Program-made: the position numbers and the translations under genes
Notes under the pieces: generated by a model
Seen by the model: the letters and a program-made list of their open reading frames with translations, nothing else
What the model was told of the DNA's origin: nothing
Databases searched by the model: none
Shown: piece by piece, positions 1 to 64,000 of the stretch
How the letters are laid out: each line of letters begins with the position of its first letter
Numbering within the stretch: the first letter of the stretch is position 1
Source of the DNA: Xanthomarina arctica
GTDB lineage: Bacteria > Bacteroidota > Bacteroidia > Flavobacteriales > Flavobacteriaceae
Reading direction: 5' to 3'
Assembly: GCF_014638915.1 (NCBI RefSeq)
Contig: NZ_BMFQ01000004.1
Span: 248,001 to 312,000, forward strand
Length of the DNA: 64,000 bases

Positions 1-969
1 CAGCCAGCCATGTTTATGTATACGTGGCCAGATATCCAGACATATTATACAGGCATTTATGCAAAAGATGCTTATTCTTTGGACGAAGGTAAAACCTTAT
101 CTGGTTCTGCACGTCTTGGATTTCATAATAATACAATTGCAAGCGACGTAGGCTTAGAAAGTTTGCAAATATTTTATCCGGGTTTAAACGATTCTAAAAA
201 TCGTTTTTTAATGAGTCTTTCTGCTGACTATGAAATTAAAAAGGATAACTATGATGTAACTTTCGTGGCAGGCTATGGGGAAAGAGCTCCTTCAGTAAGC
301 GAAGGTTATGGCTTCTTTTTATATAATAGTTATGATAATTACGATTACATAGGAAATCCAAACCTTAAAAATGAAAAAGCTTTAGAAGCCAATGTTGCTG
401 CTAATTATTATAAAAATAAATTCATGATTGGTTTCGAAACTTCTTATTTTTATTTAACAGATTATATTATTGGTGAAATTGATCCTTCATTAAACGCTAT
501 GACTATTGGAGCCAATGGTGTTAAAGTATATCAGTCTTTAGCTCATGCTAGTATTTTTGATATTTATGTAAATTCTACCTATCATATTTCTGATGCTTTT
601 TCTGTAAATGGTACGTTGGGTTACAATTATGGAAAAGGAAGTAATGATGAAAATTTACCATTTATTAAACCGTTTTCTTACCTCGCTGAAATCAATTATT
701 CCAGAGAATTTTTTAATGCGGCCATACAATTGAATGGAAATGGAAATCAAACGCAGTATGGCAGTTTCTATGGAGAAAACGAAACACCTTCTTTCGCTAT
801 TTTAAATTTGAATTTAGGAAACATGTTTTATCTCAAACAGAATAAAATGATATTGAAATATGGCATTGAAAATATTCTGGACACCAATTATACTACTTTT
901 TCAGATTGGAACAGCATCCCTAATCCTGGTAGAAACTTTTATATGAACGTGTCTTATGTAATCAACTAA
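1..969 (+). CDS. TonB-dependent outer-membrane receptor, C-terminal part (partial)
   Basis: The frame is open from the first base, so the gene begins before the window and only about 322 C-terminal residues are visible. They consist of alternating hydrophobic/polar beta-strand segments rich in Tyr, Asn and Phe. The stretch 'ENILDTNYTTFSDWNSIPNP' followed by GRNFYMNVSY close to the C-terminus is the usual last-strand pattern of TonB-dependent receptors (ligand-gated barrels importing metal chelates, vitamins or glycans). The N-terminal plug and TonB box are outside the window, so the substrate cannot be named. No T9SS or other extra domain follows. The family call is fairly safe; the specificity is unknown. 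Confidence 0.75.
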   Translation, partial: QPAMFMYTWPDIQTYYTGIYAKDAYSLDEGKTLSGSARLGFHNNTIASDVGLESLQIFYPGLNDSKNRFLMSLSADYEIKKDNYDVTFVAGYGERAPSVSEGYGFFLYNSYDNYDYIGNPNLKNEKALEANVAANYYKNKFMIGFETSYFYLTDYIIGEIDPSLNAMTIGANGVKVYQSLAHASIFDIYVNSTYHISDAFSVNGTLGYNYGKGSNDENLPFIKPFSYLAEINYSREFFNAAIQLNGNGNQTQYGSFYGENETPSFAILNLNLGNMFYLKQNKMILKYGIENILDTNYTTFSDWNSIPNPGRNFYMNVSYVIN

Positions 970-1069
970 GAAGTTCAGTTTTTTATGACTTTAGGTGGAA
1001 TTTGTGGACATTCAATTTCACCTGAAGACATTTAACATCTGGATTAGAGTAGAAGTGAAGAAAGCCTAA

Positions 1070-1089
1070 TTATTACTCACGAGTAATAA
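1070..1089. repeat. Perfect 9-bp inverted repeat in the 287-bp gap before the VWA gene
   Basis: TTATTACTC and GAGTAATAA are separated by two bases (AC), forming a 20-bp near-perfect palindrome. It lies about 100 bp after the receptor gene and 170 bp before the VWA gene. It has no T-tract of terminator quality; a dimeric regulator site or a weak terminator are both possible. Nothing else convincing was seen between 970 and 1256. Confidence 0.4.
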
Positions 1090-1256
1090 AAAATAAACTA
1101 TTAATACCTGCAAAAATAGGAGTAGCTTTCTGGATGCGTTGTTTTGTGTATAGCTAAAAAAGAAGTGTTAAGATAATTAAAATCTATCCTTAGATTCTTA
1201 AAATATATGTTAATGCTAATAGTTGTAGTTCGAAAAAGTATTATTTTTATAGTGCT

Positions 1257-2387
1257 ATGAAAAATTCTACTAATATTAAAAGAGGCTTTGTTTTTAAATC
1301 TTACGAAGCACCTAATCAATCGCCTTTTGAAAAGCTCTTTGAAATTTTTAAAGAACTAATTACCCATACGTCTGGAGATTTTGATGAAGCTATTTCTTGG
1401 CTTCGAGAATTAGATAAGGAATACAAATTAACAACTGCCGAATATACTATAGACGATTTTATTGAAGACCTTAAAAAGAAAGGTTTCATTAGAGAAGAAA
1501 TTGATCCCGATGGGAAAGGAGGAGGCATGGCCATAACCGCAAAAACTGAGCGAGCCATTCGTCAGCAAGCTTTAGAACAGATTTTCGGAAACATAAAGCG
1601 TAGCGGACAAGGGAATCATAAAAGTAAGGGTGTAGGTTTAGGTGATGAGCATACGGGCGACTTTAAAAACTATCAATTTGGCGATGCTTTGGATAAAGTA
1701 TCTATGACTGAAAGTTTAAGAAACGCGCAGATCAATCATGGGATAGATAATTTCAATTTAACTGAAGATGATTTAGTTATTGAAGAAACCCTTCATAAAT
1801 CTCAAATGAGTACCATTTTGATGATTGATATTAGTCATAGTATGATTCTTTATGGTGAAGACCGGATTACACCAGCTAAAAAAGTAGCGATGGCTTTAGC
1901 AGAATTAATTACCACACGTTACCCAAAAGACACCTTAGATATTATTGTTTTTGGAAATGATTCTTGGCAAATAGAAATTAAGGATTTACCATATCTTAGA
2001 GTAGGACCTTATCATACAAATACAGTTGCTGGCTTACAATTAGCAATGGATTTACTACGAAGAAAGCGAAATACCAACAAGCAGATTTTTATGATTACGG
2101 ATGGAAAACCTAGCTGTTTGCGTATGCCAGACGGCCAATATTATAAAGATAGCAATGGATTGAATCCTTACATCACAAATAAGTGCTATGCTATGGCACA
2201 ACAAGCTAGGAAAATGCACATTCCAATTACAACATTTATGATTGCTCAAGATAGATACTTAATGCAATTTGTACAAGAATTTACAAGAGCCAATCAAGGG
2301 AAAGCCTTTTATACAGGTTTAAAAGGATTGGGAGAAATGATCTTTGAAGATTACGAAACCAATAGAAAAAAAAGGATAAAGGGTTAA
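1257..2387 (+). CDS. VWA (von Willebrand factor A) domain protein, partner of MoxR ATPase
   Basis: This 376-residue soluble protein has an N-terminal helical region (about 1-180) and a C-terminal VWA domain (about 185-350). The metal-ion-dependent adhesion site is visible as D191-I-S193-H-S195, and the later MIDAS acid sits in 'MITDGKPS'. No signal peptide or membrane segment is seen, so it is probably cytoplasmic. VWA proteins paired with MoxR AAA+ ATPases act as chaperone-like or metal-insertion systems (compare magnesium-chelatase D/I subunits). The MoxR gene follows 80 bp downstream on the same strand, a reversed order compared with many moxR-VWA loci. The start is the ATG at 1257. The client is unknown. 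Confidence 0.8.
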   Translation: MKNSTNIKRGFVFKSYEAPNQSPFEKLFEIFKELITHTSGDFDEAISWLRELDKEYKLTTAEYTIDDFIEDLKKKGFIREEIDPDGKGGGMAITAKTERAIRQQALEQIFGNIKRSGQGNHKSKGVGLGDEHTGDFKNYQFGDALDKVSMTESLRNAQINHGIDNFNLTEDDLVIEETLHKSQMSTILMIDISHSMILYGEDRITPAKKVAMALAELITTRYPKDTLDIIVFGNDSWQIEIKDLPYLRVGPYHTNTVAGLQLAMDLLRRKRNTNKQIFMITDGKPSCLRMPDGQYYKDSNGLNPYITNKCYAMAQQARKMHIPITTFMIAQDRYLMQFVQEFTRANQGKAFYTGLKGLGEMIFEDYETNRKKRIKG

Positions 2388-2396
2388 TTAAAAGAA

Positions 2397-2441
2397 TAAA
2401 GAAAATAGAGTATAGGAATTTGGGTTATTAATTCTATTTTC
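2397..2441. repeat. A/G-rich inverted repeat between VWA and MoxR genes
   Basis: AGAAAATAGAG on the left is mirrored by the complement of ATTCTATTTTCT on the right (10 of 11 positions), around a roughly 25-base loop. It belongs to the same word family (AGAAAATAGA, AATATAGA) as the elements at 17649-18058 and 19271-19342. Confidence 0.5.
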
Positions 2442-2467
2442 TATAATCTCACTTCTAAAGGAAACAT

Positions 2468-3934
2468 ATGAAAATAGAAACAATAAATACATTAGGCGAA
2501 TTAAAGAAAGTAGGTTATCAGTCTAAATCTATAAAAGACGAGTTACGAGATAATCTTATTAAAAAAATAAAGAACAAAGAAACCACTTTTGAAGGGGTTC
2601 ACGGGTACGAAAACACGGTTATTCCAGAATTGGAACGAGCTATTTTATCCAGACATAATATTAATTTGTTAGGACTTCGTGGACAAGCAAAAACACGACT
2701 AGCTCGTTTAATGCTAAATTTATTAGATGAATATATTCCTTATGTTTCTGGTTCTGAAGTCAATGACGATCCTTTAAGACCCATTTCTCGTTTTGCCATA
2801 GAACGTATTGCTGAAGAAGGGGATGATACACCTATTTCTTGGTTACACAGAAGTGAGCGTTATGCCGAAAAATTAGCAACTCCAGATGTTACGGTGGCTG
2901 ATATTATTGGAGATATAGATCCTATTAAAGCAGCAAATTTAAAGTTAAGTTATGCAGATGATCGAGTAATTCATTATGGTATGATCCCTAGAGCTAATCG
3001 TTGTATTTTTGTTATCAATGAGTTACCAGATTTACAAGCCAGAATTCAAGTAGCGCTTTTTAATATTTTACAAGAAGGTGATATTCAGATTCGTGGTTTT
3101 AAACTACGCTTGCCGTTGGATATGCAATTTATTTTTACTGCCAATCCAGAAGATTATACCAATAGAGGTAGTATTGTTACGCCTTTAAAAGATAGAATTG
3201 GGAGTCAGATTTTAACACATTATCCTGTGGATATTGAAACAGCTCGTTTAATTACTGAGCAAGAAGCTCGTATAGTTCAGGACCAAAAAGATCATATTTT
3301 AGTACCAGATTTGGCACGAGATTTATTAGAGCAAATTGTTTTTGAAGCGAGAGATAGCGAATATATAGACGCTAAAAGTGGTGTGAGTGCCAGATTAAGT
3401 ATTTCAGCATTAGAAAACTTATTAAGTGCAGCAGAATTAAGAGCACTAAAGACGGGAGATTTACATACCACTTTACGCTTAGGTGATTTTATTGGTATCC
3501 TTCCAGCAATAATAGGAAAAGTGGAACTGGTTTATGAAGGCGAACAAGAAGGTGCTGCTGTTGTTGCATACAATCTTATAGGTGAAGCCATAAAAAGTTT
3601 ATTTCCAGAGTTTTTTCCAAGCATTGAAAAATTACAAAAACAAGACGAAGAAACCCCTTACGATGCTATCGTGTCTTGGTTTTTTAACGAAAAAGAAGGT
3701 TTTGAATTGTTGGATGATTTAAATGATAAAGAGTACCGTAGCTTGCTTGATGCCATTAGCCCTTTAAACGATTTAATGGAGGAACATCAACCGAATGTAT
3801 CTCAGGAAGATAGTTACTTTGTTAAGGAATTTGTTTTGTGGGCCTTAGTTGAGTATAAATTGTTGAGTAAATTCAAATTCTCTGAGGGCATTCAATTTAA
3901 AGATCCCTATGGCAGTTTTATAAGTGGTATTTAA
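2468..3934 (+). CDS. MoxR-family AAA+ ATPase (magnesium-chelatase ChlI-like)
   Basis: A 488-residue AAA+ ATPase without signal peptide. The Walker A motif is GLRGQAKT (residues 69-76). The Walker B strand is CIFVINEL (179-186), where the usual DE is NE (N184-E185), a common substitution in this subgroup. Sensor-1 is visible in 'FIFTANPEDY'. It is expected to form a hexameric ring that remodels a client through the neighbouring VWA protein (1257-2387). The two genes are 80 bp apart and probably co-transcribed. The family is certain; the client and process are not known. Confidence 0.85.
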   Translation: MKIETINTLGELKKVGYQSKSIKDELRDNLIKKIKNKETTFEGVHGYENTVIPELERAILSRHNINLLGLRGQAKTRLARLMLNLLDEYIPYVSGSEVNDDPLRPISRFAIERIAEEGDDTPISWLHRSERYAEKLATPDVTVADIIGDIDPIKAANLKLSYADDRVIHYGMIPRANRCIFVINELPDLQARIQVALFNILQEGDIQIRGFKLRLPLDMQFIFTANPEDYTNRGSIVTPLKDRIGSQILTHYPVDIETARLITEQEARIVQDQKDHILVPDLARDLLEQIVFEARDSEYIDAKSGVSARLSISALENLLSAAELRALKTGDLHTTLRLGDFIGILPAIIGKVELVYEGEQEGAAVVAYNLIGEAIKSLFPEFFPSIEKLQKQDEETPYDAIVSWFFNEKEGFELLDDLNDKEYRSLLDAISPLNDLMEEHQPNVSQEDSYFVKEFVLWALVEYKLLSKFKFSEGIQFKDPYGSFISGI

Positions 3935-3979
3935 TATGTTACCAACCCTTATACTATTTCTGGAGTTCGAAAAAATATA

Positions 3980-3997
3980 AGATTAGTATTTTAATCT
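3980..3997 (-). terminator. Weak terminator candidate after the cco operon
   Basis: On the minus strand a 6-bp stem (AGATTA/TAATCT) overlaps the stop of the last operon gene and is followed by a T-rich run (complement of GAAAAAATAT). The stem is short, so this is only a weak candidate in the gap between converging genes. Confidence 0.3.
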
Positions 3998-4697
3998 ATT
4001 CACAATCTATTTCCCCTTCAACCATTTCAACAACTGGAGTAGGAGAGAGGTAAGGAATGCCTAATCCCAAGCCACGAATAATAAAAAGTAAACCGATAAT
4101 AACAACAAAAACAGGAATCGCTTTTTGGATACGTTGCTTAATATTTGCATTTAAAAATTTGCCTAAATAAATAGCGGATGTCATTAAGGGAATGGTGCCC
4201 AAGCCAAATAAAAACATATATAAACTACCTTGTAAAGCACTGCCTGTAGCTAAAGATCCAAATACTGCCATGTAAACTAAACCACAAGGTAAGAGTCCAT
4301 TTAAAAAGCCAATGGTTAAAAAGGTGTCCGCTGTTTTTTTCTTCAGGGCTTGTCCTAAAGCAGATTTTACCTTAGAAATTAATTTGTAAATAGGTTTTGA
4401 GAAATTGTATTTGTTAAATGTTCTTGTTGGTATAAGCACAACTACTATCATCAAGATTCCTATAGCTATAGAAAGTTGCTGTTGCATGCCAAAAATGTAA
4501 AGACTTTTACCAACCAATCCAAAAATAAGGCCTATCAAGCTATAGGCTAATAATCTTCCAAAATGATAGGTAAAAATTTGAACCACCTTTTTTACAGAAT
4601 TACTTCTGTCTACGGGCAACATAAAGGCAATAGGACCACACATGCCAACGCAATGGAAACTACCCAGAAGACCTAATAAAAGAGCGGACCAAAGCAT
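3996..4697 (-). CDS. DsbD/SafE-like membrane protein of the cbb3 oxidase locus
   Basis: A 233-residue polytopic membrane protein with about six hydrophobic segments. Two paired-helix halves carry the family signatures: 'GSFHCVGMCGPIAFM' near the N-terminus and 'LLPCGLVYMA' in the middle. The conserved H-C-x-G-M-C-G motif suggests metal or thiol handling. Homologs annotated 'sulfite exporter TauE/SafE' or 'cytochrome c biogenesis transmembrane region' commonly sit after ccoG/ccoH in Bacteroidetes. It is the last gene of the leftward cco operon, 47 bp after the FixH gene. A role in copper supply or maturation of the oxidase is inferred from position; sulfite export is unlikely. Confidence 0.75.
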   Translation of the reverse strand: MLWSALLLGLLGSFHCVGMCGPIAFMLPVDRSNSVKKVVQIFTYHFGRLLAYSLIGLIFGLVGKSLYIFGMQQQLSIAIGILMIVVVLIPTRTFNKYNFSKPIYKLISKVKSALGQALKKKTADTFLTIGFLNGLLPCGLVYMAVFGSLATGSALQGSLYMFLFGLGTIPLMTSAIYLGKFLNANIKQRIQKAIPVFVVIIGLLFIIRGLGLGIPYLSPTPVVEMVEGEIDCE

Positions 4698-4744
4698 AAA
4701 TAATTGTGTTTTTAGAATAGAATGTATTGGCTTTTTAAGGCAAC

Positions 4745-5191
4745 TTAATACATAATTTCTTTTTTGTATAAATAGGCATTATCCTCGTACTTCCAATCGA
4801 CTTTTAGATTCCATCTTCCGTCTAATAATTTATTATTTGGAATAAGCATTTGATTGTTAGAAATAGAAATAGGCATTTCAAAATCTAAGTTTTTATTGGA
4901 AGTTCTATACAGAGAAACTATTCCTGTAATTTTTTGAGTATCTAAATTTTCAGGAAAAATGATAACTAACCCTTCTTCAGATTTCTTCCAATTAATATTT
5001 TCAGTTAGTTTGTTAGAGTTACTTTCTTTATCAATTTCATCTTGAAATCCTAATTCTGCCTGATAATATTCTTCAATAACTAAATCGTGCGCGTAAGCAC
5101 TATCCGTACTCATCTTAATAACAAAATATAAAATAAAGCTAATAAAACCTATAAAAGCAATAACGATTCCTGTTCCCCAATTTATTTTCAT
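4745..5191 (-). CDS. ccoH: FixH/CcoH-like cbb3 oxidase assembly protein
   Basis: A 148-residue protein with one N-terminal membrane anchor (about residues 6-26, 'IVIAFIGFISFILYFVIKM') and an extracytoplasmic beta-rich domain ending in 'DGRWNLKVDWKYEDNAYLYK'. This matches the FixH family in length, topology and final sequence pattern. FixH/CcoH is needed for assembly or stability of cbb3 cytochrome oxidase. It lies between ccoG and the SafE-like gene, in the usual Bacteroidetes order. A 128-bp gap with a hairpin separates it from ccoG. The assignment rests on both sequence and context. Confidence 0.8.
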   Translation of the reverse strand: MKINWGTGIVIAFIGFISFILYFVIKMSTDSAYAHDLVIEEYYQAELGFQDEIDKESNSNKLTENINWKKSEEGLVIIFPENLDTQKITGIVSLYRTSNKNLDFEMPISISNNQMLIPNNKLLDGRWNLKVDWKYEDNAYLYKKEIMY

Positions 5192-5208
5192 AGCAAAATA
5201 TATTTGTC

Positions 5209-5228
5209 ATTCCCTCTAAGGAGGGAAT
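5209..5228. repeat. Perfect hairpin between ccoG and ccoH
   Basis: ATTCCCTC and GAGGGAAT form a perfect 8-bp stem with a TAAG loop in the 128-bp gap. No T-run follows, so it is more likely an mRNA processing/stability hairpin or a small dispersed palindrome than a terminator. It could set different levels for ccoG and the genes after it. Confidence 0.5.
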
Positions 5229-5319
5229 CTTATAATTGTTTAAATAATAAACTATTAAGTTCATTAAACCTACCGTATCTATTAAAGTGTAGACTGCCTA
5301 CTGAATACTAATACTTGTA

Positions 5320-6744
5320 TTAATGATAACTTCTAGGTCCTAAGAAATTGACAGTTGTAGTTTCAATTAATTCATCTCCACTATAAACTTCAATCATCAA
5401 TTTATTTTTATCTCCTTTCAGTTCTTTTTTGTCTATTTCTATAAAAAGTGTTCCTTCCGCTAAACCTTGTTCTGGGACAATAAACGTATTAGAATTTGAA
5501 ACTAATATGACTTCACCTTTATATTTTCGTAGTTTAAAACTAACATTTTCAATAGTTTTGGTGGTTTTGTTAATTAATTTATAGGTAAAAACGTTACTGA
5601 TAATATTACCTTCCTTATGTTCGTAAAGTTGTCCAGGGAGTCTTAAAACAGTAGCTTCAACGTCATTTCTTAAAGACATCATTCCCATAAGAACCCCTGT
5701 TAATATAATTAGAACAGCTATGTAGCCCTTCATTCTAGGAGTTACTGTAAACTTTTCTTTCTTCTCTATTTCGTCTTCACTAGCATACCTAATTAAACCT
5801 TTAGGTAAATTGATGCTTTCCATGATATGGTCACATTCGTCTATACAAGCTGTACAGTTTACACATTCTAATTGCGTACCATTTCTAATATCTATCCCTG
5901 TAGGACAAACATGGACACATTGTAAACAATCGATACAATCTCCATGTCCTAAAGCTTCTCTATCTTCATCTTTTCTGAATTTTTTTCTACCATTTTCACC
6001 TTCCCCACGTTTATGGTCGTAGGCAACAATAATAGATTTATCATCTAAAAGAACACCTTGTAATCTACCATAAGGACAGGCAATGATACATACTTGCTCT
6101 CTAAACCATGCAAATACAAAGTAGAAAACGGCGGTAAAAATAATTAGAGGAAATAAGGTTCCTGTATGTTCTAATGGACCTTCTGTTACGTATTGCAAAA
6201 GTTTATCGCTTCCAATTAAATAAGCTAAAAATACGTTTGCAATTATAAATGAAATGATTAGAAAAATGGACCATTTTAAGAGTCTTTTTCTAATTTTTTC
6301 AGCATTCCAAGCCTGATTATCTAGTTTTCGCTGTTTGTTTCTATCACCATCAATCCAGTATTCAAAACGTCTGAAAACCATTTCTAGAAATATGGTTTGT
6401 GGACAGATCCAACCACAGAAAATTCTACCAAAACTAACAGTAAATAGTGCAATAAAAATAACTCCAATAATCATTGAAATTACAAAGAGGTGAAAGTCTT
6501 GTGGCCAAAATGGAAATCCGAATATATTAAATCGCCTTTCTAATATATTAAACATTAAAAATTGGTTGCCATTTATTTTAATAAAGGGAGCTCCAATTAA
6601 AAATAGTAATAATACATAACTAACTATTTTACGATACTCGTAAAATTTTCCACTTGGTTTTTTAGGATACACCCAAGCACGTTTTCCATCTTCAGTTAGC
6701 GTGCCAATGGAGTCTCTAAAAGATTCGTTTTCTGGAATTTCCAT
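5320..6744 (-). CDS. ccoG: CcoG, polyferredoxin for cbb3 oxidase assembly
   Basis: A 474-residue membrane protein with about five transmembrane segments. It has the NapH/RdxA-type motif CGWICPQT, a second CIIACPYGR motif, and two 4Fe-4S clusters (CIDCLQCVHVCP and CVNCTACIDECD). The C-terminal third is an extracytoplasmic Ig-like domain after the last TM. CcoG/RdxA is a copper (Cu2+ to Cu+) reductase used in building the CuB centre of cbb3 oxidases. It follows ccoP by 80 bp; that gap holds a 14-bp inverted repeat. The length and cysteine pattern are normal for the family. High confidence. Confidence 0.93.
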   Translation of the reverse strand: MEIPENESFRDSIGTLTEDGKRAWVYPKKPSGKFYEYRKIVSYVLLLFLIGAPFIKINGNQFLMFNILERRFNIFGFPFWPQDFHLFVISMIIGVIFIALFTVSFGRIFCGWICPQTIFLEMVFRRFEYWIDGDRNKQRKLDNQAWNAEKIRKRLLKWSIFLIISFIIANVFLAYLIGSDKLLQYVTEGPLEHTGTLFPLIIFTAVFYFVFAWFREQVCIIACPYGRLQGVLLDDKSIIVAYDHKRGEGENGRKKFRKDEDREALGHGDCIDCLQCVHVCPTGIDIRNGTQLECVNCTACIDECDHIMESINLPKGLIRYASEDEIEKKEKFTVTPRMKGYIAVLIILTGVLMGMMSLRNDVEATVLRLPGQLYEHKEGNIISNVFTYKLINKTTKTIENVSFKLRKYKGEVILVSNSNTFIVPEQGLAEGTLFIEIDKKELKGDKNKLMIEVYSGDELIETTTVNFLGPRSYH

Positions 6745-6761
6745 GATTTGAGATTAAAGAG

Positions 6762-6807
6762 TCAAGAATTAAGACCTTTGGTTGGAAGATGAAGTCTTAA
6801 TTCTTGA
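6762..6807. repeat. 14-bp perfect inverted repeat between ccoP and ccoG
   Basis: TCAAGAATTAAGAC (6762-6775) and its exact complement GTCTTAATTCTTGA (6794-6807) flank an 18-base loop. It may act as a processing or attenuating hairpin in the cco mRNA. Its arms use the same A/G-rich words ending in GAC as other intergenic elements in this window. Confidence 0.6.
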
Positions 6808-6824
6808 TTCTAATATGTAATTTA

Positions 6825-7709
6825 TTATTCGATTGTTTCAACCCAGATATCACCTTCTGCATCTTTTGGTTTAGCAGGAGTTGTACCTTGAAATTGTAAA
6901 ACGTAACTAGCAACTTGAGCAATTTCTGATGGTTTTAAACTTTGTTTCCAGGCAATCATACCTTTTCCGTTTCTACCACCTTCAGAGACTGTTTTAAAAA
7001 CATGACTAATACCACCTCCTAAAATCCAATTTTCATCGGTAAGGTTTGGTCCAATTCCGCCTCCACCATCTGCCATATGACAGGCAACACAGTTGGTTTC
7101 AAAAATAGTTTTCCCATTACTTAAATCGGAAGCACTTGTTAGTAATTCCACAGTATTAAAATCTACTAAATCTTTAGCTGTTTTTTTGTATTCCTCAAGG
7201 GCTATTTTAGCTTCTGCATATTCAGTATCCAACTCATCGTATTGGGTATACCCATCAAAAACTTCAAATCTTACTAAGTAGATAACAGCAAAAATAATAG
7301 ATGCAATAAAAGCATAGGTCCACCAAGGTGGAAGATCGTTATCTAATTCACGAATACCATCGTAACTATGATCTAGGATAATTTCGTGCTCTTTTTGAAG
7401 TGGCTTCTGACCTAAAGATTTTTTATACGTGTTTTGTATCCATGTAATGAACTTAGGTGTTTTGTCTACTTTTGCATCAAAACGTGCTTTGCCTTCTTCA
7501 TCTAAACTTTGATATAGAATATTCCCTAAAGAGCTTACTATAGCTTCAATAGCTATAATAACAAAGAGAATTAATATTAAGAATAAAAGTACCATGGGAT
7601 ACTCTATAAATGCAGGTTGTTTCCCTGAATTCACAAAATACTCTACTAGTCCGAAAATGATAAAGAATAAGACTGGTACTCTTACCCATGAAGGGATTAA
7701 ATTTCTCAT
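6825..7709 (-). CDS. ccoP: CcoP, c-type cytochrome subunit III of cbb3 oxidase
   Basis: A 294-residue protein with two N-terminal hydrophobic segments (about 10-60), the conserved CcoP sequence 'DNDLPPWWTYAF' before a third TM (about 130-146), and a C-terminal cytochrome c domain. Only one heme motif is present, C207-V-A-C-H211, whereas proteobacterial CcoP has two; the distal Met is probably in 'GMIAWKQSL'. It donates electrons to the CcoNO catalytic core. Its start overlaps the ccoQ stop by four bases (ATGA), implying translational coupling. Part of the leftward cco operon. Confidence 0.93.
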   Translation of the reverse strand: MRNLIPSWVRVPVLFFIIFGLVEYFVNSGKQPAFIEYPMVLLFLILILFVIIAIEAIVSSLGNILYQSLDEEGKARFDAKVDKTPKFITWIQNTYKKSLGQKPLQKEHEIILDHSYDGIRELDNDLPPWWTYAFIASIIFAVIYLVRFEVFDGYTQYDELDTEYAEAKIALEEYKKTAKDLVDFNTVELLTSASDLSNGKTIFETNCVACHMADGGGGIGPNLTDENWILGGGISHVFKTVSEGGRNGKGMIAWKQSLKPSEIAQVASYVLQFQGTTPAKPKDAEGDIWVETIE

Positions 7710-7891
7710 GATATTTGGTCTTTTTGGTTATCTAATGGGATGTTACTTACTTCGTTGATATAATCTTTTTTGGCAGTGAAAACCCACCAAAAGAGTACAA
7801 CAAAAAAAGTAAAAAATATCAGTAAGGATATGATTGGATATATCTCTATTCCAGCAATGCTATCCATGTAGTTTTTTACAAATTTTAACAT
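7706..7891 (-). CDS. ccoQ: CcoQ-like small membrane subunit
   Basis: A 61-residue protein with one transmembrane segment (about 16-38, 'IYPIISLLIFFTFFVVLFWWVF') and a charged C-terminal tail. Its size, topology and position between ccoNO and ccoP match CcoQ, which stabilises the cbb3 complex. It starts 6 bp after ccoNO and overlaps ccoP by 4 bp. The sequence is too short for an independent family call, so the assignment is mostly contextual, though strong. Confidence 0.8.
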   Translation of the reverse strand: MLKFVKNYMDSIAGIEIYPIISLLIFFTFFVVLFWWVFTAKKDYINEVSNIPLDNQKDQIS

Positions 7892-7897
7892 GACTTA

Positions 7898-10087
7898 TTA
7901 ATTTTGTGTGGTTATAACTTCTATGTCTGTTGCTTTTATATCTGTACCTAATCTCTGTAAATAAGCAATCATTGCTACAATTTCTCGATTACGCATTTCA
8001 ATAAAATCAGCACCACCAGCTTGTTTGTCTACTTCATAAGTTTCAGCAAAATCTGGATCTGCATAAAGGTTTTTCTCTATTTGAGTTCCTTGTTCCAACA
8101 TGTGCTGTTGGGCATTTTCTATTTCTTCATCTGTATATGGAACACCTAAGGTTACCATAGCTCTCATTTTGGTTTCAGTAATCGATTTATCTAATTCATT
8201 TCTAACTAACCATTGGTATGATGGCATGATAGAACCTGAAGACGTACTTTGTGGGTCGTACATGTGGTTTAAATGCCAGTTGTCTGAATATTTTCCACCT
8301 ATACGATGTAAATCTGGTCCTGTACGTTTGGATCCCCAAAGAAATGGATGATCGTAAACATATTCTCCAGCTTTGGAGTATTCTCCATAACGTTCTACTT
8401 CGCTTCTAAACGGACGAATCATTTGAGAGTGACAACCAACACATCCTTCACGTATATAAATATCTCTTCCTTCTAATTCTAAAGGCGTATATGGTTTAAC
8501 ACTTGATATGGTTGGAATATTTGATTTTATCATAATAGTTGGAACAATTTGTACAACTCCACCTATTAAAATTGCTATTGTAGCATATATAGTAAGTTTA
8601 ATTGGCTTACGCTCAATCCAAGTATGCCATCCTTCGCCAGCAACACGTTTTTTAGAAACATGTTCTAAAGCTGGAGCTTCTGCTAATTCGTCAGTTACCG
8701 CATTACCATTTCTAATGGTAGCAATGACGTTGTAAACTAGAATTAACATCCCTGTTAAGAATAAAGTACCACCAATGGCACGCATCCAGTACATTGGCAT
8801 AATTTCAGTAACAGTTTCTAAAAAGTTACCATAAACTAAAGTTCCATCAGGATTAAATTGTTTCCACATACTAGCTTGAGTAAACCCAGCTACATATAAA
8901 GGTAATGCATACATGATGATTCCTAAGGTACCAATCCAGAAATGGACATTAGCTAATGCAATCGAATATAGTTTTGTTTTAAATAGTTTTGGTACTAAGT
9001 AATAAATCATACCAAAGGTTAAAAATCCGTTCCAAGCTAAAGCTCCAACGTGAACGTGCGCAATAATCCAGTCGGTGTAATGACCAATAGCATTCACGTT
9101 TTTAAGGGATAATAAAGGCCCTTCAAACGTTGCCATACCATATCCGGTAATAGCTACAACCATAAATTTTAAAACAGGATCTGTACGAACTTTATCCCAA
9201 GCACCACGAAGGGTTAACAAGCCGTTTATCATTCCACCCCAAGAAGGCATTAATAACATAATAGAAAATGCAACTCCTAAATTTTGAGCCCACTCTGGTA
9301 AAGCTGTATATAATAAATGGTGAGGTCCTGCCCAAATGTAAATAAAGATTAATGACCAGAAGTGAATGATAGAAAGTCTATAAGAATAAACAGGTCTGTT
9401 AGCCGCTTTAGGCACAAAATAATACATTAACCCTAAGAAAGGAGTTGTTAAGAAAAAGGCAACCGCATTGTGTCCATACCACCATTGCACTAAGGCGTCT
9501 TGAACACCTGCGTAAACAGAATAACTTTTAAAAGCACTTACAGGAAGTTCTAAACTATTAAAAATATGAAGTACCGCTACTGTAACAAATGTTGCTAAGT
9601 AAAACCATAGTGCCACGTATAAATGACGCTGTCTTCTTTTAATCATGGTTCCAATTAAATTGGCACCGAACACAACCCAAATAACAGCTATTGCAATATC
9701 GAATGGCCATTCTAATTCGGCATATTCTTTAGAAGAGGTATATCCTAAAGGAAGTGTAATAGCAGCTCCCACAATAATTAATTGCCAACCCCAAAAGTTG
9801 ATTTTACTTAAAACATCACTAAACATTCTAGCTTTAAGTAATCGTTGAGTCGAATAGTAAACACCGGCAAATATAGCATTTCCTACAAAGGCAAAAATAA
9901 CAGCATTGGTATGTAAAGGTCTTAAACGACCAAAACTTAACCATGAAATGCCACTTGTCATATTTGGGAATATAAACATAAATGCTAGTAATAAACCTAC
10001 CAACATTCCCACGACTCCCCAAAGGATTGTAGCGTAAAGGAAATTTTTTACGATTTTATTATCGTAATAGAATTGTTGTACTTCCAT
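7898..10087 (-). CDS. ccoNO: Fused CcoN-CcoO, catalytic core of cbb3 oxidase
   Basis: A 729-residue natural fusion. The N-terminal ~470 residues are the 12-helix heme-copper subunit. The visible ligands are H59 (low-spin heme b), H206 and H256-H257 (CuB), and H344/H346 (heme b3 and b) in 'AHVHVGALAW'. The C-terminal ~250 residues are CcoO, anchored by a TM at about 500-520 and carrying one heme c motif, C549-V-G-C-H553 followed by SQMIRPF. The fusion is characteristic of Bacteroidetes. The enzyme reduces O2 to water with high affinity at low oxygen and pumps protons. It starts 5 bp after ccoS. Confidence 0.96.
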   Translation of the reverse strand: MEVQQFYYDNKIVKNFLYATILWGVVGMLVGLLLAFMFIFPNMTSGISWLSFGRLRPLHTNAVIFAFVGNAIFAGVYYSTQRLLKARMFSDVLSKINFWGWQLIIVGAAITLPLGYTSSKEYAELEWPFDIAIAVIWVVFGANLIGTMIKRRQRHLYVALWFYLATFVTVAVLHIFNSLELPVSAFKSYSVYAGVQDALVQWWYGHNAVAFFLTTPFLGLMYYFVPKAANRPVYSYRLSIIHFWSLIFIYIWAGPHHLLYTALPEWAQNLGVAFSIMLLMPSWGGMINGLLTLRGAWDKVRTDPVLKFMVVAITGYGMATFEGPLLSLKNVNAIGHYTDWIIAHVHVGALAWNGFLTFGMIYYLVPKLFKTKLYSIALANVHFWIGTLGIIMYALPLYVAGFTQASMWKQFNPDGTLVYGNFLETVTEIMPMYWMRAIGGTLFLTGMLILVYNVIATIRNGNAVTDELAEAPALEHVSKKRVAGEGWHTWIERKPIKLTIYATIAILIGGVVQIVPTIMIKSNIPTISSVKPYTPLELEGRDIYIREGCVGCHSQMIRPFRSEVERYGEYSKAGEYVYDHPFLWGSKRTGPDLHRIGGKYSDNWHLNHMYDPQSTSSGSIMPSYQWLVRNELDKSITETKMRAMVTLGVPYTDEEIENAQQHMLEQGTQIEKNLYADPDFAETYEVDKQAGGADFIEMRNREIVAMIAYLQRLGTDIKATDIEVITTQN

Positions 10088-10092
10088 AATAG

Positions 10093-10284
10093 TTAATTAG
10101 TCTTTTTTGGTTCTTTATTTATTGATTGTTTTGGTTCTTTTACTAGTTCATCTTCAAACAACATTCTTACAGATGGTGTGTAACTATCATCAAACTGTCC
10201 ACTTTTCACTGCTAATATGAAAGCAATGAAAAAGAATACAGCAACTATAATACTGATACTTAATAAGATGTAAATAACACTCAT
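10093..10284 (-). CDS. ccoS: CcoS, cbb3 oxidase assembly protein
   Basis: A 63-residue protein with one N-terminal transmembrane segment (about 4-26) followed by the CcoS signature 'FDDSYTPSVRMLFED'. CcoS is required for heme/copper cofactor insertion into CcoN. It is the first gene of the ccoS-NO-Q-P-G-H operon and has its own promoter and Fnr-like operator (10305-10350), separate from ccoI upstream. Start ATG at 10284. Confidence 0.92.
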   Translation of the reverse strand: MSVIYILLSISIIVAVFFFIAFILAVKSGQFDDSYTPSVRMLFEDELVKEPKQSINKEPKKTN

Positions 10285-10304
10285 ACCTAATTGAAGTTAG
10301 GGTT

Positions 10305-10350
10305 CAAAAATACATTTGAGCCTGCTTAAAAAACATGATAATTGTCATGT
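10305..10350 (-). promoter_or_regulatory. ccoS operon promoter with Crp/Fnr-type operator
   Basis: On the minus strand a perfect Bacteroidetes -7 box, TATTTTTG (10305-10312), lies 20 bp downstream of the near-perfect palindrome ACATGATAATTGTCATGT (10333-10350). If transcription starts about 7 bases after the box, the palindrome is centred near -41, the position of a class II activator such as FNR. The same palindrome with the same spacing precedes ccoI. Confidence 0.8.
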
Positions 10351-10365
10351 TCAATTAATTTGTAA

Positions 10366-12741
10366 TCATTCTAACTTTCGTCCTATAACATTTGTTGCAA
10401 TGGTTGTAAATATCACTATACTTATAGAACTTAAAGGCATTAAAATGGCAGCAATTACAGGAGCTAATTGTCCAGTAACGGCAAAATAAAGGCCAATGAC
10501 ATTATAACAAAATGATAAAACAAAACTCCATTTAATTATTTTTATGGCACTTTTGGAAGCCTTAATATACATAAATAATTGATTAAATTTTGAAGCATCT
10601 AAAATAGCATCACAAGCGGGAGAGAATACATTCACGTTTTCAGAAATAGAAATACCAACATTACTTTGTGCTAATGCTCCAGCATCGTTAAGTCCATCAC
10701 CAATCATAAGTACTTTGGCTCCTTCTGTTTGATGATATTTTATATAATCTAATTTATCATCTGGTTTTTGATTAAATATCATCTTTGTTTTTGAAGGTAA
10801 TAATTTTTTTAAATTTTCTAGTTCTCCTTCATTATCTCCCGATAAAATTACTAAATCGTAATTTTTTTTCAATTTATTAAAAAGTTTGGACAATCCTGTT
10901 CTGTAATTATTGTAAAAAGTATATTTTCCTTTATAAATATTATTTGTGCTAATGTGAACAGAGGTGTTTAAAACAGTTGAGTCAGCAATGCTTCCAACAA
11001 AACTGGCAGAACCAATTTTAATGTTATTGTTATTATGTGAGGCTTCAATGCCTTTACCTACATGCTCTTCAAAATGATCTAAGGTAATAATGTTATGTTC
11101 CTCTAAAATATCATACAAAGATCTACTTAATGGATGATTTGAGCCACGAAGCGTATTTTTTAAAAGCATTTCTTCTGAGGCACTTAATATGTCTCCATCA
11201 TAAGTAGCTGTGCTTTTTTTATTAGTGGTAATAGTTCCGGTTTTATCGAAAATAATGGTGTTTACTTCGGCTAATTGTTCAATAACGGAAGCATTTTTCA
11301 CATAAAATTTCAGCTTCCCAAAAATGCGGAGCAGGTTTCCAAAGGTAAAAGGAGCAGAGAGGGCAATGGCACAAGGACAAGCAATAATTAAAACAGCTGT
11401 AAAAACGTTAATGGCTTTAGACGCATCAACAAACAACCAATATGTTGTGGAAATAAAAGCAATACTTAAAACAGCAATGGTAAATTTCTTACTAATTTTA
11501 TTGGTTAAGGTTGTAAAACCATCTTCTTTGTTTTTACTAAACACATCGTTGCTCCAAAGTTGCGTTAAATAACTTTGCTCTACAGATTTTAAAACCTCCA
11601 TCTCGATAACTCCCGATGTTTGCTTCCCTCCAGCAAATAGTTTATCGCCAGATTGCTTGGAAACCGTTTCAGATTCTCCAGTAACAAAACTGTAATCAAT
11701 AGATGCATTTCCGTTAATTAAAATGCCATCTACAGGAATTAATTCTTCATTTCTAATAAGTAACCTGTCTCCTTTTTCAATGTCGTAAACTTGAATGGGT
11801 GTTTCCTTTCCATCGGAAGTTATTTTAGTAACTGCAATTGGGAAATACGATTTGTAATCACGTTCAAAAGATAAAAAGGCATAGGTTTTCTGCTGAAAAA
11901 ATCTTCCTAATAATAAGAAGAATATTAAGCCGGTTAAGCTGTCGAAAAATCCTGAACCATAATCGAAGATAATTTCAACGGTACTTCTAATAAATAAAAC
12001 AGCTGCCCCAAGCGCAATTGGCACATCAATGTTTAAAATCCTTGAGCGAAGTCCTTTATAGGCTGAAATAAAATAGTCTTGAGCCGAATAAAAAATTACT
12101 GGAAGTGAAAATGCAAACATGAGCCAGCGAAACAAGTGCTTGTATTGTTCTAACCAGAATTCGCCAACTTCGAAATATTCTGGGAACGATAAAAACATGA
12201 CGTTTCCAAAAGCAAAACCGGCAATCCCTAATTTATAAATTAATGACCTGTTTATGTTGTCTTTTCCTGTTTTAAAGTCTTCTAAACTAATGTAAGGTTC
12301 ATAACCAATGGAGCTAACCAATAAAACCACATCTTTTAAGGAGCATTTAGTTGAATTGAAAGTAATGCGTACGTTTTTCTTTCCAAAATTAACTTGGGAA
12401 GCGGAAATACCAGGATTTAATTTGTTGAGGTTTTCTAAAATCCAAATACAGGAACTACAGTGAATGTGTGGAATGTATAAAGTAACAATTTGAGTATGGT
12501 CGTCATTAAATTCTAACAGCTTATCAATAATATTCTGCTGGTCTAAAAAATCGTATTTCCCTTGAATTTCTTTAGGAATAGCTCCTGGAGAGTTTTGTAA
12601 ATCGTAATAACATGTTAAATCGTTTTCAGAAAAAATCTCGTACACGGTTTTACAACCATTACAACAGAAAGGTTTCTCTTGAAAAATAATAGCATGACTT
12701 TCACATGAATCTCCACAGTGGAAACACGACTTTTGCTCCAT
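10366..12741 (-). CDS. ccoI: CcoI-type copper P1B-ATPase
   Basis: A 791-residue heavy-metal P-type ATPase. The N-terminus has a Cys-rich zinc-ribbon-like stretch (CFHCGDSC and CCNGCK) and an HMA domain with HCSSC. The core has the membrane CPC motif in 'ACPCAIALSAP', the phosphorylation motif DKTGTIT and the hinge 'GDGLNDAGAL'. CcoI/CtpA exports Cu+ across the inner membrane for insertion into cbb3 oxidase. The gene lies upstream of ccoS with an 81-bp gap holding a second promoter, so it can be transcribed alone. It is divergent from the fnr-like gene and shares a 106-bp control region with it. Confidence 0.93.
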   Translation of the reverse strand: MEQKSCFHCGDSCESHAIIFQEKPFCCNGCKTVYEIFSENDLTCYYDLQNSPGAIPKEIQGKYDFLDQQNIIDKLLEFNDDHTQIVTLYIPHIHCSSCIWILENLNKLNPGISASQVNFGKKNVRITFNSTKCSLKDVVLLVSSIGYEPYISLEDFKTGKDNINRSLIYKLGIAGFAFGNVMFLSFPEYFEVGEFWLEQYKHLFRWLMFAFSLPVIFYSAQDYFISAYKGLRSRILNIDVPIALGAAVLFIRSTVEIIFDYGSGFFDSLTGLIFFLLLGRFFQQKTYAFLSFERDYKSYFPIAVTKITSDGKETPIQVYDIEKGDRLLIRNEELIPVDGILINGNASIDYSFVTGESETVSKQSGDKLFAGGKQTSGVIEMEVLKSVEQSYLTQLWSNDVFSKNKEDGFTTLTNKISKKFTIAVLSIAFISTTYWLFVDASKAINVFTAVLIIACPCAIALSAPFTFGNLLRIFGKLKFYVKNASVIEQLAEVNTIIFDKTGTITTNKKSTATYDGDILSASEEMLLKNTLRGSNHPLSRSLYDILEEHNIITLDHFEEHVGKGIEASHNNNNIKIGSASFVGSIADSTVLNTSVHISTNNIYKGKYTFYNNYRTGLSKLFNKLKKNYDLVILSGDNEGELENLKKLLPSKTKMIFNQKPDDKLDYIKYHQTEGAKVLMIGDGLNDAGALAQSNVGISISENVNVFSPACDAILDASKFNQLFMYIKASKSAIKIIKWSFVLSFCYNVIGLYFAVTGQLAPVIAAILMPLSSISIVIFTTIATNVIGRKLE

Positions 12742-12767
12742 AAATAATTTGCTCTTTTTACCCGTTA

Positions 12768-12813
12768 CAAAGGTTAAAAGATACTAAGAATATAGACATG
12801 ATAATTGTCATGT
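12768..12813 (-). promoter_or_regulatory. ccoI promoter with Crp/Fnr-type operator shared with the regulator gene
   Basis: The palindrome ACATGATAATTGTCATGT (12796-12813) is identical to the one before ccoS. On the minus strand it is again 20 bp upstream of a -7-like box, AACCTTTG (12768-12775, 7 of 8 matches). On the plus strand it lies 34 bp before the regulator's ATG and close to a TAATTTTA box (12820-12827), so the protein could activate ccoI and repress or modulate its own gene. Confidence 0.75.
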
Positions 12814-12847
12814 TTTCATTAATTTTACAAAACTTAATATAATTGGT

Positions 12848-13525
12848 ATGAGTAAGTGCGAACAGTGTATTGTTAGGGAATTTAGTTCTTTAAAGTCTTT
12901 GTCTAAGGAGGAATTGTTAGGCATTTCAGGGTGTAAAACTTCTAAATTTATTAAGAAGGGAGAAGTTATCTTCGAAGAAGGCGAAACCCTAAATGGCGTT
13001 TATTGTGTAAAAGACGGTATCTGCAAACTTACCAAATTAAGTGCCAATGGAAAAGACCAAATTGTAAAATTGGTTGTTAAAGGTGATTTACTTGGGCAAC
13101 GCTCTTTAATTAGTGATGAGGCAGTAAATTTAAGCGCTGTTGCCTTAAACAATATGGAAGTTTGTTTTATTCCAAAAGTTGAAATTTTTGGAAACTTAAA
13201 AAACAATTCTAATTTCTCGATGGACATGTTAAAACAAATGGCTCTGGATTTAAAAGAGTCGGACAACGTGATTGTTAACATGGCTCAAAAATCTGTAAAA
13301 CAACGTTTAGCAGAAGCACTTCTTTATATCCATCATAGTTTTGGAGTTGATAAAGAGGGTGTTTTAAATGTCGTTCTTTCAAGAGAAGATTATGCAAGTG
13401 TGGTTGGTACAGCTACAGAGTCTGCCATTAGAGTTTTATCTCAATTTAAGAAAGATGGTTTAATTTCTACTTCTGGAAAACAAATTAAAATTGAAGATAT
13501 GGAAGGTTTAAAACGTGTTGAATAA
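12848..13525 (+). CDS. Crp/Fnr-family regulator of the cbb3 oxidase genes
   Basis: A 225-residue protein with an N-terminal cyclic-nucleotide-binding-type beta-roll (about 25-140) and a C-terminal winged helix ('SREDYASVVGTATESAIRVL' is the recognition region). Cysteines C4, C7, C29, C53 and C59 near the N-terminus resemble the cluster ligands of oxygen-sensing FNR, so an Fe-S oxygen switch is plausible but not proven. It is divergent from ccoI, and both cco promoters carry the same palindrome, so it most likely activates the oxidase genes under low oxygen. It converges with the YdeI gene, the stops being 1 bp apart. Confidence 0.85.
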   Translation: MSKCEQCIVREFSSLKSLSKEELLGISGCKTSKFIKKGEVIFEEGETLNGVYCVKDGICKLTKLSANGKDQIVKLVVKGDLLGQRSLISDEAVNLSAVALNNMEVCFIPKVEIFGNLKNNSNFSMDMLKQMALDLKESDNVIVNMAQKSVKQRLAEALLYIHHSFGVDKEGVLNVVLSREDYASVVGTATESAIRVLSQFKKDGLISTSGKQIKIEDMEGLKRVE

Positions 13526-13526
13526 G

Positions 13527-14099
13527 TTATCTAGCACCTTTACTTTTAATATTTGCTTCACATAATTTAATAATTTCTATAATGCGCTTTTGTCTGGTAG
13601 TTTCTCTTTTTGCTTGATTTAACCAATATAAATAGTTTTTTCTATAAGAAGGAGCAAAGTTAGAGTAGTTTGAAAAGGCTTCTTGATTATTGTTGAATTC
13701 AAGTTGTAAATCTTCTGGAATAATTCCTTTCTCAACCTCATCTAAAGCTTCCCAAGATCCATTTTGTTTGGCTGTTTTTATAGAATTTAAACCACTTTTA
13801 TGCATTAATTTAGCTTTTTCAAGATCCAGAATGTGTTTTTTATTTAAAGCACTCCACACACTTTTTGGATTTCTAGGCGTGAAATATTGTCGCCTTTTTC
13901 CATTCCCTAAACTTTTAACTGTAGAATCTATCCAACCATAACAAAGGGCTACCCTTACGGCTTCCTCCCAACGCATACTTTCGTTTTCATGTTCTACTTT
14001 ATAAAAAATAAGATGAATGCCATCAAAGACATCATGGTTTATATGTAACCAATCTCGCCATTCTTTATCCGATTTAAAGTAAAACTCAGGAAGGGACAT
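13527..14099 (-). CDS. YdeI/OmpD-associated family protein
   Basis: A 190-residue soluble protein. The family pattern is visible: 'EWRDWL' with a helix-rich start, 'RWEEAVRVALCYGWIDS' in the middle, 'RRQYFTPRNPKSVWSALN', and the C-terminal 'FAPSYRKNYLYWLNQAKRET'. These proteins are annotated as YdeI/OmpD-associated or bacteriocin-protection proteins; the biochemical function is not established. It is followed on the same strand by a gap of only 5 bp from the M1 peptidase gene upstream, so co-transcription with it is likely. No signal peptide. Confidence 0.8.
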   Translation of the reverse strand: MSLPEFYFKSDKEWRDWLHINHDVFDGIHLIFYKVEHENESMRWEEAVRVALCYGWIDSTVKSLGNGKRRQYFTPRNPKSVWSALNKKHILDLEKAKLMHKSGLNSIKTAKQNGSWEALDEVEKGIIPEDLQLEFNNNQEAFSNYSNFAPSYRKNYLYWLNQAKRETTRQKRIIEIIKLCEANIKSKGAR

Positions 14100-14104
14100 G
14101 GTAA

Positions 14105-15745
14105 TTATGGGTTTATAACTTCAACATAAAAATCTGGGTCTACTTCTAATGTAGTTCCTTCAATTTCTATTGTTTTCCATTCTGCATTTGGATAAATCCA
14201 TTGTTCTTTTTCGTCTATGGTTACTTGAACTGGCATATCGAAGTTTTTAACAATATTGGTCCATCTGTATTTTAATTGATTGTTTTCAATAGTATACTCA
14301 AGAGTTGGAATTTTAATATCTCTTAAATACTGGTTAAAAAATGCTGTTAAATCAATACCACTTTGTTCACTTAAATAATTTTCAATTTGTTGGGTAGTAA
14401 CGGTTTGATGATAAAAAGTTTTATTTAAACCGCGTAACATTTCACGCCATTTTTCATCGTTATCAATAAGTTGTCTTAACGTATGCAACATATTGGCACC
14501 TTTATAGTACATGTCTCCAGAACCTTCTTTATTTACATTGTAAGGGCCAATAATAGGGCTGTCGTTTGTAATGTTTTTTCTTATTCCAATAACGTATTCT
14601 GAAGAGGCTTCTTTTCCATAGTAATAATCTACAAATAGGTTTTCTGAATATGAAGTGAAACTTTCATGAATCCACATATCTGCAATATCTTTATAGGTAA
14701 TATTATTTGCAAACCATTCGTGTCCAGATTCATGTATGATAATGAAATCGAATTTTAATCCCCAACCACTTCCTGAAACATCATTACCTAAGTATCCATT
14801 TTTGTATTGATTTCCATAAGTTACAGAACTTTGGTGTTCCATTCCTAAATAAGGAACTTCAACTAATTTATAACCATCTTCGTAAAATGGATAAGGTCCA
14901 AACCAATGCTCAAAAGCTTTCATCATTCTTGGAGCATCTTTAAAGTGATTTCTTGCTCGAACTAAATTATATGGTAATACATAATAATCCATATCCAAAG
15001 GTCCATTTTCGCCTTGGTACACTTCAGAAAAATGCTCGTATTCTCCAATATTTACATTAACACCATAATTATTTATTGGGTTGCTTACAAACCAATTGGA
15101 AGTCACTGTATTGTCATTATGTTTTTCGATACTTCTCAACTTTCCATTGGAAATATTTGTTAGGTTTTTAGGAACATTTACGCTAATTAACATGCTGTCA
15201 ACCTCGTCGTACATATGGTCTTTGTTTGGCCACCAAACACTGGCTCCCAAACCTTGACAAGAAGTTGCAATAAATGGGAAACCATTTTTATCTTCAGACC
15301 AAGTAAAACCACCATCCCAAGGAGCCTTAACAGCTTCTTTAGGGATTCCTTCGTAATACACATCAAGAGAATGGATACTTCCTTTTTGTTGCTCTTCAAC
15401 TATAGTAATAAAATGTGCATTTCCATCATGTCTAACATCTAATTCTTCACCATTTTGGACGACTTTAGTGATTATTAAAGGCTCTTGTAAGTCAATTTGC
15501 ATTAAAGAATAGGGCTTCAAGACCTTATATTGAACGGTGTTTTTACCAGAAATAGATTTTGTTTCCGGTAATATTTTTATATCCAAATGATAATAAGTTA
15601 AATCCCACCATTCACGTTCTGGAGTGATACTGCCTCTTAAGGTATCTTGATGGGTGAAATTATTTTTTTCAGTAAGGAGTTCTTGTCCTTTTATGGTGAA
15701 CGAAAATAAGAATATAAAGGCAAAAAGTGGGAAGGCATTTTTCAT
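14105..15745 (-). CDS. Secreted M1-family metallopeptidase (aminopeptidase N-like)
   Basis: A 546-residue protein with a signal peptide (about 1-20, cleaving near FTIKG-QE). It has an N-terminal beta-sandwich, the exopeptidase motif GMEHQ (301-305, usually GxMEN) and the zinc motif H338-E-S-G-H342, with the third ligand E361 exactly 19 residues after H342. This is the short M1 form common in Flavobacteria, lacking the C-terminal alpha domain of PepN. It probably removes N-terminal residues from peptides in the periplasm. No T9SS domain is present. The gene starts downstream of the acyl-CoA dehydrogenase terminator. Confidence 0.9.
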   Translation of the reverse strand: MKNAFPLFAFIFLFSFTIKGQELLTEKNNFTHQDTLRGSITPEREWWDLTYYHLDIKILPETKSISGKNTVQYKVLKPYSLMQIDLQEPLIITKVVQNGEELDVRHDGNAHFITIVEEQQKGSIHSLDVYYEGIPKEAVKAPWDGGFTWSEDKNGFPFIATSCQGLGASVWWPNKDHMYDEVDSMLISVNVPKNLTNISNGKLRSIEKHNDNTVTSNWFVSNPINNYGVNVNIGEYEHFSEVYQGENGPLDMDYYVLPYNLVRARNHFKDAPRMMKAFEHWFGPYPFYEDGYKLVEVPYLGMEHQSSVTYGNQYKNGYLGNDVSGSGWGLKFDFIIIHESGHEWFANNITYKDIADMWIHESFTSYSENLFVDYYYGKEASSEYVIGIRKNITNDSPIIGPYNVNKEGSGDMYYKGANMLHTLRQLIDNDEKWREMLRGLNKTFYHQTVTTQQIENYLSEQSGIDLTAFFNQYLRDIKIPTLEYTIENNQLKYRWTNIVKNFDMPVQVTIDEKEQWIYPNAEWKTIEIEGTTLEVDPDFYVEVINP

Positions 15746-15775
15746 GTAAAAAATTTTCCACTAAATTAAGGAAAT

Positions 15776-15809
15776 AAAAAAAGCCGTTTCTATTAAAAAC
15801 GACTTTTTT
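15776..15809 (-). terminator. Terminator after the acyl-CoA dehydrogenase gene
   Basis: An A7-G / C-T6 flanked stem with the inner arms CGTTT and AAACG (one mismatch), giving a T-rich 3' end on the minus strand. It closes the beta-oxidation operon 20 bp after its last gene. Confidence 0.7.
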
Positions 15810-15830
15810 CCTTCTAACTAAACTTATTTT

Positions 15831-17639
15831 TTAAAAGCAATATTTATTTTCAGCTTTTACTTTTTCTGCGATGGCAATACGTAAATCCACGATATCTGGA
15901 TAATTTGCATATTTTACAAAACGTTTCAGTCCCATAAGTAGCATACGTTGTTCGTCTCCTTCAGCAAAAGAAATAATACTTTCTTTTCCGTTTTTCTCTA
16001 CAATTGAAACAGCGTTATACAAGTATAATTTAGCCATTGCAATTTGCACAGTTTGAGACGCTTCCCCAAAACGTTTCACGTTTTTCTCAGTTCTTAATAA
16101 AGCAGATTCAGCCATATATATTTCAATCAAGATATCTGAAGCTGCAATTAATAATTGTTGATGACTATCTAAATCTGGTCCAAATTTTTGAACAGCAGAT
16201 CCAGCAACCATTAAGAATACTTTCTTAAGTTTTGCAATCATTTCTTTTTCTTCAGCAAATAATTCTGAATAATCCGGTGTATCAAAAGATGGTATTCCCA
16301 TAAGTTCCTCTTGAACTTTTGAAGCAGGACCTAATAAATCTACATGACCTTTCATTGCCTTTTTAACAAGCATTCCAACAGATAACATTCTGTTAATTTC
16401 GTTTGTTCCTTCGTAAATACGAGCAATTCTAGCATCTCTCCAAGCAGCTTCCATTGGCGTCTCTTCAGAGAATCCCATACCACCAAAAATTTGGATTCCT
16501 TCGTCTGCACTGTTTTGGACATCCTCGGATACCGCTACTTTTAAGATAGAACATTCTATAGCGTATTCTTCAACACCTTTAAGCTCTGCTTCATGATGAG
16601 AGAGTCCTGCAGCTTGACGCATGGCAATTCTATCTTCAATATTTTTTGCAGCTCTATAGGTTGCAGCTTCTCCAGCATAAGCACTGGCAGCCATTTCAGC
16701 TAATTTGTACTTAATGGCACCAAAGTCTGCAATTGGTGTATTAAATTGTTTACGTTCATTTGCATATTGTACTGCAATTGATAAAATACGTCTTTGAGAA
16801 TCTAAACAAGCTGCCGCAAGTTTAATACGTCCAACATTAAGAGCATTCATGGCAATTTTAAAACCTTCACCACGTCCAGCAAGCATATTTTCTACAGGAA
16901 CAACTGTGTCGCTGTAAAACACCTGACGAGTTGAAGAGGCGCGAATACCTAATTTGTGTTCTTCTTCACCTAAAGTAATTCCATTTGGATTGGCTTTATC
17001 ATATTCAACAATAAATCCAGTAATGTTTTTATCGTTTTCAATACGTGCAAAAACAATCATTAAATGACAGAAACCTGCGTTTGAAATCCACATTTTCTGA
17101 CCATTAATTTTGTAGCTTTTACCATCTTCAGATAGTGTCGCTGTAGTTTTTCCAGAATTGGCATCACTACCTGCTCCTGGTTCTGTTAAACAATAAGAAC
17201 CAAACCATTCACCAGTAGCTAATTTTGGAACATATTTTTGTTTCTGCTCTTCCGTACCATATAAAGTAATTGGCATCGTTCCAATTCCTGTATGAGCACC
17301 AAATGCCGTACTAAATGAACCTGTTCCGGAAGAGATATAGTCACAAGTTAAAACTGTAGACACAAATCCCATTCCTAATCCACCGTAAGCTTCAGGAACA
17401 GCGACCCCTAAAAACCCAAGTTCCCCAGCTTTACGCATAACCTCTTCTGTAAGCGCGTAATCTTTAGCTTCGAATCTAGGTTTATGTGGAATTATTTCAC
17501 GGTCGTTAAACTCCATGACAGCTTCTTTCATCATTTTTTGCTCTTCTGAAAAATCTTCAGGAGTAAAAACATCTTCACATTTTGTTTCTTTCACTAAGAA
17601 TTGTCCTCCTCTTAGTATGTCTTTTTCTGTTGTTTCCAT
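15831..17639 (-). CDS. Acyl-CoA dehydrogenase (long-chain type)
   Basis: A 602-residue FAD enzyme with the three classic parts: N-terminal helical domain, middle beta domain ('LTEPGAGSDA', 'KMWISNAGF') and C-terminal helical domain ('QIFGGMGFSEETPMEAAWRD'). The putative catalytic Glu is in 'RIYEGTNEINRM'. An extra ~150-residue C-terminal helical extension resembles the very-long-chain type. It oxidises acyl-CoA to trans-2-enoyl-CoA, the first step of beta-oxidation. It is the last gene of an operon with the MarR regulator, HADH/ECH fusion and thiolase. A small four-helix-bundle gene and A/G-rich repeats separate it from the thiolase gene. Confidence 0.93.
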   Translation of the reverse strand: METTEKDILRGGQFLVKETKCEDVFTPEDFSEEQKMMKEAVMEFNDREIIPHKPRFEAKDYALTEEVMRKAGELGFLGVAVPEAYGGLGMGFVSTVLTCDYISSGTGSFSTAFGAHTGIGTMPITLYGTEEQKQKYVPKLATGEWFGSYCLTEPGAGSDANSGKTTATLSEDGKSYKINGQKMWISNAGFCHLMIVFARIENDKNITGFIVEYDKANPNGITLGEEEHKLGIRASSTRQVFYSDTVVPVENMLAGRGEGFKIAMNALNVGRIKLAAACLDSQRRILSIAVQYANERKQFNTPIADFGAIKYKLAEMAASAYAGEAATYRAAKNIEDRIAMRQAAGLSHHEAELKGVEEYAIECSILKVAVSEDVQNSADEGIQIFGGMGFSEETPMEAAWRDARIARIYEGTNEINRMLSVGMLVKKAMKGHVDLLGPASKVQEELMGIPSFDTPDYSELFAEEKEMIAKLKKVFLMVAGSAVQKFGPDLDSHQQLLIAASDILIEIYMAESALLRTEKNVKRFGEASQTVQIAMAKLYLYNAVSIVEKNGKESIISFAEGDEQRMLLMGLKRFVKYANYPDIVDLRIAIAEKVKAENKYCF

Positions 17640-17648
17640 TATTTTTTT

Positions 17649-17684
17649 AAATAGATTATAGAAAATAGAATATAGAAAATAGAC
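17649..17684. repeat. Tandem 14-bp A/G-rich repeat, left bracket of the four-helix-bundle gene
   Basis: Two tandem copies of TATAGAAAATAGA(A/C) occupy 17657-17670 and 17671-17684, ending in GACT directly at the stop codon of the four-helix-bundle gene. Together with 18030-18058 they form imperfect inverted brackets around that gene. Confidence 0.6.
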
Positions 17685-17966
17685 TCAACTAAGTCCATTT
17701 TGGAATCCCATAGTCATTCTTTGGAATTCTTCTATTTTATCTTCAAGTTTTTTTAATAATTCGTTATTTATATATTGTCTATGTTTTGCTACTAATAATT
17801 GAGTTCCTAATTCGAAAGAAGATCCAAGTGATATATCCAGAAAATGACTAAATGGTTTATCAATTCTTGGAGAACCTTCAGCAATGTTACTTAGCATTGA
17901 AACTGAACATCTCATAATTTGAGAACTTAAATCATATCTTTCGTGCTTTGGAAAGTCTAATAACAT
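17685..17966 (-). CDS. Four-helix-bundle (S23 / 23S rRNA IVS-type) protein with no normal start codon
   Basis: From the ATG at 17966 the frame gives 93 residues containing the family core 'DLSSQIMRCSVSMLSNIAEG' and a C-terminal helix 'KKLEDKIEEFQRMTMGFQ'. The usual first helix (Y-R-N-L-K-I-W-K-L-G-L-E-I...) is encoded in the same frame upstream as far as 18032, but a TAA at 18033-18035 precedes it and no ATG, GTG or TTG lies between. The gene is therefore either N-terminally damaged, uses a rare start, or makes a shortened protein. The family is small and of unclear function, first seen in insertions in 23S rRNA genes. It sits inside the fad operon, bracketed by repeats, as if inserted as a unit. 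Confidence 0.65.
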   Translation of the reverse strand: MLLDFPKHERYDLSSQIMRCSVSMLSNIAEGSPRIDKPFSHFLDISLGSSFELGTQLLVAKHRQYINNELLKKLEDKIEEFQRMTMGFQNGLS

Positions 17967-18029
17967 ATCAGAAACATCGTTTGTAATCTCTAAACCGAGT
18001 TTCCAAATTTTTAAATTTCTGTAATTAGT

Positions 18030-18058
18030 CTTTTATCTCTATTCAATTATCTTTTTTC
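18030..18058. repeat. A/G-rich repeat, right bracket of the four-helix-bundle gene
   Basis: On the minus strand this reads AAAAAAGATAATTGAATAGA followed by GATAAAAG, the same lexicon (AATAGA, ending in AGACT) as the 17649-17684 element and in inverted orientation to it. It fills the gap between the thiolase stop and the first helix of the four-helix-bundle frame. Confidence 0.5.
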
Positions 18059-19252
18059 TTATTTAAGAAATTCAAATATCCCGCAAGCACCTTGTCCAGT
18101 ACCAACACACATGGTTACAGCGCCATATTTGCCAACCATATTCTGTTTACGCATTTCATCAAATAATTGAACTGAAAGTTTTGCTCCTGTACAACCAAGT
18201 GGATGACCAAGTGCAATAGCTCCACCATTCACATTAATGATGTCTGGGTTTAAGTTTAATTCACGAATAACAGCTAAAGATTGTGAAGCAAAAGCTTCGT
18301 TTAATTCAATAAGCGATAAATCATCTTGTTTTAAACCTGCTAATTTTAAAGCTTTTGGAATAGCCTTTACAGGTCCAATTCCCATGATACGAGGTTCAAC
18401 ACCTGCAGCAGCATAATTTACTAAACGAGCAATTGGTTCAAGTCCTAATTCTTTAACCATGTCTTCACTCATAATCATTACAAACGCCGCTCCATCACTC
18501 ATTTGAGAAGAGTTACCAGCAGTTACACTTCCGCCAGCAGCAAATACAGCTCTTAGTTTTGCTAAAGCTTCTTTGCTAGTTCCAGCACGAGGACCTTCGT
18601 CTTTAGTTACAATATATTTTTTTGTTGCTTTTTTTCCGTTAGCATCCACATAAGTTTCTTCTACTTCAATTGGAACAATTTGATCTTGAAAACGATTCTC
18701 TGCTTGAGCTCTTAAAGCTTTCATATGAGAGTTGTATGCAAATTCATCTTGGTCTTCACGAGATACGTTGAATTGTTTTGCAACAGCTTCAGCCGTATTT
18801 CCCATTCCCCAGTAATAGTTTTCGTGACCAGCTTTTACTGTATCGTAATTTAATTCTGGTTTAAAACCTGTCATTGGTACAGAACTCATACTTTCTGCTC
18901 CACCTGCAATAATACAATCTGCCATACCAGCTTGAATTTTTGCTGTAGCTATTCCAATGGTCTCGATGCCAGAAGCACAAAAACGATTGACTGTTACGCC
19001 TGGAACATCAACACTATCTAAACCAATTAACGAAATAAATCGTGCCATATTCAATCCTTGTGAACCTTCAGGCATGGCGTTACCAACTATAACGTCGTCT
19101 ATTCTTTTGACATCTAATTGAGGCAATTCTTTCATCATGTGTTTGATGGTTTCAGCTGCCAATTCATCAGTTCTTTTAAAACGGAACACGCCTTTAGGAG
19201 CTTTCCCAACTGCTGTTCTGTATGCTTTTACTATATATGCTTGTTTGCTCAT
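18059..19252 (-). CDS. fadA: Acetyl-CoA C-acyltransferase (thiolase) of beta-oxidation
   Basis: A 397-residue thiolase. The nucleophilic Cys is in 'VNRFCASGIETIG', the His in 'GGAIALGHPLGCTGAK', and the second active-site Cys in 'CVGTGQGACGIFEF'. It cleaves 3-ketoacyl-CoA with CoA to acetyl-CoA and a shortened acyl-CoA, completing each beta-oxidation turn. It follows the HADH/ECH fusion gene by 90 bp, most of which is an A/G-rich inverted repeat. Length and motifs are normal. The FadA name is by function; degradative use is inferred from the operon. Confidence 0.93.
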   Translation of the reverse strand: MSKQAYIVKAYRTAVGKAPKGVFRFKRTDELAAETIKHMMKELPQLDVKRIDDVIVGNAMPEGSQGLNMARFISLIGLDSVDVPGVTVNRFCASGIETIGIATAKIQAGMADCIIAGGAESMSSVPMTGFKPELNYDTVKAGHENYYWGMGNTAEAVAKQFNVSREDQDEFAYNSHMKALRAQAENRFQDQIVPIEVEETYVDANGKKATKKYIVTKDEGPRAGTSKEALAKLRAVFAAGGSVTAGNSSQMSDGAAFVMIMSEDMVKELGLEPIARLVNYAAAGVEPRIMGIGPVKAIPKALKLAGLKQDDLSLIELNEAFASQSLAVIRELNLNPDIINVNGGAIALGHPLGCTGAKLSVQLFDEMRKQNMVGKYGAVTMCVGTGQGACGIFEFLK

Positions 19253-19270
19253 ATCTTTTGTTTTTTGATT

Positions 19271-19342
19271 AAGAGAAGAGAATATAGAATAGAGAAAAAA
19301 GACTTTAAATGACTCTCTTATCTTTTCTCTTTATTCTTTTTT
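19271..19342. repeat. A/G-rich imperfect inverted repeat between thiolase and HADH/ECH genes
   Basis: The left arm (AGAATATAGAATAGAG then A6-GACT) is mirrored by the complement of a right arm (CTTTTCTCTTTATTCT). The middle reads GACTTTAAATGACTC. It fills the whole gap and has no gene. It is of the same type as the elements at 2397, 17649 and 18030. Confidence 0.55.
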
Positions 19343-21736
19343 CTAGTTTCTTAAAGGTTTACCAGTTTTCAACATATGTTGAATACGCTCCAAAGTTTTT
19401 CTTTCAGTACAAAGTGATAAGAAAGCTTCGCGCTCTAGATCTAATAAATATTGCTCACTTACTAGTGTTGGTTCAGATAAATCGCCTCCAGCCATAACGT
19501 AAGCTAATTTATTAGCTATTTTTTTGTCGTGTTCGCTAATGTAGTTGCTGTCTTCCATAGAATCTGTTCCCACTAAGAACATCCCTAAGGCTTGTTTTCC
19601 AAGTACTCTTACATCTGTACGTTTAACCGGTTGTGTGTAACCTGCATCTGCCATAATTTTTGCATATGCTTTTGCTGTTGCAATTTGTCTGTCTTTGTTA
19701 ACAACCACCACATCTTTTCCTTTTTGAAGAATTCCTAAATCGAACGCTTCGTATGCAGAAGTTGCTACTTTTGCCATTCCGATGGTTAAGAAATAATCTT
19801 GTAAAACGTTTAGTTCAACATCACCTTTTCTAAAAGTATCAGATGCTCTTAAAGCCATTTCTTTAGAACCTCCTCCACCAGGAATCACACCAACACCAAA
19901 CTCTACAAGTCCGATATAAGTTTCAGCAGCTGCAACGACCATATCTGAATGCATTGAAAGTTCGCATCCACCACCAAGAGCCATACCGTGAGGTGCAGCA
20001 ACAGTTGGGATAGAAGAATAACGCATACGCATCATGGTGTCTTGGAAATATTTGATAGCCATGTTAAGCTCGTCGTATTCTTGTTCGGCAGCCATCATGA
20101 AAATCATTCCAATATTAGCTCCTACTGAAAAATTAGCGGCTTGATTACCAATAACTAATCCAGCGAAATCTTTTTCAGCTAAATCTACTGCTTTGTTTAA
20201 TCCAGCAAGAACGTCGCCACCAATACTGTTCATTTTAGATTGGAATTCGCAGTTTAAAATGCCATCTCCTAAATCTTCAATTACAACACCAGAGTTTTTA
20301 AAGACTTCTTTAGATTTTCTAATGTTATCTAAAATGATGAATGCATCTTGTCCTGGAATTTTTTCTTGTGATTTTGTAGGAATGTTGTAGAAATAAGTTG
20401 AGCCTTCTTTTACTGAATAGAAAGATTTATTTCCCGAGTCAATCATTTCATTAACCCAAGCATTTGGCTCTAAACCTTCAGCTTTCATTAAAGCGATACC
20501 TTTTTCAACACCAATAGCATCCCAAATTTGGAAAGGACCATGTTCCCAACCAAATCCAGCTTTCATGGCATCATCAATTTTATAAAATTCGTCTGTGATT
20601 TCAGGAATTCTATTTGACACATATTGAAACATTGCGGCGAAGTTTTTTCTGTAGAATTCGCCAGCTTTATCTTTTCCTGATACTAGAACAGGAAAACGAT
20701 CAACAACCTTATCGATTGTTTTTGTTAATTCCAATGTGGCAAATCTTGCCGATTTTTTCTCTCTATATTCAAGGGTGTTTAAATCTAAAGTTTTAATGTC
20801 TTTCCCTTCTTTTTTGTAGAAACCTTGTCCAGTTTTACTTCCTAACCATTTATTTTCCATCATGGTATTGATGAAACCTGGTAATTTAAAAAGTTCGTGA
20901 GCTTCGTCGTTTGGGCAGTTGTCGTATATACCGTTAGCAACATGTACCAAGGTATCTAAACCAACTACGTCAACCGTTCTAAAAGTTGCCGATTTAGGTC
21001 GTCCAATAACAGGGCCAGTCAATTTATCGACTTCTTCAATAGTTAAATCCATTTCTTTTACTTGGTGAAATAAACTTTGGATTCCGAAAATTCCAATTCT
21101 ATTCCCAATAAAAGCAGGAGTGTCTTTAGCTATAACTGAAGTTTTTCCTAAGAATTTTTCGCCATATTCATTTAAGAAATCAAGAACAGAAGCATCTGTT
21201 TTTGGTCCAGGAATGATTTCAAATAATTTTAAGTAACGAGCTGGATTGAAAAAGTGTGTTCCACAGAAATGTTTCTGAAAATCTTCACTTCTCCCTTCAC
21301 TCATAAAATGAATAGGAATACCAGACGTATTACTTGTAATTAAAGTTCCTGGCGTTCTATATTTTTCAAGTTTTTCGAATACTTGTTTTTTAATATCTAG
21401 TCTTTCAACAACAACTTCCATAATCCAATCGACATCTTTTACCTTGGCGATATCATCATCTAAGTTACCAGTAGTAATTCTACTAGCAAAAGATAGATCA
21501 TAGATAGGAGAGGGTTTGGATTTTAAAGAAGCCGTTAAAGAATCGTTTACAATTCTATTTCTAACTGCTTTGTCTTCTAAAGTTAAACCTTTAGCTTTTT
21601 CTGCATCGTTAAGTTCTCTAGGAACAATATCTAGTAAAAGCACATCTACACCAATATTGGCGAAATGACATGCAATACCAGATCCCATGATTCCGGAACC
21701 AATAATTGCTATTTTTTTTATGCGTCTTGTACTCAT
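19343..21736 (-). CDS. fadN: 3-Hydroxyacyl-CoA dehydrogenase / enoyl-CoA hydratase fusion (FadN-type)
   Basis: A 797-residue bifunctional enzyme. The N-terminal ~400 residues are an NAD-dependent 3-hydroxyacyl-CoA dehydrogenase, with Rossmann motif GSGIMGSGIA near residue 13 and 'FFNPARYLKLFEI' in the substrate region. The C-terminal half is a crotonase, with the oxyanion-hole stretch 'AAPHGMALGGGCEL' and 'GVGVIPGGGGSKEMA'. This order (HADH first, hydratase last) is that of B. subtilis FadN rather than E. coli FadB. It hydrates enoyl-CoA and oxidises the product to 3-ketoacyl-CoA. It lies 15 bp after the MarR gene and before the thiolase gene. Confidence 0.92.
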   Translation of the reverse strand: MSTRRIKKIAIIGSGIMGSGIACHFANIGVDVLLLDIVPRELNDAEKAKGLTLEDKAVRNRIVNDSLTASLKSKPSPIYDLSFASRITTGNLDDDIAKVKDVDWIMEVVVERLDIKKQVFEKLEKYRTPGTLITSNTSGIPIHFMSEGRSEDFQKHFCGTHFFNPARYLKLFEIIPGPKTDASVLDFLNEYGEKFLGKTSVIAKDTPAFIGNRIGIFGIQSLFHQVKEMDLTIEEVDKLTGPVIGRPKSATFRTVDVVGLDTLVHVANGIYDNCPNDEAHELFKLPGFINTMMENKWLGSKTGQGFYKKEGKDIKTLDLNTLEYREKKSARFATLELTKTIDKVVDRFPVLVSGKDKAGEFYRKNFAAMFQYVSNRIPEITDEFYKIDDAMKAGFGWEHGPFQIWDAIGVEKGIALMKAEGLEPNAWVNEMIDSGNKSFYSVKEGSTYFYNIPTKSQEKIPGQDAFIILDNIRKSKEVFKNSGVVIEDLGDGILNCEFQSKMNSIGGDVLAGLNKAVDLAEKDFAGLVIGNQAANFSVGANIGMIFMMAAEQEYDELNMAIKYFQDTMMRMRYSSIPTVAAPHGMALGGGCELSMHSDMVVAAAETYIGLVEFGVGVIPGGGGSKEMALRASDTFRKGDVELNVLQDYFLTIGMAKVATSAYEAFDLGILQKGKDVVVVNKDRQIATAKAYAKIMADAGYTQPVKRTDVRVLGKQALGMFLVGTDSMEDSNYISEHDKKIANKLAYVMAGGDLSEPTLVSEQYLLDLEREAFLSLCTERKTLERIQHMLKTGKPLRN

Positions 21737-21751
21737 TTTATTCTAAATGAT

Positions 21752-22216
21752 TTATCTATTAATATTTATGTTGTTTACTTCGTTGGTGTAGATTTTTTTA
21801 TTTGAAACCAATTCATTAATTGTATCTGCTACTTCATAAAAGGTTATTAGCTTTTCTAACGGAATGTTTTTTCTAATGGCTTCGTTAAATTTTAAAACAC
21901 GATCTCTAGAGTAGCCTCTTTTTTCTTTACCAAAATCGGTTAAATAAATAAGAACACCTCTTCCATCTTCTGGATTTGGTTTTCTTTCTATTAAACCACG
22001 AGTTTCCATTGTTTTTAAAATTCTGGAAAGACTTGTAGCTTCCATACCCATTTTTGGTCCAAGTGAGGTAGAAGGAGTACCTTCTTCTGGATCGATACTT
22101 AGTAATGTAAAACCTGTAGCCATGGTACTTTCGAATTTCGTGGCTTCTTCGTTATACATTTTTTGTACAGCTAACCAAGTGGTTCTTAGTACATAATCTA
22201 TAGTTTTATCCTTCAT
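21752..22216 (-). CDS. MarR-family regulator heading the beta-oxidation operon
   Basis: A 154-residue winged-helix protein. The recognition region is 'MEATSLSRILKTMETRGLIE' followed by the wing 'NPEDGRGVLIYLTDFGKE', as in MarR proteins. It is the first gene of the operon and overlooks two nested palindromes directly before its start, one covering the -7 box and one the -33 region. Autorepression relieved by acyl-CoA or fatty acid is the natural inference; the ligand is not visible from sequence. No signal or membrane segment. Confidence 0.88.
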   Translation of the reverse strand: MKDKTIDYVLRTTWLAVQKMYNEEATKFESTMATGFTLLSIDPEEGTPSTSLGPKMGMEATSLSRILKTMETRGLIERKPNPEDGRGVLIYLTDFGKEKRGYSRDRVLKFNEAIRKNIPLEKLITFYEVADTINELVSNKKIYTNEVNNININR

Positions 22217-22220
22217 TGAT

Positions 22221-22274
22221 ATATCTTTGATATTACCAAAGATATAAAAATTTATTATGCGTGCATAATAAATT
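22221..22274 (-). promoter_or_regulatory. marR-fad operon promoter overlain by two palindromes
   Basis: Palindrome 1 (22221-22245) has perfect 9-bp arms ATATCTTTG/CAAAGATAT around 7 bases and contains on the minus strand a perfect -7 box, TATCTTTG (22237-22244). Palindrome 2 (22249-22274) has perfect 12-bp arms AATTTATTATGC/GCATAATAAATT around GT and covers the -33 region. A dimer on palindrome 2 would exclude RNA polymerase. The deduced 5' leader is only about 14 bases. Confidence 0.75.
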
Positions 22275-22301
22275 GCAAAAAATTAACATAAGGATATAAA
22301 A

Positions 22302-22327
22302 AAACTCCTTATTAGAATAAGGAGTTT
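22302..22327 (-). terminator. Terminator of the acyl-CoA synthetase gene
   Basis: AAACTCCTTAT and ATAAGGAGTTT form a perfect 11-bp stem with loop TAGA, followed on the minus strand by a T-run. It lies directly after the synthetase stop. Confidence 0.85.
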
Positions 22328-22332
22328 AAATT

Positions 22333-24102
22333 TTAAGGGCGATATATTTTTTCGATGAGGTCTTTGTAGATTTCTTTAATAACCTTTCGTTTCATTTTCA
22401 TGGTTGGAGTAAGGTGTCCACCTTCAATAGACCAAACATCCGGAGTGATTTCAAATTTTTTAATTTGTTCCCAATGCCCAAATTTTTGGTTAGCTTCGTC
22501 TACTTCCTCTTGGATACGATCTCTAAGTTTTTGGTTAGATACAATTTCTTGTTTAGAATTAAATGTAAGCTTATGTCTTTTTGCCCATTCGTCAACAAAT
22601 TCATAATTGACTTGGATTAAGGCGGCCGGCATTTTTTCGCCTTCGCCAATAACCATAATCTGTTCTATAAATCGGGATTGTTTAAATTGATTTTCCAATA
22701 GGGCAGGAGCCACATATTTTCCTCCAGAGGTTTTAAACATTTCCTTTTTTCTGTCTGTAATTTTTAAGAAACCATCTTTGTCTACTTCTCCAATATCTCC
22801 TGTATGAAAATATCCGTCGGTCATAACTTCAGCCGTTTTTTCAGGATCTTTAAAATACCCTTTCATAACGTTTGGGCCTTTTACCATGATTTCGCCGTCT
22901 TTAGCTATCTTAATATCAACGTGGTCTATAACTCGTCCAACAGTTCCTACTCTAAAACCTCCATTTCTTAAATCGTTTACCGAAATTACTGGGGAGGTTT
23001 CAGTTAAACCATAGCCTTCCATAATTGGCATTTCGGCCGCAGCAAAAACTCTAGTAAGCCTTGGTTGTAAGGCAGCACTTCCAGAAACCATTAGATCTAA
23101 TTTCCCACCTAGACCTTCTTTCCATTTGCTGAAAATAAGTTTTCTTGCTAATTTAAGTTGTGTTTCATACCACCATCCATTGGCACCATAAGGCTCATAT
23201 TTTAAACCTAAATCTACAGCCCAAAAGAAAAGCGCTTTTTTAATGCCTGAAAGATCACTTCCTTTCGCAACAATTTTATCATAAACTTTTTCGTACAGCC
23301 TAGGAACGGCTGTCATGACATTAGGTTGAATCTCTTTTAAGTTATCACCCATTTTTTCGATGGATTCTGCAAAATATATTTCCACACCACAATGTTGGTA
23401 TAAATAGAGAATCATACGTTCAAAAACGTGACAAACAGGTAGAAAACTTAAGGCTTTTGACTGTCCATAATCAAATGGCACACGTTTTTCACTATCAAGT
23501 ACATTAGAAACTAAATTGTTATGGGTTAACATAACTCCTTTAGGTCTCCCTGTGGTTCCTGAAGTATATATTAATGTAGCCAAATCGTCTGGTGTGACAT
23601 TTGTTTTTCTTTCTTCAACTTCGGCCTGATTGCTGGTGTCTTTTCCTAATTCTAATATTTCTTTCCAATTTTTTTCATTGGAAACGTCATCAAAAGAGTA
23701 AATCCCTTTTAATTTAGTTTTGTCTTTAATAGCATTTAGTTTTTCTAAAATTTCAGCATCAGAGACAAAACAATAAATTGCTTCAGAATGATTTAATATG
23801 TATTCGTAGTCTTCCTTAGAGATTGTTGGATAAATGGGTACATTTTGTGCACCTGTTTGTAAAACGCCAATATCTAAAACATTCCATTCGGTTCGATTGG
23901 TTGTAGAAATAACTGCAATTTTATCATTAGGCTTTATTCCTAATCTCAATAAGCCTCTACTTATAGCATTTGCTTGATCAACGTATTCTTGAGAAGATAT
24001 GGAATGCCATTCTCCATTTAATTTAGAAGTCAATGCTTTTTCTAAATTATAAGTTTTTAGTTGATGATAAGGAAAATCGAATATTCTTGAAATTTCAGCC
24101 AT
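22333..24102 (-). CDS. Long-chain fatty acid-CoA ligase (AMP-forming)
   Basis: A 589-residue ANL-superfamily enzyme. The P-loop is 'YTSGTTGRPKGVMLTHNN', the A5 motif 'MEGYGLTETSP', the A7 motif 'GYFHTGDIGEVDKDGFL', the A8 hinge 'DRKKEMFKTSGGKYV' and the A10 lysine 'TPTMKMKRK'. This arrangement and length fit long-chain acyl-CoA synthetases, which activate fatty acids with ATP and CoA. It is upstream of and on the same strand as the fad operon but has its own terminator, so it is a separate transcription unit supplying the pathway. Cytoplasmic or membrane-associated. Confidence 0.92.
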   Translation of the reverse strand: MAEISRIFDFPYHQLKTYNLEKALTSKLNGEWHSISSQEYVDQANAISRGLLRLGIKPNDKIAVISTTNRTEWNVLDIGVLQTGAQNVPIYPTISKEDYEYILNHSEAIYCFVSDAEILEKLNAIKDKTKLKGIYSFDDVSNEKNWKEILELGKDTSNQAEVEERKTNVTPDDLATLIYTSGTTGRPKGVMLTHNNLVSNVLDSEKRVPFDYGQSKALSFLPVCHVFERMILYLYQHCGVEIYFAESIEKMGDNLKEIQPNVMTAVPRLYEKVYDKIVAKGSDLSGIKKALFFWAVDLGLKYEPYGANGWWYETQLKLARKLIFSKWKEGLGGKLDLMVSGSAALQPRLTRVFAAAEMPIMEGYGLTETSPVISVNDLRNGGFRVGTVGRVIDHVDIKIAKDGEIMVKGPNVMKGYFKDPEKTAEVMTDGYFHTGDIGEVDKDGFLKITDRKKEMFKTSGGKYVAPALLENQFKQSRFIEQIMVIGEGEKMPAALIQVNYEFVDEWAKRHKLTFNSKQEIVSNQKLRDRIQEEVDEANQKFGHWEQIKKFEITPDVWSIEGGHLTPTMKMKRKVIKEIYKDLIEKIYRP

Positions 24103-24170
24103 TTGTATATGAAGTTAGGAGTTTGCAAATTAGGGAAATAAAAGTAATATCCAAATGGCACCATAAAAAA

Positions 24171-24197
24171 AAGGAGCTTAATAGATGTAAGCTCCTT
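24171..24197 (-). terminator. Terminator of purL
   Basis: AAGGAGCTTA and TAAGCTCCTT form a perfect 10-bp stem with a 7-base loop; on the minus strand a T6 run follows. It is 23 bp after the purL stop. Confidence 0.88.
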
Positions 24198-24220
24198 GAT
24201 TTATAATTATATAACAGAAA

Positions 24221-27200
24221 TTATTTTTTATTTTCAATCCATTTTCTTGCATTTTCAAAGGCTTCAAGCCAAGGAGAAACGTCGTCTTTTCTTCCTTTTG
24301 GGTAATTAGCCCAGTTCCATTGAAAAGTAGATCTCTCAATATGTGGCATTGTAACCAAATGTCTTCCAGTTTTATCACACATCATTGCAGTGTTATAATC
24401 CGATCCATTTGGATTTGCTGGATATTCATCATAACCATATTTTGCAACAATGTTATATTTCGTCTCTTTTTCTGGTAAACTGAATTTACCTTCTCCATGA
24501 GAAATCCAAACCCCTAATTTACTGCCTTCTAAAGATGAAAGCATCACAGAATTATTTTTCTGAATGGCTACCGATGTAAAGGAGCTTTCATGTTTATGAG
24601 AATCGTTATATGTTAATTTACCATGAGTTTTATGGTCTGGATTTACTAATTCTAATTCCATCCAAAGTTGTGCGCCATTACAAATACCTACAGAAAGTGT
24701 GTCTTCTCTTTTAAAGAAATTCTTTAAAGCTGTATTGGCTTTTTCATTATATAAAAAAGCACCAGCCCAACCTTTTGCAGAGCCTAAGACATCAGAATTT
24801 GAAAATCCGCCCACAGCTCCAATAAATTGGATATCTTCCAAAGTTTCGCGCCCAGAAATTAAGTCTGTCATGTGCACGTCTTTTACATCAAAACCTGCTA
24901 AATACATGGCGTTGGCCATTTCACGTTCAGAGTTTGAACCTTTTTCACGGAGGATGGCGGCTTTCGGACGTCGTGTTGGGTCAAGTCGAGACTGAACCTT
25001 ACCTGTGAAATCTTTAGGAAAAACATATTCTAAAGGTTGATTTTTATAATTATCGAAACGGTTTTTAGCTAAGCCGTTTGCTGTTTGTTTTTGATCGAGT
25101 AAGAAAGACGTTTTATACCAAACATCTCTCATTTCAGAAACATTAAAAGTGACATTGTCTTCCCGGTTTTTAATAGTTACTATTCCTGAATTATTTGCTG
25201 ATCCAATATTAAAAAATTCAATATTGTTTTCTGATAAAATAGTTTCTACGGATGCATCTGCTTGAAAAACAATTCCTGAGTTTTCAGAAAACAATACTTT
25301 TATAGAATCTTCTTCATTTAAAGTAGAAACATCGAAATCTGCACCTAAATTGACATTAGCAAAACACATTTCTAATAAAGTTGTAATCATTCCACCTGAA
25401 GCAACATCGTGTCCTGCCTTGATTTTATCAGCTTTAATTAATTCTTGAATGGTATTAAATACTGTTTTTACAAAATCGGCATTGGTAACATCTGGAGCTT
25501 CATTTCCAATAGCATTTAATGACTGATTGAAAGAACTTCCCCCTAATTTAAAGTCGTCTTGAGATATGTTGATGTAATAAATGTTTCCACCATCCACATG
25601 TAAAACAGGTTCCACCACTTTAGTGATATCATTACAATTTCCAGCAGCAGAAATAATAACCGTTCCTGGAGAAATAACGTCTTCATTTGGGTATTTCTGT
25701 TTCATGGAAAGGGAATCTTTTCCTGTTGGCACATTAATTCCTAAAGCAATTGAAAACTCTGAAATAGCTTCCACAGCTTGATACAAACGTGCATCTTCAC
25801 CTTCATTTTTACAAGGCCACATCCAATTTGCAGAAAGAGAAACACTTTTTAAATTTTCTTTTAAAGGTGCCCAAATAATGTTAGTAAGAGATTCTGTAAT
25901 GGCATTTCTACTTCCAGCCTGAGGGTTTATCAATGCTGAAATAGGCGAGTGCCCAATTGAAGTAGCAATCCCTTCTTTTCCTTTATAATCTAAGGCCATG
26001 ACACCTACGTTATTCAGCGGTATTTGCAATGGACCAACACATTGTTGTTTGGCAACTTTACCGCCAACACAACGGTCTACTTTATTTGTTAACCAATCTT
26101 TACAGGCAACAGCTTCCAATTGTAGAACTTGCTCTAAATAAATTTTTAAATTCTTGGTTTTATAACGCGGATTCTTATAATTTCTAACAACAGTGTTATC
26201 TGTTAGAATTGTTTTAGGCGAAGAACCAAACATGTCTTTTAAGGCTAAATCCATTGGTTTTTCTCCAGTAGTTTTAGATTCAAAAGTAAAACGGTCGTTT
26301 CCTGTAACTTCTCCAACCGTAAACATTGGAGAGCGTTCACGTGCGGCAATTTTTTGTAAAGTATCTATGTGTTTTTCTGCAATAACCAATCCCATACGTT
26401 CTTGAGATTCGTTACCAATAATTTCTTTTGCTGATAAAGTTGGATCACCTACAGGTAATTTATCTAAATCGATTTTACCACCAGTATCTTCTACTAATTC
26501 GGATAAACAATTTAAATGTCCACCAGCACCATGATCGTGAATGGATACAATGAAGTTTTCTTCACTTTCCACCATCCCACGAACGGCATTTGCAGCACGT
26601 TTTTGCATTTCTGGATTAGAACGTTGCACGGCATTTAATTCGATTCCTGAAGCAAATTCACCTGTATCTGCCGATGAAACTGCTGCGCCACCCATTCCAA
26701 TACGGTAATTTTCACCCCCAAGAATAACTATTTTATCACCTACTTTTGGCGTGTCCTTTAAAGCTTGATCTGCTTTACCGTAACCAATTCCTCCAGCTTG
26801 CATAATCACTTTATCGTAGCCTAATTTTCTGGCTTTAGAAGTGCTTGATGACGAATTTTCTTCGTGCTCGAAAGTTAAAACAGAACCACAAATAAGCGGT
26901 TGTCCAAATTTATTCCCAAAGTCTGATGCGCCATTACTGGCTTTTATTAAAATATCCATAGGTGTTTGGTATAACCAAGGACGTGCTTCCATTTTTTGTT
27001 CCCAAGGACGTTTCTCTTCCAATCTGGAATAAGACGTCATATAAACAGCTGTTCCGGCTAAAGGCAAAGAACCTTTTCCTCCAGCAAGTCTATCTCTAAT
27101 TTCTCCCCCAGAACCGGTTGCAGCACCATTAAAAGGCTCAACAGTTGTTGGGAAATTATGAGTCTCTGCTTTCAAGGAAATGACAGAATCGAAATCTGTT

Positions 27201-27904
27201 ATTTGGTAAAAATCTGGTTTATCTGCTGTTTTTGGAGCAAATTGTTCTACTCGTGGTCCTTTTACAAAAGCCACATTATCTTTATAAGCTGAAACAATAT
27301 CGTTTGGATGTTGTTTAGCAGTTTCTTTAATTAATTTGAAAAGAGAGGTAGGTTTTTCTACTCCATCAATTACAAATGTGCCATTGAATATTTTATGACG
27401 ACAGTGTTCTGAATTAACTTGAGAAAATCCGAAAACTTCAGAATCTGTCAGTTTTCTACCTATTTTTCTAGATACGCCTTCTAAGTATTCGATTTCTTCA
27501 TCGTTTAAAGACAAGCCTTCTTCTTGATTATAAGCTGCAATATCTTCTATATTAAGTATGGCTTCTGGCTGAATCTGTATGGTGAATGAATCTTGATTTA
27601 ATCCCTTGTACTTTTCAGAAATCATCGGGTCGAAATCATTGGAATCTTCTGAAGAAACTTGAAATTCTTCTATACGAATGAGGTCTTCAATCCCCATGTT
27701 TTGGGTTATTTCAACAGCATTGGTGCTCCAAGGTGTAATCATGGCAGCGCGAGGCCCAACAAAAAAAGCATCGAGAGATGCTTGTTCTATTTTTGGCTGG
27801 TTGCCAAATAACCACACTAATTTAGCGATGGTTTCGGTTGATAATTCTTTTGTTGCTTGAACAGCAAAGATTTTACTGTTTTGGTTTCCGAAGAAATGAA
27901 TCAT
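24221..27904 (-). CDS. purL: Phosphoribosylformylglycinamidine synthase
   Basis: A 1227-residue large-type FGAM synthase with all domains in one chain: an N-terminal PurS-like domain, a linker, two AIRS-type ATP-binding halves ('FSQVNSEHCRHKIFNGTF', 'SLKAETHNFPT', 'SIHDHGAGGHLNCLSELVED') and a C-terminal glutaminase with nucleophile Cys in 'VGICNGAQLW' and His-Glu partners in 'HIERSTFQWNW'. It converts FGAR plus glutamine and ATP to FGAM in purine synthesis. It is monocistronic with its own terminator. Length and motifs are normal. Confidence 0.96.
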   Translation of the reverse strand: MIHFFGNQNSKIFAVQATKELSTETIAKLVWLFGNQPKIEQASLDAFFVGPRAAMITPWSTNAVEITQNMGIEDLIRIEEFQVSSEDSNDFDPMISEKYKGLNQDSFTIQIQPEAILNIEDIAAYNQEEGLSLNDEEIEYLEGVSRKIGRKLTDSEVFGFSQVNSEHCRHKIFNGTFVIDGVEKPTSLFKLIKETAKQHPNDIVSAYKDNVAFVKGPRVEQFAPKTADKPDFYQITDFDSVISLKAETHNFPTTVEPFNGAATGSGGEIRDRLAGGKGSLPLAGTAVYMTSYSRLEEKRPWEQKMEARPWLYQTPMDILIKASNGASDFGNKFGQPLICGSVLTFEHEENSSSSTSKARKLGYDKVIMQAGGIGYGKADQALKDTPKVGDKIVILGGENYRIGMGGAAVSSADTGEFASGIELNAVQRSNPEMQKRAANAVRGMVESEENFIVSIHDHGAGGHLNCLSELVEDTGGKIDLDKLPVGDPTLSAKEIIGNESQERMGLVIAEKHIDTLQKIAARERSPMFTVGEVTGNDRFTFESKTTGEKPMDLALKDMFGSSPKTILTDNTVVRNYKNPRYKTKNLKIYLEQVLQLEAVACKDWLTNKVDRCVGGKVAKQQCVGPLQIPLNNVGVMALDYKGKEGIATSIGHSPISALINPQAGSRNAITESLTNIIWAPLKENLKSVSLSANWMWPCKNEGEDARLYQAVEAISEFSIALGINVPTGKDSLSMKQKYPNEDVISPGTVIISAAGNCNDITKVVEPVLHVDGGNIYYINISQDDFKLGGSSFNQSLNAIGNEAPDVTNADFVKTVFNTIQELIKADKIKAGHDVASGGMITTLLEMCFANVNLGADFDVSTLNEEDSIKVLFSENSGIVFQADASVETILSENNIEFFNIGSANNSGIVTIKNREDNVTFNVSEMRDVWYKTSFLLDQKQTANGLAKNRFDNYKNQPLEYVFPKDFTGKVQSRLDPTRRPKAAILREKGSNSEREMANAMYLAGFDVKDVHMTDLISGRETLEDIQFIGAVGGFSNSDVLGSAKGWAGAFLYNEKANTALKNFFKREDTLSVGICNGAQLWMELELVNPDHKTHGKLTYNDSHKHESSFTSVAIQKNNSVMLSSLEGSKLGVWISHGEGKFSLPEKETKYNIVAKYGYDEYPANPNGSDYNTAMMCDKTGRHLVTMPHIERSTFQWNWANYPKGRKDDVSPWLEAFENARKWIENKK

Positions 27905-27924
27905 TTTGTATGAGTTAGAGTTGT

Positions 27925-27965
27925 CTACCTATTCGGTAGGCGCGTTGTTTAAAAGTGCAAATTTA
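27925..27965 (-). promoter_or_regulatory. purL -7 box and leader hairpin
   Basis: On the minus strand TAAATTTG (27958-27965) is a perfect -7 match. Between it and the purL ATG the leader folds into a short hairpin, CTACC/GGTAG, with a 5-base loop (27925-27939). No convincing -33 element was found at the usual spacing, and no known riboswitch is recognised here. Confidence 0.45.
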
Positions 27966-28034
27966 CTTTTTTTCGGTGTAATAATTACTATTTAAATTAT
28001 TGAAAGTTTTGTGATATTTACGACGATATAATGC

Positions 28035-28065
28035 AAAAAAAAAGCGACTCGTTAAAGTCGCTTTT
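28035..28065 (-). terminator. Terminator of the secreted endonuclease gene
   Basis: GCGACT/AGTCGC stem flanked by A9 and T4; on the minus strand a long T-run follows the stem. It is a few bases after the endonuclease stop. Confidence 0.82.
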
Positions 28066-28070
28066 AAAAT

Positions 28071-29900
28071 TTATTGCTTGATAAGCTTTTTACTTATGGT
28101 TGCATCACCTTGTTTTATCTTCAAGATATATATTCCTGAATTTAAATTTTCAACGTTTATACTTTGAGATTGCCTTATTGTTTTAGTCAGAACTCTTTTT
28201 CCAAGAATGTTGAAGATATCAATTTGTGTTTCTTCAGATTTGTTTAATTGAATATTCAAAGTGTTAGAAACAGGGTTTGGATAGATAGAAATATCATTAA
28301 GTTGATAACCCATTACGTTTAATTCTGTGAAACAAGTCCATGATAAATCATCAAAAACAACTCTATTAGATGTTACACTATTTCCATCGATTACAATGGA
28401 AACAGGACCTTCAATATTAATATTTGAAATGGTAATAGTCTCAACAACATCTTGAGCGCCATATGCGATAGTATTCACATAATCTCCATTTACAGTTAAA
28501 TTGAAAGTTCCAGATGAACCTCCAAAAACACGTTTTGTAGAGACCGTAAGGCTTCCAATTCCTCCAGAGATAGTTGGAGCAGTAAGGCTTCCGTTTCTAA
28601 TTGTTATAGCTCTATCAGTTAAAGTTTGATCTGTTCTAGCGTCTGTAGCGATCCAAGCACCACCATTGTCGCCAGTCCAGTCTCTTGTTGCGTAACCACC
28701 TGCATTTGCTGGAATATTTTGAAAAGTTTCAACTAGACAATTCACCCCAACTCCATTATCTGTAGTTGTTTCACAAGCTTGATTGCTGAATTCTGATTCA
28801 TTTCCAGTAGCATCTTTTGCTTTAATTGTAAAACAATATTCAGTATCAGGACTTAGACCAGTTGCTGAAAAAGAATTGGTAGAAGAACTAAAACTATTAG
28901 TTCCATCTACATAAATATCGTAAGAAGTAACTGCTGTATTATCTGTAGAGGCTGTCCAATTTAAATCTATTGAAACGTCTGTTGGATTAGAAGCTATTAA
29001 ATTTGTTGGATTTGTTGGAGCCTCAGTATCTGGAGTTGGATCCCAAATTTGTGCTACCCATTCTGGATGGTCAACAAATGGATTTCTGTTATCTTGATGG
29101 TGATAGTATATGTTATTATTTCTATCTATTTCTTTTTGAGAAACAGGATCTGCATTATGCCAAGTTATTAGAATATTTAAAAATGGATCTGAAAGTACTT
29201 GGTCATTACTACCATCAAACATAGCATAGGCATCCCAATTATCAACTTGATTCTGGTAACGCGTAACGAAATAGAAATAAATTCGAGCAATATCGCCTTT
29301 AAATTCATCGATAGGTTCAAAAACTATTCCTGTATACCCTGCAGAATATCCAGAATTGATATTCCCACCTAATTTTGAACCATTAGATGTTGGATTTGAA
29401 ATACTACTTTGTGATACTAAACTGTTATCGTCCACACGACCAAAAGGGTAGCTACTTCTAAAACCATTAACACGACCATCTGTTGGTAATAATTGATGTG
29501 CATCACTTCTCATTGGAGTCGCAGCACCAAATGCCGATTGTGGAATAATATGTTCTTTGTTATAACAATCTCCTTCGCTATTATAATTCCCACATTCATT
29601 AGTAACAGGTGTATAATTATATGGATCGTTAGGAGTGTTACTAGTTGGATTAGGGATTTCAGAATACACATCTAAAATAGTTGTACTTCCATTAGCATCA
29701 TAATAGTTATCACGATCGTAGGTAGAAATAAATCCATTCATGGCGCTATAGCCTTGATCGTTATGATTATCAATAATATTATATAACTGCGTTTTTAATG
29801 TATATCCAGATCCCGTTGCCGTATCGTAATATCCATTTGGGATTTGCGCAAAAGCTGTAACTGAGACTAATAATAATAGTAAGGAGTAAAAGTGCTTCAT
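28071..29900 (-). CDS. Secreted endonuclease I family nuclease with FN3 and T9SS sorting domain
   Basis: A 609-residue multidomain secreted protein. It has a signal peptide (1-18, ...VTAFA-Q) and an endonuclease I domain (about 20-285) with the beta-beta-alpha-metal core visible in 'CYNKEHIIPQSAFG' and 'RSDAHQLLPTDGRVNGFRSS'. A fibronectin type III domain follows (about 293-380), then a jelly-roll-like segment (about 390-530) and a T9SS type A sorting domain ('SIYPNPVSNTLNIQLN'... to the end). It should degrade extracellular DNA at or beyond the cell surface, giving nucleotides or phosphate. It is 6 bp downstream of the rRNA methyltransferase gene and probably read from the same promoter. Confidence 0.88.
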   Translation of the reverse strand: MKHFYSLLLLLVSVTAFAQIPNGYYDTATGSGYTLKTQLYNIIDNHNDQGYSAMNGFISTYDRDNYYDANGSTTILDVYSEIPNPTSNTPNDPYNYTPVTNECGNYNSEGDCYNKEHIIPQSAFGAATPMRSDAHQLLPTDGRVNGFRSSYPFGRVDDNSLVSQSSISNPTSNGSKLGGNINSGYSAGYTGIVFEPIDEFKGDIARIYFYFVTRYQNQVDNWDAYAMFDGSNDQVLSDPFLNILITWHNADPVSQKEIDRNNNIYYHHQDNRNPFVDHPEWVAQIWDPTPDTEAPTNPTNLIASNPTDVSIDLNWTASTDNTAVTSYDIYVDGTNSFSSSTNSFSATGLSPDTEYCFTIKAKDATGNESEFSNQACETTTDNGVGVNCLVETFQNIPANAGGYATRDWTGDNGGAWIATDARTDQTLTDRAITIRNGSLTAPTISGGIGSLTVSTKRVFGGSSGTFNLTVNGDYVNTIAYGAQDVVETITISNINIEGPVSIVIDGNSVTSNRVVFDDLSWTCFTELNVMGYQLNDISIYPNPVSNTLNIQLNKSEETQIDIFNILGKRVLTKTIRQSQSINVENLNSGIYILKIKQGDATISKKLIKQ

Positions 29901-29906
29901 GTGTTT

Positions 29907-31121
29907 TTATTTTTTCTTTTCTAATAAGGCCATGTAGAATCCATCGAATCCTGATTTGTGAGCTAAGATACTTTTATCTTTAACAAAAGTAAAAACTTCT
30001 CCCATTTCAGATGCTAAAAAAGTATCTACTTGATTTTTGTTTTCCGAAGGTAAAATAGAGCAGGTTGCATATACCATTTGACCCCCAGGTTTTACCATTC
30101 TTGAATATTGTTGAAGAATCTCTTGTTGCGTTTTTTTAATATTTTCAATAAATTCTGGTTGTAATTTCCATTTAGCATCCGGATTTCTTCTTAAAATACC
30201 AAGTCCTGAACAAGGTGCATCTATAAGAACACGATCTGCTTTATCATATAGTTTTTTAATAACTTTGGTAGAATCTATATGTCTAGGTTCTATATTATGA
30301 GCTCCATCACGTTTGGCTCTACGTTTTAATTCTTTTAATTTATGATCGTAGATGTCCATAGCAATAATCTGACCCTTGTTTTCCATAAGAGAAGCTAAAT
30401 GCAAAGCTTTTCCACCTGCACCAGCACACGCGTCAACAACACGCATTCCTGGTTCTACATTTAAAAACTCAGCCACTAATTGAGAAGACGCATCTTGAAC
30501 TTCAAAATGTCCATTCTTAAAGGCTTCAGTAGTAAAAACATTAGCACGTTCTTTCAACTTTAAAGCGCTAGGATGGTCTTTAATAAATTCGGTATCTATT
30601 TCTAAATCGAATAATTCAGCTTGCAGTTTTTCCTTTGTAGTTTTAAGAGTGTTGACTCTTAAAATAACATCTGCTTGTTGGTTTAAAGCTTCAATTTCTT
30701 TAGTCCAAACAGCTTTTCCAAGTTCTTTTTCGCCAGCTTCGTCTAACCAATCTGGGATAGATTCCTTGAATTTTCTAATTTTTGAAAGTTCGTCAAAACG
30801 CCCTTTAATTTTTCTAGAAGGTGTATTTTCAAAATATTTCCAATCTGGTAGTTTGATACCTCTTAAAGTTGCCCAAACAGCAAAAACACGCCATAAATCT
30901 TCACGGCTGTATGGTTCTTTTACTTCAGCAATTTCAGAATACAAACGCTTCCATCTAACTATTTCGTAAGTGGTTTCAGCAACAAAAGCACGATCTCGAG
31001 CTCCCCAACGTTTATCACGTTTTAATAATTGTTGAATAACTTTGTCTGCATATTTACCTTCATTGAAGATTAATGTTAATCCATCAATGGTTGCAAAACA
31101 TAAATTCCTGTGTAATCTCAT
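29907..31121 (-). CDS. RsmB/NOL1/NOP2/Sun-family RNA (cytosine-5) methyltransferase
   Basis: A class I SAM-dependent methyltransferase of about 404 residues. The SAM site is 'VVDACAGAGGKALHLAS', motif IV is 'VLIDAPCSGLGILRRNPD' and the catalytic Cys motif is 'MVYATCSILPSEN'. The enzyme methylates C5 of a cytosine in rRNA (or tRNA). The frame is open to an ATG at 31142, but the conserved start of homologs is M-R-L-H-R-N, so the ATG at 31121 is preferred. An N-terminal helical region replaces a full NusB domain. It is divergent from the ECF sigma gene, with a 140-bp region between them. Confidence 0.88.
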   Translation of the reverse strand: MRLHRNLCFATIDGLTLIFNEGKYADKVIQQLLKRDKRWGARDRAFVAETTYEIVRWKRLYSEIAEVKEPYSREDLWRVFAVWATLRGIKLPDWKYFENTPSRKIKGRFDELSKIRKFKESIPDWLDEAGEKELGKAVWTKEIEALNQQADVILRVNTLKTTKEKLQAELFDLEIDTEFIKDHPSALKLKERANVFTTEAFKNGHFEVQDASSQLVAEFLNVEPGMRVVDACAGAGGKALHLASLMENKGQIIAMDIYDHKLKELKRRAKRDGAHNIEPRHIDSTKVIKKLYDKADRVLIDAPCSGLGILRRNPDAKWKLQPEFIENIKKTQQEILQQYSRMVKPGGQMVYATCSILPSENKNQVDTFLASEMGEVFTFVKDKSILAHKSGFDGFYMALLEKKK

Positions 31122-31226
31122 TTTAATTTTATAAGCTTGCAAAGTTACGTTAATTGAGATGAATACACGAATATTTTTTGTATTAGACTTTTAAAGAGTA
31201 TATTTTTAAAATAATTTACTACTTAC

Positions 31227-31256
31227 CGCAAGTTTTTTATTTTAATCGCATCTAAA
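31227..31256 (+). promoter_or_regulatory. ECF-type promoter site A (before the sigma gene)
   Basis: CGCAAGT (31227-31233), 15 bases, then CATCTAAA (31249-31256). The same CAAGT-N15-CATCTAAA layout occurs at three further starts in this cluster. It lies 28 bp before the sigma-factor start, consistent with autoregulation. Confidence 0.8.
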
Positions 31257-31284
31257 ACGTGATGGCTAATTAAAAAATTAATTT

Positions 31285-31863
31285 TTGACTGAAAACGACT
31301 TTATAGAAAACTTAAAGAATAAAAGGCAAGATGCTTATGGCATGCTTATAGAAAACTTTCAAAATAAAGTATTTGCAACATGTTTGTCTTTTGTGCCAAA
31401 TAGAGAAGATGCTGAAGATATAGCTCAGGAGGTTTTTATAGAAGTTTTTAATTCCATCCATAAATTTAAAGGCGATTCTAAATTGTCTACATGGATTTAT
31501 AAGATAACTACAAACAAATGTTTAGAGTTTATAAGAAAAAGAAATACTAAAAAACGCTTTGCTTTTTTACAGTCCATTACTGGTAATGGCATGCCACTAG
31601 ACAAAACAAATTACTTTACGGAAATGAATCACCCAGGAATTCAATTAGAAAATAAAGAAACTAGTGAAACCTTATATTATGCTATTAACAAACTTCCAGA
31701 AACTCAAAAAGTGGTTTATACGTTACATAAAATAGATTGTTTAAGCTATCAAGAAATTAGCGATGTTATAGATAAAAGTGTGTCTTCGGTAGAATCCTTA
31801 ATGTTTAGGGCAAAAAATAATTTGAAAAAATTACTCTATAATTATTATAAAAATGAAAGTTAA
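31285..31863 (+). CDS. ECF RNA polymerase sigma factor of the EF-hand/YHYH/CotH cluster
   Basis: A 192-residue ECF sigma factor. Region 2 is visible in 'NREDAEDIAQEVFIEVFNSI' and 'LSTWIYKITTNKCLEFIRKR', region 4 in 'SYQEISDVIDKSVSSVESLM'. The start is most likely TTG at 31285: the protein aligns from there, an upstream ATG at 31262 is in frame with an immediate stop, and the next ATG would cut into region 2. The TTG start would limit expression. Site A directly upstream matches three other promoters in the cluster. It is followed by an anti-sigma-like gene and a Spy-like gene. The inducing signal is unknown. Confidence 0.88.
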   Translation: MTENDFIENLKNKRQDAYGMLIENFQNKVFATCLSFVPNREDAEDIAQEVFIEVFNSIHKFKGDSKLSTWIYKITTNKCLEFIRKRNTKKRFAFLQSITGNGMPLDKTNYFTEMNHPGIQLENKETSETLYYAINKLPETQKVVYTLHKIDCLSYQEISDVIDKSVSSVESLMFRAKNNLKKLLYNYYKNES

Positions 31864-31864
31864 G

Positions 31865-31894
31865 CGCAAGTTTTTAATTAAAATCACATCTAAA
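31865..31894 (+). promoter_or_regulatory. ECF-type promoter site B (before the anti-sigma-like gene)
   Basis: CGCAAGT (31865-31871), 15 bases, then CATCTAAA (31887-31894). It begins 2 bp after the sigma stop. The -10 motif ends only 8 bp before the next ATG, so the transcript would be almost leaderless. Confidence 0.78.
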
Positions 31895-31902
31895 TTTTAA
31901 CT

Positions 31903-32217
31903 ATGGAAACAAATAACGACATAAATCAAAAAGTTCAAAACACATTAAAGAGTTTTGATTCTATTACCGACACTAAGGTTTCACCTTTTTTTAAAGATAA
32001 AACCATGCAACTTCTGTTTTCTGAAAAAGAAGAAAAAGAGTCCTTTGTATTTTCTTGGTTTTCACCAAAACTGCAATTTGCTACTTTAGTTTGTTTTGTG
32101 CTTTTAAATGTGTTTGCTTATGTTAAAATAAATTCAAACACCTATAATAGCAATGTGCAAGATTTTGCAGAAACATATGGCTTATCAACAGATAACGACA
32201 CCTATTTATTAAATTAA
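31903..32217 (+). CDS. Small single-pass membrane protein, probable anti-sigma factor
   Basis: A 104-residue protein with a cytoplasmic N-terminal half (about 1-60), one transmembrane segment (about 66-84, 'FATLVCFVLLNVFAYVKI') and a short extracytoplasmic tail. It has no clear conserved family motif. Position directly after an ECF sigma gene, type II-like topology and size all fit an anti-sigma factor that holds the sigma at the membrane. Site B lies just in front. Its stop overlaps an ATG of the next frame by one base. Function is inferred from context. Confidence 0.6.
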   Translation: METNNDINQKVQNTLKSFDSITDTKVSPFFKDKTMQLLFSEKEEKESFVFSWFSPKLQFATLVCFVLLNVFAYVKINSNTYNSNVQDFAETYGLSTDNDTYLLN

Positions 32218-32222
32218 TGATT

Positions 32223-32756
32223 ATGAAAAAAAATACAATTTTATATATTTTATTAGCTTTTTTAATTGTCTTTAATGGATTTTTTCTTTTTTATTTCTTA
32301 GGAAACACCAATGATACTGTTGAAAGAGGAGGTGGAGATCCAATGAGCTTTGTCATGAAGCAATTAAATTTTAATGCGTTACAATTAGAGGAAATGGAAG
32401 GTGTCAATAAGAAGCATCACCAAAAAATGATGCGTATTAATGATGATTTAAAGGAATTAAAAGATGCTTTATTTAATAATCTTTCTGATGTTATTATTGA
32501 TAACAAAACTGTAGATTCTATTGCGACCTTAATAGGCAAAAAGCAAAAAGCTAAAGAAATTGAGGCCTTTTCTCATTTTAGAAGCATTCAAGAATTATGT
32601 GATGATAAGCAAAAACAAAAATTTGAAGAAATAATAAAAGATGCGCTTCGTCGAGGAGACAGTGAAAATAGACCTCCGCAAGGAAAAGGTCCAGATGGTC
32701 ATAGGCCACCTCCACCTTCAGAACAAGGCGGGAAAATGCCACCTCCAAAAGGTTAA
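32223..32756 (+). CDS. Spy/ZraP/CnrX-like periplasmic metal-sensor-type protein
   Basis: About 177 residues: one N-terminal membrane anchor (about 5-25), then a helical periplasmic domain ('FVMKQLNFNALQLEEMEGVN', 'HHQKMMRINDDLKELKDALF', 'DDKQKQKFEEIIKDALR') of the Spy/CpxP/ZraP fold, and a Pro/Gly-rich tail. Such proteins bind metals or unfolded proteins and control anti-sigma/sigma pairs (CnrX with CnrY/CnrH). Two start codons are possible (32217 and 32223); the second gives the normal M-K-K signal-anchor start. It is coupled to the anti-sigma-like gene and followed by a terminator. Metal specificity is unknown. Confidence 0.7.
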   Translation: MKKNTILYILLAFLIVFNGFFLFYFLGNTNDTVERGGGDPMSFVMKQLNFNALQLEEMEGVNKKHHQKMMRINDDLKELKDALFNNLSDVIIDNKTVDSIATLIGKKQKAKEIEAFSHFRSIQELCDDKQKQKFEEIIKDALRRGDSENRPPQGKGPDGHRPPPPSEQGGKMPPPKG

Positions 32757-32776
32757 TTATTTATAAAACCATTTTA

Positions 32777-32807
32777 GACTCTCAATTTCTTGAGGGTCTT
32801 TTTTTTT
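32777..32807 (+). terminator. Terminator after the Spy-like gene
   Basis: GACTCTCAA and TTGAGGGTC pair (one G-T wobble) around TTTC, followed by nine T. It ends the sigma/anti-sigma/Spy unit. Confidence 0.88.
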
Positions 32808-32830
32808 GGCTTTTATTTAACAAGAACGAC

Positions 32831-32860
32831 CACAAGTAATTTAATCTATTGCCATCTAAA
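32831..32860 (+). promoter_or_regulatory. ECF-type promoter site C (before the small EF-hand gene)
   Basis: CACAAGT (32831-32837), 15 bases, then CATCTAAA (32853-32860). It lies 28 bp before the ATG, the same distance as site A from its gene, and 24 bp after the previous terminator, so this is a true transcription start. Confidence 0.8.
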
Positions 32861-32888
32861 GGTATATAACAAATAAAAATTTAAAGAG

Positions 32889-33170
32889 ATGAACCGCAAC
32901 ACATTTAAAACAATCGTATTAGTTTTTGGATTAACCGTTTTTATGTCAATTGACACAAATGCGCAATCTCAAAACAAACAACAAAAATCGCCACCATCAA
33001 CCAGTGAATTATTAAAACAGATGGATTCTGATGAAGATGGGCAATTATCAGAAAAAGAAGTAAAAGGGCCACTTAAAGATAGCTTTGATACTATTGATAA
33101 AAATGAGGATGGGTACTTATCAGAAGAAGAATTAGATAATGCGCCAAAACCAAAAAGAAAAAGCAAGTAA
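32889..33170 (+). CDS. Small secreted EF-hand protein (two hands)
   Basis: A 93-residue protein with a signal peptide (about 1-25, ...MSIDTNA-Q) and one EF-hand pair. The loops are 46-57 (D-S-D-E-D-G-Q-L-S-E-K-E) and 70-81 (D-K-N-E-D-G-Y-L-S-E-E-E), both with all Ca ligands. The tail is basic (P-K-R-K-S-K). It should bind two Ca ions in the periplasm or outside the cell. The pair is closely similar to the C-terminal pair of the YHYH protein at 33835-34947. It is driven by site C and followed by a terminator, so it can be made alone. Confidence 0.85.
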   Translation: MNRNTFKTIVLVFGLTVFMSIDTNAQSQNKQQKSPPSTSELLKQMDSDEDGQLSEKEVKGPLKDSFDTIDKNEDGYLSEEELDNAPKPKRKSK

Positions 33171-33220
33171 ATAAATAATTGAAATATATGAAGTAAAAAT
33201 AGTTTGAATTAGTCTTATTA

Positions 33221-33252
33221 AAAGCTTCGTTATTACTGACGAAGCTTTTTTT
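33221..33252 (+). terminator. Terminator after the small EF-hand gene
   Basis: AAAGCTTCGT and ACGAAGCTTT form a perfect 10-bp stem with an 8-base loop and a T7 run. Confidence 0.88.
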
Positions 33253-33288
33253 AAAATTATAACTTAATTTAAAATCATAAAAACTAAA

Positions 33289-33828
33289 ATGAAAAATAAC
33301 TATTTAAAAGTTACCATCACCATTTTTACATTACTACTAACTATCGGCATCTGTGCTCAAGGACCTCCAGGGGGAGGAGGAGGAGGAAGATGAGGCAAAG
33401 GTAAAGGTCAAGCTCCTGAAGGTGGAGGAAAACCAGACGCTTACAAAATATTTACAATGTTAGATGTTAATAATGATAAGCTTATTGATATGGATGAAGT
33501 TTCTAAAGATGAAAGAGGCAAAATAGCAGAAAATTTTAATGAGATTGATTCTAATGATGATGAATATATCGATTTAGAAGAATTAGAAGCCTTTATAAAT
33601 GAAGGGAAGCCTAAACAGATATCAGCCAAAAATCTAATTAAGGATATTGACGATAATGGCGATGGTACCTTAAACGAACTAGAAATAGCAGCTAAAGGAG
33701 AGTTAGAATTATCAAATAATTTTACTGTTATAGATACAAATCAAGATCGTGAACTTGATATAGAAGAATTAAAAGGATTCTTTGAAGAAAACGAGGAGCA
33801 ACCAAAACGTAAAAAAAGAGATAGATAA
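33289..33828 (+). pseudogene. Secreted four-EF-hand protein split by an in-frame TGA
   Basis: From ATG 33289 the frame gives a normal signal peptide (M-K-N-N-Y-L-K-V...I-C-A-Q) and a Gly-rich linker, then TGA at codon 35 (33391-33393). The same frame continues as G-K-G-K-G-Q-A-P-E and four EF-hands with loops near residues 59-70, 87-98, 121-132 and 149-160, ending at 33828. Frame is kept exactly, so one substitution (for example GGA to TGA in the Gly run) explains it. An internal ATG at 33457 could make the EF-hand part, but without a signal peptide. Alternatives are read-through, a recent mutation or a sequencing error. The stop is 6 bp before the next gene. Confidence 0.8.
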
Positions 33829-33834
33829 TTTAAA

Positions 33835-34947
33835 ATGAAAACATATTATATAATTATATCGGTTCTTTTATTAGGTGTCACTTTTGGTTGCAAAAGTAAA
33901 GTGGACGCCCACAGTCATGATGGTTTACAAAATCATTCTCATGAAAGCAAAGATGTTTCTAGAAATGTGACTAATTATTTTGATGATTACGATTTAGAAG
34001 ATGTAGCTTTTGGAACCAAAACTAGAGTGACTATTACTGCAAAAACACGAATTATGGTTACCAATTCTATCCCAAACCATAAAACTGGAGAATTTCCAAA
34101 TCAAGGTAATCCCAATACAATTTCGGCACAAAATAAAACCTATACATTTCCTTTAAATGCAAAATACACAGGAAAAGCACAATGGATGCGAGAGCCAGGA
34201 ATAGCATTAAACGGTATTAAATTTGAACCTGGAACAGCAGAGGTTGTTGAATGCGAAACAGGAGAAAATTACCGTGTTGAAGCCATACAAAATGTTATCG
34301 ATTTAGGTTTAGACTTTAATCACGCACATGTGCAACCAACTGGAGAATATCATTATCATGGTACACCAACTTCCATTATAGAAACCTTTGATACAGGAGA
34401 AGATTTAGTACATATTGGTTTTGCACACGATGGTTTTCCTATGTATTATTCAAAAAGTGGAAAATATAAACCAAGTTTTAAATTGTTAGATGGAAATAGA
34501 GAAGGAGAGGATTGCACCTATACAACACATCTAACTATAGATATCTCGGTTGGAGGACATCATGATGGTACTTATGGTTCTGATTACGAATATGTAAATG
34601 GTTCTGGTGATTTAGATGAATGTAATGGAATTACAATAGATGGAAAATATATGTATTTAGTGACTAATGAGTTTCCTTATATAGGCCGTTGTGTTATGGG
34701 GGAAGTTGAGCAACAACAGCAAGGGCCTAGAAACGGACAAGCTCAGGGAGGAAAACCAAGCTTTAAATACCTTCTAAATGAAATGGATTCCAATAAAGAC
34801 GGAAAACTTTCAGCTAATGAGGTTAAAGGGTCAATAAAACAGGATTTTACAAAAATTGATGTAAATACTGATGGTTTTATTTCTAAAGAAGAATTAGAAA
34901 ATATTCAAAAACAAAATAAACAACAACCAAAAGGTGGAAGAATTTAA
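33835..34947 (+). CDS. YHYH-domain lipoprotein with C-terminal EF-hand pair
   Basis: A 370-residue lipoprotein (lipobox G18-C19) beginning with a His-rich stretch (DAHSHDGLQNHSHESKD). The YHYH domain spans about 70-295, with F-N-H-A-H (161-165) and Y172-H-Y-H175 plus 'FAHDGFPMYY' and 'GGHHDGTYGSDYEY'. A Gln-rich linker leads to two EF-hands (loops 318-329 and 342-353) very similar to the separate EF-hand protein at 32889-33170. The YHYH family has no proven function; its invariant His/Tyr pattern suggests metal binding. It follows the split EF-hand gene by 6 bp. Confidence 0.82.
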   Translation: MKTYYIIISVLLLGVTFGCKSKVDAHSHDGLQNHSHESKDVSRNVTNYFDDYDLEDVAFGTKTRVTITAKTRIMVTNSIPNHKTGEFPNQGNPNTISAQNKTYTFPLNAKYTGKAQWMREPGIALNGIKFEPGTAEVVECETGENYRVEAIQNVIDLGLDFNHAHVQPTGEYHYHGTPTSIIETFDTGEDLVHIGFAHDGFPMYYSKSGKYKPSFKLLDGNREGEDCTYTTHLTIDISVGGHHDGTYGSDYEYVNGSGDLDECNGITIDGKYMYLVTNEFPYIGRCVMGEVEQQQQGPRNGQAQGGKPSFKYLLNEMDSNKDGKLSANEVKGSIKQDFTKIDVNTDGFISKEELENIQKQNKQQPKGGRI

Positions 34948-34959
34948 TTTTTAAAATAG

Positions 34960-34989
34960 CGCAAGTTATTTCAAAATATATCATCTAAA
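34960..34989 (+). promoter_or_regulatory. ECF-type promoter site D (before the second YHYH gene)
   Basis: CGCAAGT (34960-34966), 15 bases, then CATCTAAA (34982-34989), 24 bp before the ATG. AGCGCAAGT here is identical over 9 bases to site B. It should drive the YHYH-YwqK-SCO-CotH unit. Confidence 0.8.
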
Positions 34990-35013
34990 ACTACATACCT
35001 AAAAATATAACTT

Positions 35014-35784
35014 ATGAAAAACCTATTTAAATTAACGTTTCTTACTCTGTTTTTAATAACAGGATTTATCGCTTGTTCTAGTGATGATGACGTTTCCTCA
35101 ACGGAAGAAGTAAATGAAGAGAATGAAGAAAATGAAGTTGTAACACAATTACATGCTGCTTATGCCGCATTTAATACAGAAGCTACAGATATTTATTTAT
35201 CTAATAATGGAGCAACAGTAACCATAGAAACAACGGGGTTACCAGATCATGAAACAGTATACTGGGGTGTTGGTAATGAGTTGTATAGAGACGAGCCTGA
35301 TGTAGCATTAACACCTTCTATTATGTCGAGTAATAACAATGCTGTAACTATTACAGTAGATGCCGTGCCAAATTTAATAGGGAGTACAGTAAGCACAAAT
35401 TTCGATACCATAGGTATTGCTGTTAGTGGCGCTTCGATATTTAATGATCAAGAAGGTGGTGGAGCTTTGGATGCTGCAGCAGCTAGTTTAGATTGGACAG
35501 GAGCTCATATTGGTCCAGGAGTGTATCATTATCATTTAGAGCCAAAAGCATTCACTGACGACGATGAAAACTTAGTAGGAGTATTACTAGACGGTGTTTT
35601 TCTTTATGGAAGAAAATGTATCGAAACTGGAACTTATCCTACAGATTTAGATGCTTCTGGTGGTCATACAACGGCAACTCAATATACAGATGGTGTTGAA
35701 GAGTATCACTATCATATAATTAACGAATTATATTCTAATACTGGTTCATACATAGCATTTGCTGGACCTTACCAAGGTTACTAA
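35014..35784 (+). CDS. YHYH-domain lipoprotein
   Basis: A 256-residue lipoprotein with lipobox A20-C21 followed by S-S-D-D-D, a Bacteroidetes surface-export-type acidic stretch, then an acidic Glu/Asn linker. The YHYH domain fills the rest: 'GPGVYHYHLEPKAF', 'LVGVLLDGVFLYGRKC' and a second 'EYHYHIINELY' near the C-terminus. It shares the domain with the preceding lipoprotein but lacks EF-hands. The biochemical role is unknown. It is the first gene after site D and its stop directly abuts the next ATG, so the downstream genes are translationally close. Confidence 0.82.
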   Translation: MKNLFKLTFLTLFLITGFIACSSDDDVSSTEEVNEENEENEVVTQLHAAYAAFNTEATDIYLSNNGATVTIETTGLPDHETVYWGVGNELYRDEPDVALTPSIMSSNNNAVTITVDAVPNLIGSTVSTNFDTIGIAVSGASIFNDQEGGGALDAAAASLDWTGAHIGPGVYHYHLEPKAFTDDDENLVGVLLDGVFLYGRKCIETGTYPTDLDASGGHTTATQYTDGVEEYHYHIINELYSNTGSYIAFAGPYQGY

Positions 35785-36405
35785 ATGAAAGCATTTAAAC
35801 TATCTTTATTATTTTATTCAGTTTTTCTTATGGGTTGTAATTCTACAACGCATAAGAAGAATACTGCTACTAGTAATTTTAATAAAGTACAAATAGATAC
35901 AACTCGAATTATTAATAAGGATAGTTTAATTTTAAATGGAAATACTGGAGTTTGGACTTATAATCAAACACCTTTTACTGGTTTTGCGGTTCAGTTTTAT
36001 GCCAATAATTCTTTAAAAGAAAAGACAGGCTTTTTTAATGGTAAAAAAGAAGGCGTTTACCATGTTTGGTTCGATAACGGAGAACTTAAATTAGAATCCA
36101 ATTATAATCAAAACTCACTGGAAGGATCTTACAAATCTTGGTGGATTAATGGTGTTTTGGCTTCTGAAACTAATTATGTAGAAGGAAAAAAGCAAGGTGA
36201 AGAACGCCATTGGTTTTCTACTGGTAAGATTTCTAAAATAAGAAATTTATTAAATAACCAAGAGGATGGCCTACAACAAGCTTGGCTGGAAAACGGAAAA
36301 CTTTATGTAAACTACGAAGCAAAAGATGGACGTATTTTTGGCATGCGACGAGCTAATTCCTGCTATCAATTAAAAGATGAAGTTGTAATAAGAAAAGAAA
36401 TTTAA
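35785..36405 (+). CDS. YwqK/MORN-like repeat lipoprotein
   Basis: A 206-residue lipoprotein (lipobox G17-C18). It contains repeats of about 22-24 residues of the type G-x-Y-x-x-W-x-x-N-G-x-L-x-x-E-x-x-Y, e.g. 'KEGVYHVWFDNGELKLESNY', 'LEGSYKSWWINGVLASETNY' and 'KQGEERHWFSTGKISKIRNL'. These repeats are annotated as YwqK-family antitoxin or MORN-like; in this envelope setting a structural or binding role is more likely than an antitoxin one. It directly follows the YHYH gene (no gap) and precedes the SCO gene by 4 bp. Confidence 0.75.
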   Translation: MKAFKLSLLFYSVFLMGCNSTTHKKNTATSNFNKVQIDTTRIINKDSLILNGNTGVWTYNQTPFTGFAVQFYANNSLKEKTGFFNGKKEGVYHVWFDNGELKLESNYNQNSLEGSYKSWWINGVLASETNYVEGKKQGEERHWFSTGKISKIRNLLNNQEDGLQQAWLENGKLYVNYEAKDGRIFGMRRANSCYQLKDEVVIRKEI

Positions 36406-36409
36406 TTTT

Positions 36410-37078
36410 ATGAAATATCTAAGTATTCTTTTGGTTCTATTTTTCATAAGCTGTAATAAGGATGTGAAAAAAGAAAATATGGTTGTTGTGGAAGACAGCC
36501 GAGTTGATTATTTGCCATATTATAATGAGGAATCTTTTACTCCAAATTGGATGACACCAAATTCGACGGAAGAAAAAGCATTTCATAAAATTCCAGACTT
36601 TTCACTAACAAATCAATTAGGTGAAACAGTTAATCAAAATACGTTTGAGAATAAAATTTACATAACCGATTTCTTTTTTACTAGTTGCCCTGGTATTTGT
36701 CCGAAAATGACTGATAACATGTTTAAAATACAGGAAGCCTTTAAAGACGATGAGGATGTTTTGTTGCTGTCACATTCCGTTATGCCAACTACAGACTCTG
36801 TGTCTGTTTTAAAAACGTATGCTAAAACCTATAATGTTATGGACCATAAATGGCATTTGGTTACTGGGGATAAAAATGAAATTTACAGTTTAGGAAGAGA
36901 TCAATATTTTGTGGAAAATGATTTAGGAGAACCAAAAAATATTGACGATTTTCTGCATACCGAAAACTTTTTACTAATAGATAAAAACAAACATATTAGA
37001 GGTATTTATAATGGTTTAAATAGAGCTTCGGTTGCACAATTAATTACAGATATTAAATCGCTTAAATTAGAAAATTAA
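36410..37078 (+). CDS. SCO/PrrC-family copper-binding thioredoxin-fold lipoprotein
   Basis: A 222-residue lipoprotein (lipobox S14-C15). The thioredoxin-like fold carries the SCO metal/redox motif C-P-G-I-C-P in 'DFFFTSCPGICPKMTDNM' and the third ligand His in 'DDFLHTENFLLID'. SCO proteins deliver copper to CuA centres or act as thiol reductases. No CuA oxidase gene is nearby; instead it lies among YHYH, EF-hand and CotH genes, so it may serve metal loading or redox care of these exported proteins. The gap to the CotH gene is 14 bp. Confidence 0.88.
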   Translation: MKYLSILLVLFFISCNKDVKKENMVVVEDSRVDYLPYYNEESFTPNWMTPNSTEEKAFHKIPDFSLTNQLGETVNQNTFENKIYITDFFFTSCPGICPKMTDNMFKIQEAFKDDEDVLLLSHSVMPTTDSVSVLKTYAKTYNVMDHKWHLVTGDKNEIYSLGRDQYFVENDLGEPKNIDDFLHTENFLLIDKNKHIRGIYNGLNRASVAQLITDIKSLKLEN

Positions 37079-37092
37079 TTATAATTAAAAAC

Positions 37093-39417
37093 ATGAAAAA
37101 AATAACTACTCTACTATTGCTTTTACTCGCTTTTACAAATATGTATTCGCAAGATTTTTATGACGCAGAAACGGTTCAAACCATCGAAATAGTTTTCGCA
37201 GAAAGCAACTGGGATGCCTTACTAGATGCAGAGAAGGCCGGAGATAATAATTATACAGAAGCTGTTTCTGTAACAATTAACGGAACTACTTTTAATCAAG
37301 TAGGCGTTAAATATAAAGGGAATAGTTCTTATAATGCCAATCAGACTAAAAATCCATTTCATATTGAATTAGATACCTATGTAGATCAAAATTATGGAGG
37401 ATATACGGATATCAAACTGTCCAATGTTATTTTTGATCCTTCATTTGTAAGAGAAGCAGTAGCCTATAATATAGTTCGTAATTATATGGATGCACCACAA
37501 GCTAATTATGCCAATATTTATGTTAATGGTACTTTAATTGGGTTGTATACAAATGTAGAGTCAATTTCTAAAAAGTTTGTCAATAATCATTTTGGATCAA
37601 ATGAGAATGCTTTTTTTAGTTGTAGTCCTCCAGATGGTGCAGGGCCACAATCTACAAATTTGCCCAACTTGTCTTATTTAGGAACCAGTAGTTCAAGTTA
37701 TGATGATGCTTATGAAATAAAATCAGATGATGATGACGATCCAACTGTTGCCGAAGCTCATTGGGATGATTTAATAACACTAACAAATACATTGAATAAT
37801 AATGTGACTGATATTGAAACAGTGTTGGATGTAGATAGAGCTATTTGGATGCTTGCTTTCGATAATGTTATGGTAAATTTAGATAGTTACATCGGACAAT
37901 TCAAACAAAATTATTACTTATATAAAGATGATTCTGATAGATTTAATGCTGTAGTTTGGGATTTAAATATGTCCTTCGGAACATTTAGTCAAACTGGAGA
38001 AAGTAGTGGTGGGCCAGGAGGTCCAGGTGGCCCAGGAAGTGGATTAAATTCAACTACTGAAAAGGCGCAATTGGACCATTTATTGCATGACACGAGTAGC
38101 GATTTCCCATTAGTTTCTGAATTATTGGCAATCCCTCGTTATAAAAAAATGTATTTAGCTCATTATAAAACCATATTAACTGAGCAAATAACAAATTCAA
38201 ATTACTTAACATTAGCTAATGATTATCAAAGTATTATTGATGCATCAGTGCAGGCAGATGTAAATAAATTTTATACATATGCACAATTTAATAGTAATAT
38301 CAATTCTGATGTTAATTTAGGAACGAACACTGCTAGTGGCTTAACACTCTTAATGAATGCAAGAGGAACTTACCTTTCTGCCTTGTCAGATTTTACAGTT
38401 ACTCAACCAACTATTAGTGATATAATGGAAGATAATTCTAATCCTGAAATTGGTTCTGTAATAAATATTACTAGTAATGTTGTTAATACAAATTCAGACG
38501 CCGTATTTTTAGGATATAGAACCAATCAAAATGCACCTTTTACAAAAACTTTAATGTACGATGATGGAGCACATAACGATGGCAATGCCAACGACGGTGT
38601 TTATGGTCTTGATTTAACAATTTCAGAGGAATACACACAGTATTATATTTATGCTGAAAACAACAATATTGGAGCTTTTTCTCCTGCGAGAGCGGAACAT
38701 GAGTTTTATACGATAAATGCTACTTACCAAACTTTAACAATTGGAGATTTGGTTATCAATGAAATTATGGCTTCCAATGAAACAACTGTTACAGATCAAG
38801 ATGGTGAGTATGACGATTGGTTAGAACTGTATAATAATAGTTCTGAAACCTTGAGTTTAGATAATTTATACTTGTCTGATGATCCAACAGACTTATTAGC
38901 TTGGCAATTTCCTTCAGGAATAACTATTGCCCCAAATAGCTATTTAATAGTTTGGTGTGATAAAGATGATGATCAAGATGGTTTACATGCAGATATCAAA
39001 TTTTCTGCAGGAGGAGAGAGTGCTATTCTATCTTATGCAGATGGTACCATTATCGAAGATATTACTTTTGGAGAACAAGAAGATGATATGGGCTACGCCA
39101 GAATTCCAAATGGAACAGGAAGTTTTGTTATCCAAGCGCCAACTTTTGGAGCCAATAATGAAACATTATCTGTAGAAAACTATAGCTTATTAGACACTTT
39201 AAAAGTGTTTCCTAACCCTACAAACAATCTTTTAACTATTCAGAATACCTCAGATAGTATAGAAAGTATTACAGTTTATAACATGCAAGGGCAACTATTA
39301 TTTCAAAATAAATATAATAACAGTAATCGTATAGAATTAGATTTTTCCTCTTACTCAAAAGGAGTTTATATGGTTCATGTTAATAATACAACAACATTAA
39401 AGATTATAAGAAATTAA
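37093..39417 (+). CDS. T9SS-secreted CotH-family kinase with lamin-tail domain
   Basis: A 774-residue secreted protein: signal peptide (1-19, ...TNMYS-Q), a CotH kinase domain (about 25-440: 'VGVKYKGNSSY', 'LSNVIFDPSFVREAVAYNIV', 'IWMLAFDNVMVNLDSY', 'AVVWDLNMSFGTF'), a Gly/Pro stretch, a C-terminal lamin-tail-like domain (about 555-690, 'VINEIMASNETTVTDQDGEY') and a T9SS type A sorting domain ('VFPNPTNNLLTIQN' to the end). CotH enzymes are atypical secreted kinases; in spores they phosphorylate coat proteins. The target here is unknown; the acidic EF-hand or Ser-rich neighbours are candidates. It is last in the site-D unit and followed by a terminator. Confidence 0.85.
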   Translation: MKKITTLLLLLLAFTNMYSQDFYDAETVQTIEIVFAESNWDALLDAEKAGDNNYTEAVSVTINGTTFNQVGVKYKGNSSYNANQTKNPFHIELDTYVDQNYGGYTDIKLSNVIFDPSFVREAVAYNIVRNYMDAPQANYANIYVNGTLIGLYTNVESISKKFVNNHFGSNENAFFSCSPPDGAGPQSTNLPNLSYLGTSSSSYDDAYEIKSDDDDDPTVAEAHWDDLITLTNTLNNNVTDIETVLDVDRAIWMLAFDNVMVNLDSYIGQFKQNYYLYKDDSDRFNAVVWDLNMSFGTFSQTGESSGGPGGPGGPGSGLNSTTEKAQLDHLLHDTSSDFPLVSELLAIPRYKKMYLAHYKTILTEQITNSNYLTLANDYQSIIDASVQADVNKFYTYAQFNSNINSDVNLGTNTASGLTLLMNARGTYLSALSDFTVTQPTISDIMEDNSNPEIGSVINITSNVVNTNSDAVFLGYRTNQNAPFTKTLMYDDGAHNDGNANDGVYGLDLTISEEYTQYYIYAENNNIGAFSPARAEHEFYTINATYQTLTIGDLVINEIMASNETTVTDQDGEYDDWLELYNNSSETLSLDNLYLSDDPTDLLAWQFPSGITIAPNSYLIVWCDKDDDQDGLHADIKFSAGGESAILSYADGTIIEDITFGEQEDDMGYARIPNGTGSFVIQAPTFGANNETLSVENYSLLDTLKVFPNPTNNLLTIQNTSDSIESITVYNMQGQLLFQNKYNNSNRIELDFSSYSKGVYMVHVNNTTTLKIIRN

Positions 39418-39437
39418 GTTTGGTTTATTTTTTTTTG

Positions 39438-39469
39438 AAAGCTTAGCTGTAATGGCTAAGCTTTTTTTT
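39438..39469 (+). terminator. Terminator after the CotH gene
   Basis: AAAGCTTAGC and GCTAAGCTTT form a perfect 10-bp stem around a 7-base loop with a T8 tail, closing the ECF cluster. Confidence 0.9.
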
Positions 39470-39493
39470 ACTTTTATGGAAACATAAATCAAC

Positions 39494-40549
39494 ATGAAAC
39501 AAGCATTCTTTGTTTTTATAGGGCTCCTATTTTTTGTATCCTGTAAACAAGACGAAAAACCCATATTTGTTCCTAGAACTATAAGTGAAGTTCAAATTAG
39601 TGACTTCCTCGAAGATTCGTTATTAAGTATTAGAGCCATTGATATTTTAGATGATAAAAGTCTGGTTTTTGCTTCCAATAATGGTGCTTATGGTCTTTAC
39701 AGTCCAATTAAAAGAAATTGGCAAATATCCAAACAAGAGTCTACTATCGATTCAGTACAATTGGAATTTAGATCGATTGCCCATACCACTACAGATTTTT
39801 TCATGCTAAGCGTTGGTGATCCTGCTTTATTATTTAAAACGGGAGATCAAGGTAATATGAATTTAGTTTATCTAGAAGAGCATCCAAAGGTGTTTTATGA
39901 TGCCATGGCTTTCTGGAACGATCAAGAAGGAATTGCTATTGGAGATACTACAGATTCATGTTTAAGTATTATTGTAACTAGAGATGGTGGCAAAACATGG
40001 AATAAAATTCCATGTAGTAACCTTCCAAAAGGAATTGAAGGAGAAGGTGCCTTCGCAGCTAGTAATACAAACATTTCTATAGTTGGAGATAACACTTGGA
40101 TAGCAACTACAGCAGGAAGAATTTATTCTTCAAAAGATAAAGGAGTGTCTTGGGATGTGGTACAAACTCCTATAATTCACGAAAAGGAAACAGAAGGAAT
40201 TTATTCTTTAGATTTCTATGATGAACTTAACGGTTATGCCATTGGAGGAGATTACACCAATCCTGACAACAATAAGGCTAACAAGATAAGTACAATAGAT
40301 GGCGGTAAGACTTGGAGCTTAATTGCAGAGGGGCAAAATCCAGGCTATAGAAGTTGCGTACAGTATATTCCAAATAGAGAAGGAAAGGAGCTTGTAACTG
40401 TAGGCTTTAAAGGAATAGACTATAGTAATGATGGAGGTAATACTTGGAAAAATTTAAGTAAAGAAGGTTTTTATACAATTCGCTTCCTAAACGATAGCGT
40501 AGCTTACGCTGCAGGCCAAGGAAGAATTAGTAAATTAAATTTTAGATAA
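39494..40549 (+). CDS. Lipoprotein with BNR/Ycf48-like beta-propeller
   Basis: A 351-residue lipoprotein (lipobox S16-C17). Four Asp-box type repeats are visible: 'TRDGGKTWNKI', 'SKDKGVSWDVV', 'TIDGGKTWSLI' and 'SNDGGNTWKNL', as in sialidase BNR repeats and the photosystem assembly factor Ycf48. Homologs in Bacteroidetes are called 'oxidoreductase' without experimental support. It probably folds into a beta-propeller on the periplasmic side or surface. It is separated from the CotH gene by a terminator and shows no ECF-type motif, so it is probably not part of that regulon. Confidence 0.78.
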   Translation: MKQAFFVFIGLLFFVSCKQDEKPIFVPRTISEVQISDFLEDSLLSIRAIDILDDKSLVFASNNGAYGLYSPIKRNWQISKQESTIDSVQLEFRSIAHTTTDFFMLSVGDPALLFKTGDQGNMNLVYLEEHPKVFYDAMAFWNDQEGIAIGDTTDSCLSIIVTRDGGKTWNKIPCSNLPKGIEGEGAFAASNTNISIVGDNTWIATTAGRIYSSKDKGVSWDVVQTPIIHEKETEGIYSLDFYDELNGYAIGGDYTNPDNNKANKISTIDGGKTWSLIAEGQNPGYRSCVQYIPNREGKELVTVGFKGIDYSNDGGNTWKNLSKEGFYTIRFLNDSVAYAAGQGRISKLNFR

Positions 40550-40579
40550 AAAAAGGAAGCCATTGGGCTTCCTTTTTTT
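40548..40579. terminator. Bidirectional terminator between converging genes
   Basis: A7-GGAAGCC and GGCTTCC-T7 form a perfect 14-bp stem with loop ATTG. It occupies the whole gap between the two converging stops and serves both strands. Confidence 0.92.
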
Positions 40580-41021
40580 ATGGTTTATTTTTATGTTCAG
40601 AATGTTGCCTTTTTCTGTATTCTTCAAACATTTTTTTATTGAAATCGTCTTCAGCCTTTTTTAAAAGCACAATTTTTTTTGCCGAAATAACTTTTTGTAA
40701 ATCGGTTATAAGATTGTTATAAAGCTGACTTCTTTTATTATTGAAGGTTTTCATTTCAACAAGCATAGCGTTGGCTTCCACTTCAGTTAAATTAGTATAA
40801 TCAATATCGCTTTTGTCTTTATGAGCTTCTTCTCTCAAAGCACTTTTGCTTTCATCGAACTTATTATAAATAGGCCAAAATTTTTCAGCTTCAGATTTAG
40901 AAAGATCTAATTGCTCTGTAATGTAAGCGATTTTAAGTGCTTTAATTTTTTCGTGTTTATCCTGAGAAAAACCTGTTAGACTTAGGAGTATAAACAACAA
41001 TAATAGGATACTTTTTTTCAT
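40578..41021 (-). CDS. Spy/CpxP-like periplasmic helical protein of the second ECF module
   Basis: A 147-residue protein with a signal peptide (1-19, ...LTGFS-Q) and an all-helical mature part: 'AYITEQLDLSKSEAEKFWPI', then 'NKFDESKSALREE', a helix ending in 'NNKRSQLYNNLITDLQKVIS', and a basic His-rich tail. The 'LSKSEAEKFWPIYNKF' pattern is typical of Bacteroidetes Spy-like proteins found downstream of ECF sigma/anti-sigma pairs. It may act as stress or metal sensor or chaperone. It lies 13 bp after the anti-sigma-like gene. Confidence 0.7.
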   Translation of the reverse strand: MKKSILLLLFILLSLTGFSQDKHEKIKALKIAYITEQLDLSKSEAEKFWPIYNKFDESKSALREEAHKDKSDIDYTNLTEVEANAMLVEMKTFNNKRSQLYNNLITDLQKVISAKKIVLLKKAEDDFNKKMFEEYRKRQHSEHKNKP

Positions 41022-41034
41022 TTAGTTTATAATG

Positions 41035-41532
41035 TTATTCAGATATGTAATCTTCAAAATCTGATGAGTTGTATAAATAGTTTTCAAGTGAGGCATCACT
41101 TATGGATTCTCCTAAAATAAAAGTTGAAATGTCAATATCTTCAATTATTTCGGCTTCCATATTGGAAGTTTCAAATTCTTGGTTAGAAACATAATTCTCT
41201 AACGCCTCATTTTCTATGGAGTCGAAGGTTATGTTGTTATCAAAAACTTGGAGATTAAATAATAATATAATGGTTGCCGCAATACTTGATACGGTAATAA
41301 AAGTGCGTGTCGAAATTAAAGACCTTACTTTAGTTTCTTTATTATTCGAAATTTGTTGAAGCACGCGATCCTCAAGAGTTTCAAAATAAATTTCAGGGGT
41401 TTTAAAAACTGATTTGTTTATTTTTTCATCTAGATGAATTTGTGCCATAATAGTATCTTCCAAATTGGAAAAATAATTTTCAGGTGTTTTAAGCCCTGAA
41501 TGCTCTATGTTATGTATCTTATTCTTTTTCAT
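41035..41532 (-). CDS. Probable anti-sigma factor of the second ECF module
   Basis: A 165-residue protein with a soluble N-terminal part (about 1-88), one transmembrane segment (about 90-108, 'FITVSSIAATIILLFNL') and an acidic extracytoplasmic tail. The N-terminus contains two similar repeats ('LKTPENYFSNLEDTIMAQI', 'FKTPEIYFETLEDRVLQQI'), a pattern seen in Bacteroidetes membrane anti-sigma proteins. It starts 33 bp after the ECF sigma gene and is followed by the Spy-like gene. The role is inferred from gene order and topology. Confidence 0.68.
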   Translation of the reverse strand: MKKNKIHNIEHSGLKTPENYFSNLEDTIMAQIHLDEKINKSVFKTPEIYFETLEDRVLQQISNNKETKVRSLISTRTFITVSSIAATIILLFNLQVFDNNITFDSIENEALENYVSNQEFETSNMEAEIIEDIDISTFILGESISDASLENYLYNSSDFEDYISE

Positions 41533-41565
41533 CTTATCGTTTAGACTATTTAAAAGGTTAATAGT

Positions 41566-42108
41566 TTAATGATTAGTTAAATAGTCTTGTATTTTTTTGG
41601 TGGCAATGTGGTAGGATGCTTTTAGAGCTCCTTCACTTGTTTCAAGTATTAAGGACATGTCTTTATATTTGATGTCTTGAAAATACTTCATATTAAATAC
41701 TAGTTGCTGTTTCTCGGGCAATTTTGCTATGGCTTCTTGTAATTTGTATTGAATGTCGTCTCCTTCAAAATAAACATCGGCCTTCAGGTTATCTATAGCT
41801 AATTGTTGCATTTCTTGGTTTGAAATTTGAGATTGTTTTGCTCTCTTCTTTATAAAGGTTAAAGATTCGTTGGTTGCAATTCTGTACATCCAAGAATAGA
41901 GTTTACTTTCGCCTTTAAAGCTTTGTATGTTTTTATAAACCTTTATAAAAGTATTTTGAAGGACATCGTCTGAATCATCATGAGATTTTACTATATGTCT
42001 TATATGCCAATATAATCGCTCTTTATAAAGGGTCATTAACTCCCTGAAAGCAGCTTCTTTATTTTGGTTGGATTGAAGTTGTTCTAATAATTTAGATTCG
42101 TCTATCAC
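41566..42108 (-). CDS. ECF RNA polymerase sigma factor, second module
   Basis: A 180-residue ECF sigma factor. Region 2 shows 'DDVLQNTFIKVYKNIQSFKG' and 'LYSWMYRIATNESLTFIKKR', region 4 'KYKDMSLILETSEGALKASY'. It heads a three-gene leftward unit with an anti-sigma-like and a Spy-like gene. The order matches the sigma module at 31.3 kb, but the upstream DNA does not contain the CAAGT-N15-CATCTAAA motif, so this sigma probably reads different promoters. Start ATG at 42108. The 280 bp upstream hold no gene, only the terminator of the next unit. Confidence 0.9.
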   Translation of the reverse strand: MIDESKLLEQLQSNQNKEAAFRELMTLYKERLYWHIRHIVKSHDDSDDVLQNTFIKVYKNIQSFKGESKLYSWMYRIATNESLTFIKKRAKQSQISNQEMQQLAIDNLKADVYFEGDDIQYKLQEAIAKLPEKQQLVFNMKYFQDIKYKDMSLILETSEGALKASYHIATKKIQDYLTNH

Positions 42109-42331
42109 CTGATGATTTTAAATTAGACTTTACAAAGTAATAAAAGTTTAATGTGAAAAACATTGAAAAAGTTAAAATATTGTTAATCAGTAAATTAATT
42201 TAAAAAACATCGACAAAAAGCATTTTTACAAGGATTAACTGTGTTTTTTATTTGGTTAGTATCGCAATTTGTTTTATGTTTACAGGAATCAACCTACTTA
42301 TTTGTTAGTTTTCCCCAAACCTAACAAGAAC

Positions 42332-42365
42332 AAAAAAGGACTATATGAAAATATAGTCCTTTTTT
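42332..42365 (-). terminator. Terminator of the ABC transporter gene (symmetrical)
   Basis: A6-GGACTATAT and ATATAGTCC-T6 form a perfect 15-bp stem with a GAAA tetraloop. It lies 23 bp after the ABC transporter stop and could also stop rightward transcription. Confidence 0.9.
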
Positions 42366-42388
42366 CTAATTTCCTTTTTATAAACGTG

Positions 42389-44218
42389 TTATTCGAAGCT
42401 TTGCATGTCCACAAGCTTCTTGTACATTCCATTTTTGTCTAACAATTCCTGATGAGCGCCTTGTTCTACAATTTCCCCTTTTAACATCACGATAATTTCA
42501 TCCGCATTCTGGATAGTCGATAATCTGTGAGCTATAACAATAGAGGTTCTGTTTTTCATCATATTCTCTAAAGCAATTTGTACCAAACGTTCACTTTCTG
42601 TATCTAGAGCAGAAGTAGCTTCATCTAATATCATAATTGGAGGGTTTTTAAGTACTGCTCTTGCAATACTTAAACGTTGCTTTTGTCCTCCAGAGAAATT
42701 ATTTCCAGCATCTCCCACATTGGTTTCAATACCTTTTGGTAGATCTTTTACAAATTCCCAGGCATTGGCAATTTTTAAGGCATCCATTACTTCTTCATCA
42801 GTAGCATTTGGTTTACCTATTAAAATATTGTTTTTTATGGTATCATTAAATAAAATGGAGTCTTGTGTTACCAAACCCATTAAACCTCTTAATGACTTTT
42901 TAGTGACATTTTTAATATCATTCCCATCTACGGTAATGCTTCCGGCGTTAATGTCGTAAAACCTGGTAACTAGGTTAGCAATAGTACTTTTTCCAGAACC
43001 CGATTGCCCAACAAGAGCAATGGTTTTTCCTTTTGGAACCTTTATACTAAAGTTTTTAAGAACCAGCTCGTTATCGTATTTAAATGAAATATTATTAACA
43101 GCTAACTCGTTGTTAAAACCATTTAATATAGTCGCATTTGGGATATCGGCCAAATTATCGTCTTCGTGTAAAATTTCGAAAACACGATCGGCTGCTGCCA
43201 TACCATTTTTCACTTTATAAGAAGCTTTACTTATCGCTTTTGCAGGAGTTAGTATGGCATAAGACAGTCCCATAAACACTAAAAAATCGGTACCTTCAAT
43301 TACTTTATCTACAAGCACCAGTTGCCCACCATACCATAATAAAACAGCAATAGTAGTAATGCCCAAGACTTCACTAACAGGTCCAGCTAGATTATTTTTT
43401 AAACCTATTTTATTAGATAATCTAAGTATTTCATCAGATGATTTGACAAAAATATTTCTGAAGATAGGTTCTGCATTATAACTTTTAACAATTTTTAAAC
43501 CGGTTAAAGTTTCTTCAACAATGGATATTAATTTTCCAGATTCTTGTTGTGCTTTTAATGAATTACTCTTTAAGCTTTTTCCCAATCTAGAAATTAAAAG
43601 TCCAGCAATAGGTATAAATAGTAACACAAATAGGGTTAATTTCCAGCTAAAAGCAAACATAAAAATTAAAGAAAATATAATGGTGGCTGGCTCTCTTACA
43701 ACAAGCTCTAGTACAATAAAGAATGAATTTTGCATTTCGCTAATATCACCTAGAATTCTAGCCATAACATCGCCTTTTTGTCTTTTTGAATAAAAACTTA
43801 AAGGAAGCTCAATAATTTTGTTGTACATATCTTTTCTTAGGTTATTAAGAACCCCGTTTTTAAGATACATCATATGTTGCATGGACAAATAACCAAACAG
43901 ATTTTTAAGTAAAAATGTTGAAATAACTAATGAAATAACAATGAATAAAGCCATTTGTGCATTTCCTTCCACTAAATAACTGCTAACTCTATAGTTTAAA
44001 AGTTGCTCACCATATGTTTTTATACCTGAAATACCACTCCATATAGGAGCTTCTGTGACCACAGATGTTTTATCGAATAAAACATTTAACATGGGCATTA
44101 AAGAGATAAAAGCTAGTGCACTAAACAAAGCATATAATAAATTAAAGAAGACATTTAAAAAAACATGTTTTTTAAACTTCTTAATATAAGGTGCAAGTTG
44201 ACTTATTATTTTCTTCAT
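42389..44218 (-). CDS. MsbA-like ABC exporter (fused permease and ATPase)
   Basis: A 609-residue half-transporter. The N-terminal ~330 residues hold six transmembrane helices with the coupling region 'RKDMYNKIIELPLSFYSKRQ'. The C-terminal nucleotide-binding domain has Walker A 'GQSGSGKST', signature 'FSGGQKQR', Walker B 'IMILDEATS' and H-loop 'IVIAHRLST'. This type exports lipids such as lipid A core (MsbA) or other hydrophobic compounds. It directly abuts the phosphohexomutase gene upstream with no gap and lies in an envelope-biosynthesis set with a GT2 glycosyltransferase. The substrate is not determinable. Confidence 0.9.
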   Translation of the reverse strand: MKKIISQLAPYIKKFKKHVFLNVFFNLLYALFSALAFISLMPMLNVLFDKTSVVTEAPIWSGISGIKTYGEQLLNYRVSSYLVEGNAQMALFIVISLVISTFLLKNLFGYLSMQHMMYLKNGVLNNLRKDMYNKIIELPLSFYSKRQKGDVMARILGDISEMQNSFFIVLELVVREPATIIFSLIFMFAFSWKLTLFVLLFIPIAGLLISRLGKSLKSNSLKAQQESGKLISIVEETLTGLKIVKSYNAEPIFRNIFVKSSDEILRLSNKIGLKNNLAGPVSEVLGITTIAVLLWYGGQLVLVDKVIEGTDFLVFMGLSYAILTPAKAISKASYKVKNGMAAADRVFEILHEDDNLADIPNATILNGFNNELAVNNISFKYDNELVLKNFSIKVPKGKTIALVGQSGSGKSTIANLVTRFYDINAGSITVDGNDIKNVTKKSLRGLMGLVTQDSILFNDTIKNNILIGKPNATDEEVMDALKIANAWEFVKDLPKGIETNVGDAGNNFSGGQKQRLSIARAVLKNPPIMILDEATSALDTESERLVQIALENMMKNRTSIVIAHRLSTIQNADEIIVMLKGEIVEQGAHQELLDKNGMYKKLVDMQSFE

Positions 44219-45949
44219 TTAATTAAGTTGCATATCCTTAATGATAGCATCAATCTTGGTTTCCAATTTTTGTTCCGTAATTTCAAAATCTGCGACTTTG
44301 CTTAACGTTGTATTTGCACTAATATAGAATTTAATTTTTGGTTCTGTTCCACTTGGACGCAAAGCAATCTGACTGCCATCTTCTGTGTAATAAATTAACA
44401 CATTGGATTTTGGAATAGAAATGGTTTCTTCCTTACCAGAAAGGAGATTTTTAATTATAGAGCTTTGGTAGTCTTCAATTCTAATAACTTTCGAATTATT
44501 AATAACTGTAAGTGGTTTTTTACGAAAATCAATCATCATTTGCTTGATTTCTTGAGCGCCTTCAATTCCTTTTTTAGTGATTGAAATTAAGCGTTCTTTA
44601 TAAAGCCCATGTGCAACGTATAATTGAATTAATTCTTTATACATCGAACTGCCTTTAGCTTTTGCTTGAGCAGCAATTTCACAAGCAAGTAAAGTAGCGG
44701 TTACGGCATCTTTGTCTCTAACAAAATCGCCAACCATAAAACCAAAACTTTCTTCGCCACCACCAACAAAATCGAGTTCAGGGAAGTCTTTAATCATTTT
44801 AGCAATCCACTTGAATCCTGTTAAGCCAATTTTGCATTCAACATCAAAGGCTTTTGCCAACACTTTCATCATTGGAGTGGAAACAATGGTAGACCCTATA
44901 AATTGGTTACCATTAATTTTTCCTTTTGTTTGCCATTGTTTTAATAAGAAATCTGTCATCATTACCATGGCTTGATTTCCATTAAGCAAGGTCATATTTC
45001 CATTTAAATCTCTTACAGCTATTCCAATTCTATCACTGTCAGGATCTGTTCCTATAACAATATCTCCATGCACTTTATCCGCTAAGGCTAAAGCCATTTT
45101 TAAAGCTTCAGGCTCTTCAGGATTAGGAGATTTGACTGTTGGGAAATCGCCATTTGGTTTAGCTTGTTCTTCAACAATACTTACGTTGTTGTATCCTGCT
45201 TGTTTTAAAGTTTCTGGAATAATAGTAATAGACGTTCCATGTAACGAGGTGAAAACAACATTTAAATTGTCTTTAGCTTGTTGAGGTGTATTAAAACTTC
45301 CGTTTTTTATAGACGCTTTAATAAAGACATCGTCAACTTCTTTTCCTATATATTCAATTAAAGTTTCGTTGGCTTCAAACTTAATTTCAGAATAATCTAA
45401 ATTGTTTATTTCGTTTATTATTTCAGCATCTTGAGGTGGTACCAATTGGCCACCATCTTGCCAATATACTTTGTACCCATTGTATTCTGGCGGATTATGC
45501 GATGCCGTAAGCACGATGCCACAATGGCAACCTAAATGCTTTAAAGCAAAGGATAATTCTGGAGTAGGACGTAAGTCTTCAAATAAAAATACTTGAATGT
45601 TATTTGCAGAAAAAACATTAGCTACTAGTTTTGCCAAGGACTGACTGTTATGTCTGCAATCGAAAGCAATAGCTACTTTTATAGGTTCGTTTGGAAAGGA
45701 TTGATGTAAGTAATTACTTAATCCTTGAGTATTTTTTCCAAGAGTGTATTTATTGATTCTGTTGGTGCCAATTCCCATAACCCCACGCATGCCACCAGTT
45801 CCAAACTCAAGATTTTTATAAAAACTCTCTTTAAGTTCTTCAGGGTTGGTTGCGATTAAGTTTTTTATATAGTCTTGTGTATCGGTATCAAAAGCTGGGG
45901 TTAACCACGTATTTACTCTTTCTAACAATTCAGGTTCAATGTATATCAT
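44219..45949 (-). CDS. Phosphoglucomutase/phosphomannomutase-type phosphohexomutase
   Basis: A 576-residue alpha-D-phosphohexomutase. The phosphoserine loop is '[13 protein letters not shown]', the metal loop '[10 protein letters not shown]', the sugar-binding loop '[12 protein letters not shown]' and the phosphate-binding loop '[12 protein letters not shown]'. The length fits the Bacteroidetes/Bacillus PgcA type that interconverts glucose-1-P and glucose-6-P (or the mannose forms). It feeds sugar nucleotide synthesis. Its stop is adjacent to the ABC exporter start, so the two are likely co-translated. Confidence 0.92.
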
Positions 45950-46024
45950 ATTAAAAAAATGTGATGCAAAAATAAGGATTTCAAAAAAGATAAAAGTAAA
46001 ATGCTATCTAAATTATCTAAAAGC

Positions 46025-46972
46025 CTAGATATTTAGTTCATCCTTAATTAAATAGCGATTTTTTTCTTCTTTGGTTCTTAGAAGTATTTCTCCTAAAAAA
46101 CCAGCCACAAAAAATTGGGTTCCAATAATCATGGTTGCCAAAGCAATATAGAATTGTGGACGTTGAGTAATTAATCTTCCATCTATATGAAAGAAAAGTT
46201 TATCGATTCCAATATAGATTGCAAATGCAAATCCAATTGCAAACATGATAAAGCCTAAAGCTCCGAATAGATGCATAGGCCTTTTTCCAAAACGCGATAA
46301 AAACCAGATAGTAATTAAATCTAAGAAACCATGGATAAACCTGTCCATGCCAAATTTTGTTACCCCATATTTTCTGGCTTGGTGTTGTACAACTTTCTCA
46401 CCAATATTAGTAAAACCTGCATTCTTGGCCAAAACAGGAATGTATCGATGCATTTCGCCATTAACATCAATGTTTTTAACAACATCTTTATGGTAAGATT
46501 TTAACCCACAGTTAAAATCATGAAGTTTTACACCAGAAGTTTTACGAGCGGCGTAATTAAATAATTTTGAAGGAAGGTTTTTAGATATTACAGAATCGTA
46601 ACGTTTCTTTTTCCAGCCAGATACCATGTCGTACTTTTCTACAACAATCATGTTGTAAAGTTCTGGGATTTCTTCAGGATTATCTTGAAGATCTGCATCC
46701 ATAGTAATGATAACGTCGCCTTGAGCTTTATTGAAACCAGCGTGAAGCGCTTGCGATTTCCCAAAATTCTTTAAAAACCGAATGCCTTTAACATTAACAT
46801 CTTTTTCTGCTAATTGTTTTATGATTTTCCAAGAATCGTCTGTGCTACCATCGTCAATAAAAATGATTTCATAAGAAAAATGATTGGTTTGCATAACCTT
46901 TGCAATCCAATCATGTAATTCGTTTAATGAGTCTTGTTCATTAAGTAGTGGTATAACTACAGATATATTCAT
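46025..46972 (-). CDS. GT2 glycosyltransferase with C-terminal membrane helices (DPMS/GtrB type)
   Basis: A 315-residue protein. The GT-A domain shows 'VVIPLLNEQDSL', 'IIFIDDGSTDDSW' and the metal motif 'ITMDADLQDNPEEI'. Two C-terminal transmembrane segments (about 235-260 and 272-295) anchor it in the inner membrane. This matches enzymes transferring a sugar from a nucleotide to polyprenyl phosphate (dolichol-phosphate-mannose synthase/GtrB/ArnC-like). It follows the DUF4199 gene by 43 bp and precedes the mutase gene by 75 bp, all leftward. Confidence 0.9.
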   Translation of the reverse strand: MNISVVIPLLNEQDSLNELHDWIAKVMQTNHFSYEIIFIDDGSTDDSWKIIKQLAEKDVNVKGIRFLKNFGKSQALHAGFNKAQGDVIITMDADLQDNPEEIPELYNMIVVEKYDMVSGWKKKRYDSVISKNLPSKLFNYAARKTSGVKLHDFNCGLKSYHKDVVKNIDVNGEMHRYIPVLAKNAGFTNIGEKVVQHQARKYGVTKFGMDRFIHGFLDLITIWFLSRFGKRPMHLFGALGFIMFAIGFAFAIYIGIDKLFFHIDGRLITQRPQFYIALATMIIGTQFFVAGFLGEILLRTKEEKNRYLIKDELNI

Positions 46973-47015
46973 GTATCGTGTTTCAAGATTGAAAGCTCAA
47001 AAGTAAAGAAATTAT

Positions 47016-47546
47016 TTAAGCTTGAGGGTCTTCTTTTTTTACTACTAGGGCAACAATAAGTCCTACAACGCTAAAACCTAAAAGCTGAAAAGCGATAGAC
47101 TGCAATACTTTGGTTAAAGAAAACATATTTTCTTGTTTTTCCATTTCTTCAACTACTTCGGCAATAGTTTCTTGAGGAGCACCAAAACTACGCATCATTT
47201 CTACTTGTGTATCTAATAATTTATCTTTTAGAATATTTGCCGCTTCTGGATCAATAACATTAAATATAATATAGCTAACAAGAGAACTTATTATAATACC
47301 AATGGCTACAGTAAAAAAATAAGATGAAAATGCATCTTTGAAATTAATAAATCCTCCTGACAATTTTTTGGAGGTCATTGCAGAGATGATACCAAAGATA
47401 ATTACCAAAATCATTAATCCTACACCATACCACCATTGGGTAAATAAGCCTATGTTTACAGCATAAGCAAATACAGTTAGTAAAGATAAAGCCCCTCCTA
47501 AGTAAAGACCGTAGTTAATTCCATTCGATTTAATTGAAGTTTCCAT
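47016..47546 (-). CDS. DUF4199 membrane protein
   Basis: A 176-residue protein with four predicted transmembrane helices: about 12-32, 37-56, 72-94 and a C-terminal one at about 148-168. A long cytoplasmic or periplasmic stretch contains 'MRSFGAPQETIAEVVEEME'. This pattern is that of DUF4199 proteins, widespread in Bacteroidetes and often upstream of a GT2 glycosyltransferase as here. No function is established. It is divergent from the rpmE2 gene. Confidence 0.8.
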   Translation of the reverse strand: METSIKSNGINYGLYLGGALSLLTVFAYAVNIGLFTQWWYGVGLMILVIIFGIISAMTSKKLSGGFINFKDAFSSYFFTVAIGIIISSLVSYIIFNVIDPEAANILKDKLLDTQVEMMRSFGAPQETIAEVVEEMEKQENMFSLTKVLQSIAFQLLGFSVVGLIVALVVKKEDPQA

Positions 47547-47654
47547 ATTAATTATAAGTTAGTTATTTTTACAGTTAGTTAGTAAACAAATATAGCAAAA
47601 CGTTACAGCTTATTTTTGAAAAACAATAAAACTTGAAAAAATAAAATCAAAAGT

Positions 47655-47685
47655 ATTGTTCATTAGTAAAAATTACTTAAATTTG
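47655..47685 (+). promoter_or_regulatory. rpmE2 promoter (Bacteroidetes type)
   Basis: TTG (47656-47658), 19 bases, then TAAATTTG (47678-47685): a perfect match to the primary sigma -33/-7 layout of Bacteroidetes, 36 bp before the L31 ATG. Confidence 0.8.
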
Positions 47686-47721
47686 CACCTCGAAAATAGA
47701 ATACAATTAAAGCGATTAGCG

Positions 47722-47973
47722 ATGAAAAAAGGTATACATCCAGAAAATTATAGATTAGTAGCATTTAAAGATATGTCAAATGAAGATGTGTTTTTAACAA
47801 AATCAACTGCTAATACAAGTGAAACATTAGAAGTAGAAGGTGTTGAATATCCATTAATAAAAATGGAGATTTCAAGAACATCTCATCCATTTTACACTGG
47901 AAAATCTAAATTAATTGATACAGCTGGACGTATCGATAAATTTAAAAACAAATACGCTAAGTTTAAAAAATAA
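47722..47973 (+). CDS. rpmE2: 50S ribosomal protein L31, type B
   Basis: An 83-residue protein beginning [11 protein letters not shown] and containing '[18 protein letters not shown]' at the end. It lacks the CxxC zinc motif of type A L31, so it is type B. An in-frame upstream ATG (47656) exists, but it overlaps the -33 promoter element; the start at 47722 matches the family length. It is transcribed from a very clear promoter and ended by a strong terminator. Confidence 0.95.
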
Positions 47974-47994
47974 ACTTAGTCGCAGCATATTTAT

Positions 47995-48028
47995 AAAAGC
48001 CTTAAGAATTTTCTTTAAGGCTTTTTTT
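47995..48028 (+). terminator. Terminator of rpmE2
   Basis: AAAAGCCTTAA and TTAAGGCTTTT form an 11-bp perfect stem with a T7 tail. Confidence 0.9.
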
Positions 48029-48111
48029 GTTTTCTAATTTTAAGTTACTTTTGATTTAATTAATGCGAGTTTACTGTTTGATATGCAGAAACTTTAAAAT
48101 TTATCCTTCTC

Positions 48112-49287
48112 ATGAACTATATTCTTTTTGATGGTCCTTCGCGCAATAATTTGTTGCCATTTACTTTTACACGCCCAGTTGCAGATATAAGAATAGGTAT
48201 TTTAACCATTAGAGAAAAATGGGAAGCTTATCTTGAATTCACCACTACCACAGTTACTGAAGATTATTTGTCTGACAAATTTCCCATGGTGGAAATGGAT
48301 GAAAACATCATGATCAACGCCTCTTTCTTGCCAAACCAAGCCTTGGTTGAAATGATTAGAAACCTGGAGGAAAATCAAGCTATTTTCAATAACGAAGATG
48401 TAATTGCTTTTTATACTAAAGACACGCAAGATGATATTGACTTAGAATCTTATGAAGCTATAGAATATGTTGACGATATTATAAAGATTGAATACTCTTG
48501 GGATATTTTTTCAAAAAATGGAGAAGCCATTCTGGAAGATTTTGAATTATTAACTAATAATCGAAAATCTCAACTTATCCCAGCAACAGTAAATACCATA
48601 AACGCCGAGTCTATTTTTATTGAAGAAGGAGCAAAATTAGATTTTGTAACTCTTAATGCTACAAATGGACCTATTTATATAGGTAAAGATGCCGAAATTA
48701 TGGAAGGAAGCATTATTCGTGGTCCTTTTGCTTTGTGCGAACATGCAACTGTAAAAATGGGAGCTAAAATATATGGTCCCACAACAGTGGGTCCATATAG
48801 TAAAGTAGGAGGTGAAATTAATAATTCAGTTATTTTTAGCTATTCAAATAAAGGTCACGATGGATTTTTAGGAAATTCTGTCATAGGAGAATGGTGTAAT
48901 CTTGGTGCAGATACCAATAATTCCAATTTAAAGAATAATTATGCTGAAGTGAGGCTTTGGGATTATGAAACTGAAAGCTTTTCTAGAACTGGGTTGCAGT
49001 TTTGCGGATTAATGATGGGAGATCATAGCAAATGTGGTATCAATACCATGTTTAATACAGGAACTGTTGTTGGTGTTAGTGCTAATATTTTTGGGAGCGG
49101 ATTTCCAAGAAATTTTGTTCCTAGTTTTTCTTGGGGAGGAAGTTCTGGGTTTACTACTTATTTAACTAAGAAAGCTTTTGAAGTAGCCCAAGTAGTTATG
49201 TCTCGAAGAGATATTGAATTTACTACGGAGGATGCGGCTATTTTAGAACACGTATTTGAAGAAACAAGTAAATATCGTAGGCAATAA
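48112..49287 (+). CDS. GlmU-like sugar nucleotidyltransferase/acyltransferase-fold protein
   Basis: A 391-residue protein. The N-terminus (M-N-Y-I-L-F-D-G-P-S-R-N-N-L-L-P-F-T-F-T-R-P in the first lines) replaces the usual nucleotide-binding signature of GlmU. The C-terminal half (about 180-350) consists of left-handed beta-helix hexapeptide repeats ('IYIGKDAEIMEGSIIRGPFA', 'VIGEWCNLGADTNNSNLKNN'). Homologs are called 'GlmU family protein' or 'putative sugar nucleotidyltransferase' in Bacteroidetes. The degenerate catalytic site makes true GlmU activity doubtful. Monocistronic, following the L31 terminator. Confidence 0.82.
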   Translation: MNYILFDGPSRNNLLPFTFTRPVADIRIGILTIREKWEAYLEFTTTTVTEDYLSDKFPMVEMDENIMINASFLPNQALVEMIRNLEENQAIFNNEDVIAFYTKDTQDDIDLESYEAIEYVDDIIKIEYSWDIFSKNGEAILEDFELLTNNRKSQLIPATVNTINAESIFIEEGAKLDFVTLNATNGPIYIGKDAEIMEGSIIRGPFALCEHATVKMGAKIYGPTTVGPYSKVGGEINNSVIFSYSNKGHDGFLGNSVIGEWCNLGADTNNSNLKNNYAEVRLWDYETESFSRTGLQFCGLMMGDHSKCGINTMFNTGTVVGVSANIFGSGFPRNFVPSFSWGGSSGFTTYLTKKAFEVAQVVMSRRDIEFTTEDAAILEHVFEETSKYRRQ

Positions 49288-49462
49288 TTAACCGTTATTA
49301 AAAAATATTTTAGTCGGACTAATTTTTAATATTCTAAAAAATAACTAGTTATGGCTATTTATTAATTAAATAGAACAAAAAATCTTATGTAGGTTTTAAT
49401 GGATGCGCTCTTTTAACACTTTATTAAGTACGAATTCCTAGGGCAAAATGACGTTTAATCGA

Positions 49463-49470
49463 TAATTTTG
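49463..49470 (+). promoter_or_regulatory. -7 box before the YhhN-like gene
   Basis: TAATTTTG matches the -7 consensus and lies 32 bp before the start. The -33 region is weak. The 212-bp gap from 49288 also holds a weak TTAGTC-G-GACTAA palindrome but no gene. Confidence 0.4.
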
Positions 49471-49502
49471 TTACTTTTACCGATATTTTCAAATACTCGG
49501 TG

Positions 49503-50231
49503 ATGATTAAGCAACTCTTTTCTAATCATAAACAATTTGCATTGTTGTATTTTACAATGCTTTTAATTGACATACTTGTAAAATTAAATTTACCTCCATT
49601 TCCATATAGGCTAATTTCTAAGCCCTTTTTATTATTGCTCTTGTTTGGATATTTTATTTTTAATAGAACTGGGAATAATAAAAGAAAGCAATTGTGGATG
49701 TCCTTAGCGATTCTTAGTTTTTTTGTGGGAGATTTACTTATAATTAATAGTGTAGATATTATTTTTATAGGTTTGAGTTTACTTGTTTTTTCAATTGGTA
49801 AAATATTTTTCTGCTTTAAATTTTCTCATAAAAGGGATTTTAAAATTTCAAGATTAGTTCCGTTAACTATTATATTATTTTGCTATATTATTTTTTTTAC
49901 GGCAATTCTCTTAAATAATCTCAATAACTTCTTTTTCCCAGCTTTAATCACCTTTTTCTTAACATTATTGATGTTTCAGTTTGCGTATTTAAGAAAGGAT
50001 GTTTTTAATAAAAAAAGTTATTTTTGTGTTCTCTTTGGAGTCTTATTATATTCATTTAGTGAGGGTTTAATGGCCATTAAAACCTTTAAATTTGATTTAC
50101 CATTCCAAGATTTTGCTATTATGTTCTTTTATGGGGTAGGGCTGTATTTTATAGTTTATGGTGTAGTAAATGAAAAAGAGGAAGAACATGAGTTGTTAGA
50201 AAAAGAAGAGGAGGAAATCAATTTTTCATAA
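49503..50231 (+). CDS. YhhN (lysoplasmalogenase)-like membrane protein
   Basis: A 242-residue protein with about eight hydrophobic segments. Family marks include 'PFPYRLISKPFLLLLLFGYF' near residues 32-51, the 'FVGDLL' motif in the third segment, and 'LSLLVFSIGKIFFCFKF'. YhhN proteins hydrolyse the vinyl-ether bond of lysoplasmalogens in some members; whether this bacterium makes plasmalogens is unknown. The tail is highly acidic (K-E-E-E-H-E-L-L-E-K-E-E-E-E). A GTG directly precedes the ATG at 49503; the ATG is preferred. Confidence 0.65.
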   Translation: MIKQLFSNHKQFALLYFTMLLIDILVKLNLPPFPYRLISKPFLLLLLFGYFIFNRTGNNKRKQLWMSLAILSFFVGDLLIINSVDIIFIGLSLLVFSIGKIFFCFKFSHKRDFKISRLVPLTIILFCYIIFFTAILLNNLNNFFFPALITFFLTLLMFQFAYLRKDVFNKKSYFCVLFGVLLYSFSEGLMAIKTFKFDLPFQDFAIMFFYGVGLYFIVYGVVNEKEEEHELLEKEEEEINFS

Positions 50232-50322
50232 CGCGTTTTAAATCTAATAAGTTTAATACCTAGCCACTTCATCATAAAACAATGTATATTAGGTGTTTGA
50301 TGCGTTTTTTGTAATGGAATAA

Positions 50323-50433
50323 TTATTTATTTACAACCAGGCCAGTAAAAAAATAGAAGTAGATAATGTAGTTGCTTCTATAAGAAATATAGAATATACA
50401 GATCAATTTGTAGCTATTGAAGACTATGTGTAA
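50323..50433 (+). pseudogene. Possible remnant of a coding sequence
   Basis: The 285-bp gap 50232-50516 has no intact gene. A 36-codon open frame ends in ...N-V-V-A-S-I-R-N-I-E-Y-T-D-Q-F-V-A-I-E-D-Y-V-stop, which looks protein-like, but it has no start codon and a stop just upstream. It could be the tail of a decayed gene. I do not recognise a family. Confidence 0.25.
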
Positions 50434-50460
50434 AATAAAACATAGAAGATTAGAAGCTAT

Positions 50461-50498
50461 AAAAAAAAGCGACTCCTATTACAAGAGTCGCTTTTTTT
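50461..50498 (-). terminator. Terminator of the metallophosphoesterase gene
   Basis: A8-GCGACTC and GAGTCGC-T7 pair around a 9-base loop; on the minus strand it lies 19 bp after the phosphoesterase stop. The stem is nearly the same as that at 28035-28065. Confidence 0.88.
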
Positions 50499-50516
50499 GT
50501 GTCAATCTTTATTTAA

Positions 50517-53249
50517 TTACTTTACAATTAATTTGGTTGTATATACTTTTCTAGAGTGAATTTTTAAAATATAGACACCTGTAGGTAAATCTTGAGTAAT
50601 TAACGAATATTTATTGTTATTTACGTTTTTAGTAGAATAAACTAATTGTCCAGTAGTGTTGTAAATATCAATTTTATCGATTGGATATTTAGAAGAAATA
50701 ACACTTGGTTTATTGCTTGAAGCAGGGTTAGGATAAAGTTGTATACCTTCGTCAATAGAATATTCATCTGTACCTAATGTTTGCTCTACAACTTGAAAAT
50801 CAACTCTATTAGAAACTTCATTATATGAGTCATTTGTAAACATAACTAGAAAGTAATTACCTTCATCCGTTGGTAATTCTGGACTTGTAACGCCTATAGT
50901 TCCATCTGCTAAGCCATCAAAATAAGTGTAGCTTATTAAAGGGTCTACATTAGGATCTGTGTTTTCTGGATAAATACCTAACCAATCTTTTACAATTCCA
51001 GGAGCATCGGTCCAAGTAGCAACAATATCTTCTCCTAAATCATAAACGGGTTTGTTTATCCATAACTCAGTTACAATATCACCAACTTTAAAGAAAACCT
51101 TGTTACCAATTGCATTATAACTGTCCTGAATGTAATATTCAGCAAAATAATAGCCTTTTGGAATACCTGTAAAGCTCATGTTTTCGGTTGATGAACTTAC
51201 ATATTGAAAACTTGCGGAAGTATTTTCTCCTGCAGTCTGTCCCATTTTATATATTCCAATCCAGTCATTGGTTAATTGTGGTCCATTTGTAAATGAAATG
51301 TTGATGGTGTCATCAATACTATATTCTTCCGCATCTGTAATTAATTCTGGTACAGCCCCAACATAGAAATATTGTCTATCGGCAATTTCTGTGTAGCCCC
51401 CATTTTCAAAAATTGCTGCGTAATATCTACTAGAGTTTGGAAGCGTAAAAGTTAGACTTCCGTTTGCCGTTCCATCTGTATAACTCCAAGTTTGAGATGG
51501 GCTTGAGCCACTAGGTGTTTGGGTATCAAGATATAGTCCAATCCATGTGCTAGTAGATTGTGGTGCATCTGCATATTGAATAGTTATAGTGTTATTGACA
51601 TCATACGTTTCTGCATCGAGAGTAATACTTGTGTTAGCAAATGAGCTACCGGTTATAGTAAATAATTTCGATTCGCTCCAAGAAGACCATTCTAGGTTTC
51701 TATCTCTATAGCGAACTTTTACATGATAATCACCATTAGGGATTTCGTTTTCGGCGATAGTCATAACTTTAATATTGAGACCCAAATTAATATCTACGGT
51801 GGAGTCACTTTGTGTTTCAAACATACCAAACAGGTTTTCATAATCTCGGTATACTTCTTTTTCAATGACATTAAAATCGGCAGTTTTTGAGATTAAAAAT
51901 TGCGATGTATTTAGTAATTCATTGGTTGAGGTTTGATAATCAGAACCTGCAATTGTTAAAGGAAGGGTTTCTTCAGCGGTAAATTCATTTTCAATTATAG
52001 GTTGGTTTGGAGTCGCCGTATTTTTGTATCTATGGAATTCATCCATGAGTTGATTGTTTTTCCATTTGTAAATACTCCCAATGGAATAGCTTTCTACATC
52101 CATGGTACCATTTTCTACATCAATATCAATAATTTGATACATCCAATTGTTAATGGTTTTTTGAACATCTTCAAAATCTTGTTCGGTTGCCATTCCCCAA
52201 TATTGGTCCCAAGCAGTTCCACCAGAAATAATGTTGTAAGCTGGTGAATCTTTTAATTGGCCCCTGTGGTATAAATGATGATGTGCCCCAATATGTAAAA
52301 TAAATTTAGAGGAAGATGTAAGAAGTGGTACAGCCGAATTTCTTACCCAAGGTGAAATATCTCCAACATATTGTTCTGCTTGATAAGGTCTGTGACTTAA
52401 TGAAATAATCCAATCGACTGTAGAATCTGTATTTGCAGCGCTAACTATTTGTTGTAACCAACTTAATTGCTGCGAACTTGTATGTTCTGAACTTAAACTG
52501 ATAAACAAAACATTTCCAGCCTGCATGGCATAATAATTTTCTGTTCCAGATGAAATACCTTGATATGTATAGCCATCTAAATAAAAATGATCATAGTAAG
52601 CCTCCATGCCTAAAGAGCCATAAGTTTCATGATTCCCTACAGTAGTATGAATAGGAAGATTTGAAGATAATTTGGTGTTCTTTTTAAAATGAATGTTTTC
52701 GTATTGATTTAAGTTTCCTATATCAACTTGATCCCCAACCATAAAAGTTAAGGCAACATTATCTTCAGGATCCAAATTGGTACCCCATTTTTGCTTAATC
52801 TTTCTGTGAGCCGCTGAAACTAACGAGTCGTATCTAGAAGCAGTTAATTGATTATCGCCCATAATTAAAAAACGGATATGACCATCTTCGGTGGCAGCTT
52901 CACCAGGGTTTGGAAGGGTTTTAAAAGAGAAAGTTTCAGATTCTAAACTTCCAGTTTTAATTTTGTAATAATACTTTGTGTTTGGTGATAAGTTAATAAG
53001 TTTAGCATTGTGATATAGATAGTTGCCAGTGTATCCACTATCCGTAAAAGCATTTGTGTTACCAGTAACAGTTGTATTTAAATTATTTTCTTCAATACCA
53101 TATTCTACAATGGTTTCTGTGTTTGAGTCTGTTTTCCAGCTAACATAAATAGATGTAGGTGTTACAGATTGAAGGTAAGGGTCAAGATTTTGAGCGCTTG
53201 TGAATGTTGAGTAGCACATCAAAAAAAGTAAGGAGTAAATTAGTTTCAT
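50517..53249 (-). CDS. T9SS-secreted metallophosphoesterase (purple acid phosphatase-like)
   Basis: A 910-residue secreted protein: signal peptide (1-19), purple-acid-phosphatase N-terminal FN3-like domain (about 20-110, 'PYLQSVTPTSIYVSWKTDSN'), calcineurin-like catalytic domain (about 125-390), then repeated beta-sandwich domains of about 95 residues ('AETYDVNNTITIQYADAPQS', 'AEEYSIDDTINISFTNGPQL', 'KPVYDLGEDIVATWTDAPGI') and a T9SS type A sorting domain. Metal motifs are 'LIMGDNQ', 'GDQVDIGN', 'GNHETYG', 'LSHRPYQ' and 'GAHHHLYHRG'. It probably releases phosphate from organic esters outside the cell. Monocistronic. Confidence 0.88.
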   Translation of the reverse strand: MKLIYSLLFLMCYSTFTSAQNLDPYLQSVTPTSIYVSWKTDSNTETIVEYGIEENNLNTTVTGNTNAFTDSGYTGNYLYHNAKLINLSPNTKYYYKIKTGSLESETFSFKTLPNPGEAATEDGHIRFLIMGDNQLTASRYDSLVSAAHRKIKQKWGTNLDPEDNVALTFMVGDQVDIGNLNQYENIHFKKNTKLSSNLPIHTTVGNHETYGSLGMEAYYDHFYLDGYTYQGISSGTENYYAMQAGNVLFISLSSEHTSSQQLSWLQQIVSAANTDSTVDWIISLSHRPYQAEQYVGDISPWVRNSAVPLLTSSSKFILHIGAHHHLYHRGQLKDSPAYNIISGGTAWDQYWGMATEQDFEDVQKTINNWMYQIIDIDVENGTMDVESYSIGSIYKWKNNQLMDEFHRYKNTATPNQPIIENEFTAEETLPLTIAGSDYQTSTNELLNTSQFLISKTADFNVIEKEVYRDYENLFGMFETQSDSTVDINLGLNIKVMTIAENEIPNGDYHVKVRYRDRNLEWSSWSESKLFTITGSSFANTSITLDAETYDVNNTITIQYADAPQSTSTWIGLYLDTQTPSGSSPSQTWSYTDGTANGSLTFTLPNSSRYYAAIFENGGYTEIADRQYFYVGAVPELITDAEEYSIDDTINISFTNGPQLTNDWIGIYKMGQTAGENTSASFQYVSSSTENMSFTGIPKGYYFAEYYIQDSYNAIGNKVFFKVGDIVTELWINKPVYDLGEDIVATWTDAPGIVKDWLGIYPENTDPNVDPLISYTYFDGLADGTIGVTSPELPTDEGNYFLVMFTNDSYNEVSNRVDFQVVEQTLGTDEYSIDEGIQLYPNPASSNKPSVISSKYPIDKIDIYNTTGQLVYSTKNVNNNKYSLITQDLPTGVYILKIHSRKVYTTKLIVK

Positions 53250-53428
53250 GAGAGAGTTTTATTTTTATGTAAAACTATCTTAAGAAAAGAGGATAAGGAT
53301 TAAGTGATTATTACCAAAAAGCTACAAGAAGCTTATTTAAAAGTTATGTAGGTTAAATTAAAGTTACCTGTATAAAATGAATTGGAATTATTGAAAATTA
53401 AGGGTAATCTGTTTTTCTAGATGGAAAT

Positions 53429-55012
53429 TTATTTTACTTTTTGGACTCGTTTTAAATCCAATAGATTAATAGGATTTATGCCCAAGCCTTTAATATCTTT
53501 TCTTGTAAATCGAACTACTTCATCATAAAAAAGTGGGACAATGGGTGTGTTGTCCATAACCAAGCTATCCATTTTTGAATAAAGCTTTTCTCTTTCTGTA
53601 ATATTTGTTTCGGTAAATGATTGTTCGAACCACAAATCGAATTGTTCATTTTTAAAATGGGTGTAATTTGGTCCGTTTGGAGCAAAATTTTTACTGTAAT
53701 ATAAAGATAGGTAGTTTTCAGCATCTGGATAATCGGCTACCCAACTAGCTCTAAACATATCTAATTTACCATTTGCTTTTGCATCCTTTAAGGTTGCTGC
53801 AGGAATAACATCAACTTGAACAGTAAGTCCAATTTTTTGTAATTCGCGTTGAATAAATTCGCAAAAACTCAAATAATTACTTGTAGTTGTAATAGTTATC
53901 TCTGGATTATTGATACCTGTTTCCGTTTTAAACTGTTCAATTAGTTGTTTTGCTTTTTCAGGGTTATAAGTAAAACCTATTGTTTCGTTATAGCCAGGTA
54001 ATCCTTTAGGAATAAAACCTCCATTTGCAGGAATTCCAATACCATTCCTAAGATAAATCATCATCTTTTGTCTATCGAAACCATAATTTACCGCTTTTCT
54101 TAAAACTGAGGATTGAATTTCAGGAAGACTAGAATCCATATAAAAAGCTAAATATTCAGTGTTTAAATAGGGGCCTCTAATCATATTAACATCATTAACA
54201 TATTGCTCTCTTAGATCTCCTTTTGCTGTTAATATTTCATCTTTATATGAAGCATCCAAACCTGAAACATAATCTAAATTGCCTTGAGCAAATTGTAAAA
54301 ATTCACTTTGCTTATCGGGTAAAAAAGTTATAGCAACGGCTTCTAAATAAGGCAATTGATTTCCCTTTTCATCTATTTCAAAGTAAGTTTCATTTTTTCT
54401 AAAAACCAATTTAATGTTTTCTTCCCATCGTTTAAACTTAAATGGACCAGTGCCTATTGGGTTGGAGCGGAAATCACCTTTATAATGTTCCACAATTTCA
54501 TGTGGAACAACCGAGCAATATTTCATTGTAAGAAGGCCTAAAAAAGCAGGGAATGCTTGTTTTAATTGAATTTGAAAAGTAGTATCGTTTATCGCTTCAA
54601 ATTTTTCAACTTTATTTAAAACCCAACTCCCTGGAGATGCAATTTGTTGGTCTAATAAGCGATTAAAGCTATATTCAAAATCTGATGCTTTTACAGTTCT
54701 AGTGGAGTCTATACCAAATAAATGATGTTTGTGGAAAAGAATATCATTTTTAAGAGTAAAAGTATAGGTAAGTGCGTCATCAGAGATATTCCAGCTTTTT
54801 GCAATGGCTGGTTCTACATTTAATGCTTCATCCATTTGTACTAAACCATTGAATAATTGATTGACAGCCCAAATATCTGCATTGTCTTTTGCAAATGCAG
54901 GATCTAAAGAACCTATATTTTTATGTTCGTTATAACGAAACACGTTTTGAGTTTGTTTTTTAGTTTTGGTACAGTTAAAAAAGAAGAGGAAAAGTATTAC
55001 GCAATATTTCAT
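53429..55012 (-). CDS. Peptide-binding lipoprotein (SBP family 5, OppA/DppA type)
   Basis: A 527-residue lipoprotein (lipobox N13-C14). The extracytoplasmic solute-binding family 5 fold is visible in 'NIGSLDPAFAKDNADIWAVN', 'GLVQMDEALNVEPAIAKSWN', 'NPIGTGPFKFKRWEENIKLV' and 'ASWVADYPDAENYLSLYYSK'. It binds oligopeptides or similar ligands for an ABC importer. No permease or ATPase genes are adjacent. The 179-bp gap after the phosphoesterase gene has no recognisable element. Confidence 0.9.
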   Translation of the reverse strand: MKYCVILFLFFFNCTKTKKQTQNVFRYNEHKNIGSLDPAFAKDNADIWAVNQLFNGLVQMDEALNVEPAIAKSWNISDDALTYTFTLKNDILFHKHHLFGIDSTRTVKASDFEYSFNRLLDQQIASPGSWVLNKVEKFEAINDTTFQIQLKQAFPAFLGLLTMKYCSVVPHEIVEHYKGDFRSNPIGTGPFKFKRWEENIKLVFRKNETYFEIDEKGNQLPYLEAVAITFLPDKQSEFLQFAQGNLDYVSGLDASYKDEILTAKGDLREQYVNDVNMIRGPYLNTEYLAFYMDSSLPEIQSSVLRKAVNYGFDRQKMMIYLRNGIGIPANGGFIPKGLPGYNETIGFTYNPEKAKQLIEQFKTETGINNPEITITTTSNYLSFCEFIQRELQKIGLTVQVDVIPAATLKDAKANGKLDMFRASWVADYPDAENYLSLYYSKNFAPNGPNYTHFKNEQFDLWFEQSFTETNITEREKLYSKMDSLVMDNTPIVPLFYDEVVRFTRKDIKGLGINPINLLDLKRVQKVK

Positions 55013-55066
55013 TTATTAATTAAATATATTATATTTATAAAATTATTAATATAAAACTTTAAAATT

Positions 55067-55903
55067 ATGAAAAAAAATTACATTCTATTATTATTATTAA
55101 GCATTTTGTTTGTCTACACAACCAATGCACAAATAACTTTATCAAATAATGTAGGTAGTACAATAATACCTGGAGCAAGTGTTTCTTGTCCTGGTGGTGA
55201 TAATCACTTTGCAAGACAATTTACATTAGCTGATTTTGGAGTTACAGGAGAATTTCAGCTAACTAGTGGAGAATTTGGTATTGAAACTATTAATGGTATA
55301 GAAAGAAACATTACAGTAAATGTATATAGTTCTGATGGGAATTTTCCAACAAGCTTACCAGGTGCTTTATTAGGTACTCAAGTTGTAAATGTTCCTGCAA
55401 CTACTCCTGCTGCGTCAGTTATCAGTTATAGTTTTACTACGCCAATAACATTAGCAACAACAGAAACGTATATTGTAGTAGAATTAGTTCAAGGTGTTAC
55501 TGACGCTACTGCACTATATATTGGGGCTACTGCAGAACAAACTTCTATTGCATATCTTAAATCGGATGCATGTAGTTTGGATACTTACGGTAATCCAGCT
55601 GATCTTGGGGATTTTCCAGGTGCGTTTTTTTATATCGTAGTTTCTGGTGATATTTTAGGAATTGAAGAATTTGGTTTAAATAGCTTATCTATTTTTCCAA
55701 ATCCTGTAAACAATGTGATTAACATTGAATCACCTAATGCTATAAAAGTTAACAACGCTATAATTTATTCTATTACTGGTCAAGTAGTTTTAGAAGTTCA
55801 AAACAGAACGAAACTAGATGTTTCTAATTTAAATTCTGGAATTTATTTATTAAAAATTGAAACCGATAATGGAAGTATTACTAGAAAAATTATCAAAAAC
55901 TAG
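55067..55903 (+). CDS. T9SS-secreted protein, tandem paralog 1
   Basis: A 278-residue protein: signal peptide (about 1-21, ...YTTNA-Q), a beta-sandwich-like body of about 170 residues with no recognised catalytic motif, and a T9SS type A sorting domain ('SIFPNPVNNVINIESPNAIK' ... 'NGSITRKIIKN'). Its first and last parts closely resemble the next gene; the bodies are only distantly similar. The body recalls carbohydrate/adhesion-type domains, but no function can be assigned. It has its own strong terminator. Confidence 0.75.
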   Translation: MKKNYILLLLLSILFVYTTNAQITLSNNVGSTIIPGASVSCPGGDNHFARQFTLADFGVTGEFQLTSGEFGIETINGIERNITVNVYSSDGNFPTSLPGALLGTQVVNVPATTPAASVISYSFTTPITLATTETYIVVELVQGVTDATALYIGATAEQTSIAYLKSDACSLDTYGNPADLGDFPGAFFYIVVSGDILGIEEFGLNSLSIFPNPVNNVINIESPNAIKVNNAIIYSITGQVVLEVQNRTKLDVSNLNSGIYLLKIETDNGSITRKIIKN

Positions 55904-55930
55904 TATTATTTTCTAAATAATTTATTTTTT

Positions 55931-55966
55931 AAAAGAGCGCTTTATTCAATTAAAGCGCTCTTTTTT
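55931..55966 (+). terminator. Terminator of T9SS paralog 1
   Basis: AAAAGAGCGCTTTA and TAAAGCGCTCTTTT form a perfect 14-bp stem with a 6-base loop, T6 tail. Confidence 0.92.
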
Positions 55967-56082
55967 GTTGATATAACAATCCTATTTTTCCTGTGGGAAA
56001 AATCAAAATATTGTGATACTAAATTTTATTTACTAGTAATGAATTAGTAATTTTATGACCTATAAATCTTAAATTTAAAATC

Positions 56083-56928
56083 ATGAAAAAAAATTACATT
56101 CTATTTTTATTTTTTGGAATATTTTTTTTGCAAATAAACGCTCAAACTGATTGTTCGCAAAGCAATGCTCCAACTTTAACTACGGTTATAAATACCAATC
56201 CAGAAGGAGTTAACCAAAGTGTTGCCTTAGACCTTCTTGTGGAGGCAGGGACCCAATTTAATTTAGAGAGTGTTACTGTTTTATTCCTTTCTAATAATGG
56301 TGCCGCTCTTAATTCAACTGGAACAGTTAGTGTTTATAACGCTTCTGGAACGCCTGGTCCGGGAACCATTATTACTACAGAGACAATGGCGCCAACGGCA
56401 GTTACTCAAACAGGAGTCATTTCCACTTACACTATGTTTAATGTAACCTTTACTTTTACTTCTCCTGTTGTATTAGATAATACGGCTGGTACTTCAGGAG
56501 CAACTTTTTGGGTTGGGTTTAATATGGGTAATGTGGCTGGATCTGAAACTGGGATTGGTGGAGGAACGAGTTCGGTTGTTGGGAACGCTTATGCATTCAA
56601 AAATAACAACACTAGTGGCATTTGGGCTGTTACAACTAGTGGAGTTGATGGAATTTATACCTTTAATGGGACATGTTCTTTAGGTGTTGATGAATATGCA
56701 TTATCCAATGTGTCTATTTATCCAAACCCTATGAGCAATGAGGTTAATATTAATTTACACAATTCATTACAGGTAAACAGGGTTACCATTTATTCCATCA
56801 CTGGACAAGAGGTTTTAAAAGTAGAGAACAAATCAAAATTGGATGTTTCTAAATTAAATCCTGGAATTTATGTATTAAAAATAGAAACCGACGAAGGAAG
56901 TATTACTAAAAAGATGGTTAAAAACTAG
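56083..56928 (+). CDS. T9SS-secreted protein, tandem paralog 2
   Basis: A 281-residue protein: signal peptide (1-20, ...LQINA-Q), a body rich in Thr, Asn, Gly and Val, and a T9SS type A sorting domain ('SIYPNPMSNEVNINLHNSLQ' ... 'EGSITKKMVKN'). It starts M-K-K-N-Y-I-L-F like paralog 1 and shares 'IYSITGQEVLKVENKSKLDVS' (a close match to 'IYSITGQVVLEVQNRTKLDVS' there), so the pair arose by tandem duplication. The two bodies have diverged. No catalytic motif is seen. It ends with a terminator nearly identical in stem to that of paralog 1. Confidence 0.75.
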   Translation: MKKNYILFLFFGIFFLQINAQTDCSQSNAPTLTTVINTNPEGVNQSVALDLLVEAGTQFNLESVTVLFLSNNGAALNSTGTVSVYNASGTPGPGTIITTETMAPTAVTQTGVISTYTMFNVTFTFTSPVVLDNTAGTSGATFWVGFNMGNVAGSETGIGGGTSSVVGNAYAFKNNNTSGIWAVTTSGVDGIYTFNGTCSLGVDEYALSNVSIYPNPMSNEVNINLHNSLQVNRVTIYSITGQEVLKVENKSKLDVSKLNPGIYVLKIETDEGSITKKMVKN

Positions 56929-56950
56929 GTTTAAGGTATAAATAGTTTTA

Positions 56951-56988
56951 AAAAAAGAGCGCTTTAATTATTTAAGGCGCTCTTTTTT
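56951..56988 (+). terminator. Terminator of T9SS paralog 2
   Basis: A6-GAGCGC and GCGCTC-T6 pair, continued by imperfect TTTAA pairing; stem core shared with the terminator at 55931. Confidence 0.9.
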
Positions 56989-57035
56989 ATTAATTTTGCA
57001 TTCATGTTTGTTTTACGGAAAGAATCAAAATATTT

Positions 57036-58364
57036 ATGAGAAAAAAAGTCGCATTTTATACTTTAGGTTGTAAACTTAATTTTTCCGAAACGTCAACTAT
57101 TGCCAGGAATTTTCAAGATGAAGGGTTCGATCGTGTCGAGTTTAATGAAGTGGCAGATATTTATGTTATAAATACATGTTCTGTAACGGAAAATGCCGAT
57201 AAGCGTTTTAAAAGCATTGTAAAACAAGCTCAAAAATTAAATCCCGAGGCCTTTGTGGCAGCAATAGGTTGTTATGCCCAATTAAAACCTCAAGAACTTG
57301 CAGATGTAGATGGTGTTGATTTGGTTCTTGGTGCTACTGAAAAATTTAAGATTACCAGTTATATTAACGATTTAACTAAAAACGATTTAGGCGAAATTCA
57401 TTCTTGCGAAATAGAAGATGCCGATTTCTATGTAGGCAGTTATTCTTTTGGAGACAGAACTAGAGCTTTTTTAAAAGTACAGGATGGATGCGATTATAAA
57501 TGTACTTACTGTACCATTCCTTTAGCTAGAGGGATTTCTAGAAGTGATACTTTACAGAATGTTATAGATAATGCTATAGAAATTTCCAAAAAGGATATTA
57601 AGGAAATTGTACTTACTGGTGTTAATATTGGAGATTATGGAAAAGGTGAGTTTGGAAATAAAAAACACGAACATACCTTTCTAGATTTAGTAAAAAAATT
57701 AGATCAGGTTGAAGGTATAGAGAGATTAAGAATTTCTTCAATTGAACCTAATTTATTGAAAAACGAAACGATAGATTTTGTTTCTAAAAGCCAAACCTTC
57801 GTCCCTCATTTTCATATTCCTTTACAAAGTGGTAGTAATGAAATACTAAAACTTATGCGAAGAAGATACCTGAAAGAATTGTATGTAGATCGTGTTACCA
57901 AAATTAAAGAGTTAATGCCTCATGCTTGTATTGGAGTAGATGTAATTGTTGGGTTTCCAGGTGAAACTGATGAATTATTTTTAGAGACTTACAATTTTTT
58001 AAATGAGCTGGATGTTTCTTATTTACATGTTTTCACATATTCCGAAAGAGATAATACCTTAGCGGCAAACATGGACGAAGTAGTTCCTAAAAAGGTTAGA
58101 GCTAAAAGAAGTAAGATGCTAAGAGGTTTATCTGCAAAAAAACGTCGTGCTTTTTATGAGAGTCAACTAAATACAACAAGAAAAGTTTTGTTTGAAAGTG
58201 AGAACAAGGAGGGGTATATACAAGGGTTTACCGGGAATTATGTTAAAGTAAAAGCGCCCTGGAATCCAGAATTGGTAAATACGTTACATGAAGTTGAATT
58301 AACAGAAATTGGCGAAGACGGTTTGGTAAGGTTAGAATTTGTGAACGAAATCAGTTATAATTGA
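57036..58364 (+). CDS. mtaB: tRNA t6A37 methylthiotransferase
   Basis: A 442-residue radical-SAM methylthiotransferase. The N-terminal UPF0004 domain has its three Cys in 'YTLGCKLNFSE', 'INTCSVTENADKR' and 'AIGCYAQLKPQE'. The radical-SAM site is CDYKCTYC (about residue 150), and the C-terminal TRAM domain covers about 375-440. MtaB adds a methylthio group to t6A at position 37 of tRNAs, producing ms2t6A. The first Cys motif with L-N-F-S-E-T-S fits MtaB rather than MiaB or RimO. Start ATG at 57036. Confidence 0.93.
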   Translation: MRKKVAFYTLGCKLNFSETSTIARNFQDEGFDRVEFNEVADIYVINTCSVTENADKRFKSIVKQAQKLNPEAFVAAIGCYAQLKPQELADVDGVDLVLGATEKFKITSYINDLTKNDLGEIHSCEIEDADFYVGSYSFGDRTRAFLKVQDGCDYKCTYCTIPLARGISRSDTLQNVIDNAIEISKKDIKEIVLTGVNIGDYGKGEFGNKKHEHTFLDLVKKLDQVEGIERLRISSIEPNLLKNETIDFVSKSQTFVPHFHIPLQSGSNEILKLMRRRYLKELYVDRVTKIKELMPHACIGVDVIVGFPGETDELFLETYNFLNELDVSYLHVFTYSERDNTLAANMDEVVPKKVRAKRSKMLRGLSAKKRRAFYESQLNTTRKVLFESENKEGYIQGFTGNYVKVKAPWNPELVNTLHEVELTEIGEDGLVRLEFVNEISYN

Positions 58365-58469
58365 TTTTTCCCTTAGCTATGCGTGCCTTAACGAGTTTGT
58401 GGGTTGTATACCTAATTTAATTGTCCTATTTATTTTTGTAATCTATTTTTGAGAGAAATTAAAGTGATT

Positions 58470-59000
58470 ATGAAAAATATCCTATTAAAAATATCTGTAA
58501 TAGTATTGGTTTTATCTTTTTCAGCATGTTCTAGTGATGATAATGAAATGTCTGAAAATGAATCTTCAACTATTCAAGGTGTTTGGGGATTGACTAAGGT
58601 AACTTTGGAAACGCCTATCGATGTTAATAATGATGGCGTTTTTAGCGATGTTTTATTTGAAGCACCAGGTTTTTTAGCTCATTCTAATATAGAAATTTTG
58701 GATGATTCTAACGGAACAATCTTTTTTAGTGAAGAGATTACCTATAACACTAGAATGGAGGATGGAAATTTAATCATGATGGTATCAAGCTCAACTAGAG
58801 ACGAAAGAGATTTTGATCCAATTACTTACACATTAAGTGGTGGGATAGGAGCTATTTCTTTAGACAATGTTGAATCTTCATTTTTAATCAATGGTAACAC
58901 CTTGTTATTAACTATAGAAAATGGTTTTATAGCCAAAGATATGGATACTAATGTAGTGACCATAAACCAAAATATAACATACACATTTATTAGATCTTAA
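58470..59000 (+). CDS. Lipocalin-like lipoprotein, function unknown
   Basis: A lipoprotein of about 176 residues (lipobox A19-C20 followed by S-S-D-D-N). The mature part begins 'IQGVWGLTKVTLETPIDVNN', as in lipocalin-like (W-x-L-x-x) proteins of Bacteroidetes, and continues with beta strands and an acidic linker. A TTG at 58449 gives seven more residues but would put charged residues before the signal; the ATG at 58470 is preferred. Its function is unknown. Confidence 0.65.
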   Translation: MKNILLKISVIVLVLSFSACSSDDNEMSENESSTIQGVWGLTKVTLETPIDVNNDGVFSDVLFEAPGFLAHSNIEILDDSNGTIFFSEEITYNTRMEDGNLIMMVSSSTRDERDFDPITYTLSGGIGAISLDNVESSFLINGNTLLLTIENGFIAKDMDTNVVTINQNITYTFIRS

Positions 59001-59020
59001 TTATAGTATTGAATTCAATA

Positions 59021-59057
59021 AAAAAATCCGAAACTATTTTTAGTTTCGGATTTTTTT
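59021..59057. terminator. Bidirectional terminator
   Basis: A6-TCCGAAACTA and TAGTTTCGGA-T6 form a perfect 16-bp stem with a TTTT loop between converging genes. Confidence 0.93.
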
Positions 59058-59079
59058 ATGACATTTCATGAAAGGATAT

Positions 59080-59376
59080 CTAAATTCTTAATCCTACAGG
59101 AAGCATGCGTTTGTATTTTCTATTTTTTCTAACAAATTTAGCTATTTCAGGACTTGTAGGTACCACGCTTAAATTACGTTCTTCAATATCGTGAAAGACT
59201 GTAATTAAAAATTCATTTTGAAATTCCTCTGAATTAATTTCATCAGGTATGATTAATTTCGTTAAAAAAATCTTTCTTTCTTGTAATGAATACTCAATTT
59301 TGGCCAAATGGTCATCAATTTTTAATTCATACTGACGTAAAAAGTCATTATCCACCAGTTCAGATGCTTCTATCAT
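59080..59376 (-). CDS. Small GNAT-fold (YjdJ-like) protein
   Basis: A 98-residue protein with the short GNAT pattern of the COG2388/YjdJ family: 'DDHLAKIEYSLQERKIFLTK' in the first half and 'LSVVPTSPEIAKFVRKNRKY' near the end. Related proteins are minimal acyl-CoA-binding N-acetyltransferases, with the P-loop-like 'VVPTSP' part near the CoA site. The usual Cys of the V-x-P-x-C-P motif is Ser here. Substrate unknown. Divergent from the hydrolase gene that follows. Confidence 0.7.
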   Translation of the reverse strand: MIEASELVDNDFLRQYELKIDDHLAKIEYSLQERKIFLTKLIIPDEINSEEFQNEFLITVFHDIEERNLSVVPTSPEIAKFVRKNRKYKRMLPVGLRI

Positions 59377-59496
59377 AATAAGAATGTTTTTTATTTAAAA
59401 GGAATTTTAGGAGACAGTGCTATTTTTCAATAGTTTTGTAATGCAAATTTACGAAAATTTATTAGATAAATTCGTTTTAAACCTACATAAAAGCTT

Positions 59497-60162
59497 ATGA
59501 CTCAAGATATAATACATGTTTATTTTGTGCCAGGGATGGCCGCCAGCTCATTGATATATGAGAACATAGAATTGCCTAAAAATCAATTTGAAATGCATAT
59601 GCTAGAATGGTTGATTCCTTCTGTAAATGAGACGATTGAGCACTATGCCAAGCGAATGAACGAGAATATTATTCATGACAATGTGGTGTTAATTGGTGTG
59701 TCTTTTGGTGGTATTTTGGTTCAAGAAATGAGTAAGTATCTTAGTCTAAGAAAATTAATTGTAATTTCAAGTGTCAAGACAAAACACGAACTGCCAAAAC
59801 GAATGAAACTGGCCAAATTTACGAAGGCATATAAAATTATGCCAACAAGTTTAGTAAATAATATTGATGCCTTGGCAAAATATACATTTGGAAAATCCGT
59901 TAAGAAAAGAGTTGCTTTATATAGAAGATACCTTTCTATTACCAATAAGCAATATTTAGATTGGTCAATTAAGCAAGTAGTTTGCTGGAATCAAGACAAA
60001 CCTCTTGAGAATGCCATTCATATTCAAGGTGATAAAGATATGGTATTTCCACATCGTTGTTTAGGCGAATGTATAACCGTAAAAGGAGGAACTCATATAA
60101 TGATTATCAATAAATATAAATGGTTTAACGAAAATTTACCAAAATTAATTTTAGATGAATAA
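59497..60162 (+). CDS. Alpha/beta hydrolase
   Basis: A 221-residue hydrolase. The nucleophile elbow is G-V-S-F-G-G in 'VLIGVSFGGILVQEM'; the likely acid is in 'HIQGDKDMVFPHR' and the His in 'VKGGTHIMIINK', giving a Ser-Asp-His triad. The cap is short and helical. No signal peptide is seen, so it is probably cytoplasmic. The substrate is not predictable. It lies 47 bp before the lytic transglycosylase gene on the same strand. Confidence 0.82.
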   Translation: MTQDIIHVYFVPGMAASSLIYENIELPKNQFEMHMLEWLIPSVNETIEHYAKRMNENIIHDNVVLIGVSFGGILVQEMSKYLSLRKLIVISSVKTKHELPKRMKLAKFTKAYKIMPTSLVNNIDALAKYTFGKSVKKRVALYRRYLSITNKQYLDWSIKQVVCWNQDKPLENAIHIQGDKDMVFPHRCLGECITVKGGTHIMIINKYKWFNENLPKLILDE

Positions 60163-60209
60163 TTGGCTTGAAATTTGCTGTATATTTATTAAATTTATAA
60201 AAACTTTTT

Positions 60210-61142
60210 ATGATGAAATGGGGTAAGAATATATTAGCTTTCATAGGATTGTCTAGTATGATGATGCTTTTTGTTTATGCGATGCAAGATGCACCAACGG
60301 ACGAGAATTTTGAAAAAAAAATAATTAACGACTATAATGTTTATGCGCTACAAATTCCAGATCATTTAAATTTTGCTGGAGAGGATATTCCATTAGATGA
60401 TCCAGATATTTATGAACGTATGGACAGAGAATTATTGGTAAATACCTATTGGCAATCCAACGGTTTGTTAATGTTTAAAAGAGCATATAAGTATTTCCCT
60501 GTTATTGAACCTATTTTGAAAAAGCATGGTGTACCAGACGATTTTAAATATCTAGCAGTTATTGAAAGTGGTTTAGTGAACGCTGTTTCTCCGGCTGGTG
60601 CTAGAGGCGTTTGGCAAATTATGCCTGCCACTGGTAAAGAATATGGTTTGGAGATAAACGATAATGTTGACGAGCGTTACAATTTAGAGAAATCTACAGA
60701 AGTAGCTTGCGAATATTTAAAGAAATCGAAGGAACAATTAGGCTCTTGGACTTTAGCGGCTGCGGCATATAATGCTGGAAATTATGGTGTTTCTAAGAGG
60801 TTGTCAGAACAAGATGTTACAGATTATTACGACTTATTGTTAGGTGAAGAAACTGGTAGATACTTATTTAGAATTGTAGCTTTAAAAGAAATTATGTCGA
60901 ACCCAGATAGATATGGTTTCAATTTTAGAGAAAAAGATCTTTATACCGAAATCCCAACTTACAAAGTGGAAGTGGACACAGCTGTAACGAATTTCGCTTC
61001 TTTTGCTAAAGGATTCGATATCAACTATAAGATATTAAAAATCCATAATCCTTGGCTAAGAGAACCTAAACTAGATAATAAATCTAGAAAACAATATTTT
61101 ATAGAAATCCCTAAAGAAGGATATTATAAAACAAAATCTTAA
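60210..61142 (+). CDS. Lytic transglycosylase (SLT/MltD type)
   Basis: A 310-residue protein with an N-terminal membrane/signal segment (about 8-25) and a lysozyme-like SLT domain (about 105-235): the catalytic Glu is in 'YLAVIESGLVNAVSPAGARG', followed by 'VWQIMPATGKEYGLEI' and 'AAAAYNAGNYGVSKRL', as in MltD. It cleaves peptidoglycan glycan strands, giving anhydro-muramyl ends. No LysM repeat is present at the C-terminus, which is a short region with 'FAKGFDINYKILKIHNPWL'. Terminated by a strong hairpin. Confidence 0.9.
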   Translation: MMKWGKNILAFIGLSSMMMLFVYAMQDAPTDENFEKKIINDYNVYALQIPDHLNFAGEDIPLDDPDIYERMDRELLVNTYWQSNGLLMFKRAYKYFPVIEPILKKHGVPDDFKYLAVIESGLVNAVSPAGARGVWQIMPATGKEYGLEINDNVDERYNLEKSTEVACEYLKKSKEQLGSWTLAAAAYNAGNYGVSKRLSEQDVTDYYDLLLGEETGRYLFRIVALKEIMSNPDRYGFNFREKDLYTEIPTYKVEVDTAVTNFASFAKGFDINYKILKIHNPWLREPKLDNKSRKQYFIEIPKEGYYKTKS

Positions 61143-61168
61143 GGAGTCTTTTTTATTCCGAAAATCAC

Positions 61169-61205
61169 AAAAAAAAACAGCTCTAATTTTAGAGCTGTTT
61201 TTTTT
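61169..61205 (+). terminator. Terminator of the lytic transglycosylase gene
   Basis: ACAGCTCTAA and TTAGAGCTGT pair around TT, flanked by A8 and T7. Confidence 0.88.
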
Positions 61206-61291
61206 GATTGAATACGCCACTAGTATTTAGCCTAATAAAAAGTGTCTTAAAAATTAACACATCTAAGAGGTTTAATAGTTATTTATTACTT

Positions 61292-61299
61292 TATATTTG
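61292..61299 (+). promoter_or_regulatory. -7 box of the NhaC-family transporter gene
   Basis: TATATTTG is a perfect TAnnTTTG box. A start about 7 bases later (near 61306) would place the 5' end of the RNA only about 8 bases before the conserved leader structure at 61314. Confidence 0.65.
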
Positions 61300-61313
61300 C
61301 CGACTTAAAATAA

Positions 61314-61375
61314 TTATCAAGAATCTCGAAAGGAGATAGCAACCTGCAATAACAAGCAAGGTGCTAAAGCGATAA
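61314..61375 (+). promoter_or_regulatory. S-box-like (SAM-I clan) minimal leader RNA, candidate riboswitch
   Basis: A 62-nt structured leader. P1 pairs TTATC (61314-61318) with GATAA (61371-61375). P2 is a 5-bp stem ATCTC/GAGAT with a GAAAG loop. P3 is CCTGC with GCAAGG. The junctions read AAGA after P1, AGCAACC before P3 and GGTGCTAAA after P3, as in S-box riboswitches. The large P2 with kink-turn and pseudoknot and the P4 stem of normal S-boxes are missing. It lies in front of an NhaC-superfamily transporter; members of that superfamily (MetT) have been predicted as methionine transporters. Ligand binding is untested. Confidence 0.6.
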
Positions 61376-61393
61376 GCCAATATTTTGGAAAAA

Positions 61394-61444
61394 ATGTTAA
61401 CACACTTCCTATACTATTTGCTTTTTGTCTTCTTTCTAAAATAA
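61394..61444 (+). CDS. Possible 16-residue leader peptide before the NhaC gene
   Basis: ATG at 61394 opens 16 codons (M-L-T-H-F-L-Y-Y-L-L-F-V-F-F-L-K) ending in TAA 8 bp before the transporter ATG. It lies just after the structured leader. It is hydrophobic and could couple translation to the transporter, but an open frame this short can arise by chance in AT-rich DNA. Confidence 0.25.
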   Translation: MLTHFLYYLLFVFFLK

Positions 61445-61452
61445 AAGTCTAA

Positions 61453-62772
61453 ATGACAGAAATTAAGCAAGCATCATCAGGTTTTAAAGCCCTAATTCCA
61501 TTATTCGTATTTGTTTTTACTTTTTTAGGAATAGGTATCTACAACAATGATTTTTACCTATTGCCAGCTCCAATAGCGGTTATATTAGGCATTGTGGTTG
61601 CTTTTATCATGTTTAAGCAGTCGGTTAATTCTAAAATTGAAACACTTTTAAAGGGTTGCGGAGACAGTAAGATCCTAACCATGTGCTTAATCTATTTATT
61701 AGCGGGTGCCTTTGCGGCTGTTACTAAGGCTACTGGAAGTGTCGATTCTATAGTAAATCTTGGTTTAGATTTTATTGCAATCCAATATATCTACTTTGGG
61801 GTATTTGTTATAGCAGCCTTTCTATCAATTTCTACTGGTACTTCTGTTGGTGCTATTGTTACTTTAGCTCCAATTGTTGTTGGGTTTGCCGGTCAAGGTG
61901 AAATCTCCTTAGCAGTGCTTTGTGGCGCCTTGCTAGGTGGCTCCATGTTTGGAGATAATTTATCTGTAATATCAGATACAACTATTGCGGCAACACAGTC
62001 TCTAGATTGTAAAATGAGTGATAAATTTAAAGAAAATATAAAAATTGCCCTTCCCGCAGCAATTTTAACTTTGGTTATTTTAGTTTATCAAGGATTCGGT
62101 TTAGAATCTGATTTTCCAGAAAATGTGGTTTACAGCTATTCGATTATAAAAATACTACCTTATATTTTAGTTGTTTTACTTTCTGTTAGCGGGGTAAACG
62201 TATTTGTTACTCTCTTTTTGGGTATTATTTCTGGAGGATTTTTAGGTGTTATGTATGGAGATTATTCGATTATTGAATCTACCAAAATTGTATATTCTGG
62301 CTTTACAAATATGACTGAGATCTTTTTATTGTCTTTACTAACGGGTGGTTTAGCCGCTCTTGTTGAAAAAAACGGGGGCATAGATTATGTTTTAAATAAA
62401 ATTAAAACTTTAATTAAAAGTAAGAAATCGGCTCAGTTTGGGATAGCAGCTTTGGTCGGTTCTATTAATTTAGCAATAGCTAATAATACCGTATCTATAA
62501 TTATAGCAGGTACTATGGCAAAAACAATCAATGATGAATACTCCTTAAATAATAAAAAAACAGCTTCAGTATTAGATGTTTTTGCTTGTATAACTCAAGG
62601 CTTATTACCTTATGGAGCACAAGTTTTAATGATTTTAAGTTTTTCCAACGGTCAAATTGGTTATTTTGATTTAGTTGGAAATACGTGGTACTTGCTTCTC
62701 TTATTTATAAGTGTTATGCTTTTTATAACCTTTAATTCTTCAAATTCAATAATTCAAAAATCTGAAATTTAA
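61453..62772 (+). CDS. NhaC-superfamily transporter, possible methionine transporter
   Basis: A 439-residue polytopic membrane protein with about 11 hydrophobic segments. NhaC/antiporter family features are 'STGTSVGAIVTLAPIVVGFA', 'GALLGGSMFGDNLSVISDTT' and 'IAATQSLDCKMSDKF'. Family members exchange Na+ for H+ or take up organic solutes. The S-box-like leader suggests control by a sulfur compound and hence a MetT-type methionine transporter, but the sequence alone would also allow a Na+/H+ antiporter. It is a single-gene unit with a leader of about 145 bases. Confidence 0.85.
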   Translation: MTEIKQASSGFKALIPLFVFVFTFLGIGIYNNDFYLLPAPIAVILGIVVAFIMFKQSVNSKIETLLKGCGDSKILTMCLIYLLAGAFAAVTKATGSVDSIVNLGLDFIAIQYIYFGVFVIAAFLSISTGTSVGAIVTLAPIVVGFAGQGEISLAVLCGALLGGSMFGDNLSVISDTTIAATQSLDCKMSDKFKENIKIALPAAILTLVILVYQGFGLESDFPENVVYSYSIIKILPYILVVLLSVSGVNVFVTLFLGIISGGFLGVMYGDYSIIESTKIVYSGFTNMTEIFLLSLLTGGLAALVEKNGGIDYVLNKIKTLIKSKKSAQFGIAALVGSINLAIANNTVSIIIAGTMAKTINDEYSLNNKKTASVLDVFACITQGLLPYGAQVLMILSFSNGQIGYFDLVGNTWYLLLLFISVMLFITFNSSNSIIQKSEI

Positions 62773-62784
62773 TTTAAACAAATT

Positions 62785-62821
62785 AAAAGATGAAATAACG
62801 GTTAGTTACTTCGTCTTTTTT
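62785..62821 (+). terminator. Terminator of the NhaC-family gene
   Basis: AAAAGATGAAATAAC pairs with GTTACTTCGTCTTTT (13 of 15 positions, one of the exceptions a wobble) around GGTTA, followed by T. It overlaps the stop of the converging TPR gene. Confidence 0.55.
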
Positions 62822-63380
62822 GAGCACGCATAGAGCCACCTTGACCATAATGTTGTGTAGGTGCTTGAGCACGCTTCATGTTATCTTTCATCATTTTAAT
62901 CTGCTCCTTTAGCATGTCGCGTTTATCTAATTTTTCAGCCTCCTTTAAAAGTAAATGTGCTTCCTGTTTTCTTCTTTTGCTGAAGGCAATTCCAGCTAAA
63001 TTCAATTTAGCCATAGCCATATCATGATCCATAGATAAACCTAAAGTAATGGCTTTTTTGAAATACTTTTCAGCTTCATTCATATTGTCTTGAGAAACCA
63101 TAATTCCGTTAAGAAAATTATAATAACCTTGTTGCTTTTTAATTAAAGCAGTTTCAGGGTTTTTAATTCTATTCAACCATTTTTGTGCACCAACAAAATC
63201 TTGTTTTCGAAGACGTAAAAAGGCTAATAATATAATTTCATTTTTAAAATATAAGAAAATGAATATGGTAGATAGTAATAGAAACATAATACCATTTCCT
63301 ATAAGGCCTTCAGTAAATTGGAAAATAGCATAAGCGATTATCAATCCTGCGATAATTAATTTAAATATTTTATTGTACAT
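62802..63380 (-). CDS. TPR-repeat membrane protein
   Basis: A 192-residue protein with two N-terminal transmembrane segments (about 5-24 and 29-46), followed by a TPR-like helical region ('MNEAEKYFKKAITLGLSMDH', 'AMAKLNLAGIAFSKRRKQEA', 'HLLLKEAEKLDKRDMLKEQI') and a basic Gln/Gly-rich tail. It probably serves as a protein-protein scaffold at the membrane. Its start overlaps the end of the DUF6263-like gene by 11 bp, so the two are translationally coupled. No specific function known. Confidence 0.75.
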   Translation of the reverse strand: MYNKIFKLIIAGLIIAYAIFQFTEGLIGNGIMFLLLSTIFIFLYFKNEIILLAFLRLRKQDFVGAQKWLNRIKNPETALIKKQQGYYNFLNGIMVSQDNMNEAEKYFKKAITLGLSMDHDMAMAKLNLAGIAFSKRRKQEAHLLLKEAEKLDKRDMLKEQIKMMKDNMKRAQAPTQHYGQGGSMRAQKRRSN

Positions 63381-64000
63381 TTTTTTTTGTTTTATAAGTT
63401 GTTTTCGAAATAATTGTTGTCGGTATTTCTATGTTTTCCATTTGGTTCATAACAGTAGTTCCTTTGGTAGTAGAATTTACAGTTATTGACTCGGGGAAAC
63501 CGGATAGTTTATTAGCAATAATTTGAGTTTCCTGAGTTCCTTTTAAATTCATAACGTAGGATCCTTCTTCAGAAGCCATAGTTACATTACTTTTAGCATT
63601 TAAAGTAATGTTTTTACTTAAGTCTATTAAAGTCCAAGTGTTGTTTGCTAAAAGATCGCCTGTATATTTGTTAGTCCATTGATCTCCAACCAAAACTTTC
63701 TTTTTAGGATAAAAATAAGTCACTTGCTCAAAACTTTTAGAAAGACTTTCATTACCATATTCTTTTTTTAGAGCTTCAATGGTAAGTTCTTTGGTAAATT
63801 CATCTTCAATTCCGGCATTATAAACCATTTTTTGAATCATAGCATCTGTTCCTGATACGTTTCGGATTTTGCCGTTTTTGAGCATTTCAATTTTTAAGAC
63901 AGAATTTGTTAAGCCAGAGAACATTTTTGACTCAAAATCGTCATCTTTGATCTCCAAATTTGTGTCTATATTCATTAAATCACCATAAATATTGGATGTA
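63370..64000 (-). CDS. DUF6263-like exported protein, C-terminal part (partial)
   Basis: The frame runs through the right edge of the window (an internal ATG at 63975 is not the start, since the frame stays open beyond it), so at least 209 C-terminal residues are visible. They contain 'KKVLVGDQWTNKYTGDLLAN', 'SEEGSYVMNLKGTQETQIIA' and 'MENIEIPTTIISKTTY', a beta-rich pattern like DUF6263 proteins of Bacteroidetes, which are exported and of unknown function. It overlaps the start of the TPR gene by 11 bp. Confidence 0.6.
   Translation of the reverse strand, partial: TSNIYGDLMNIDTNLEIKDDDFESKMFSGLTNSVLKIEMLKNGKIRNVSGTDAMIQKMVYNAGIEDEFTKELTIEALKKEYGNESLSKSFEQVTYFYPKKKVLVGDQWTNKYTGDLLANNTWTLIDLSKNITLNAKSNVTMASEEGSYVMNLKGTQETQIIANKLSGFPESITVNSTTKGTTVMNQMENIEIPTTIISKTTYKTKKNVQ

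Follow-up and report, generated by a model that had tools for sequence, protein, structure and literature searches.

The locus considered here raises the question of whether four copies of one short bipartite element, each in front of a gene and close to a gene for an ECF sigma factor, are the promoters of that sigma factor, and which genes and which signal they would then connect. The locus lies in a stretch of 64,000 nucleotides from Xanthomarina arctica, hereafter the window. To our knowledge, the promoters of ECF sigma factors in the Bacteroidota are poorly charted. Our main reading, to which we assign a probability of about 0.78 from sequence comparison, is that the four sites would be core promoters of a single ECF sigma factor, the product of the gene at 31285, and that this factor would be controlled by an anti-sigma factor and a sensor. 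This reading would link a sigma factor, its promoter sequence, a likely anti-sigma factor and sensor, and target genes across 49 loci, and it would place the YHYH proteins in a regulatory setting and suggest a signal open to test.

Sites in the window, the genome and related genomes

A preliminary description of this DNA had claimed four exact copies of CAAGT-N15-CATCTAAA at constant spacing, 8 to 28 bp ahead of gene starts, and had judged them very unlikely to be due to chance. The window indeed contains four exact matches, all on the + strand (Table 1); the earlier coordinates had included two surplus bases at the 5' side. The distances to the start codons were found to be 28 bp for site A (TTG at 31285), 8 bp for site B (ATG at 31903), 28 bp for site C (ATG at 32889) and 24 bp for site D (ATG at 35014). 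The mean number of exact matches in 100 shuffles of the window was 0, and the whole-genome search that had been proposed returned 5 forward and 0 reverse matches in 3.9 Mb, with 0 for a reversed control; the motif is thus not frequent, and the judgement on chance held. When two mismatches were allowed, 273 matches were obtained versus 200 for the reversed control, which indicates that loose matches are mostly noise. The consensus of the element is approximately GC[AG]CAAGTTTTT, followed after about 9 nucleotides by GCATCTAAA.

A profile was built from relatives' sites, none of them from the window (90 of 101 non-redundant sites, which were drawn from 132). With this profile, the four window sites were exactly the top four matches genome-wide, with E-values from 5e-8 to 1e-5, and the fifth match had an E-value of 0.013; the tool describes its E-values as rough. 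Two contexts among the places next in rank (E about 0.01) were inspected and set aside, as neither was regulon-like. The fifth exact copy (C4:39414) was also rejected as a member of the regulon, since it lies antisense within a 175-aa reading frame and scored 13.8 bits (E 0.28) with the same profile. As had been stated before, the second ECF gene (42108) has no such motif in front: on the minus strand of the whole window the highest score was 6.5 (at 60177), versus 32 to 41 at the four sites. No site was found in front of the reading frame at 33289 or the first YHYH gene (33835), a point that the preliminary description had missed, as it had the CnrX/Spy-like gene, the invariance of site B and the optional nature of site A described below.

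Table 1. Positions in the window of the sites, genes and hairpins discussed in the text
Feature	Position	Strand	Evidence
Site A, putative promoter of sigma gene	31229..31256	+	exact motif; profile rank 3, E 4.8e-7; in 28/49 loci
ECF sigma factor of 192 aa with TTG start	31285..31863	+	Sigma70_r2 and r4_2
Site B, putative promoter of anti-sigma and sensor genes	31867..31894	+	exact motif; profile rank 1, E 5.1e-8; in 49/49 loci
Anti-sigma-like protein of 104 aa with two short helices, a probable membrane helix and a short tail	31903..32217	+	47-row alignment; AlphaFold
Membrane-anchored CnrX/Spy-like periplasmic protein, 179 aa, putative sensor	32217..32756	+	profile and fold matches
Terminator-like hairpin and T run, end of regulator unit	32776..32799	+	hairpin scan
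Site C, putative promoter of EF-hand gene	32833..32860	+	exact motif; profile rank 4, E 1.0e-5
EF-hand protein, 93 aa	32889..33170	+	EF-hand Pfam matches
YHYH protein of 370 aa, EF-hand at C terminus, no own site	33835..34947	+	YHYH PF14240 E 4.9e-52
Site D, putative promoter of YHYH-MORN-SCO-CotH unit	34962..34989	+	exact motif; profile rank 2, E 4.1e-7
YHYH protein, 256 aa	35014..35784	+	YHYH E 1.6e-7
MORN_2 protein (YwqK-like)	35785..36405	+	MORN_2 E 9.6e-9
SCO1/SenC protein	36410..37078	+	PF02630 E 9.2e-25
CotH kinase-like protein, lamin-tail domain, T9SS sorting tail	37093..39417	+	PF08757 E 3.8e-49, PF00932, PF18962
Terminator-like hairpin, end of D unit	39437..39465	+	hairpin scan

The search in related Flavobacteriaceae that had also been suggested was positive. 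The 48 loci of relatives that hold an orthologue of the sigma gene had 132 exact copies, all on the + strand, and 0 on the opposite strand. With spacers of 8 to 24 scanned and the window included, the + strand held 136 copies at N15, one at N14 and none at other lengths, and the minus strand held 3 copies, at N23. The single N14 copy appears, by eye, to be a degenerate site A of one locus. Although the scan reached as far as 10 kb ahead of the sigma gene, none of 166 weight-matrix matches lay farther than 77 bp before it; since the sites that trained this matrix came from the loci that it scanned, independence holds for the reverse strand, the reversed control and the window sites alone. For 75 of the 78 assignable target genes the site was 15 to 45 nt before the start. 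Twelve loci with only distant sigma relatives (24-49% identity, one match covering 83 residues) were excluded from the counts and had no exact motif, and one locus with early stops in the sigma frame was excluded from the tree.

Three or more exact copies were found, in the family genomes searched, solely where the sigma factor was present. An orthologue (E<=1.8e-76) was found in 25 genomes, which contained 79 exact motifs (reversed control, 15); 18 of these genomes had three or more and seven had fewer, one of the seven having none. The 174 genomes without an orthologue contained 29 (reversed control, 43), three genomes having two copies and 0 having three or more. A profile match below E 1e-4 was obtained in 23 of the 24 other orthologue genomes versus 1 of 28 genomes chosen from the 174. 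The motif was absent from the sole other genome of the same genus that was searched, as was any sigma match at E<=1e-20, which suggests that the system is patchy. Outside the main locus, other orthologue genomes had 14 exact sites, 9 of which precede a gene and 5 of which do not; in addition, two weaker outside sites each appeared, by eye, to lie ahead of a gene from one unknown secreted family. The conserved position, strand and spacing, and the co-occurrence with the sigma factor across genomes, support the earlier proposal of a single regulon at the level of sequence.

Regulator genes and candidate targets

The sigma, EF-hand, YHYH, YwqK-like, SCO and CotH genes that had been assigned to the sites had Pfam matches, and the product of the anti-sigma-like gene is predicted to have two short helices and a probable membrane helix. 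The sigma factor holds solely Sigma70_r2 and r4_2 over its 192 aa, as is the case for ECF (group IV) sigma factors, and the sigma match begins with TTG in 46 of the 49 loci. ECF sigma factors as a rule control their own gene and have an anti-sigma gene beside it; here, site A occurs in the window and in 28 of the 49 loci. Residues of the recognition helix were considered as the cause of the -35 sequence and set aside, as the pattern search matched only 9 of 49. For the anti-sigma-like protein, whose gene was called in 47 of 49 loci, there was no family match in Pfam or NCBIfam, and the AlphaFold model, which is weak (mean pLDDT 68), has helices at 4-19, 28-40, 55-76 and 79-91. The third protein showed no LTXXQ or Metal_resist match at E<=1 itself; among its aligned orthologues (46 of the 47 called genes, L075 being omitted), LTXXQ was matched at this level in 31 and Metal_resist in 26. 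The best match in a profile search was Spy (3oeo, E 2.4e-4). With Foldseek the first 8 matches were all CnrX (TM 0.78-0.83 by target length), with CpxP next in order; the best E-value was 5.6e-3 and no match reached E<=0.001. The best reading of the three genes is an ECF sigma factor, a short membrane anti-sigma factor and a sensor of the CnrX/Spy fold. In the region 31100-42500, 8 terminator-like hairpins were found versus a mean of 4.8 in shuffles.

Going beyond the preliminary description, site B was present in all 49 loci versus 28 for site A, and RNA made from B should be nearly leaderless because B lies so near the ATG of the anti-sigma gene. This ATG was within 13 nt of B in 34 of 48 loci (median 9.5 nt), versus a median of 26 nt to the start for the target sites (Mann-Whitney p 2e-13). 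Behind sites in relatives we found MbnP with a di-haem peroxidase, other CCP_MauG genes, and sulfatase and PAP2-type genes. By eye, many of the targets appear to be secreted or lipidated proteins.

Proposed mechanism and alternatives

At rest, the sigma factor would be held by the short membrane anti-sigma factor. The membrane-anchored CnrX/Spy-fold protein would sense a periplasmic signal, which is probably a metal, as judged from gene content and sensor fold, and perhaps copper, as genes for SCO1, MbnP and di-haem peroxidases may indicate; the sigma factor would then be released. The freed sigma factor would transcribe the EF-hand gene and the YHYH-MORN-SCO-CotH unit, whereas site A would return its activity to its own gene in a positive loop that is optional in the clade, and site B to the anti-sigma and sensor genes in a negative loop present at every locus seen. 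Because the B message would be nearly leaderless and the sigma factor starts with TTG, this layout would favour the anti-sigma factor over the sigma factor and make the response self-limiting. The invariant promoter of the inhibitor versus the optional promoter of the sigma factor provides a clear prediction on response dynamics. We put forward only tentatively, and consider rather doubtful in its full form, the more specific reading that this is a copper-responsive ECF system of the Flavobacteriaceae, whose fixed core is the nearly leaderless, sigma-dependent promoter B and the TTG-started sigma gene, not positive autoregulation, and which controls an envelope copper pathway. If this were true, a self-limiting pulse would be encoded in the sequence, and YHYH, EF-hand, CotH, SCO1 and MbnP/di-haem peroxidase proteins would make up a largely undescribed pathway.

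The sites could belong to another regulator, either another ECF sigma factor or a DNA-binding activator, with the neighbouring sigma gene as merely one target. The lack of site A in 21 of 49 loci would fit this, the sigma gene not being a constant member of the set, as would a genome without an orthologue that has a strong single profile match (G163, E 1.9e-5) and the 26 of 174 such genomes with at least one exact copy, in which, however, the reversed control was equally common. We regard it as improbable, since at least three copies are confined to genomes with the neighbouring sigma factor, site B precedes the anti-sigma gene everywhere, and the element is asymmetric, one-stranded and of fixed spacing near gene starts, as a core promoter would be; furthermore, a far homologue (47% identity) has retained the three regulator genes but not the motif. 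That the sites arose by chance or as a mobile repeat was rejected, and we give this practically no weight: we found no point in its support, and apart from the counts above, with no surplus of exact copies in the rest of the genome, the spacer and flanks vary whereas the placement is conserved in 48 relatives.

Less remote, though still unlikely, is that site B has been kept for another role, such as pausing or blocking polymerase coming from A, or giving RNA with too short a leader for translation. The first ATG in frame stands 3-6 nt past motif B in 11 of the 48 loci, at or before the expected transcription start; in five of these loci it is at 3 nt, with another ATG at 9. On the other hand, B shares strand, spacing and flanks with the other sites and has the top score in the window's genome, it would be the sole sigma-dependent input to the regulator genes in the 21 loci without A, and in Corynebacterium glutamicum an anti-sigma gene has a sigma-dependent promoter of its own, according to PMC3489674. 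The alternative to which we give the most weight, while not expecting it to be correct, is that the sensor is Spy/CpxP-like and reports misfolded envelope proteins, so that the regulon would serve envelope repair without a metal signal. The LTXXQ matches, the Spy profile match, the rank of CpxP behind CnrX and the secreted or lipidated look of the targets agree with it. A metal-sensing protein is favoured by the leading CnrX fold matches and by plausible ligands in the sensor orthologues (H67 in 44/46, M71 in 39/46, C128 in 40/46). The presence of SCO1, MbnP and di-haem peroxidases suggests that metal is handled, and no chaperone or protease turned up in the target genes that were read.

Comparison with known systems

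E. coli RpoE (sigma-E) recognizes the consensus GGAACTT-N15/16-TCTRA. It is the closest solved structure by sequence to the sigma factor described here (E 1.1e-22), and GCAAGTT-N15-TCTAAA has the same spacing; in contrast, G and C are exchanged in the -35 element, and the anti-sigma factor and sensor differ. Early hallmarks of ECF promoters were AAC in the -35 and CGT in the -10 element, a requirement that has since been dropped according to PMC8103513; the sites here have neither, with AAG (within CAAGT) and CATCTAAA at these places. In Flavobacterium psychrophilum, the SM6 promoter class, as described in PMC9723704, is likewise ECF-type with one member ahead of a sigma/anti-sigma pair, but its -10 box is CGT and several of its targets belong to the T9SS, whereas our motif lacks CGT and T9SS machinery genes were not seen behind the sites. 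For the SigH-RshA system of C. glutamicum, PMC3489674 describes how the anti-sigma gene, which follows the sigma gene, is driven by a sigma-dependent promoter immediately ahead of it, a role that site B would share. There, however, sigH and rshA are cotranscribed from four housekeeping promoters and rshA transcripts start 62 and 66 nt before the start codon, unlike the site A found in 28 of 49 loci and the nearly leaderless B here. For the Bacteroidota, PMC7406223 places class I anti-sigma factors near only 6% of ECF genes.

A short class II anti-sigma factor has two helices that wrap the sigma factor; for the protein encoded at 31903, a model of low confidence predicts two helices and a membrane helix, and there was no sequence match. 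In CnrYXH of Cupriavidus metallidurans, the ECF sigma factor CnrH is accompanied by the class II anti-sigma factor CnrY and the sensor CnrX. As judged from modelled structures, the three genes here would likewise encode an ECF sigma factor, a short membrane anti-sigma factor and a membrane-anchored sensor of the CnrX fold. Moreover, a CnrH-dependent promoter about 24 bp ahead of cnrY and another ahead of cnrC, reported in PMC9045368, are placed as sites B and C/D are here. The gene order is different (sigma, anti-sigma, sensor versus Y-X-H), the sigma factor is distant from CnrH (4cxf, E 4.9e-7), and the targets are YHYH, EF-hand, MORN_2, SCO1 and CotH genes instead of an RND metal efflux pump.

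Motif copies in the window and its genome

Sequence comparisons strongly support the view that the four bipartite motif copies in the window, sites A to D, form the promoter class of the neighbouring ECF sigma factor. The preliminary description had claimed four exact copies of CAAGT-N15-CATCTAAA, and this was borne out, as all four were found where it had placed them, on the forward strand, and none arose in 100 shuffles of the window. The search of the 3.9-Mb genome on both strands, which it had proposed, returned five exact copies, all of them on the forward strand, and the reversed motif, used as background control, had no match. The one copy beyond the window's four is antisense, within a 175-aa reading frame. 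When up to two mismatches were allowed, there were 273 genome matches versus 200 for the reversed control, and such loose matches are therefore mostly noise. With a sequence-only profile built from 90 sites of relatives, the window being excluded, the four window sites took ranks 1 to 4 genome-wide (E 5.1e-8, 4.1e-7, 4.8e-7 and 1.0e-5), and rank 5 had an E of 0.013. Within the reach of this profile, the regulon would be confined to about 8 kb of this genome.

Features of the window (motif positions are exact matches)
Feature	Position	Strand	Remarks
Site A	31229	+	precedes ECF sigma gene with TTG start
Site B	31867	+	precedes 104-aa anti-sigma-like gene, then gene of 179-aa membrane-anchored protein (putative sensor)
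Terminator-like hairpin	32776-32799		after sensor gene
Site C	32833	+	precedes EF-hand gene
EF-hand reading frame	33289-33828		broken by in-frame TGA at 33391-33393
Site D	34962	+	precedes YHYH, MORN_2, SCO1, CotH unit
Terminator-like hairpin	39437-39465		after CotH gene
Second ECF sigma	40578-42108	-	with anti-sigma-like and small secreted protein; no motif found

The anti-sigma-like and sensor genes overlap by one base, and the hairpins after the sensor and CotH genes mark off the regulator genes as one unit, with the targets behind it. In relatives such as loci L034 and L037, the EF-hand frame that is broken in the window is uninterrupted and has its own site in front, which is absent in the window. 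The second ECF sigma lies 10 kb from the first module; of its two partner genes, one adjoins that module in 26 of the 49 loci (the window and 48 related loci) and the other in 28.

Conservation and co-occurrence with the sigma

The sigma search gave 60 loci, 48 of which were used (61-78% identity; from Flavobacteriaceae genera or from Bacteroidota bins with less precise names); the exact motif was absent from the 12 distant sigma loci. The proposed check for the motif near orthologous sigma genes of relatives was positive: the 48 loci contain 132 exact copies, all on the strand of the sigma and none on the other. One-mismatch copies numbered 27 on the plus strand and one on the minus strand (0 and 3 for the reversed control), and two-mismatch copies numbered 10 and 25, the same as in the control, and are thus noise. 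When spacer lengths from 8 to 24 were scanned with the window included, the plus strand showed N15 in 136 copies, N14 in one and no other length, and the minus strand showed three copies at N23. The exact motifs also share flanking bases, with C at -2 in 124/132, a purine at -1 in 132/132, T directly 3' of CAAGT in 124/132, and G before CATCTAAA in 79/132. A weight matrix applied to the 49 loci at 14 bits or more gave 166 matches on the plus strand and 0 on the minus strand; in the up to 10 kb scanned upstream of the sigma, none lay more than 77 bp away. In L056, from Lacinutrix venerupis, the sigma frame (10001-10570) has two in-frame stops near its start, and the locus has four exact sites.

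Of the 199 family genomes searched, 25 carry the sigma with an E no higher than 1.8e-76; the strongest match outside these is 1.2e-41. These 25 genomes contain 79 exact motifs (at least one in 24, at least two in 19, at least three in 18), and the 174 genomes without the sigma contain 29 (at least one in 26, two in 3, three in 0); the reversed control gave 15 and 43, respectively. Profile matches with E <1e-4 were obtained in 23 of the 24 other orthologue genomes and in one (G163) of 28 genomes chosen from the 174. The strong site in G163 (L105, contig C17; E 1.9e-5), a genome with no sigma orthologue, is followed after 90 bp by an uncharacterized 233-aa frame. G038, the only genome of this genus among those searched, lacks the motif and gave no match to the sigma at E 1e-20. 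Site B is kept with CAAGG beside the diverged orthologue of G086, where site A was not seen; G188 keeps site A with CAAGA, and site B with CAAGG and CATCTAAC. A homologue in G076 (47% identity) keeps the three genes (the sensor by eye), with the anti-sigma overlapping the sigma, and the motif was not found there.

Site B and the regulator proteins

Judged by its distribution, site B is the core of the system. It is present in 49/49 loci, site A in 28/49, and a site 1.4-1.7 kb further on in 34/49. When the sites were placed on a tree built from the sigma of 48 clade members plus 3 outgroup rows, from which L056 was left out, site A required a minimum of four gains or losses, only one of them forced by well-supported branches; site B requires none, because it is in every locus. 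Site B lies 13 nt or less from the first in-frame ATG in 34/48 loci (median 9.5), target sites are that close to the start in 0/78 (median 26), and site A in 2/27 (median 29), the two cases in which a TTG further upstream had been taken as the start. No start could be assigned behind one A site, one B site and 11/89 target sites, and these were left out of the distances. The sigma TTG coincides with the match start in 46/49 loci, and in the remaining three (L037 among them) the match begins later, with a TTG at the expected place by eye. Transcription from ECF promoters usually starts about 5-8 nt after the -10 element, and if this applies here, the message from B would be near-leaderless. Leaderless transcripts make up 5.5% of the mapped messages of Flavobacterium psychrophilum, in which leaders have a median length of 24 nt, by the account in PMC9723704. 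In the B sites of several loci, for example L036, L047, L060 and L066, the spacer forms an inverted repeat, AAGTTTTnAAAACTT, beside the -35 element (by eye), possibly a second signal; it is absent from the B site of the window.

We infer the anti-sigma and sensor roles of the two proteins encoded behind site B from gene order, topology and predicted fold. With E values up to 1 accepted, 31/46 sensor orthologues have an LTXXQ match (best 6e-6) and 26/46 a Metal_resist match (best 4e-8), and the window's own sensor protein matches neither. The sensor profile matched Spy (3oeo) with an E of 2.4e-4. In a Foldseek search with the sensor model (pLDDT 82), the first eight matches were CnrX, with CpxP, CnrX and Spy further down; the best E was 5.6e-3 (TM 0.82 by target), and no match reached 0.001. 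Among the 46 orthologues, H67 is kept in 44, C128 in 40, M71 in 39 and H120 in 29.

Targets, signal and known systems

The genes behind the sites include EF-hand, YHYH, CotH and SCO1 genes, with another YHYH gene in L094 and CotH genes in L045 and, by eye, L096. In addition, among the relatives, a site precedes MbnP and then a di-haem peroxidase in L102, and further sites precede CCP_MauG genes (L101, L132, L133), sulfatase genes (L092; L093 by eye) and a PAP2-family protein gene (L095). Copper is our best guess for the signal, since SCO1 and the pairing of MbnP with a di-haem peroxidase are both associated with this metal. On the minus strand of L094, the YHYH gene, which stands behind a site distant from the main locus, is followed by ArsR-like and arsenite-transporter-like frames (by eye). 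A weaker site precedes genes resembling one unknown secreted protein family in L130 (1873-2511) and L131 (1436-2092), whose products have no Pfam match.

If the sites are promoters, site A would close a positive loop on the sigma gene, and site B a negative loop on the anti-sigma and sensor. Among the literature matches listed (titles and beginnings of abstracts), none mentions this motif, this clade of sigma factors or, for Flavobacteriaceae, a regulon of YHYH and CotH genes, and the literature search found no paper combining YHYH, CotH and Flavobacteriaceae; most subscription papers lie outside the scope of both statements. The features that appear to be new here are a fixed site B beside an optional site A, a message with almost no leader, and the set of target genes. 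The negative loop itself has precedent. According to PMC9045368, the cnr system of Cupriavidus metallidurans has a CnrH-dependent promoter about 24 bp before the anti-sigma gene cnrY and another before cnrC, and in Corynebacterium glutamicum a SigH-dependent promoter serves the anti-sigma gene rshA alone, as described in PMC3489674; both resemble the loop proposed at site B. Furthermore, the anti-sigma model, which is weak (pLDDT 68), shows a pair of helices followed by a probable membrane helix and a short tail, and thereby recalls CnrY, in which two helices wrap the sigma, as outlined in PMC7406223.
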